Assembly (NCBI GenBank): GCA_030671065.1
Contig: DAOVAM010000005.1
Span: forward strand, 1-32,978
DNA length: 32,978 nucleotides
From: Candidatus Aminicenantota bacterium
Lineage (GTDB): Bacteria; Acidobacteriota; Aminicenantia; Aminicenantales; Aminicenantaceae
Direction of reading: 5' to 3'
Shown here: piece by piece, positions 1 to 32,978 of the stretch
How the letters are laid out: each line of letters starts with the position of its first letter
Position numbering within the stretch: the first letter of the stretch is position 1
Translations under genes and position numbers: made by a program
The notes under the pieces: generated by a model
Database searches by the model: none
Told to the model about the DNA's origin: nothing
The model's input: the letters and a program-made list of their open reading frames with translations, nothing else

Positions 1-161
1 TTTTTTTTATATATATAGTGACTCATCTCATGTTTGAATAACGGCACATCGCATGTTCAAGCAATCGCAAAAAGCATGTCAAAATTTTTATTCATCAACA
101 CTGCTTATCATATGGCTGAACAGTGTTTCAGCACCATTCAACTCAATCCAGGAGGTAAGGA

Positions 162-3146
162 ATGACACAGCATTTTAAAAACACATCTCGGGCAGTACTC
201 CTCATCTGTCTGATTCTTGGCATGACAAGTCCTTTCTTTTCCAAGAGTCCGGAGGAAAACCTGATCAAGGACCTCAAATGGCGGAACGTCGGTCCGGCGA
301 ATATGGTCGGCCGCATTTCGGATTTTGAAGCTCTGGACAATGACTTCACACAAGTCATTGTCGCCAGTGCATCCGGGGGCGTCTGGAAATCCGTGAATGC
401 GGGAACGACATGGGAGCCGATATTCGATAAGTACGGTTCCTCATCTATAGGCGATGTGGCGTTCTTTCAGAAAAATCCGAGTATCATCTGGGTAGGTACA
501 GGCGAAGAATGCCCCAGGAACAGCATTGCCTGGGGCGACGGTATCTATAAATCCACTGATGGCGGCAAAACATTCACCCGAATGGGCCTAGAAACCACGC
601 ATACGATCGCCCGGATTCTCACCCATCCGACAAGTCCTGATATCGTTTATGCCGCGGCAACCGGACACACCTGGGGATACTCCGGGGACCGGGGACTGTT
701 CAAGACAAAGAACGGTGGAAAGACCTGGCAGAAACTCACGAATGGACTTCCGGATGACGGTAAAACCGGCGCCATTGACCTCGTCATGGACCCCACGAAT
801 CCGGATATCCTCTATGTCGGTTTCTGGCAGCGGCTGCGCCAGCCCTGGCGTTTTGATTCCGGGGGGCCGAACAGCGGTATTTATAAAACAACGGACGGTG
901 GAAAAACCTGGAACAAGCTGACCAAGGGACTTCCGTCCGGAGACCTCGGACGGATCGGGCTGGCCATTTCCCGCAGCAATCCGAAGGTCTTGATGGCCGT
1001 TGTCGAGCACAGCTATCAACCTCAGAGGACGATCCGTGAAGGTCAGACTCAGAAACCTAATCCCGAATACAACGATATGTCGAAACTCGGAACCGGTATC
1101 TACAGGTCCGAAAACGCCGGGAAATCATGGAAATACATGAACCGGTCGAACGTCCGGCCATTCTACTACAGCCACATCTACATCAACCCTTTTGACGACA
1201 AGCTCGTGTATTATCTGACATCCAGCATGCAGTACTCCGAAGATGGAGGAAAGACGTTAAAGACAATAACGGGCCTCCATCCCGATTTTCATACCATGTG
1301 GCTCGACCCGACCAATAAGAACCGCTTCTATGTGGGGCAGGACGGAGGCGCATCTATCACTTATGACAGTGGCAAAACCTGGGTTTTCTTCGACAACCTC
1401 TGCCTGTCGCAGTTTTATGCAATAAGCGCAGATAATCGAGATCCGTATTACGTCTACGGCGGCCTTCAGGATAACGGAACCTGGTGTGGTCCCAGCATGA
1501 GCCGCGAAGGAGCGATCCTGACAGATTTCTGGTTCAATATCGGCGGGGGAGATGGCTTCTACACGCAGAATGATCCCACTGACTGGCGCATTGTCTACGG
1601 CGAGAGCCAGGGCGGATCGATCATGCGGGTGAACGTGGAGACTCGAGAGACCACTCGGATCAGACCATCACAGCAGAATACCTACAACTGGAAAGATCAT
1701 GTGCCGCAGACCGCAAGGAGAGAAGGTGAAGCACAGGCACAGCAAGCCCAGCCAAGCATGTTTGGACGCCGGAGATCTCCTTTCCGCTTCAACTGGAGTT
1801 CGCCTATCCTCATTTCTCATCACAATCCCCGCACGATTTACTTCGGCGGTGACCATTTGTTCAAATCAGTCAACCGTGGTGACAACTGGCAGATCATCAG
1901 CCCCGACCTTTCTACCAACAATCCTGATAAACACAGTAAACCCACCGGCGGAATCACGCTCGACCAGACAGGAGCGGAAACGCACTGCACCATCACCACC
2001 ATATCCGAATCCCCGATCATACCAGGCCTCATATGGGCCGGCACGGATGACGGCAATGTCCAGCTGACACGAGACGGTGGAAACACATGGACGAATGTGC
2101 GGAACAATGTCCCGGACGTCCCCGAAGGGATCTGGGTGAGCCGCGTCGAAGCCTCTCGTTTTGCCGAGGGCACCTGCTACCTGACATTCGAAGGGCACAG
2201 GAGTGATCTATTCAAGCCGTATGTGTTCAAGACTGAGGACTACGGCAAAACCTGGACAAACATCTCCGGGAATCTCCCGGATGGAGGGCCGGTTTATGTT
2301 ATCCGCGAGGACCTGAAGAACAGAAATCTCCTTTTTGTCGGAACAGAATTTGCCGTGTTCTTTTCCAATGACAGTGGGAAAACCTGGTGGAGCCTCAGTC
2401 TGAACATGCCGACAGTGGCTTTTCATGACCTGATGATCCACCCCAGGGAAAATGACCTAATCGCAGGAACTCACGGGCGCGGCATATGGATTCTGGACGA
2501 TATCTCACCTCTCCAGCAGGCTACAGATAAGGTCCTGTCCTCGGAGGCTTTCCTCTTCGAGAGCGAGCGGCCGGGCACCCAGTGGCTAAGACAGAGCCGG
2601 GGTGGTTATGGGCGCGGAAACCTCTTTTTTCAAGGAGAAAATCCTCCCTCAGGAGCAGCGATTAATTTTTATCTCAAGGATAAACTGTCCGGTCCTGTGA
2701 ATATCGAGATCACGGATTCAACGGGGAACCTCAAGACGACTTATACTCTCAAAGATGCTGACGCGGGAATCTCCCGCCTGATGTGGGACATGCAGTTTGA
2801 TCCTGCACCTGATCAGCTGAAACAGAGCATCACACAGATGCAGACAATGATGGATAGGATGCTTCAGAGAACAGAAGTTGAGGAAGCAGCTAAAAAAGTG
2901 GTGCAAAGGGTTCAAGAGCAGCTCAAACAACCTGGTCTCACCTACAGAGAGGCGATGGACATTCAGAGAAAAGCCTATGAGGCGCTCGGCTTCGGTGGAG
3001 GCATGCGGTTTAGAGGCGGATTTGGCCGGGGAAGAGGCGCGGCTGTCGCCGAACCGGGAATCTACGCCGTAAAGCTCACTGCTAACGGAAAAACATACAC
3101 AGGAAAGGTCTCTGTTCGCCGGGATCCCATGCTGGACAACAAGTAA
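162..3146 (+). CDS. Exported BNR/sortilin (VPS10)-like beta-propeller repeat protein
   Basis: 994-aa ORF with RBS-like aggaggtaagg upstream, hydrophobic N-terminus (AVLLICLILGMTSPFF), and many repeated S-x-D-x-G-x-T-W (Asp-box/BNR) motifs such as STDGGKTFTR, TTDGGKTWNK, SEDGGKTLKT, TRDGGNTWTN, SNDSGKTWWS. Confidence 0.9.
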   Translation: MTQHFKNTSRAVLLICLILGMTSPFFSKSPEENLIKDLKWRNVGPANMVGRISDFEALDNDFTQVIVASASGGVWKSVNAGTTWEPIFDKYGSSSIGDVAFFQKNPSIIWVGTGEECPRNSIAWGDGIYKSTDGGKTFTRMGLETTHTIARILTHPTSPDIVYAAATGHTWGYSGDRGLFKTKNGGKTWQKLTNGLPDDGKTGAIDLVMDPTNPDILYVGFWQRLRQPWRFDSGGPNSGIYKTTDGGKTWNKLTKGLPSGDLGRIGLAISRSNPKVLMAVVEHSYQPQRTIREGQTQKPNPEYNDMSKLGTGIYRSENAGKSWKYMNRSNVRPFYYSHIYINPFDDKLVYYLTSSMQYSEDGGKTLKTITGLHPDFHTMWLDPTNKNRFYVGQDGGASITYDSGKTWVFFDNLCLSQFYAISADNRDPYYVYGGLQDNGTWCGPSMSREGAILTDFWFNIGGGDGFYTQNDPTDWRIVYGESQGGSIMRVNVETRETTRIRPSQQNTYNWKDHVPQTARREGEAQAQQAQPSMFGRRRSPFRFNWSSPILISHHNPRTIYFGGDHLFKSVNRGDNWQIISPDLSTNNPDKHSKPTGGITLDQTGAETHCTITTISESPIIPGLIWAGTDDGNVQLTRDGGNTWTNVRNNVPDVPEGIWVSRVEASRFAEGTCYLTFEGHRSDLFKPYVFKTEDYGKTWTNISGNLPDGGPVYVIREDLKNRNLLFVGTEFAVFFSNDSGKTWWSLSLNMPTVAFHDLMIHPRENDLIAGTHGRGIWILDDISPLQQATDKVLSSEAFLFESERPGTQWLRQSRGGYGRGNLFFQGENPPSGAAINFYLKDKLSGPVNIEITDSTGNLKTTYTLKDADAGISRLMWDMQFDPAPDQLKQSITQMQTMMDRMLQRTEVEEAAKKVVQRVQEQLKQPGLTYREAMDIQRKAYEALGFGGGMRFRGGFGRGRGAAVAEPGIYAVKLTANGKTYTGKVSVRRDPMLDNK

Positions 3147-3296
3147 ACTGATCTTCTCATCCTAGTTAGCGCCGCAGTTGAAATGATCATATCCGGGTAG
3201 GAGTACACCCAGTATATTCTAAGATGGCCTGACAAGAAAAGACCTGGATGAGGCCTGAGTCCATACTGCTGTAACGACCTGAAATGGAGGTTTCAG

Positions 3297-3776
3297 ATGG
3301 AAAAAACCTTTAATTTTAATCTCAATGGAAAAACTGTACGCGTGACCACATCGCCAGAACGTATGCTTTTGTGGGTTCTGCGTTCTGATCTTGAACTCAC
3401 AGGTACCAAATACAGTTGCGGAGAGGGTTTTTGTGGAGCATGCACTGTACTTATCAATGATGAAGCAGTCCTATCTTGCCAATACCCTGTACAGGAAGTG
3501 AATGGGAAAGAAGTCACGACCATTGAAGGACTCCAGGATAACGGAAAACTTCACCCCCTTCAAACAGCCTTTATGCTGCATAATGCGCTCCAATGTGGAT
3601 TTTGTACTCCGGGCATGATCCTTGGAGCACACAACCTGCTATTGAAGAATCCTCAACCGACCAGCAAGGAAATAGTTGAGGCCATGGAGGGTTACTTGTG
3701 TCGATGCGGAAGCTATAACCGAATCATCGAAGCCATCCAGACTGCGGCCCAGACCATGAAAGGACAGAGATCATGA
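3297..3776 (+). CDS. (2Fe-2S)-binding small subunit of a xanthine dehydrogenase/CoxS-like molybdenum hydroxylase
   Basis: Two 2Fe-2S motifs: YSCGEGFCGACTVLINDEAVLSC (plant ferredoxin-type) and CGFCTPGMI...GYLCRCGSYNRI (all-alpha 2Fe-2S domain). RBS-like sequence upstream. 4-bp overlap with the next ORF. Confidence 0.93.
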   Translation: MEKTFNFNLNGKTVRVTTSPERMLLWVLRSDLELTGTKYSCGEGFCGACTVLINDEAVLSCQYPVQEVNGKEVTTIEGLQDNGKLHPLQTAFMLHNALQCGFCTPGMILGAHNLLLKNPQPTSKEIVEAMEGYLCRCGSYNRIIEAIQTAAQTMKGQRS

Positions 3777-5941
3777 AAGACGACGAATTTATTCCGTTTG
3801 ATCTGGAAAAAAATCTCAATCCAGGCACGCTTGACCGCCGGGAATTCCTCAAACTCATGGGAGGGGGAATTGTCATTCTTTTCACTGTTGGAGATTCACT
3901 CGCGCTTCAGCAAGCGAGGCGTCGTCGCGGATATCCAGAGGATTTCAATGCCTATCTCAGGATAGGAGAGGATGGACGGGTCACCTGCTTCAGCGGCAAG
4001 ATCGAGATGGGACAGGGTGTAATCACCTCATTTGCGCAGATGCTGGCCGAAGAACTCGATGTACCACTCAACAGCGTGGACATGATCATGGGGGACACCT
4101 CACTCTGTCCCTGGGATGCTGGGACTTTCGGCTCCAGGAGTACTAAGTACTTTGGCCCTCCCCTTCGCCAGGCCGCGGCAGAAGCCAGGACCGTTCTCTT
4201 CCAGCTGGCTGCGGAACACCTTCGCACAGCTCAGGAAAAAATGAAGGTGAAGGATGGCATTATCTTTGTAACAAAAAATCCAGAAAAAAAAGTCTCTTAT
4301 GCCCAGTTGACTAAAGGGAAAAAAATCGAGAGACACCTTGAGAAGAAACCACCCATCAAACATTATTCTCAGCACACTATTTCTGGAAAACCCACAGACC
4401 GTTTGGACGGACGGGCGAAGGTCACAGGAGAAGCCAAGTTTGCAGGAGATATCCGTTTGCCGGGAATGCTGTATGCCAGGATTGTGAGGCCACCGGCTCA
4501 CGGAGCGAAACTTAAAAATGTGGACACCTCTGCCGCTGAAAATATCAAGGATATTCAGATAATCCGGAATGAAGATATGATCGCAGTTCTCCATAAACAC
4601 CGCGATGTGGCAGATAAAGCCCTTGGATTGATCAAAGCCCCATTCGAACCGTCCACGAATACGCAGGACAATAAATCAATCTTTAAACATCTGAAAGGTT
4701 CTGCCTCGGGTGGTGAAATCGTTACAGAAGCAGGAAATCTGGATGAGGGAAAAGCCCTGGCCAGTAAAACATTCGACGAGGTATACTTCAATCATTATGT
4801 CGCTCATGCGCCTCCAGAAAACCATACAGCTGTGGCAAAGATAGAAGGAGATAAAGCCACCGTCTGGGCTTCAACTCAAGCACCATTCAGAGCCCAGGGA
4901 GATGTCGCCCAGGCCCTGGGATTTTCCCTCCAGAATGTCCGTGTGATCACGCCTTTTGTGGGGTGTGGTTTTGGTGGAAAAAACAGCGGAAGACAGGTCG
5001 TCGAGGCAGCCCTGCTTGCCAAATTGAGCGAAAAACCAGTGCAGGTGGCCTGGAGCAGGAAGGAAGAATTCTTTTATGACACTTTCCGGCCAGCAGCCAT
5101 TATAGAAATTCGATCAGGTCTCAACAGTTTAAATCAAATCGTTTTCTGGGAATATCACAATTACTTTGCAGGCAGCAGAAGCTCTCAGCCGTTCTACAAC
5201 ATCCCTCACCACCGTGTTCTTTCCTACGGAGGATGGGGAGGCAGAGGAGGAGGCAGGACTCATCCCTTCGGTGTGGGTGCCTGGCGCGGCCCTGGCAGCA
5301 ACACCAATGTGTTTGCTATCGAATCCCACATCGACGTCATGGCTAAAAGCGCAGGCATGGATCCCCTGGAGTTCCGGCTGCACAATTTAACGGATAAAAG
5401 GATGAAAAAAGTCCTCAACGCTGCCGCAGAGAAGTTTGGACGATCCTTCTCGGAGGCTCCAAGCGGAAAGGGCTATGGAATCGCATGCACGGATTATCTG
5501 GGCACGTATTTAGCCACCATGGCTGAGGTCAAAATCGATGAGAAAAAAGGGGAAATCCGTGTGGAACGGGTGGTGTGCGCTCAGGACACCGGCGAAGTGA
5601 TCAATCCTGAAGGAGTTAGAATTCAGATCGAAGGCTGCGTTACCATGGGGCTTGGCTACTGTTTAACCGAAGAAATCCGGTTTAAAAACGGCAGGATTCT
5701 GGATGAAAACTTCGACACATACGAGATTCCCCGTTTTTCATGGCAACCGAAGATAGAAACCGTACTTTTGGATAATCCTGAAATGCCTCCCCAGGGATGT
5801 GGAGAGCCGGCCATTACTTCAATGGGTGGAGTGATAACGAACGCGGTCTACGATGCCATAGGTATCAGGATGTCTGTACTCCCCATGACACCGGCCCGGA
5901 TAAAAGAGGCTCTGAGAAACGGAAGAGCTGCCACGCAGTAG
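3773..5941 (+). CDS. Xanthine dehydrogenase family molybdopterin-binding large subunit (isoquinoline 1-oxidoreductase/aldehyde oxidase-like), Tat-like leader
   Basis: Motifs GKIEMGQGVITSFAQMLAEELDV, VGCGFGGKNSGRQVVEAALLA, GVGAWRGPGSNTN, VVCAQDTGEVINPEGVRIQIEG. Leader DRREFLKLMGGGIVILFTVG is twin-arginine-like. Overlaps the small subunit by 4 bp. Confidence 0.9.
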   Translation: MKDDEFIPFDLEKNLNPGTLDRREFLKLMGGGIVILFTVGDSLALQQARRRRGYPEDFNAYLRIGEDGRVTCFSGKIEMGQGVITSFAQMLAEELDVPLNSVDMIMGDTSLCPWDAGTFGSRSTKYFGPPLRQAAAEARTVLFQLAAEHLRTAQEKMKVKDGIIFVTKNPEKKVSYAQLTKGKKIERHLEKKPPIKHYSQHTISGKPTDRLDGRAKVTGEAKFAGDIRLPGMLYARIVRPPAHGAKLKNVDTSAAENIKDIQIIRNEDMIAVLHKHRDVADKALGLIKAPFEPSTNTQDNKSIFKHLKGSASGGEIVTEAGNLDEGKALASKTFDEVYFNHYVAHAPPENHTAVAKIEGDKATVWASTQAPFRAQGDVAQALGFSLQNVRVITPFVGCGFGGKNSGRQVVEAALLAKLSEKPVQVAWSRKEEFFYDTFRPAAIIEIRSGLNSLNQIVFWEYHNYFAGSRSSQPFYNIPHHRVLSYGGWGGRGGGRTHPFGVGAWRGPGSNTNVFAIESHIDVMAKSAGMDPLEFRLHNLTDKRMKKVLNAAAEKFGRSFSEAPSGKGYGIACTDYLGTYLATMAEVKIDEKKGEIRVERVVCAQDTGEVINPEGVRIQIEGCVTMGLGYCLTEEIRFKNGRILDENFDTYEIPRFSWQPKIETVLLDNPEMPPQGCGEPAITSMGGVITNAVYDAIGIRMSVLPMTPARIKEALRNGRAATQ

Positions 5942-6011
5942 AATTCATAGCTTCGAATACTGCATTGCCCACTGTTTTCCTCAGTCTAGCCTCAAATCAA
6001 ATACACTCTAA

Positions 6012-6074
6012 CTTCTTCTTTTTCTTCTCTCTCTCTTTCTTTTCTCTCTTTTCTTTTCCCTTTTTTTTCTTTCT
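6012..6074. other. 63-nt uninterrupted polypyrimidine (+) / polypurine (-) tract
   Basis: Read directly: cttcttctttttcttctctctctctttcttttctctcttttcttttcccttttttttctttct contains only C and T. Intergenic. Confidence 0.9.
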
Positions 6075-6400
6075 GTTCTCTCGTACCTTTTCATTGACTA
6101 TCCTTAATTGGAATTTATTACAGTTAAAATCCAACCTCAAGATGTACCATGCAGTTGACAGCCTTCAGATTCCAAGAATTAATTCCATTTGATCCCTGTT
6201 GAAGACATCTAAAAAAATTCTGTGATTGTTCACTTATTTGACTTTAAGAAGAATGGTCTTATCCATGGTGCATCATATTTTCCCCTTCAATAAAAGGAGA
6301 CAGAGGGCATTTTCGACAGGACTCTTTGAGTTCCTTTAATTTCTGATCGAATAAAAAGACCGGACCTTTCTTACTAAATCTGGATCTTCTTTCTTTTATC

Positions 6401-6685
6401 TTAATATCTTCGAAAATCTTTTTTAAACCCTCCTCCTCCAGGCTTACGATCTCTGGGTGGTCGAGCCTCATCCACTCTCAAAGTGCGTCCCTTGAAGTCA
6501 GAACCGTTCAACGCTTCTTTTGCTTTCTCGGCTTCAGATGGTTCGGACATCTCTACAAATCCAAAACCTCTGCCTTCAATCACATTGACTTCTGTGACTT
6601 TTCCATGTGTAGAAAACAAATTTTCCAGATCTTCTTTACTCACAGAATAACTAAAATTTCCAACATAAAGTTTTTTACCTTGCAT
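6401..6685 (-). CDS. RRM-domain RNA-binding protein (bacterial Rbp-type)
   Basis: 94 aa with RNP2 KLYVGNFSY and RNP1 RGFGFVEM, and a Gly/Arg-rich C-terminus (RPPRDRKPGGGGFKKDFRRY). Confidence 0.92.
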   Translation of the reverse strand: MQGKKLYVGNFSYSVSKEDLENLFSTHGKVTEVNVIEGRGFGFVEMSEPSEAEKAKEALNGSDFKGRTLRVDEARPPRDRKPGGGGFKKDFRRY

Positions 6686-7201
6686 TCTTTTCTCCTTTTG
6701 TTCTTAATTCTTCTCTGACAAATAATGTTTATTTAGGAGATAGAAGCAAGATATCGATTCTATTCTCTCTACTAAAAACATTATTCAAAACAATGAATCT
6801 TCCTTAAAGTCTCTATCAAGGACTAAATTGAAAATTCTTATTCTCTTCGCGCTGTATGTCAGTCATTCTTCTATCTGTGCTTTTTCCTGTAATCCAGGAA
6901 AAAAAAGAACAGATGTTCCAACACGAATTACGAAACTCCAATAAGGGGAATTTTTTGAGATGGGAATTTTTTTTCTCTTCTTTGGTCCTCTAATCGCTCT
7001 CTCGAATTCCTGGCATAATTCTACCACAGCATACATTTGGAGTCAAAGACGCCCTCATTCGAAGGCCGTGACACTCTCGTATCTCGATTGAAGGAGAAAG
7101 TATTGAAAAATAACAAATAGACCGAAAAGCTCCTGACAAATAATTTTTGCCATTCATTGAAGAGACTGCTAAAGACCCATTATCACAACCACTACTTAAT
7201 C

Positions 7202-7232
7202 GGGGCAAGAAAGCAACCTGCCCCTTTTTTTT
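7202..7232 (+). repeat. REP-like palindrome / hairpin plus T8 (ggggca-N11-tgcccc-tttttttt)
   Basis: Stem 7202-7207 / 7219-7224 followed by eight T. Read on the - strand it is aaaaaaaaggggcaggttgctttcttgcccc, similar to the element at 29906-29950. Confidence 0.5.
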
Positions 7233-7240
7233 CGTTTGGG

Positions 7241-8581
7241 CTAGTCCTGCTCAATACAGTAAAGATTTTTATATCCACGCAAGTAGAGTGTATTGTCCAC
7301 GATTGCAGGTGACGCACTAAAATTATCATCCAGCTTATTCTTAGCCAGAACTTCAAACGCAGGACCATGTTTAATCACGTACATGGTGCCTTTTTGGCCC
7401 ACAACATAAATTCGGTTTTGCGCACTAACAGGCGAAGCAAACACATTCCCCATTCCTTCAAGTCTCTGCCCACTGTAATGTTCATCACCTGTCTCGGCAT
7501 CGAAACAGGAGAGGATCCCATTGTTGCTTCTGAGAAAATACAGTTTATTATCGAAAAGCAGTCCCGAAGGTGTATAGGGTGTATCCTTGTCATGTTTCCA
7601 GACAATGGCATCTGAATCTGTGATGTTGCCTTTTGCGCCCGCTAGCCGAATGGCCAGTAGAGCATTTCCCCGGAAACCACTTAAAACATACAGGATGCCA
7701 TCAGCCACCATGGGTGATGGAATGGCATTTTGAGTCATACCGCTGCACTCCCAGATCAATTCGCCTGTACCAAAGTCATAACTTCGCACAAGCTTAGTGG
7801 CACATGTAACAACCTGAAGCTTCCCATTGTTCTCGACAACAAGAGGTGTTGCCCACGATGTGCCCTCATCTCGATCGACCTTCCAGAGGTCTTTGCCGGT
7901 CCTTTTATCGAGAGCGATAATGAACGATTGGCCTTCGTGATCCCAATTCACGATGATCTTATCCTCATAAAGTGCAGGTGAACTTCCTTCGCCAAAATTC
8001 ATCCTTTTTTCCAGTTGACCAAAATCCCGCTCCCATTTGAGCTTTCCTTTCATATCAAAACAAAACAGACCGCGTGAACCGAAGTAGGCGTAGACATGCT
8101 CGCCATCCGTCACCGGTGAATGTGAGGCCCAACTGCCCATTTCGTGAGTTCCCTCTTGAGGCACTTCCTCTCTCACAGTGTGCTGCCAGAGTATTTTTCC
8201 GTTTTGCCGGTTGATCGAAAAAATGACAAATTTATGGATCTTTGTGGTCCTGTCAACAGGCATGCCGCGACGACCTTTCTGTGGAGCTTCACTCTTTTCA
8301 GCCGGTTGCATCCCTTTATCGGTCTCAACGGCTGTCAATATGAAAATTTGATCTCCCCAAATGACTGGAGAGGAATGTCCTTTTCCGGGAATGGCAATTT
8401 TCCATTTTATGTTTTTCGTCTCACTCCACTCGAGGGGGGGATCTCCATTCGGAGATACGCCCGTCATAAAAGGCCCGCGCCACTGCGGCCAATATTTTTC
8501 ATAATCTGAAGATTTCCCTGAGGCCAAAAAAACGCTTGAAAAAACAAGACAAAAACCCATCAAAACTGCAACTTTTTTCAT
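7241..8581 (-). CDS. Exported PQQ-like (COG1520-type) beta-propeller repeat protein
   Basis: ORF track starts at 8611, but the start at 8581 (MKKVAVLMGFCLVFSSVFLASG) has aaaaggagag upstream and gives a signal peptide. WPQWRGPFMTGVSP...NIKWKIAIPGKGHSSPVIWGDQIF and repeated G-x-x-x-W blades. Confidence 0.88.
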   Translation of the reverse strand: MKKVAVLMGFCLVFSSVFLASGKSSDYEKYWPQWRGPFMTGVSPNGDPPLEWSETKNIKWKIAIPGKGHSSPVIWGDQIFILTAVETDKGMQPAEKSEAPQKGRRGMPVDRTTKIHKFVIFSINRQNGKILWQHTVREEVPQEGTHEMGSWASHSPVTDGEHVYAYFGSRGLFCFDMKGKLKWERDFGQLEKRMNFGEGSSPALYEDKIIVNWDHEGQSFIIALDKRTGKDLWKVDRDEGTSWATPLVVENNGKLQVVTCATKLVRSYDFGTGELIWECSGMTQNAIPSPMVADGILYVLSGFRGNALLAIRLAGAKGNITDSDAIVWKHDKDTPYTPSGLLFDNKLYFLRSNNGILSCFDAETGDEHYSGQRLEGMGNVFASPVSAQNRIYVVGQKGTMYVIKHGPAFEVLAKNKLDDNFSASPAIVDNTLYLRGYKNLYCIEQD

Positions 8582-8597
8582 TTCTATTGCTCTCCTT

Positions 8598-9965
8598 TTA
8601 TTTTGATTCAATACAATACAGATGTGTGGAAGTCCGGATGAAGAGCTGGGATCCGGAAACAGCGGGGGACGCTAATGTGTACGTTCCGTCCAGCTCATTC
8701 GTCGCGAGCAGCTTGAATTCCGCCCCGACAAAAACAATGGAAGTTACGGCTTTCTCGTTCAGGATATAGAGCTTGCCGTCAGATAGAATCGGAGATGCAC
8801 TCACGATGCCTTCTGTTGTTGTCTCAGGCCCCCAAATCAGTGTTCCTTTTTTTGCGTCCAAGCATGTCACCAGTCCACGATCATCGACCATGTAAAAATA
8901 TTTTCCATCGCTTATGGGGGAAGGAACATCCGGGGCCGCTGATCCCTCATACTTCCAAGCAAGATGACTTTCTGTGATATCCCCCGTCCCACCGACTTTC
9001 AGCGCTAAAAGTGGCTTTTTACGGGTTGGGGCATAGATCAAACCATCAACAATGATGGGAGTGGGAACAACACGATAATTGGGCCGTTTCAAAGGATTCA
9101 AGCCGGCAGCCCGCCAAATCTCTTTTCCTGTTTTAAAGTCATGCCCTGTGACGTAATCCCCTCCTGAAATAACGATCTGAGTCTTGCCTTTGTGCTTGAG
9201 AATGACTGGAGTCGTGTACGCATCGGGGGATTCTCTCTGTGCATCTGTGGGCCGTTCCTGTCGCCATTGTACCTTACCTGTCTTCGCATTGAAAGAAACG
9301 ATATAAGAAGGATCGTCTGTTCGCATGCCATGCAGGACTTCGACGATAAGACTGCCATCGTGCAGTAACGGCGAAGACCCATAGCCCCAATTGTGACCGA
9401 ACGGACCAAAATCCTGTTGAAGGTCTTTCTTCCAGATCTGTTTACCATCCATGTCGAATGCTACGACTTTGCCTGTCCCTGTGACGACCCAGACATGCTT
9501 GCCGTCAGTAACAGGTGAGGGCGTGGCATCGTTTTGCTTGCGGTGTACCTGGTTTTTATCGTCCAGCTCACGTTTCCAGAGTATCTGGCCATTCTTCTTT
9601 GAAATGCAAAACAAGAATAACTTTGGACCTCCAGGATCAAGGCTGGGTCTCCTGCGTCTACTCTGTTGTTGTTTCTGCTCCGGTGCTTTCTGGGCTGAGG
9701 GCTCGGGTTTCGGCTCTGATTTAGAGGGAGACGTGATGAATACGTGGTCTCCCCAAATGATCGGAGTGGCAGCACTCCAGGACGGTAAAGGTGTCTTCCA
9801 GACGATATTCTCGGTTAAGCTCCACTTCATGGGAAGACTTTTGGCATCGCTCATGCCGTTATGATATGGACCACGCCAATGAGGCCAGTTTTCCTGCGCC
9901 TGGACAAAACCTGCTGTCGCACAAACAGCAAGCATCAAAACAATGCAAAGGGATTGTCTCTTCAT
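8598..9965 (-). CDS. Exported PQQ-like beta-propeller repeat protein (paralogue of its neighbour)
   Basis: Signal peptide MKRQSLCIVLMLAVCATAGFVQA; NWPHWRGPYHNGMSD...NIVWKTPLPSWSAATPIIWGDHVF; repeated KTGKEIW-type blades. RBS-like ggagg upstream. Confidence 0.9.
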   Translation of the reverse strand: MKRQSLCIVLMLAVCATAGFVQAQENWPHWRGPYHNGMSDAKSLPMKWSLTENIVWKTPLPSWSAATPIIWGDHVFITSPSKSEPKPEPSAQKAPEQKQQQSRRRRPSLDPGGPKLFLFCISKKNGQILWKRELDDKNQVHRKQNDATPSPVTDGKHVWVVTGTGKVVAFDMDGKQIWKKDLQQDFGPFGHNWGYGSSPLLHDGSLIVEVLHGMRTDDPSYIVSFNAKTGKVQWRQERPTDAQRESPDAYTTPVILKHKGKTQIVISGGDYVTGHDFKTGKEIWRAAGLNPLKRPNYRVVPTPIIVDGLIYAPTRKKPLLALKVGGTGDITESHLAWKYEGSAAPDVPSPISDGKYFYMVDDRGLVTCLDAKKGTLIWGPETTTEGIVSASPILSDGKLYILNEKAVTSIVFVGAEFKLLATNELDGTYTLASPAVSGSQLFIRTSTHLYCIESK

Positions 9966-10025
9966 TAAATTCCTCCATGCTGATTTATTTTCATTGCATA
10001 CTTTCTGTTTAGACGTTTAAAACGA

Positions 10026-13000
10026 CTATTCCTTCCTTAGGGCCGGGATGAGATCCTCTTTCGTCGCGAAAAACGCTGCTAAGTAGGTCCAAATGGCTCC
10101 ATTCAGCCCGACAATTATTAATACTATAAGTATAGTAAGATAAGGTATTTCTGCACCCGGTGTCAACAAGGATGGCAGAGTCGCCAGTAAAGCGGCAAGA
10201 ATCCCGTAAAAAATCCCGGCGATCAAAAGTGCCAGATGTTCGGATAAGATGATGGTTCGCACGGATTTTCTAGTGTAGCCCACAGCCCGAAGCAGTGCCA
10301 GCTCACCCAGTCGCTCCTTGATATTGCGCCAAACGACAATCCCCAAACCCACACTCCCTAATAATAGACCGAAACTTCCCAGAATCAGGAAAATGGATAA
10401 ATACGTGTTCTGAACCGCGTTAAATTCTGCCAGGCGAGTGGATGCAGGGACCAAATCCAGACCTTGATCCTGCATAGCCCAAGATAGACCTCCTGAAACT
10501 TCTTCTATTTTTTCAAAGGGGGCATCCACGAGAAAAAGCCTGTATCCGCTTATAGAGGGAAAATTTTGAATAAAGGCTCGCTCGGAGAGGATGATGTTTC
10601 CTTGAAAAATTGAGTTGGCCAACCCCCCGACGAGTTTAAGTTGAAAGGCCTCGCCCTTTTCATCCAGATAGTTCAAGGTATCCCCCACGGCCTTACCCAG
10701 TCCCCAAACGATGACAGATTGATCGGCGATAACCGGTATTGTCTTATCAGATAAATCTTGTTCGAGGACTGACCACGGATCTTCCGGGTTGACCTCATCG
10801 GTTATCGCGGTAAACGTGAAAGCGCCTCTCTTCGAAAGTTCATCTGGATCGACACCGATCAGCTGCGGGTTTGCGACACGATTGAGGTTCAAACAGCTTG
10901 CATCATCCCCTTCTTTCACGCGAAACTGGACAAAACTCATATTCTCTGCGTCTCCGCGTTCTAATCCATAAAACTGTATCCCTTTTTTGCTGTTGAGGTC
11001 ATAAAGAACAGGGATAGCGCTTTCCCCATACAGAGCAAATCCACCTGTGCCCGAATCTCTTCTCTCTGCATCTTTAAAGGCATTGATGCGGTTTGCACCC
11101 ACCGTAAAAACGATGAACAATCCGCAGGCCAGAAGCCCTATCAATGTGACACTGCGCATCCTTTTTCTCGCAGTGTTGCGAACGCCAATGTTCAAAAGAC
11201 CCAGCCGCATTCTGTTCGTGCTTTTCCCAAGTCGGAACAGCACAACATTCGTCAAAGTCATCCCGCTGACGAGAAGAAGTGAGCCGGCTGTGAAGAAAAA
11301 CGCAAAAGCATCTTCTCCTCTTCCAAAATTCGTTAGGACCAGAATAAACACAACAGCCATCACACATGAAATCCCGATGAAAAGGCTTTTCCGCGGTTTT
11401 TTCTTTCCTCTTGCCTCAATCTTTGTCAGACCTCTCTGCAAGCCGGAAATAGAGTGTGCGATTTGCCTCCTGGTCACTAACCAGATGGTGAAGAGTGCAA
11501 CGATAATGCCGCTGAATGCACCCATAAAAAGGGATGACAATTCAAAATGAATATGGAGCGCTGAGGTGCCTACAGCCCCTTGCCAGACTGTTTTTAACGC
11601 ATTGAGGATGAGTAGATTATACATGAGCCCCATAAAACTCCCCAGCAAACTGCCGATCATGACCAGCACAGCTCCTTCACGTAGAACCAACCGCCTCACC
11701 GCTTTCCTGGAGAATCCCAGGGCGAGAAACAATCCGTTTTCTTCTGATCGATTTTCTGTACTGAAAGCAAACAGTAAACTTGTCAACAGCAGCGCCGCGA
11801 TGATAATGAAGAAACTCAATCCAAGGAAAAGCTGAGAAAAATTGACAGACTGTGAGCTCGCACGGAGCCCTTCCTTTTTGACCTCCCGGAAGACAAACCC
11901 GAGACTGGCAGGATCCAAGGCCTCTTTAAAATTGCTCTCCACAACATCTTTCTTTAATCCCGAATACCGCACGGCGGTTAAATTCCCGAAGCGGTTGGCC
12001 CACATTTTTTGAGCCGCACGCAGTGTCACGAATGCTTTGGGAGTTCCCCGGAAATCGTCCCAATAGTCCTCATCTTTATCCCGGATCTTATCCAGGTCTA
12101 TTGGCATGCCGGGATTCCAATCACGGCAGTTTTCCTCACCGGATAATCCAGGAAAATCAGGCAGCAAGTCTTTATCCGCGTAAATTCCTCTCAAAGGCAC
12201 GACAGCAGCCACACGGAATTCAGAGCTCAATTCCTTCAAGTCCCGTCTTGGACCCAAAACATAATAAATCATCTGGATCTGATCACCCACACGTGCATCC
12301 AAATCCCGGGCAAGCCACGCATTGATGACGATCTCATCATCGTTCATCCCAGAAGGAATGATGGGTGTTCCTGGAGCAGAGACAAAGGAATAGGGTGTGG
12401 ATCGATTCCTAAGTTGAATCTCATTCACAAAATATGTCAGGATCGGCCTAGCTTTCTGACTGAGATTCACTGCTGCGTCGACAACAGAAGGATCCAGAAA
12501 AACACGACTCGACTTCAACTCAACAAAATTGCGTCCGGTGATTTCTCTCAACTCAAGACCGGCATCAACGAGTGTCCAAACATCTTTGACCGCTTTGTTC
12601 ACAACCTGAATGTCCAGAGGGGTGCCCGGTCTTTCTGAGATGAGCAGAACGTTAGCTCTGCGCTCAAAACCCATGTCTTGCGACAAGGCAGGCAGAGAAA
12701 CAAACACAGTGCTGGGACTGACCTGGTCGGCTTTGAGATTGAACCTCCCGAATCCAGAATCCGAAGCGATGGCCTTGACCTTGAACCGTCTGGCTATCGT
12801 GGATTCTGAATCCATGGACAGAGGTGCGTCCTTCGGCATGACATCCAGTTCCTGCATGCGGAGGACAATCTCATCATCTTCTTTGATTTCAAGACGTGTA
12901 GCGAGATACTGATTGACAATGGCCTCATCAGGCAAAATCTGACTGAAAAAATCCCTGTCGCCGCCGATTTCTCCAAAACGGGCATCCACCCCGATAACCT

Positions 13001-13319
13001 GAATGTTGTTGATCCTGCGCTGTCCACCCTCGGCTATGGCAATCCCTTTTGTTTGAAGGAGAGGAGCCACAATGGTTCCGAGTGTATTCGAAAGGTCATC
13101 TGCCATTCGAGCCTGGAAGAAACGGTCTCCCGAAGAAAGAGCGTACTCTGTGGTTCCAAGCCTATCTAATACAACCTTCTGAAGACTGTGACGAACAGAA
13201 TCACCGATGACAAGGGCGCCAACCAGAATGGCCGTGCTCACCATCGTCCCCAGGACAACCCAGAGATGGCTTTTTCGATAAAAGGCGAGGCTGCGAAGGA
13301 GCAGTTTCCAGGGATTCAT
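10026..13319 (-). CDS. FtsX/LolE-type ABC transporter permease
   Basis: 1097 aa, several hydrophobic segments, FtsX-type signatures (ERLGELALLRAVGYTRKSVRTIILSEH; SEENGLFLALGFSRKAVRRLVLREGAVL). Adjacent to an ATPase gene. Confidence 0.88.
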   Translation of the reverse strand: MNPWKLLLRSLAFYRKSHLWVVLGTMVSTAILVGALVIGDSVRHSLQKVVLDRLGTTEYALSSGDRFFQARMADDLSNTLGTIVAPLLQTKGIAIAEGGQRRINNIQVIGVDARFGEIGGDRDFFSQILPDEAIVNQYLATRLEIKEDDEIVLRMQELDVMPKDAPLSMDSESTIARRFKVKAIASDSGFGRFNLKADQVSPSTVFVSLPALSQDMGFERRANVLLISERPGTPLDIQVVNKAVKDVWTLVDAGLELREITGRNFVELKSSRVFLDPSVVDAAVNLSQKARPILTYFVNEIQLRNRSTPYSFVSAPGTPIIPSGMNDDEIVINAWLARDLDARVGDQIQMIYYVLGPRRDLKELSSEFRVAAVVPLRGIYADKDLLPDFPGLSGEENCRDWNPGMPIDLDKIRDKDEDYWDDFRGTPKAFVTLRAAQKMWANRFGNLTAVRYSGLKKDVVESNFKEALDPASLGFVFREVKKEGLRASSQSVNFSQLFLGLSFFIIIAALLLTSLLFAFSTENRSEENGLFLALGFSRKAVRRLVLREGAVLVMIGSLLGSFMGLMYNLLILNALKTVWQGAVGTSALHIHFELSSLFMGAFSGIIVALFTIWLVTRRQIAHSISGLQRGLTKIEARGKKKPRKSLFIGISCVMAVVFILVLTNFGRGEDAFAFFFTAGSLLLVSGMTLTNVVLFRLGKSTNRMRLGLLNIGVRNTARKRMRSVTLIGLLACGLFIVFTVGANRINAFKDAERRDSGTGGFALYGESAIPVLYDLNSKKGIQFYGLERGDAENMSFVQFRVKEGDDASCLNLNRVANPQLIGVDPDELSKRGAFTFTAITDEVNPEDPWSVLEQDLSDKTIPVIADQSVIVWGLGKAVGDTLNYLDEKGEAFQLKLVGGLANSIFQGNIILSERAFIQNFPSISGYRLFLVDAPFEKIEEVSGGLSWAMQDQGLDLVPASTRLAEFNAVQNTYLSIFLILGSFGLLLGSVGLGIVVWRNIKERLGELALLRAVGYTRKSVRTIILSEHLALLIAGIFYGILAALLATLPSLLTPGAEIPYLTILIVLIIVGLNGAIWTYLAAFFATKEDLIPALRKE

Positions 13320-13324
13320 TGATT

Positions 13325-14008
13325 CTAAGAATTCTCCAGTTTTCCGTCCCGGAGCTTGTACACTTTGTCCATGAGCCGGGCAAGCTCCAACGAGTGAGTC
13401 ACAACAATCAGCGCCATGCCCTCCTCTTTGTTTAATTGAAGTAAGAGTTGACCAAGGTTTTCCGAGGATTCCCTGTCGAGAGAACCGGTGGGCTCATCTG
13501 CCAAGATAAGCTTCGGCGTGTTGATCAGGGCTCTTACGACCGCCACACGCTGCCGCTCACCCCCGGACAGTTGAGCAGGAAAGTGATAGAAGTGTTTTTC
13601 AAGTCCCACTTTCTCCAATAATTCCTTCGCCCGGATCCTCACATTTTCATCCTCTCTATTCAAACCGAGAGGAATCGTTGGAATCAAAACATTCTCTAAA
13701 ACCGTGCACTGAGGCAGCAAATGGTGGAGTTGAAATACAAAACCTATATCCTGATTCCTGATTTTTGATAGCTCTGAATCTTCGAGGTCGGCTAAATTTT
13801 TTCCAGTCAAAGTGACTATCCCGGAGGTCGGCCGATCAAGGGCACCAATAATGTTGAGAAGAGTGCTTTTTCCGGACCCCGAAGGCCCCACAACAGCAAT
13901 GGATTCTCCTTGATTGACCTGAAGGGAAATATCTCTCAGGACGATCGCCTGACCTTCCCCGGACGGGATTTCATATGTCTTGGAAATATTTTTGAGTTCA
14001 AGCAACAT
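13325..14008 (-). CDS. LolD/MacB-type ABC transporter ATP-binding protein
   Basis: Walker A GPSGSGKST, signature LSGGERQRVAVVRAL, Walker B LILADEPTG. The start at 14008 (MLLELKNISKTYE) fits the family; the longer ORF to 14134 reads through the upstream GT gene in another frame. Confidence 0.92.
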   Translation of the reverse strand: MLLELKNISKTYEIPSGEGQAIVLRDISLQVNQGESIAVVGPSGSGKSTLLNIIGALDRPTSGIVTLTGKNLADLEDSELSKIRNQDIGFVFQLHHLLPQCTVLENVLIPTIPLGLNREDENVRIRAKELLEKVGLEKHFYHFPAQLSGGERQRVAVVRALINTPKLILADEPTGSLDRESSENLGQLLLQLNKEEGMALIVVTHSLELARLMDKVYKLRDGKLENS

Positions 14009-15284
14009 CGTTATATATCCCCGCAATATTTTTTGCCATTTGCTCCATGGAAAACCGTTCCAACACGACTTTCCTTCCCTGTTCGCCCAGCTTTCTGGCT
14101 TTCTCCGGATCGGCGAGCAGCGAGGCAATGGCATTCGTCAGTTCTATACTGGTATTCGGCTCATAAATGATCCCTCCGTTCGTCACCTTCACAAATTCCG
14201 GATAACTGCCCACATTGGGCTGCACAACCGGAACACCAGCTGCCAAGGCTTCGACCTGATAGGCACCGAAGGCCTCACCGGTGGGAACAGGGACAGAAAG
14301 GAGTGTGAGTGACTTGAGAAATTCAATGCGATTTTCTTTGTTGAAGCTTTTGAATACTCTGATATCATTTCCAAAACCGCGTTTTGATATCTTTTTTAAT
14401 AATTCACTCACAAAACGTTTATCATCACTTGAATAACCGCCAGTCATGTGTAATTTCAAGTCTTTAAAGGGGCTGTTTTCTTTCAATCGTATGAAAGCGT
14501 CGACTAGTATCCCGAGACCGAAATATTCTGACATCCTGCATAAATATCCGATCACTGGAGGATTGGATGGGAGTGAAGATCTTTCATACCCGTTGAGATC
14601 AATGCCTCCATAAACTGCCTTAATTCTATCAACGGGTATTTTGAGCTGTTTTCGAGATTTATTTAAATAATAGTCACTGGCAGTTATGAAAAGATCAACA
14701 TCGGTTGCTTTTTCAGCCATTAAATTCCATATTTTCCTCTGATAATGATCGTTCATTTGATCGATCCACTCGTTTTCATCCTGAAGTGAACAGATAACTC
14801 TTGTTCTCAGATCATTTTTAAGCCTGTGGACAAGTCCAAGCAACAGAGCATTAGAAAGATGAACGATATCCGGATTGATCTCTTTCCGAAGGTATTTGAT
14901 AAGATGATCCAATTCAGTGGCTTGTCGACCTTTTTCACCTTGCAACATAGAAATTGTCATTTCCTCGAGTCCCGTGGCACGTGTTGAACCGGATTTTTTT
15001 GCTGCCATATTCAACAATGGATAAAAATCGAAGATGCGTTCCAACCACACAGGAGCATGTCTGTAAAAAGGCAATTTTTCTTTGAGATAAACATTAATTG
15101 CACCATAAAAAACTGGCGTATCGGCTATTTTTCCATTCACTTCCAGATTTGATGGAAGATACATGGGAACCTTACGCACATCATGTCCGAGGACAAGAAG
15201 TGATTTGAGCAACTCGTCATCTCGAAAACAGTTTTGACAGTAAAATGTCCCGCCTGCTCCAGGAGTCACATACACTATCTTCAT
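13998..15284 (-). CDS. Glycosyltransferase family 4-type protein
   Basis: GT-B features: N-terminal YVTPGAGGTFYCQNCFRDDELLKSLLVLGHDV, and C-terminal PVPTGEAFGAYQVEALAAGVPVVQPNVGSYPEFV with terminal KARKLGEQGRKVVLERFSME. Confidence 0.87.
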   Translation of the reverse strand: MKIVYVTPGAGGTFYCQNCFRDDELLKSLLVLGHDVRKVPMYLPSNLEVNGKIADTPVFYGAINVYLKEKLPFYRHAPVWLERIFDFYPLLNMAAKKSGSTRATGLEEMTISMLQGEKGRQATELDHLIKYLRKEINPDIVHLSNALLLGLVHRLKNDLRTRVICSLQDENEWIDQMNDHYQRKIWNLMAEKATDVDLFITASDYYLNKSRKQLKIPVDRIKAVYGGIDLNGYERSSLPSNPPVIGYLCRMSEYFGLGILVDAFIRLKENSPFKDLKLHMTGGYSSDDKRFVSELLKKISKRGFGNDIRVFKSFNKENRIEFLKSLTLLSVPVPTGEAFGAYQVEALAAGVPVVQPNVGSYPEFVKVTNGGIIYEPNTSIELTNAIASLLADPEKARKLGEQGRKVVLERFSMEQMAKNIAGIYNDVA

Positions 15285-16441
15285 GATCCTTCTCCAAATG
15301 CATACACTCGCCCATCTTCAGCACCGATGACAATGAATCCCCCTGCAACAGCAGGACATCCAATAATGGCCGCGCCGATCTCATAAGACCATATTTCCTT
15401 TCCGTTCTTTAAATCTACCACATAGAGCCTGCCATCTATAGATCCGGTTATGACTCTGTTACCGGCAATAACCGGTGAACCGTCTATCTCATCGCGCGTC
15501 TGAAAATCCCAGATCTTTTCCCCTGTTTTTTGGTTGACACAGTGTAAATAACCATCGCGTGAACCGATCGCTACACGCCCTTCACCCACGGCAGGGGAGG
15601 AAAAAAAGGGTCCGGGATGCTCCTTGTCCTCGTATTCCCAAACGATTCGTTGCTCCGCCAAATCGATACAGATCAATCTATTCCCATAATGTCCAAGATA
15701 CGCTCTGTTGGAGACGAGAGCGGCTGAACCCGGAATGTAAGAGCCCGCCAAGACTTCCCCTCTCTTTGTTCCATCAGAGACCGAAATAATGTGAAGCAGT
15801 TCATCGCATCCTCCAAACACAACATGAATCCCGTCTGTCGAAGGAGCTCCGTTGATATAGTTTTCGGTTTCGTAGGCCCATTTCAGTTCTCCAGTCAAGG
15901 CCTCAAAACAGTACACTCGGTTGTCATAGCATCCCACGAACACAGAAATCTCTTTATCTCTGGAGGCTCTCGCCCAGTTGGCTGAGCCGTAGATGGAATT
16001 GTCACATTTGTATTTCCATCTGAGTTGTCCGGTATGGGCATCCAGGGAAAAAAAATTACCGCTCAAGTTTCCGATATAAACCACATCATCCAGCAGGAGC
16101 GGGGAGGCCTCGATGTCATCTTCTGTGTCAAACTCCCAGATCTTGCGACCATCTGATAGATCCACAGAATAGACTTTCCCATCTGTCGAACCGATGTACA
16201 CACGCCCAAAACCGAGAACCGGAGATGAAACAATTTCCGACCCAGTCTGAAACGACCAGAGTAAAGCCAATTCATCAGGAATTCTATCCTTTGCTACTCC
16301 AGAAAGAGTCGGATCACCTCGAAAAATGGGCCAATTCGCTGCCTCAACATTCAAAATCTTCTTTTCCACATCTTTCTTGGCGCAAGAAGCTGCGAGAACA
16401 GGAAGCAGCAACGCAATTATTGTTATTCTAAATTTCCTCAT
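15281..16441 (-). CDS. PQQ-like beta-propeller lipoprotein
   Basis: Lipobox LAASC in MRKFRITIIALLLPVLAASCAKKD; NWPIFRGDPTLSG; regular blades (VYSVDLSDGRKIWEF, LYVVDLKNGKEIWSY). 4-bp overlap with the GT gene. Confidence 0.9.
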   Translation of the reverse strand: MRKFRITIIALLLPVLAASCAKKDVEKKILNVEAANWPIFRGDPTLSGVAKDRIPDELALLWSFQTGSEIVSSPVLGFGRVYIGSTDGKVYSVDLSDGRKIWEFDTEDDIEASPLLLDDVVYIGNLSGNFFSLDAHTGQLRWKYKCDNSIYGSANWARASRDKEISVFVGCYDNRVYCFEALTGELKWAYETENYINGAPSTDGIHVVFGGCDELLHIISVSDGTKRGEVLAGSYIPGSAALVSNRAYLGHYGNRLICIDLAEQRIVWEYEDKEHPGPFFSSPAVGEGRVAIGSRDGYLHCVNQKTGEKIWDFQTRDEIDGSPVIAGNRVITGSIDGRLYVVDLKNGKEIWSYEIGAAIIGCPAVAGGFIVIGAEDGRVYAFGEGS

Positions 16442-16482
16442 GTATCATTCCTCAATTATCTGCATCGTTTTATCCATTCTCA

Positions 16483-18084
16483 TCACTTATTCGGAGATGA
16501 TTTTTCCTGATTCCGGTCTCGCCAGGAAAGTGCGGCTGTGGGACAGGCTGTGACACATTCCCCGGCCACATTGATCAACCCCTGGCTGAGAGGTTCTCCG
16601 AATGGGATCTCAACACGAACGTTGAATCCTCTGTCAATAAAAGTCAAACCGAGTTTTTCTCCGGCTTTCTTTGTGATTTGTACGCACAAACCGCATTTGA
16701 TGCATTTTCCAGGCTCATAAATGACAAGCTCATGCTGTATATTTCTTTGAAATCCCTTTCTCTCCACAAAGGAAAAACGGCGTTGGTTGGCCTGGTATTC
16801 TTCCGAATACTTCCGCAATTTGCAGGAATCTGGCTTGCGGCAGTCACAGCCAAAGCAACGCGATGATTCTCGGACAGCTTCCTCATCCGAATAGCCAGTT
16901 TTCAACCCGCCCACAGGAACAATATGTTCATGCTTTTCGGCCTCCTTCATGAATTCGTTGGCTTCGTCTTTACGAATTTTTCCGAGGATGGAATGGAAGC
17001 GTGGTTTTGGACCCTTAGCAGTTTTGTTCTCTAAAAACTGATTCACAGAATAAGCCATGCTTTTCCCATGAGCTGCTGCCCGTATCGCCATGCGCGCTTC
17101 TGAAACAGCATTCCCGCCCGCAAAAACTCCGGGAACACTGGTCTCGAAAGTCTTTCTGTTGATCACTACACCCTTGGAGGTATGCTCAACTCCAGAATCT
17201 TCAAACACCTTGGGATCTATTTTCCCCACAGCCAGGACAAGAGCATCGTAGCCAGTACGCAATTCATCCCATCCCAAATCCTCACCCAGTGAGCGTTCCA
17301 TCCGGAACTCGGCTCCCAACCCAGAAATGCGGTCAATTTCTGAATCCAGGACAGATTTGGGTAATTCTTTATCCGGAACTCCATACCGAAGCATGCCACC
17401 CGGATGGGGATTTTGATCATAGACGTGGCAAGCGTGGCCATCTTGAAGGAGATAGTAGGCTGCAGAGAGTCCGGCCGGCCCAGCCCCGACGACAGCCAAT
17501 TTTTTTCCAGAATTCGGCTTCACGGCTGGATGATAAGGGGAGTCTTGAGCCAGGTCAACATCTGCCACATATCTTTTCAAAGAACAGATCCCTACAGGAT
17601 TGTCAAAATTTCTGCGATGACATCCTTTTTCACAGGGAGCAGGACAGATGCGCCCCAAGACCGCAGGCAGGGCGATGTCTCTCTTCACAGTGGCGATCGC
17701 ATCCACGAGTCGATTATCTTCAATTTGCCTGATCATCTGCGGAATGTTCATGTGAGCCGGGCAGGCCCGATGGCACGGGGCCTCACAATCACCGACATGC
17801 TCACTCAATAGAAAATCCAGAGCATCTTTCCGGGCTACTTTGACTTTTTCATTTTCTGTCTCGATCCGCATTCCCTCAGCAACAGTGGCCGAGCAGGATG
17901 GGATCAGTCGGTCCGAATTGATTTCATGAACGACGCAGATCATACAGGACGTGAATCTCTCGTACCCGTTTAAATAACACAGTGTGGGAATGTGAATGTT
18001 CAATTTCCTGGCAGCTTCAAAAACAGTACTGTTTTCATTGACACTCACGTCACGATTGTCTATGGAAACACTTATCAATTTCAT
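16483..18084 (-). CDS. 2Fe-2S / GltD-like FAD-NAD(P) oxidoreductase with a C-terminal ferredoxin-like domain
   Basis: NuoG-like N-terminal 2Fe-2S region (IPTLCYLNGYERFTSCMICVVHE), GltD-like CEAPCHRACPAHMNIPQ and ICPAPCEKGCHR, dinucleotide-binding AVVGAGPAGLSAAYYL, CIKCGLC...CVTACP. The start at 18084 (MKLISVSIDNRDV) gives a 4-bp overlap with the upstream gene. Confidence 0.88.
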   Translation of the reverse strand: MKLISVSIDNRDVSVNENSTVFEAARKLNIHIPTLCYLNGYERFTSCMICVVHEINSDRLIPSCSATVAEGMRIETENEKVKVARKDALDFLLSEHVGDCEAPCHRACPAHMNIPQMIRQIEDNRLVDAIATVKRDIALPAVLGRICPAPCEKGCHRRNFDNPVGICSLKRYVADVDLAQDSPYHPAVKPNSGKKLAVVGAGPAGLSAAYYLLQDGHACHVYDQNPHPGGMLRYGVPDKELPKSVLDSEIDRISGLGAEFRMERSLGEDLGWDELRTGYDALVLAVGKIDPKVFEDSGVEHTSKGVVINRKTFETSVPGVFAGGNAVSEARMAIRAAAHGKSMAYSVNQFLENKTAKGPKPRFHSILGKIRKDEANEFMKEAEKHEHIVPVGGLKTGYSDEEAVRESSRCFGCDCRKPDSCKLRKYSEEYQANQRRFSFVERKGFQRNIQHELVIYEPGKCIKCGLCVQITKKAGEKLGLTFIDRGFNVRVEIPFGEPLSQGLINVAGECVTACPTAALSWRDRNQEKSSPNK

Positions 18085-20435
18085 GTGATTTTTACAGATT
18101 CGGTCGGGCACCCCTGCCTGCACGTATCGCATTTTGTACACTCATTCTGGTCTATGATGTGCCTCTGATACGGCGTGACCGAAATCGCTCCTGTCGGACA
18201 ATTCTGGGCACAGATCGTGCAGCCGATGCACGTTTCGTCAATCCAGTAGGTGATGAGGTCTTTACACCGCTTCGCAGGGCACGTTCCCTGCAAATGCGCT
18301 TCATACTCGTCCCGGAAATACGTTAAAGTCGTCAACACGGGATTCGGGGCTGTCTTTCCCAAACCACAGAGACTGCCCTGTTGAGTCCTGTGTGCGATCT
18401 CTTCCAGCTTTTCCAGGTCCTCTCTCTTTCCATCCCCGGCACAGAGTTTCTCGAGAATGCGGAGCATGTGACGGGTTCCTACGCGGCAAAACGTGCATTT
18501 CCCACAGGATTGATTTTGCGTAAACGAAAGAAAATAGCGTGCGATATCCACCATGCAGTCTGTTTCATCCAGGATCAATAAGCCACCAGAGCCCATCATA
18601 GCGCCGACCTCGGTCAGGTCTTCGTAATCGACTCGGGTGTGCGCCAGCTCCGCCGGTATGCAACCGCCGGAGGGGCCTCCGATCTGAACAGCTTTGAACT
18701 GTTTTCCGTTTTCGATGCCACCGCCGATATCCTCGACGATCTCCTGAATCGTGATTCCCATCGGGACCTCTATAAGCCCGCCACGGGCGATTTTCCCTGC
18801 CAGGGAGAAGACCTTTGTCCCCTTGCTTTTGCTGGTTCCCAGTTCCGCCAAAGCCTCGGGTCCATGCCGAATGATCCAGGGCACCGTGGCAAATGTTTCA
18901 CAATTGCTCACGAGTGTCGAATGGCCCCAGAGCCCCTTTTGCGCAGGATAGGGAGGGCGATAGCTGGGATTGCCCCGCCGTCCTTCTATAGACGCGATCA
19001 AAGCTGTCTCTTCCCCACAGACAAAGGCACCCGCCCCTTCCAGCATGTTCAATTTCAAAGAAAATCCTTTTCTCAGGATGTTCTCCCCTAAAAGCCCTGA
19101 TTCCAGGCACTGCTTGAGTGCATCCTTGACCCGCTGGACGGCGAGTGGATACTCCGCACGAATGTAAAAGTACCCTTCATGAGCACCCACGGCAAAAGCG
19201 GCAATGATCATGCCCTCGATGACGCGAAAAGGATAGGACTCCAGGATCATTCTATCCATGAATGCCCCCGGGTCACCCTCATCGCCATTGCAGATGATAA
19301 ACTTCACAGTATCATCCGATTGACGAACGATCTGCCACTTCTTTCCCGCCGGATATCCAGCTCCCCCTCTTCCTCTTAAACCACTGGCTTTGATTTGGGC
19401 AATAATCTCATCCGGAGAGGAGTCCGCAAGGCACCGTTCTAAGGCTTCAAAACCTCCCTTTGAACGGTATTCTTGAAGGTCGAGGGGATCGATCTGACCA
19501 GAATGTTCAGTGGCAATATGTTTCTGTCTTCCCAGAAAGGCCTGGATATTCGGGTCTCGCACATGAAGAGGATGTCGTGTGAATCCGTTGGAATGAGGGT
19601 CATCCAGGATATTTTCAATGAGGCTGAATGCCGCATTCTTTATTCTCTGGCGTAAAGTCTTGGGCTTGTAGTGCCTGAGTATGATGCGTTTCACATCCTC
19701 CGGCTGCACGCTGTCGTAAAGGACCGGATCCTGGTCTGGGAGATTCAATTCTAAAAGAGGTGTGCGGTGACACATTCCCACACATCCCACTCTTTTCACC
19801 TGGGCCTGGACACCCGTTTCCTCCAGGGTTTGTTCAAGAGCGTGTTGCACTCGACGGCTTCCACTGGCCACACAGCAGGAACCCAGTCCGATCTTTATCT
19901 CCCCTGCCTCTTCAGGTAGAATTTTTCGAGCTTCGGACACAGCCATTCTCCGGCCCTGGTGGAGGAGGAAGTCCTGGAGAATATTCGCCACTCCAGCCGT
20001 CTTCACATGTCCGTATGTCATACCGTCTATCTGAACCACAGGAGCAATGGTGCAGCAGCCAAGGCACGCAATTTTTTGAACAGTGAATCTGGCCTCAGGG
20101 TCTGTATCCTGGCCTTCCTGTATATGCAGTTCGCGGCAGAAGGCATCATACACCAGTTCGGAACCCTTGACATGGCAAGCTGTGCCTGTACAGACTCGGA
20201 TGATGTGCTGGCCGATCGGAGTGTGACGGAATTGAGAGTAAAACGTCGAAACACCCATTATGGATGCAGGCGTTATATCCGTGATCTCACAGACTCTTCG
20301 CAGCGCTGTTTCTGGAAGATAGTTGTATCTGTTCTGGACGGCATGCAGGATCGGGATAATATTGCCGGCGTTTGGACCGATTTCACTGATGATCTGGTCG
20401 ACGAAAGAATGGATGCTGTCCTTGTCCATATTCAT
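18081..20435 (-). CDS. Fused NuoE/HydC + NuoF/HydB-like NAD(P)H-linked flavo-iron-sulfur subunit
   Basis: NuoE-type 2Fe-2S (VCTGTACHVKG...IACLGCC), a second thioredoxin-like 2Fe-2S region (GLGSCCVASGS...VGCVGMCHRTP), NuoF GLRGRGGAGYPAGKKW and SCGKCTFCRVGT, C-terminal 2x[4Fe-4S] CIGCTICAQNCP / CTKCDTCRQGCP. Confidence 0.92.
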   Translation of the reverse strand: MNMDKDSIHSFVDQIISEIGPNAGNIIPILHAVQNRYNYLPETALRRVCEITDITPASIMGVSTFYSQFRHTPIGQHIIRVCTGTACHVKGSELVYDAFCRELHIQEGQDTDPEARFTVQKIACLGCCTIAPVVQIDGMTYGHVKTAGVANILQDFLLHQGRRMAVSEARKILPEEAGEIKIGLGSCCVASGSRRVQHALEQTLEETGVQAQVKRVGCVGMCHRTPLLELNLPDQDPVLYDSVQPEDVKRIILRHYKPKTLRQRIKNAAFSLIENILDDPHSNGFTRHPLHVRDPNIQAFLGRQKHIATEHSGQIDPLDLQEYRSKGGFEALERCLADSSPDEIIAQIKASGLRGRGGAGYPAGKKWQIVRQSDDTVKFIICNGDEGDPGAFMDRMILESYPFRVIEGMIIAAFAVGAHEGYFYIRAEYPLAVQRVKDALKQCLESGLLGENILRKGFSLKLNMLEGAGAFVCGEETALIASIEGRRGNPSYRPPYPAQKGLWGHSTLVSNCETFATVPWIIRHGPEALAELGTSKSKGTKVFSLAGKIARGGLIEVPMGITIQEIVEDIGGGIENGKQFKAVQIGGPSGGCIPAELAHTRVDYEDLTEVGAMMGSGGLLILDETDCMVDIARYFLSFTQNQSCGKCTFCRVGTRHMLRILEKLCAGDGKREDLEKLEEIAHRTQQGSLCGLGKTAPNPVLTTLTYFRDEYEAHLQGTCPAKRCKDLITYWIDETCIGCTICAQNCPTGAISVTPYQRHIIDQNECTKCDTCRQGCPTESVKIT

Positions 20436-20442
20436 GGGTGTA

Positions 20443-22158
20443 TTAATCTCCGATACAAAACAAGTGTTTCTCTCCGCGAATAAAAATCCGACCGTGCATG
20501 AAGGCGGGGATTGTCATTGCATTCTCACCGAGTTCATTTCGGCTGATGAGACGGAAATCCTTATCCGCCTTGAAAACGTACATGACACCGGACATATCCA
20601 TGAGGTAAACATTATCCCCCACTAAGATTGGGGATGAGTAAAACCCATCATCAAACTCCTGAATCCAAAATCTCTCTCCGGTCTTACTGTCAAAACACGT
20701 CACCGTGCCGTAACTCGCAGCCATGATGACAATATCTTTTGTAGCGAGAGGACTGGCTACTTCAGAGAGGTCATCGATGTATTCCCATGCCACTTCAGGA
20801 ATCTCTCCGAGTTGGATCCCGACAAGACGGGCATAATCGTTCACCACATAAACCATACCGTCCGAATATGCAGGCGAGGGGGCAATCTCCCCCTGCATGC
20901 ATCTCACACGCCACAATTCCTGTCCAGTTTGTGGGTCGTGCGACATCACGAACGGATTGGAATTGAGGATGAGCTCGGTCCGGCTTCCCGTATTCACCAG
21001 TATGGGCGAGGCCCACGAGATCTCCACATCTCGTGGTTGATCGTATGCCAAATCGCCTGAGCGAGTTCTCAGTGCCAGAAGCCGTCCCCCTGTGTTCTGG
21101 TCGAACGGGACCAACAGTAAATCTCTATACGTGATCAGCGAAGAGGCATGTCCGTAATGATTATCCGGCATCCCAAGGTTTTTCGTCCAGATTCGTTTTC
21201 CCTCAAAATCGAGGCAGGCGATATCGCCGGTCGCAAACAGCGCAAAAACTCGCTGCCCGTCTGTCGTCATCGTGGGGGCCGCGTATCCAGTATCCTCAGT
21301 GACCTGGGGCCGCTGGTCAGGAGACCCAGGAATGTTATTCAATTCTGTCTGCCAGAGAATCTCTCCTGATTCGGTATCGACACAATACACGACCTGTGTG
21401 TTCCTATCCGCGCCCGAAAGAAAAATTCTATTCCCCCAAACAATCGGAGAATTAAAGCCGCTCGTTGGGATCGGGATTTTCCAAATGATATTTTTTCCGG
21501 ATGAACCATCCCATTCTGTGGATACATCCGTGTGAAAGGCTATACCGATGCCTTCGGGGCCACGGAACCCAGGCCAGTTGTTCCTTATCTCATCTACACC
21601 AGGAAAATCGGTGGCGGCCCGACTTCCTTCTGCTTTGACGATGCCAACGTTCTTCAACTCTGTCTGGAATAGGATGCCGAGAATGAATGCCAGGACAAAC
21701 AAACCTAATCCGCCATAAAGAATATATCTCCGAGATAACAGCTTGCTCTTCCAAGTGTCATCCGGCTCCGCGCTTTTGCTCAAATCAGGCAATCGGGACT
21801 GTAAAGAGCTCATGTATTTCAAGGCCAGCAGAAGAACAAGGATAAACGCAAACAGAAGATAGCTTCCTGTCCGGATCTGCCATTGATGAGTGAAATAGGC
21901 CTTTCGTGCCAGCAGATCGAGAGCCCGGATCTGCTCTTTTAACGCTGTGTCTTCCGGATTCTCTTGTAATCGAGTCATCAACTGAGAAATGGCTTTGCTG
22001 TTGAGCGGGTCGACAGACTTTATTTGGATGTAGTTGGCAATCATCAAGATGCTGAGTATTCCAGCAAAAATTCCTGCAATCCAGGCAACTCTTTTGGTAA
22101 TGTTATACCCCATTCTCGAGGAACTCTTTGTTGTGTTATCTCTGTTTTCAGGACTCAT
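20443..22158 (-). CDS. Membrane-anchored PQQ-like beta-propeller protein (about three N-terminal TM helices)
   Basis: Hydrophobic segments AWIAGIFAGILSILMIANYI, TGSYLLFAFILVLLLALKYM, YILYGGLGLFVLAFILGILF, then NNWPGFRGPEGIGIAF...NIIWKIPIPTSGFNSPIVWGNRIFLSG and propeller blades. Confidence 0.88.
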   Translation of the reverse strand: MSPENRDNTTKSSSRMGYNITKRVAWIAGIFAGILSILMIANYIQIKSVDPLNSKAISQLMTRLQENPEDTALKEQIRALDLLARKAYFTHQWQIRTGSYLLFAFILVLLLALKYMSSLQSRLPDLSKSAEPDDTWKSKLLSRRYILYGGLGLFVLAFILGILFQTELKNVGIVKAEGSRAATDFPGVDEIRNNWPGFRGPEGIGIAFHTDVSTEWDGSSGKNIIWKIPIPTSGFNSPIVWGNRIFLSGADRNTQVVYCVDTESGEILWQTELNNIPGSPDQRPQVTEDTGYAAPTMTTDGQRVFALFATGDIACLDFEGKRIWTKNLGMPDNHYGHASSLITYRDLLLVPFDQNTGGRLLALRTRSGDLAYDQPRDVEISWASPILVNTGSRTELILNSNPFVMSHDPQTGQELWRVRCMQGEIAPSPAYSDGMVYVVNDYARLVGIQLGEIPEVAWEYIDDLSEVASPLATKDIVIMAASYGTVTCFDSKTGERFWIQEFDDGFYSSPILVGDNVYLMDMSGVMYVFKADKDFRLISRNELGENAMTIPAFMHGRIFIRGEKHLFCIGD

Positions 22159-22162
22159 TTTT

Positions 22163-23527
22163 TTATGCTCTAAACTGTTTTGGTTTCACTTCTCTGGATC
22201 CCATTTTGTCTGCTTCTTCCGGGGTAATTATACCTAAGCGGACCTGCTCATACGGACAGTACGCAAAACAGCGCCCGCAGCTCAAACATTTCCCCTTGTC
22301 CACGTCATACTCAATCTGTCTTTTTCTCATAAACAGGCCGATGAGCTTCAGACAGAGGACCAATCCAATGAATCCACCGACAATCCATCCTCCCACTTTG
22401 AAATTGTGCTGAATGGAGTTCGCTTCAGCGAATAATTCTTCTGTCGGTTTTCCCGATGCCCGGAACGCCTTTGTTGCATTTGTCATCTCTGTTCTTTTTC
22501 CAGAATTTTCAAGAAGGATCTCTTCGGCCAGAGAGACGGTTGCATGTCCACGAGAAAGAGGTGCGTACAATCGCGAACCGACCCAACCGCTGCCCAGCAG
22601 CACAACAGGCAACACGATGAATAAAACGGCAAGTCGCTTGACGTCAACCTGTTTTGTTTCCAGAGGGACATCTTCATCCGGTTTCTTTATCGCCCCGAAC
22701 GGACAGGATTCTTCACACAGCCGGCAGTTGTTGCATTCATCCGGAGTGATCCTGACATGCTTCTTGGACAGACGCGACAGCCAATTCAGCAGCACTCCAT
22801 ACGGGCATAGATACCGGCAGTAGGGACGCGCCACGACTGTCCCGAGCAAGAGCATGGACATCCCCAAGATGACCATGTTAAAATCCGCACCAAAACGGAA
22901 GAAGCCGATGAAAGGATCGTATTGACAGATGATAAAGCCCGCTCCAGTGGCCGCAAACAATACCGCCAGTCCTAAATAAATGTAAGGAAGAACACCTAAA
23001 ACATTCTCCAGCCGCGACGGGACTTGAGTGGGCTTCAGAACGACGGCATCCTGAATCGCTCCGAGGGGACAGACAGCAGCACAAAAAGTGCGTCCGTAAA
23101 ACAATGTAAAAACAAGAGGGAGAATAAAAAATACGATGACGGTTAGAGGAATGGCGTAGGCCGGATTGAACACCACGTAGCTGACATTCTGTATCGCCCC
23201 GATCGAACAGACGCATCCTTTTCTGAAAAACCCGAAATAGGCGAGTGAAAACACCATCAGCAGGAAGATGTTCCTGCGCGACCGCTGTTTGTGGGCAAAA
23301 TAACTGGCTAAAGAAAGAGCCGCAACAAGAACAAATATGTCGATGTATTCCAGAGCCGTTGCTCGGGGCGTGGGCGTGAGCAAATCGGGTCGTGTATAGT
23401 CAGTTTGAAAATCAGGCTTGGGAAATCGTTCCGGTACCTGAGACATGCAAAACAGAGGAAAAACAAACAGGAAGGCAAAGATAAAAATCTTCCCCCTGTG
23501 AATTCTGCTTTGGATCATATTTCTCAA
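22163..23527 (-). CDS. NapH/NosR-like membrane 4Fe-4S polyferredoxin
   Basis: Multiple TM segments with FCAAVCPLGAIQD and YCRYLCPYGVLLNW motifs plus an extra CVCSIGAIQN; ferredoxin motifs CNNCRLCEESCP and CLSCGRCFAYCP. Confidence 0.88.
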   Translation of the reverse strand: MRNMIQSRIHRGKIFIFAFLFVFPLFCMSQVPERFPKPDFQTDYTRPDLLTPTPRATALEYIDIFVLVAALSLASYFAHKQRSRRNIFLLMVFSLAYFGFFRKGCVCSIGAIQNVSYVVFNPAYAIPLTVIVFFILPLVFTLFYGRTFCAAVCPLGAIQDAVVLKPTQVPSRLENVLGVLPYIYLGLAVLFAATGAGFIICQYDPFIGFFRFGADFNMVILGMSMLLLGTVVARPYCRYLCPYGVLLNWLSRLSKKHVRITPDECNNCRLCEESCPFGAIKKPDEDVPLETKQVDVKRLAVLFIVLPVVLLGSGWVGSRLYAPLSRGHATVSLAEEILLENSGKRTEMTNATKAFRASGKPTEELFAEANSIQHNFKVGGWIVGGFIGLVLCLKLIGLFMRKRQIEYDVDKGKCLSCGRCFAYCPYEQVRLGIITPEEADKMGSREVKPKQFRA

Positions 23528-23531
23528 ATCA

Positions 23532-24131
23532 TTAACTCTTCAGAAATTTATTACTCTCATCTCCCTTGAGAATATAGGGCTGGCTGGCCGGCACCCGCTT
23601 CCAGGCTTGGGAAGGGCATCTTCGGGCGATGGAGCATTGGTTGCAGTTCAGACAGCGATCATGCCGGTTCTGCAGATACAAAGATCCGTTTCCGAACGAA
23701 TTGCAGCCCTTCGCACATTTGCCGCACCCGATGCACAATTTCTCATCGATCGTGTATTCAAAATAGGGATCTTCGACAAAAGTCCTTTTTATCGCGCCTG
23801 AAGGACAGAGCTGGCTTTCCGCCCCGGTATCCCTCACTCTGGCCCCTGGCTGCAAATACCCGCTACACAGGTCGCAGTACCCGCACATCGAGTAAGAATG
23901 GACACATTTTACGGCGGAATGGGGCAAAACACAGTTGACCGAACATTTTTCACATTGGATACAGATATTGGGATCCAACTGCCAGACCATCTCTTCAGAG
24001 GAGGACTTGCTGAACAATATCCCTCCAATCCCCCCGATTGTGAGACCCACAACAGTGTGCACGCTTCTCCGGATGAAATCCCGTCGCTTGATCGGTATTT
24101 TCAAAGTCTTACCGGACATCGTCTCCTCCAC
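23532..24131 (-). CDS. Tat-leader periplasmic-type 4Fe-4S polyferredoxin
   Basis: RRDFIRRSVHTVVGLTIGGIGGILF leader; Cys clusters CIQCEKCSVNC, CGYCDLC...CPSGAIKR, CIGCGKCAKGC, CLNCNQCSIARRCP. The start could also be 24119 (MSGKTLK). Confidence 0.85.
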   Translation of the reverse strand: MEETMSGKTLKIPIKRRDFIRRSVHTVVGLTIGGIGGILFSKSSSEEMVWQLDPNICIQCEKCSVNCVLPHSAVKCVHSYSMCGYCDLCSGYLQPGARVRDTGAESQLCPSGAIKRTFVEDPYFEYTIDEKLCIGCGKCAKGCNSFGNGSLYLQNRHDRCLNCNQCSIARRCPSQAWKRVPASQPYILKGDESNKFLKS

Positions 24132-24390
24132 TGTTCATCCCTGAGGATTGAAGTCGAGAATCGCGTTCTTTCTGCTTCACATCGAGAGCTTTAGGTTCCC
24201 TGCAGTCACGGAGTCTCGAACATCCTCTGCAGGGCAGATCCACCAGACAGGATGATTCCTTTCCGGAGTTCGAATACCCTTTCCAGCCAAGAAACAATCC
24301 CGTGAATGCCAAGCCGCTCAGCAGAACAGTCCGCATCCCATCCCTCAAAAAATCTCGCCTGTTTTTTGTCTTCTGCATACTCTGTATCAT
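24109..24390 (-). CDS. Small Tat-leader protein with a four-Cys motif (CX5CX2CX5C)
   Basis: 93 aa: NRRDFLRDGMRTVLLSGLAFTGLFLGW leader, then SSCLVDLPCRGCSRLRDCREPKAL. Sits 14 bp after the NHL gene and overlaps the polyferredoxin gene, as expected for an operon member. Confidence 0.7.
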   Translation of the reverse strand: MIQSMQKTKNRRDFLRDGMRTVLLSGLAFTGLFLGWKGYSNSGKESSCLVDLPCRGCSRLRDCREPKALDVKQKERDSRLQSSGMNSGGDDVR

Positions 24391-24404
24391 GCTGTACTCC
24401 TGTA

Positions 24405-25394
24405 TTAAAGCCTCTTTTTCTCAAATATTCGCACGAGTTTTTGGAACGGATCCAACACAAAAATCTTCTGAGAGGAGTCTACGGCTAAATCCAGGCCGAC
24501 TGTTCCTTCGATGAATTGATCTGGTCCAGCCACGACAGACACCAGCTCTCCCAGTCGATTGGAAACTTTGACTCTGGCTATACCCTTTTCACTGGTGACG
24601 AAGGAACCTTCCTCCAGAATGGTAAAATGTGACGGATTGCAGCATCCGCAAAATTTTTCCATATCCATGCCAAACTCACCCCATGATGTCCTGAAATTCC
24701 CATCATGAGTATAATTTTCTAGCGAATGACGTCCGGTGTTGGCAGCCCAAAGAAATCCATCCGGATCGATGGCCACATCGAAAAACGGGCTTGGGATAAT
24801 GAATCCGGGGATATCTTTAGCGTCATTCTTCTCCCCAATTCTGATCAATCGGTTTCCGGATTTATCGAATTTCCAGACAATTAAATTCCCCGCATCTGCA
24901 ACGAAGACAGAGTTTTTAGAAACAGCGATCGAGGTGATGATGGCTTCTTCTCCCAACGATTCCCAATTCGCTTTTTTTTCGCCATCTCGATCATAAACCT
25001 CAACATGGTCCTCCATCCCGAGATATACGTCCTGGTTCCCATCTACCGTCAGACAGCGGGCGGTTCCAACTGAAGATATTTCAGACTGAAGGATCCCATT
25101 CCTATCAAAAACAAGAACGGAATCATCTCCAGATACGTAAATTCGATCATCCGGTCCGATGGCAATTCCGTAAACATTCTGTAATTCGATCCGGATCCGG
25201 CCCACCTCAGAATAATGCATTAAGCTGGCATCAATCTTTTTAAAATTCTCTAAGTTGTATTCGAATGGATTCTCCTGATTCCTGTTTGAATTCTCGGATA
25301 TCGCCTGATATCCAAAATATAAAATCCCAGCCACCGAGATTGAAATGACTGCGGCAATGATTAACCGATCCTTCCTCCCTTTGAATGAAAACAT
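24405..25394 (-). CDS. Membrane-anchored NHL-repeat beta-propeller protein with CGCC motif
   Basis: N-terminal TM (RLIIAAVISISVAGILYFGYQAI), NHL-like repeats (GIAIGPDDRIYVSGDDSVLVFDRNG; DVAIDPDGFLWAANTGRHSLENYTHDG), MEKFCGCCNPSHFTIL motif. Confidence 0.82.
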   Translation of the reverse strand: MFSFKGRKDRLIIAAVISISVAGILYFGYQAISENSNRNQENPFEYNLENFKKIDASLMHYSEVGRIRIELQNVYGIAIGPDDRIYVSGDDSVLVFDRNGILQSEISSVGTARCLTVDGNQDVYLGMEDHVEVYDRDGEKKANWESLGEEAIITSIAVSKNSVFVADAGNLIVWKFDKSGNRLIRIGEKNDAKDIPGFIIPSPFFDVAIDPDGFLWAANTGRHSLENYTHDGNFRTSWGEFGMDMEKFCGCCNPSHFTILEEGSFVTSEKGIARVKVSNRLGELVSVVAGPDQFIEGTVGLDLAVDSSQKIFVLDPFQKLVRIFEKKRL

Positions 25395-25409
25395 GACATA
25401 TCCTCCAGA

Positions 25410-26843
25410 TTAGGATTGGGATCTCAAATCGATACAGACCAACCTGCGCGAGTCGCGAGCAAGCAGCCTGCCGTTTACTATTGCAAACGGGCCCCAGGCA
25501 TCAACTCCATCCAGGATCTTTGCCTGTGCAAGTTGAACATATTCTTCTGGACTGGCTTTTAATACGGTTAAAACTCCATCGTCGCTTAAAACAAAGAATT
25601 TATCATCCGCCACGATATAGGGCCCCAAGCCAAAGCGATTTGTCTTCCCACTGGACCAGACAATTTGACTGCAGTCATCCGGATGATAGCAGACAAATTG
25701 ATTCCGAAGAGGCCCGGCGTCCTTGGGCAAAATTGAAAAAAGATGTCCTTTATAAAAAATCGGCGTCTGCTGCTCCGATGCCATCCCTTCTTCAGGCTTT
25801 AATGTTTGAAGAGACTCAGCTGAAAATGATCCGTTATCCGTTTTTATTCTCAACATCAGGCTCCCATTACCGTATCCCGCTGTGAGAAATATTCTGCCGT
25901 CTCCCAAATGGACAGGAGAAGGAGCAATGACATTTCGATTCCACAGGTTGGTCTCGAACACGATCTCTCCAGCTGTCTCCTTTTCAGCTGAGACTCCAAT
26001 GACTCCCCCGATTGCGCAGTACACATACATTTTTCTTCCAAAAACAGAAAACCGCATGACAGACGAGTGAGACATTTTCCAGTTATTCGGATTGGGAACT
26101 TCCCATGTCACCTCTCCAGTCTCGCAATCGATCCCGATGATCAAAGATTTTCCTCCGACAGCAATAACAGCCAAGGAATCGTCAACGAGTGGACACTGAC
26201 CTGTGTACCATAAGGGCACCTCAGCTCCATACTCATTCACCAGATCCATCCCCCATTTAAAATCACCGGAATGTGCATCCACGCACATGACATGGCATTT
26301 CGGGCCGATTGTCACCACATATTTATCCGATACAGCTGGAATAGTCCGCGACATCCCGTGATTCCTTTTCACATACAATTCATATCCTCTGCGCCAAATT
26401 TCTCTTCCATCGTTCAGAGAAAAACAACGCAAAATATCCGCTCGTTTCTCCTCGTCATAATCCAAAAGATACACGCGGCCGTTCGAAACGACCGGACCGG
26501 CATGGCCTTCTCCCAGGTCCACGGACCACAGAATGTTCGGCCCTTCATCACCCCAACTCTCAACAAGCGGGATATTTTCTTTGCTGATATTATCGAAATC
26601 AGCGCCTCTGAATCTTGGCCAGCTTCCCTGAATTTCAGAGGGAAGCCCGTCAAAACTCGCGAACATAGCGCCCAAATCGACTTCTTCCGTTCGACTGGAA
26701 AAGCCCTCTGGCCTGCTGTCCCGACCCGGAATACTCTCCACAAAATCATTGACCGGATTATAGAAAAGCCACCAACTCAGAAACACCAATCCAATAAAGG
26801 TGGCACTGACAAAAGTGGTGAGGTTGACTATCTTTTCATTCAT
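25410..26843 (-). CDS. Membrane-anchored PQQ-like beta-propeller protein
   Basis: N-terminal TM (TFVSATFIGLVFLSWWLFY), GSWPRFRGADFDNIS...NILWSVDLGEGHAGPVVSNGRVYLLDYDEEKRADILRCFSLNDGREIW. Confidence 0.85.
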   Translation of the reverse strand: MNEKIVNLTTFVSATFIGLVFLSWWLFYNPVNDFVESIPGRDSRPEGFSSRTEEVDLGAMFASFDGLPSEIQGSWPRFRGADFDNISKENIPLVESWGDEGPNILWSVDLGEGHAGPVVSNGRVYLLDYDEEKRADILRCFSLNDGREIWRRGYELYVKRNHGMSRTIPAVSDKYVVTIGPKCHVMCVDAHSGDFKWGMDLVNEYGAEVPLWYTGQCPLVDDSLAVIAVGGKSLIIGIDCETGEVTWEVPNPNNWKMSHSSVMRFSVFGRKMYVYCAIGGVIGVSAEKETAGEIVFETNLWNRNVIAPSPVHLGDGRIFLTAGYGNGSLMLRIKTDNGSFSAESLQTLKPEEGMASEQQTPIFYKGHLFSILPKDAGPLRNQFVCYHPDDCSQIVWSSGKTNRFGLGPYIVADDKFFVLSDDGVLTVLKASPEEYVQLAQAKILDGVDAWGPFAIVNGRLLARDSRRLVCIDLRSQS

Positions 26844-26866
26844 TTATTTCGCTACATGATAAACCA

Positions 26867-27106
26867 TCAGAGCAGCCCCGTGAGATAAACACGGTCTGAC
26901 GTCACGGCCGGAGAAGAATAGCCCTCTCCGAGTCCTTCCGCAGACCAGAAGAGCTTCGGTCCTCCATCAGGCCATTTTTTCAAAAGGCTTTCTTCCGGAT
27001 AGATTCCATCTCGCTTTGGCCCCCGCCATTGCGAGTCGATTTGTCCGAATGCAAATGAAAAATTAAGAAGGAGTAACAGCCACATCAAAGCGAAAAATAT
27101 CTTCAT
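26867..27106 (-). pseudogene. Truncated PQQ-like beta-propeller gene (N-terminal 79 aa only)
   Basis: Signal peptide MKIFFALMWLLLLLNFSFAFG plus SQWRGPKRDGIYPEESLLKKWPDGGPKLFWSAEGLGEGYSSPAVTSDRVYLTGLL then stop. The motif matches the start of the neighbouring full-length propellers, but only about one blade is present. Confidence 0.7.
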
Positions 27107-27342
27107 TCTGCACCTCGAAAAATCTTTTGTCTCTCAAATTTTCGATCGATCAGTCTTATTTACATCTTCTCTTATCTGCTTTTATTTACGAATCCTCATC
27201 TTTATAACCAACAGAAACTTCCGTAATTGAACCATTTCATACTAATCCTACCGAATTAATAAAATACTAGAAAGGGCTTTCTCCATCAAGTGATACAGGG
27301 GTGAAATCGAGCCTGCTCAGATCCTGACGATTGACCTTCAAA

Positions 27343-28707
27343 TCATTTCTCCGAAACAGCCACCAAATAATGATGCGTTCTAAAAAACAGAGCGCCTTCA
27401 GATATCGCTGGTGTTGCCATGCAGATATCCTGCATTGAATTCGTACTCAGAAGTTTGAAATCCGGTCCTGCCTGAACAACAAATACATCTCCCTGCTCAC
27501 TGGGAAAGTACAATTTTCCGTCTGCTGCAACACCGGATGCCGAGAAACTGGACATATTCCCGAGTTTTTCTCTGTATATGAGTTCACCTGTTTGAGCGCG
27601 GTAACAATTTAACGATCCGTTTCCTCGCAGATTGTACAGATACTCCCCGTAAATGAGTGGAGTTTGCATATACGCTCCACCGCGTCTAATACTCCAGACG
27701 ATATGCTCGTTTGACGTGTTTTCTGCCTGCAAAGATATATCCCCCTCTGAACTCAGCTTTATGGCATAAATGGGTGACATCCTTCCATGGGCACTGTTGA
27801 TAAAAACCAGGTCACCTGATACGACCGGTGTCGGAACCGGAATATCCCCACCCCCATTTATTTTCCACGATTCTTTTCCTGTTTTGAAATCATACCCGCC
27901 AATATGTTTGAAACCATTGACAATGATCTGAGTTTTTTTGTCCCCCACATGAATGGTCGGCGTACTCCATGTGGGCACATCTTCCCGGGGAGTTCGCCAA
28001 ATTTCCTTGCCTGTCTTGATATCCAGAGCGGCAAGAAACGACTCTCCGAGAACATCACACTGCACAACAACAACATCCTTATGGATGACCGGGGAGCTGG
28101 CAAATCCCCATTGGGCAGTCGGAGCGACAAAAAAAGCTGAATTGAGAATTCCAAAATCTGTTTTCCAGATCAATTTTCCGTTCATATCATAGCAATAGAG
28201 ACCTTCGGAGCCGAAGAAAGCAACAACATGTTTCCCGTCTGTTGCGGGTGTTGAATTGGCATGTGTTGATTTGGGATGCCGCTTGACCTTTGGAACGCCC
28301 TCATGGGCCAATCTCTCCCACAGTATTTTCCCTGAATTCTTGTCAAGACAAAACAGCTTCCACTGGTGCACAGTTTCATCTTCAACTGGTTGTATGCTCC
28401 CATAAAGTCCCACTTTCAATTCAGGGTCTTTCGTCCCGCTGATGGCAGTCGTAACGAATACGCGGTTGTTCCATACAATGGGACTGGAATGTCCTAATCC
28501 AGGAATCGGTGTTTTCCATTTGATGTTTTTCGTATTCCCAACATCCCAGGAAACGGGAGTTGAGACATCTTCAGCTATACCTCTCGCATATTGTCCCCGG
28601 AAACTCGGCCAGTTCACACCTTTTTTTTCCTGCTGGCCATGCACCGAGAAAATCAAATTCAGCAAAATGAAGACTGTAAAAAAACATTTGCTCAATTTCA
28701 TGGTCAT
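27343..28707 (-). CDS. Exported PQQ-like beta-propeller repeat protein
   Basis: Signal peptide MKLSKCFFTVFILLNLIFSVHGQ; NWPSFRGQYARGIAEDVSTPVSW...NIKWKTPIPGLGHSSPIVWNNRVFVTTA; repeated DIKTGKEIW / DFKTGKESW blades. Confidence 0.9.
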   Translation of the reverse strand: MTMKLSKCFFTVFILLNLIFSVHGQQEKKGVNWPSFRGQYARGIAEDVSTPVSWDVGNTKNIKWKTPIPGLGHSSPIVWNNRVFVTTAISGTKDPELKVGLYGSIQPVEDETVHQWKLFCLDKNSGKILWERLAHEGVPKVKRHPKSTHANSTPATDGKHVVAFFGSEGLYCYDMNGKLIWKTDFGILNSAFFVAPTAQWGFASSPVIHKDVVVVQCDVLGESFLAALDIKTGKEIWRTPREDVPTWSTPTIHVGDKKTQIIVNGFKHIGGYDFKTGKESWKINGGGDIPVPTPVVSGDLVFINSAHGRMSPIYAIKLSSEGDISLQAENTSNEHIVWSIRRGGAYMQTPLIYGEYLYNLRGNGSLNCYRAQTGELIYREKLGNMSSFSASGVAADGKLYFPSEQGDVFVVQAGPDFKLLSTNSMQDICMATPAISEGALFFRTHHYLVAVSEK

Positions 28708-28808
28708 AAGATCACTCCTTTCAAAACATCTTTACTCATACATCTCAATTTAAAGCTTTTGATGTCGAAAATCTAGTGCAAGATTGAGTTTGCACTTTGT
28801 TTTGTGGA

Positions 28809-28829
28809 AAAAGGGGCCTGGCCCCTTTT
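28809..28829 (-). terminator. Probable intrinsic terminator (symmetric hairpin) downstream of the msrP-like gene
   Basis: aaaaggggc-ctg-gcccctttt. On the - strand it starts 7 nt after the msrP stop and ends in a T-run. Confidence 0.65.
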
Positions 28830-28835
28830 AAAGAA

Positions 28836-29786
28836 TTAATAGAATTTTCTTAAATTCATTCCTGTATAGAGCTGACTCACCTGGTCTGCATAGCCGTTGA
28901 ACATGGGAGTCTTTCTCCGTCCTTCCTCACCAATGCGGCGCTCAGTGGCTTGAGTCCAGCGCGGATGATCCACATTCGGGTTCACATTGCCAAAAAAACC
29001 ATATTCTTCTGGTTTTTTCCTCACCCAGCTGGACTTTGGCATTTTCTGTACGAACCTGACTTTGACTGTGGATTTGATGCTCTTGAATCCATACTTCCAG
29101 GGAATCACAAGTCTTATAGGAGCCCCATTCTGATTGGGGAGCAACTCATCATACATCCCAACAGCCACAAGTGCTAAGGGGTGCATAGCCTCATCCATCC
29201 GGAGTCCTTCCACATAGGGCCAATCTAAAACAGGCGCACTCAGTCCAGGCATTTGATCGGGATCATACAGAGTCGTGAACTCAACATATTTGGCTTTTGA
29301 TGTAGGCTCGCACTTTTTGATGAATCCTGCGAGAGAAAACCCGATCCAGGGAATCACCATGGACCATGCTTCTACACAACGCCAGCGGTAAACCCGTTCC
29401 TCGAGCGGAAACATATGGATGAGCTCTTCGATATCGAATTTCTTTGGTTGCTTCACCTCTCCTTCTACAGAAAGTGTCCATGGGCGTGTGCGAAACGACT
29501 GGCTGAGTTTTTTCACAGAGCGTTTTCCAGTGGAAAATTCGTAGAAGTTTGTGTACGATGTTGCCTCGTCAAAGGAAGTGACTTTCTCTTTAACCATGTG
29601 CTCTCCCCGTTTGGCGACTTTGAGTTTCTGTTTGGATTTTTCTTCAGTTTCCTGAAATGAGGATGAGTGGATAAGTCCGGACGTAACCAGTGCGGTTGAG
29701 CCAACAATAAACTGCCGGCGATTCATGTAAAGCTTTTTATCGGTAATCTCCGATGATTTTATACACGGAGGCTTTTTCACTAACAC
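28836..29786 (-). CDS. msrP: Protein-methionine-sulfoxide reductase catalytic subunit (MsrP/YedY-like), Tat leader
   Basis: MLVKKPPCIKSSEITDKKLYMNRRQFIVGSTALVTSG leader typical of MsrP; YRWRCVEAWSMVIPWIGF molybdopterin-Cys region; VIPWKYGFKSIKSTVKVRFV. Confidence 0.9.
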   Translation of the reverse strand: MLVKKPPCIKSSEITDKKLYMNRRQFIVGSTALVTSGLIHSSSFQETEEKSKQKLKVAKRGEHMVKEKVTSFDEATSYTNFYEFSTGKRSVKKLSQSFRTRPWTLSVEGEVKQPKKFDIEELIHMFPLEERVYRWRCVEAWSMVIPWIGFSLAGFIKKCEPTSKAKYVEFTTLYDPDQMPGLSAPVLDWPYVEGLRMDEAMHPLALVAVGMYDELLPNQNGAPIRLVIPWKYGFKSIKSTVKVRFVQKMPKSSWVRKKPEEYGFFGNVNPNVDHPRWTQATERRIGEEGRRKTPMFNGYADQVSQLYTGMNLRKFY

Positions 29787-29905
29787 ATCACCCTCCTGTT
29801 TTTCCTGTTCTCTTGTGAAATCTTATATCACAGCCAGAGGTCAAGGTCAAAATTAGGGTAAAGAGACTGGAGCCAATGCAAAAGAAGATTACGTGTTTTT
29901 ATCGC

Positions 29906-29950
29906 AAAAAAAAGGGACAGGCAGCTTAAACTCAAACGCAGCCTGTCCCC
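29906..29950 (-). repeat. REP-like palindrome; on the - strand also terminator-like (gggacaggc-N18-gcctgtccc-T8)
   Basis: Stem 29914-29922 / 29941-29949 flanked by A8 at 29906-29913. Shares A8-GGGRCAGGYWGCTT with the - strand reading of 7202-7232. Confidence 0.6.
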
Positions 29951-30051
29951 TTCATGGAGAAAAAGCAGTCAATTGTACGCGTTCAATAATTCGCCAGCCT
30001 GTCTAGAATACCAGTGCGGGCGAAGCGTGGCTCTCTCATAGAGAATCGATG

Positions 30052-30939
30052 CTATTTGACAAGTTTCAACTCGTTCTGGAACACCCGCTTCATCGGAATG
30101 GTGATACCCTGAGCAGTGGCGGTGGCAGTCACATCTCCCACGCCGTTGGTCACTGCTTTTACCAAGATGCCCTCTTTATAGGCAAAGTACAAGATATCCG
30201 TACCATTGACCTCTCCTTCTGATACCAATTCCACGCCAGGTTCAGGTTCACTCTTTCCTTCGATAGTGCCTGTAAATTCCGCCTTGATTCGGACACATTC
30301 CATCCCGTCCACAGTTTCGAATCCCTCGAGAGTATTCAGGACGTCTAGCTTGATGAGGCTTTCACTTTTGTTGGTATTTTCAGTGATAGCAGCTCTGGTA
30401 GTCCAGGTATCTCCGATTTTTACCGGCCGGCCTGCAAAGTCCGGGAACACAGCTTGGAACTTCGAGGCAATATTATACAGAGTTCCCGGTTCCACCTCAT
30501 ACTGTATGGATTCAGCACCGGAAAAATCTTTTTCTTCACCCATCGGAGAAAAAGTCATATCAAAACTCTTCCCTTTGACAGGACTCAAGTCCGGGGCCAA
30601 CTCTCTCTGGGGAGCGGCGATCTTCATGCTCATAGAATCTATCGTCACTTGAAGCTGATAGTTGTCTTCCTTCTGTCCTTTCGACTTCACTGTGAAAGCC
30701 AGCGTTTCATCTACCCCGATTTCTATGGCCTGGCCCATGACTTCCATGTCCATATTCATACCACCCGATGACTGATACTTCAGCACACGATCCTCCGGCA
30801 TTTGATACTGGAGGATCAGGCCAGTCTTCGGATCACCCCATAAATTAGCTGTTTTGGCCGCGCACCCTGCCAACATAGCGATGGCCAGGACAACAGGCAC
30901 AAATGCCAACCATGTTCTGTAATTCCGTTTACGAATCAT
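30052..30939 (-). CDS. Lipoprotein of unknown function (resembles DUF6263-type)
   Basis: Start at 30939 (MIRKRNYRTWLAFVPVVLAIAMLAGCAAK) with ggaggtcaaag RBS; lipobox LAGC; the rest is a beta-rich soluble domain. The DUF assignment is from memory. Confidence 0.75.
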   Translation of the reverse strand: MIRKRNYRTWLAFVPVVLAIAMLAGCAAKTANLWGDPKTGLILQYQMPEDRVLKYQSSGGMNMDMEVMGQAIEIGVDETLAFTVKSKGQKEDNYQLQVTIDSMSMKIAAPQRELAPDLSPVKGKSFDMTFSPMGEEKDFSGAESIQYEVEPGTLYNIASKFQAVFPDFAGRPVKIGDTWTTRAAITENTNKSESLIKLDVLNTLEGFETVDGMECVRIKAEFTGTIEGKSEPEPGVELVSEGEVNGTDILYFAYKEGILVKAVTNGVGDVTATATAQGITIPMKRVFQNELKLVK

Positions 30940-31373
30940 CTTTGACCTCCTTTTTTTTATAATGTCAGTATGAGATTTATGTTCATCATAAATACTCATC
31001 ATGCGTGTTCAAAATTCATATAAATTTGATCAATATACCCACGATGCATAATTCGCAAAAGAGGGCGCTGAGATGCTTCGTCATTCCTGGCAAATGAAGC
31101 TCTTTCCACGATTAATTACCTGTTAGCATCACAGAAATCCCATTCCTTATAAGTATATACTTGTTTGGCTCGGGTTTGTTACATCAACCACGCGAAATAA
31201 AATGAATCAAAGACCATTGTCGAAATCACCTTCCTGAATGTTCGCAATTGTACACCACGTGTCACGGAAACGGACACTTCTTCACGTTGATTTCCCAAGA
31301 ATTCGTTCATCTGACCCTGTTTGCAGGAAGTGGTACATTTCTTGCTAATATATTCATTCTGGAGGCTAGAATA

Positions 31374-32978
31374 ATGTTTAAAAACTATTTAAAAATAGCC
31401 ATACGCAATCTGACAAAACAAAAAATTTATTCGTCCATCAATATTCTTGGATTGGCAGTAGGCCTGGCTGGTGCCATTCTGATCTTCCTGTTTGTGCAGA
31501 ACGAGCTGTCTTACGACCGTTTTCACAAAAACACAGAAAGCCTGTACCGCGTTTACGTTATTTTCCATGCGCAAGACGGAAGTACCGACAGAACATTCAG
31601 AGGAGTGACTATGCCCCAAGGACCTGCAATGGAAGAGTATTTTCCAGAAATCACTCACTCCATCCGGGTGTACAGGAATTCTGCCACCATCAAGACAGAA
31701 GGAAATCTCTACAACGAAGGAATCACACAAGTGGACAAATCTTTCCTCCAGGCATTTTCCTTCCCCTTGATCACAGGCAATCCAACCTCCGTGTTTTCCC
31801 AGGGAAATGCCATGGTCCTCACTGAAAATCATGCGCGGAAATATTTCGGAAATGCCAATCCCATCGGCAAAACTTTATCCGTGACCTACGGGCAGGAAAA
31901 GGGTGATTTTGTGGTTACGGGAGTTGCGGAACAGCCTCCTTCGAACTCCTCCATCACTTTCGACATCTTGATCGATATCGAAAGTGGAAATAGACTTCAG
32001 ATGAACAGAATGTGGCAGGATAACTGGGGCGGTTTTGGGTGGCAGACTTATGTTCTCCTCAACAACATGGATTCTGTTAGCAGCATAATGGATAAATTCT
32101 CAAATTTTACCAACCAGTATTATGCGCCTGAAATCGAGAAATGGCGCAATAGGGGACGGTGGAAGGGAGAAGGTAATCCTGTCTCCTTCGGACTCCAACC
32201 CATCACACGTGTTCACCTGGATCCACGAGTCCAAGGATCACTCAATATGAGCGCCATATTCATCCTCAGCGGTATCGCCTTCATCGTGCTGTTCATCGCC
32301 TGCATCAATTTTACGAACCTCTCCATCGGACGGGCTTCAACCCGTTCCTTAGAGGTCGGCATGCGCAAAGTCCTGGGAGCAGAGCGACACCAGCTCATCC
32401 GTCAGTTCTGGGGAGAATTCCTGGCTGTAACCGGAATTGCCGTGGTTGCTGCTTTTGTCCTGGCGGAGTTGATGCTTCCGACCTTCAACCGTCTTTCCGG
32501 CAGAAGTCTGAGCCTTGGAGGAATATTTCAACCTGTACAGATTTTATCCCTCCTGGCTCTGTTCATCCTCGTGGGCATTGCCTCAGGGAGTTATCCTGCT
32601 CTGGTCATGTCCGGATTCCGGCCAGTGGAGATCCTCAGAGGAAAGCTGAGAATCGGTGGAAAGAAACCTTTGACCCGAGCCCTGGTCGTCGTTCAATTTG
32701 CCCTCTCCATATTTCTCATCATTGCCACGATCATCATGGGACGCCAGATCCATTTCATGCTCACTGCAGATCCCGGCTTCAACAAGGAAGGTGTGGTGGT
32801 CATCCGAACACAGGAGTCAGAGGCCGAAGCAAGCAACACCATCATGAAGTTATTCCGAGAACGCATGAGCCAGCAGCCGAATATCATCTCCATCTCGGGA
32901 TCAAGCACCCGCATCGGCGATGTCGGCGTTTATCCCTTCGAAAAGGATGGCCGGGAGGTCCTGGTTTACCAAAACCGT
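31374..32978 (+). CDS. MacB/FtsX-type ABC transporter permease, truncated by the window edge
   Basis: Open frame from ATG 31374 with no stop before 32978, so it is absent from the ORF track: MFKNYLKIAIRNLTKQKIYSSINILGLAVGLAGAILIFLFVQNELSYDRFHKN...ACINFTNLSIGRASTRSLEVGMRKVLGAERHQLIRQFWGEFL. RBS-like ggagg upstream. Confidence 0.9.
   Translation, partial: MFKNYLKIAIRNLTKQKIYSSINILGLAVGLAGAILIFLFVQNELSYDRFHKNTESLYRVYVIFHAQDGSTDRTFRGVTMPQGPAMEEYFPEITHSIRVYRNSATIKTEGNLYNEGITQVDKSFLQAFSFPLITGNPTSVFSQGNAMVLTENHARKYFGNANPIGKTLSVTYGQEKGDFVVTGVAEQPPSNSSITFDILIDIESGNRLQMNRMWQDNWGGFGWQTYVLLNNMDSVSSIMDKFSNFTNQYYAPEIEKWRNRGRWKGEGNPVSFGLQPITRVHLDPRVQGSLNMSAIFILSGIAFIVLFIACINFTNLSIGRASTRSLEVGMRKVLGAERHQLIRQFWGEFLAVTGIAVVAAFVLAELMLPTFNRLSGRSLSLGGIFQPVQILSLLALFILVGIASGSYPALVMSGFRPVEILRGKLRIGGKKPLTRALVVVQFALSIFLIIATIIMGRQIHFMLTADPGFNKEGVVVIRTQESEAEASNTIMKLFRERMSQQPNIISISGSSTRIGDVGVYPFEKDGREVLVYQNR

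Follow-up and report, generated by a model that had tools for sequence, protein, structure and literature searches.

A 32,978-nucleotide stretch of Candidatus Aminicenantota contig DAOVAM010000005.1 (hereafter the window) carries, between the genes for an NHL beta-propeller and a polyferredoxin with a twin-arginine (Tat) leader, a 93-aa open reading frame (P0001). The question raised by this locus is whether so small a frame is a gene and, if so, what its product does among redox proteins. The product is read as an undescribed subunit of a large electron-transfer gene cluster that recurs in many anaerobic bacterial phyla, and its Cys probably form a small Fe-S (or thiol) site at the periplasmic side of the inner membrane. 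Re-reading of the minus strand reproduced exactly the original description of the frame, namely 93 residues with a twin-arginine leader, a hydrophobic stretch, a CX5CX2CX5C motif and a polar tail. The leader sequence NRRDFLRDG (residues 10-18) runs into the hydrophobic helix, after which SSCLVDLPCRGCSRLRDC holds C48, C54, C57 and C63 in the CX5CX2CX5C arrangement, followed by the polar tail (Table 1).

Several lines of evidence indicate that the frame is a gene under selection. The sequence CAGGAGTACAGC precedes its ATG and contains a strong ribosome-binding site (AGGAG, 6 nt from the start codon), and ATGTCCGGTAA contains both the polyferredoxin ATG and the small-gene TAA, with GGAGGAG immediately 5' of the polyferredoxin ATG. 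Compared with 8 relatives, the small gene had dN values of 0.26-0.73 and dS values of 1.8-2.9 or saturated, giving a dN/dS of about 0.13-0.30 where measurable, indicative of purifying selection, and its third codon positions were the most diverged. Good homologues of P0001 were found in 8 other genomes of the source organism's own family (E 3e-7 or better; weak matches with E above about 0.001 were dropped). As a lone query, without a profile, P0001 also retrieved ORFs at the equivalent place in loci from Planctomycetota, KSB1 and Bacteroidota, as well as a Verrucomicrobia ORF directly upstream of the NHL gene. A spurious or non-functional ORF, for which the small size, the variable polar tail and the lack of a database family could speak, is refuted in practice by the conservation of sequence and position across phyla, dN far below dS, single-copy linkage to the cluster, a ribosome-binding site and coupling to the next gene. 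The same evidence bears out the earlier view that this is a genuine small gene.

Table 1. Features of the redox cluster in the window and of the small Cys protein gene within it
Feature	Position	Strand	Remarks
FtsX-domain permease	10026..13319	(-)	1097 aa; downstream extension
ABC ATPase	13325..14134	(-)	downstream extension
Group 1 glycosyltransferase	13998..15284	(-)	downstream extension
PQQ-type beta-propeller (PQQ_A)	15281..16441	(-)	
NuoG-N/GltD-like subunit	16483..18141	(-)	StnC/NfnA-like
NuoE/NuoF fusion	18081..20435	(-)	HydB/StnB-like NAD(H) module
PQQ-type beta-propeller (PQQ_B)	20443..22158	(-)	N-terminal membrane helices
NapH-like protein	22163..23527	(-)	integral membrane Fe-S protein
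Polyferredoxin	23532..24119	(-)	Tat leader; four [4Fe-4S] motifs and an additional Cys; NapG-like role
Overlap of small-gene 3' end and polyferredoxin start	24109..24119	(-)	11 nt; translational coupling likely
Small Cys protein gene (P0001)	24109..24390 (stop codon included)	(-)	93 aa; same-position homologues
Cys motif C48-X5-C54-X2-C57-X5-C63	24202..24249	(-)	in the family set A2, C54 and C57 invariant, C63 at least 90% conserved
Membrane helix, residues 11-39	24274..24360	(-)	helical in the AlphaFold model, with pLDDT about 90-95 for residues 11-30
Twin-arginine leader RRDFL, residues 11-15	24346..24360	(-)	in A2, conservation of R11, R12 and R20 is at least 90%
Shine-Dalgarno-like AGGAGT	24396..24401	(-)	about 5-6 nt 5' of the small-gene ATG; from sequence
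NHL six-bladed beta-propeller	24405..25394	(-)	N-terminal membrane helix; conserved GCCNP Cys pair
PQQ-type beta-propeller (PQQ_C)	25410..26843	(-)	conserved upstream of NHL

When 84,980 species genomes were searched using the polyferredoxin as query, 80 loci were obtained, and 85 cluster copies were placed on a polyferredoxin/NapH tree. The small gene was present in 54 of these 85 copies (40 of type A and 14 of type B), 18 had an NHL protein with a C-terminal Cys tail, and 13 had neither gene nor tail (L052, L053, L059, L039-L043, L064 and L097, plus the contig-edge or ambiguous cases L065, L076 and L092, which were counted here; the L065 genome has a strong family match on a different contig). 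Since some clusters lack both, the small protein is not strictly essential to the cluster. The gene sits between NHL and the polyferredoxin in 52 of the 85 copies and directly upstream of NHL in two Verrucomicrobia loci (L063, L105). Same-position homologues occur in Aminicenantes/Acidobacteriota, KSB1, Calditrichota, Latescibacterota, Planctomycetota, Verrucomicrobiota, Lentisphaerota and Bacteroidota.

The small gene is confined to the cluster and present as a single copy per genome. A family-alignment search of 41 whole genomes returned at most one true member in each, almost all additional matches being the leader of the adjacent polyferredoxin; the exception was one Verrucomicrobia copy on a separate contig, which may be a contig-edge case. 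Median distances were 2 nt from NHL to the small gene and -1 nt from the small gene to the polyferredoxin (the latter over 48 loci), values biased toward short distances because the start nearest to the small-gene stop was chosen where several were possible. This tight linkage agrees with the proposal that the protein is a partner of the adjacent Tat polyferredoxin, and applies likewise to the NHL propeller gene.

Within the family, a CX2CX5C core was found in 52 of the 53 sequences examined (40 of type A, 13 of type B). Type A members mostly carry a fourth Cys upstream of the core (37/40), at a spacing of X3 (4), X4 (3), X5 (21) or X8 (9); it is missing from L049, L102 and L066. Type B forms one Bacteroidota clade, and in the 13 sequences read the fourth Cys lies downstream, 5 residues away in 12 and 7 in one. 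The arginine pair followed by a hydrophobic helix was present in 38 of the 40 type A proteins and a true RR leader in none of the 13 type B proteins, the two pattern matches (L094, L101) having RR only inside FLRRLM. Conservation of the Cys holds for the core but not universally for the first Cys, and the Tat leader holds for type A but not for the type B clade, so that Tat export is unlikely to be universal in the family, judging from the leaders. Homologues with conserved Cys and RR do occur at equivalent loci, and the original description thereby withstands the refutation set for it, namely their absence.

P0001 had no match in Pfam or NCBIfam, in keeping with the original prediction, which recognised no family; Herpes, Bunya and defensin names among the weak family matches of its relatives are due to chance. 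Small accessory subunits encoded next to a redox or metal system, Cys proteins among them, have precedents (FeoC, PF12669, TIGR02811). The tail motif of TIGR02811 (formate dehydrogenase region TAT target) is not known to be Cys-based. TIGR02811 resembles the present family in being a tiny Tat-leader protein beside a redox complex, but the cluster has no formate dehydrogenase, and only 1 of 38 members matched, at E 0.0013 and plausibly via the leader, P0001 itself giving no match, which does not indicate membership.

The CX4CX2CX5C motif of Escherichia coli FeoC forms a [4Fe-4S] cluster (PMC8749426). FeoC is likewise a small accessory protein with a four-Cys motif, and its exact spacing occurs in three family members, that of the window protein differing by one residue. 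However, FeoC acts in ferrous iron uptake and is soluble, with a winged-helix fold, whereas the small protein has a membrane helix and no winged helix; FeoC was absent from the Pfam matches of A2 members, and feo genes were absent from the cluster, the neighbours in the compared loci being NHL and the polyferredoxin. PF12669 (FeoB_associated) is a small Cys protein of the Feo system, encoded separately or as a C-terminal domain of FeoB (PMC8749426). Both have one membrane helix with a short Cys tail after it, and both occur either separately or at the C-terminus of a partner (compare the NHL tail), but the small protein differs in Cys spacing and gene context; 2 of 38 members matched, with a best E of 0.015, which is no significant membership, and P0001 did not match.

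The P0001 leader has no AxA-type cleavage site and is probably an uncleaved membrane anchor. Together with the confident helix over residues 11-39, the missing cleavage motif suggests a membrane-anchored subunit with a periplasmic Cys tail. In the AlphaFold model only the helix is confident, the Cys region (pLDDT about 50) being disordered without a ligand, and the original prediction of a small folded protein is thus unsupported for the apo chain alone. Such an undefined tail would be as expected for a site ordered by a metal or a partner.

Taken together, the FeoC-like spacing, a leader of Tat type and a neighbouring ferredoxin would make an Fe-S site the most likely reading of the Cys motif. 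With roughly even confidence, the small protein is taken to be a dedicated accessory subunit with one FeoC-like Fe-S cluster at the periplasmic face, between the polyferredoxin and NHL. Its site would be loaded in the cytoplasm before insertion via Tat, and the protein would stay anchored by its own leader and hold one small FeoC-like [4Fe-4S] cluster in the periplasm. There it would either dock the polyferredoxin, with its four clusters, to the NHL propeller or carry electrons between them. A cytoplasmic NAD(P)H dehydrogenase module of the Stn/HydBC type would supply these electrons through the NapH-like membrane protein; domain content suggests the order NAD(P)H module, NapH-like protein, polyferredoxin, small protein/NHL. 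Evidence against this explanation comes from the three type A members lacking the upstream fourth Cys, from the predicted disorder of the Cys region without a ligand, and from type B, which keeps four Cys without RR and is hard to reconcile with loading before export. If type B uses Sec, a preloaded cluster would be unlikely there, and a thiol role would gain weight.

The NHL protein offers a further view of the site. In gut-type Bacteroidales without the small gene, it ends in CX2CX3CP[LMI] in 18 of 18 loci (e.g. CGQCTVDCPLKV), and a Tat-like leader is clear in 16 of these proteins and weaker in two (NKREFLK, ERRGYLK). The C-terminal Cys tail was found in none of the 45 loci with the small gene, where 40 of the 45 NHL proteins have no RR by pattern; of the remaining five, two (L062, L096) seem to have been flagged through artefacts of the upstream frame. 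The reading suggested by these sequences is that the Cys site moved from a separate subunit to the propeller and the export route moved along with it. The tail forms make up one clade on the polyferredoxin/NapH tree and hence represent a single evolutionary event, one observation rather than 18. The arrangement supports, without proving, a partnership between the small protein and NHL.

The NHL fold is that of an ordinary six-bladed propeller, in which a vicinal pair (GCCNP, residues 250-254, window 24633-24647) retains both Cys in all 79 NHL copies compared and is a possible redox-active site. This pair would suit a thiol-disulfide relay, in which the small-protein Cys act as redox thiols between the polyferredoxin and the GCCNP pair or a periplasmic substrate, and so would the invariant CXXC core, the disorder of the apo region in the model and the retention of Cys in type B proteins exported without RR. 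Such a relay is nevertheless considered unlikely: a fixed CX2CX5C core and a total of three to four Cys are more typical of ligands than of a relay, the NHL proteins bearing the Cys tail have a Tat-like leader, and a ferredoxin-to-dithiol step normally requires a special cluster.

The Cys could also serve a structural purpose, binding a metal such as Zn or forming disulfides, while the helix anchors the polyferredoxin/NHL pair to the membrane or stabilises the two during export. A docking or assembly factor of this kind would be in accordance with the tight gene coupling, with the helix being the sole confidently predicted structure and with the accessory nature of small Feo-system Cys proteins, PF12669 included (PMC8749426). 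It is rated improbable, as the polyferredoxin and NHL each have a membrane helix or Tat leader of their own, making an extra anchor look redundant, and conservation within the small protein is higher at the Cys than elsewhere.

The members without a fourth Cys (L049, L102, L066) would be accommodated if the small protein, through its three invariant Cys, and a partner, through one Cys, jointly held an Fe-S cluster at their interface. One candidate is the 17th Cys of the polyferredoxin (C67, trimmed-alignment numbering), which is unpaired and lies outside the four cluster motifs; it is retained by 70 of the 72 clusters that have the gene or the NHL tail, and of the 13 with neither, 7 have lost it or could not be scored. 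This association was not relied on: its raw Fisher p of about 1e-5 is not significant once relatedness is counted, it rests on about two independent losses, and L054 and L102 have the small gene without C67. As most members also have a fourth Cys of their own, a shared cluster is judged very improbable.

The proteins encoded around the small gene define a recurring gene order when the loci are compared with the window proteins (PQQ_C, NHL, small gene, polyferredoxin, NapH-like, PQQ_B, NuoEF, GltD-like, PQQ_A). The best solved-structure matches of NuoEF and the GltD-like subunit were NfnABC, Stn and HydB chains. NuoEF is similar to StnB and the NuoG-N/GltD-like subunit to StnC/NfnA of the electron-bifurcating Stn/NfnABC and HydABC complexes (Stn is described in PMC10482914). 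The GltD-like subunit of the window, at 521-552 aa, is nevertheless far from the about 1172 aa of StnC, and the module is here combined with transmembrane and periplasmic Fe-S proteins, unlike in Stn and HydABC. The pairing of a NapH-like membrane protein with a Tat polyferredoxin recalls NapG/NapH and MauM/MauN, to which the cluster adds an NAD(P)H module, beta-propellers and the small Cys protein; NapG/NapH equivalog scores were not reached by the NapH-like protein (54 bits vs 213 and 234) or the polyferredoxin (17.6 vs 269). A small subunit of the methylamine-dehydrogenase or quinohemoprotein type, suggested by the propeller context, was rejected, the PQQ and NHL proteins being generic propellers and the small protein having no conserved Trp. 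No description of the cluster was found in the open-access literature searched, and the cluster as a whole appears undescribed there.

Window positions 7241-15284 form a conserved downstream extension with the glycosyltransferase, ABC ATPase, FtsX permease and PQQ propellers. Among 12 sampled genomes, ten had both the ABC ATPase and FtsX, one more had FtsX alone, and nine had the glycosyltransferase. More tentatively, and with less than even confidence, the small protein may be the terminal, periplasm-facing Fe-S subunit of an undescribed transmembrane electron-transfer machine that delivers low-potential electrons to the cell envelope. This machine would consist of an NAD(P)H bifurcation-type module, a NapH-like conduit, the Tat polyferredoxin, the small Fe-S anchor and the NHL propeller, and its genes would be joined with those for PQQ-type propellers, a glycosyltransferase and an ABC/FtsX permease. 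Such electron delivery would extend over many anaerobic phyla and take in the gut Bacteroidales.

What was an overlooked 93-aa ORF is now a defined protein family whose metal or thiol site can be put to the test, and its occurrence as a separate gene or as a propeller tail points directly at an interaction partner. The protein marks a large conserved redox cluster that extends from uncultured Aminicenantes to cultured gut Bacteroidota (Parabacteroides). Among culturable hosts, Perlabentimonas gracilis and Oligosphaera ethanolica have the separate gene and Parabacteroides the tail form. The system is thereby open to genetics, including the destination and the acceptor of the NAD(P)H electrons that anaerobes move across the inner membrane.

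Other observations concern individual genes of the cluster and its flanks. In gut Bacteroidales (e.g. L120:14092-14778, L122:14024-14623) the GltD-like subunit is about 200 aa long and comprises the NuoG-N-type Fer2/Fer4 part only, the NADPH-binding part appearing to be lost. At window positions 26867-27106, a 79-aa stub with a PQQ-propeller-like start looks like a truncated copy, a full-length propeller lying near there in relatives. An MsrP-type molybdoenzyme gene (457 bits, cut-off 207) adjoins the cluster at 28836-29786 and was not found in the flanks of related loci. Locus L064, without the small gene, encodes a different small membrane Cys protein (CGGTSCCGQC; L064:2102-2437) directly upstream of PQQ_C. 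Finally, in two Acidobacteriota genomes of one genus (L041:1717, L043:1711), an in-frame TGA replaces the codon of a [4Fe-4S] ligand Cys of the polyferredoxin, CGYCxLC becoming CGY-TGA-MLC; a hairpin lies just downstream, selB is present in the genome and the relative L039 has Cys at this position, making the TGA a candidate selenocysteine that may act as an Fe-S ligand.
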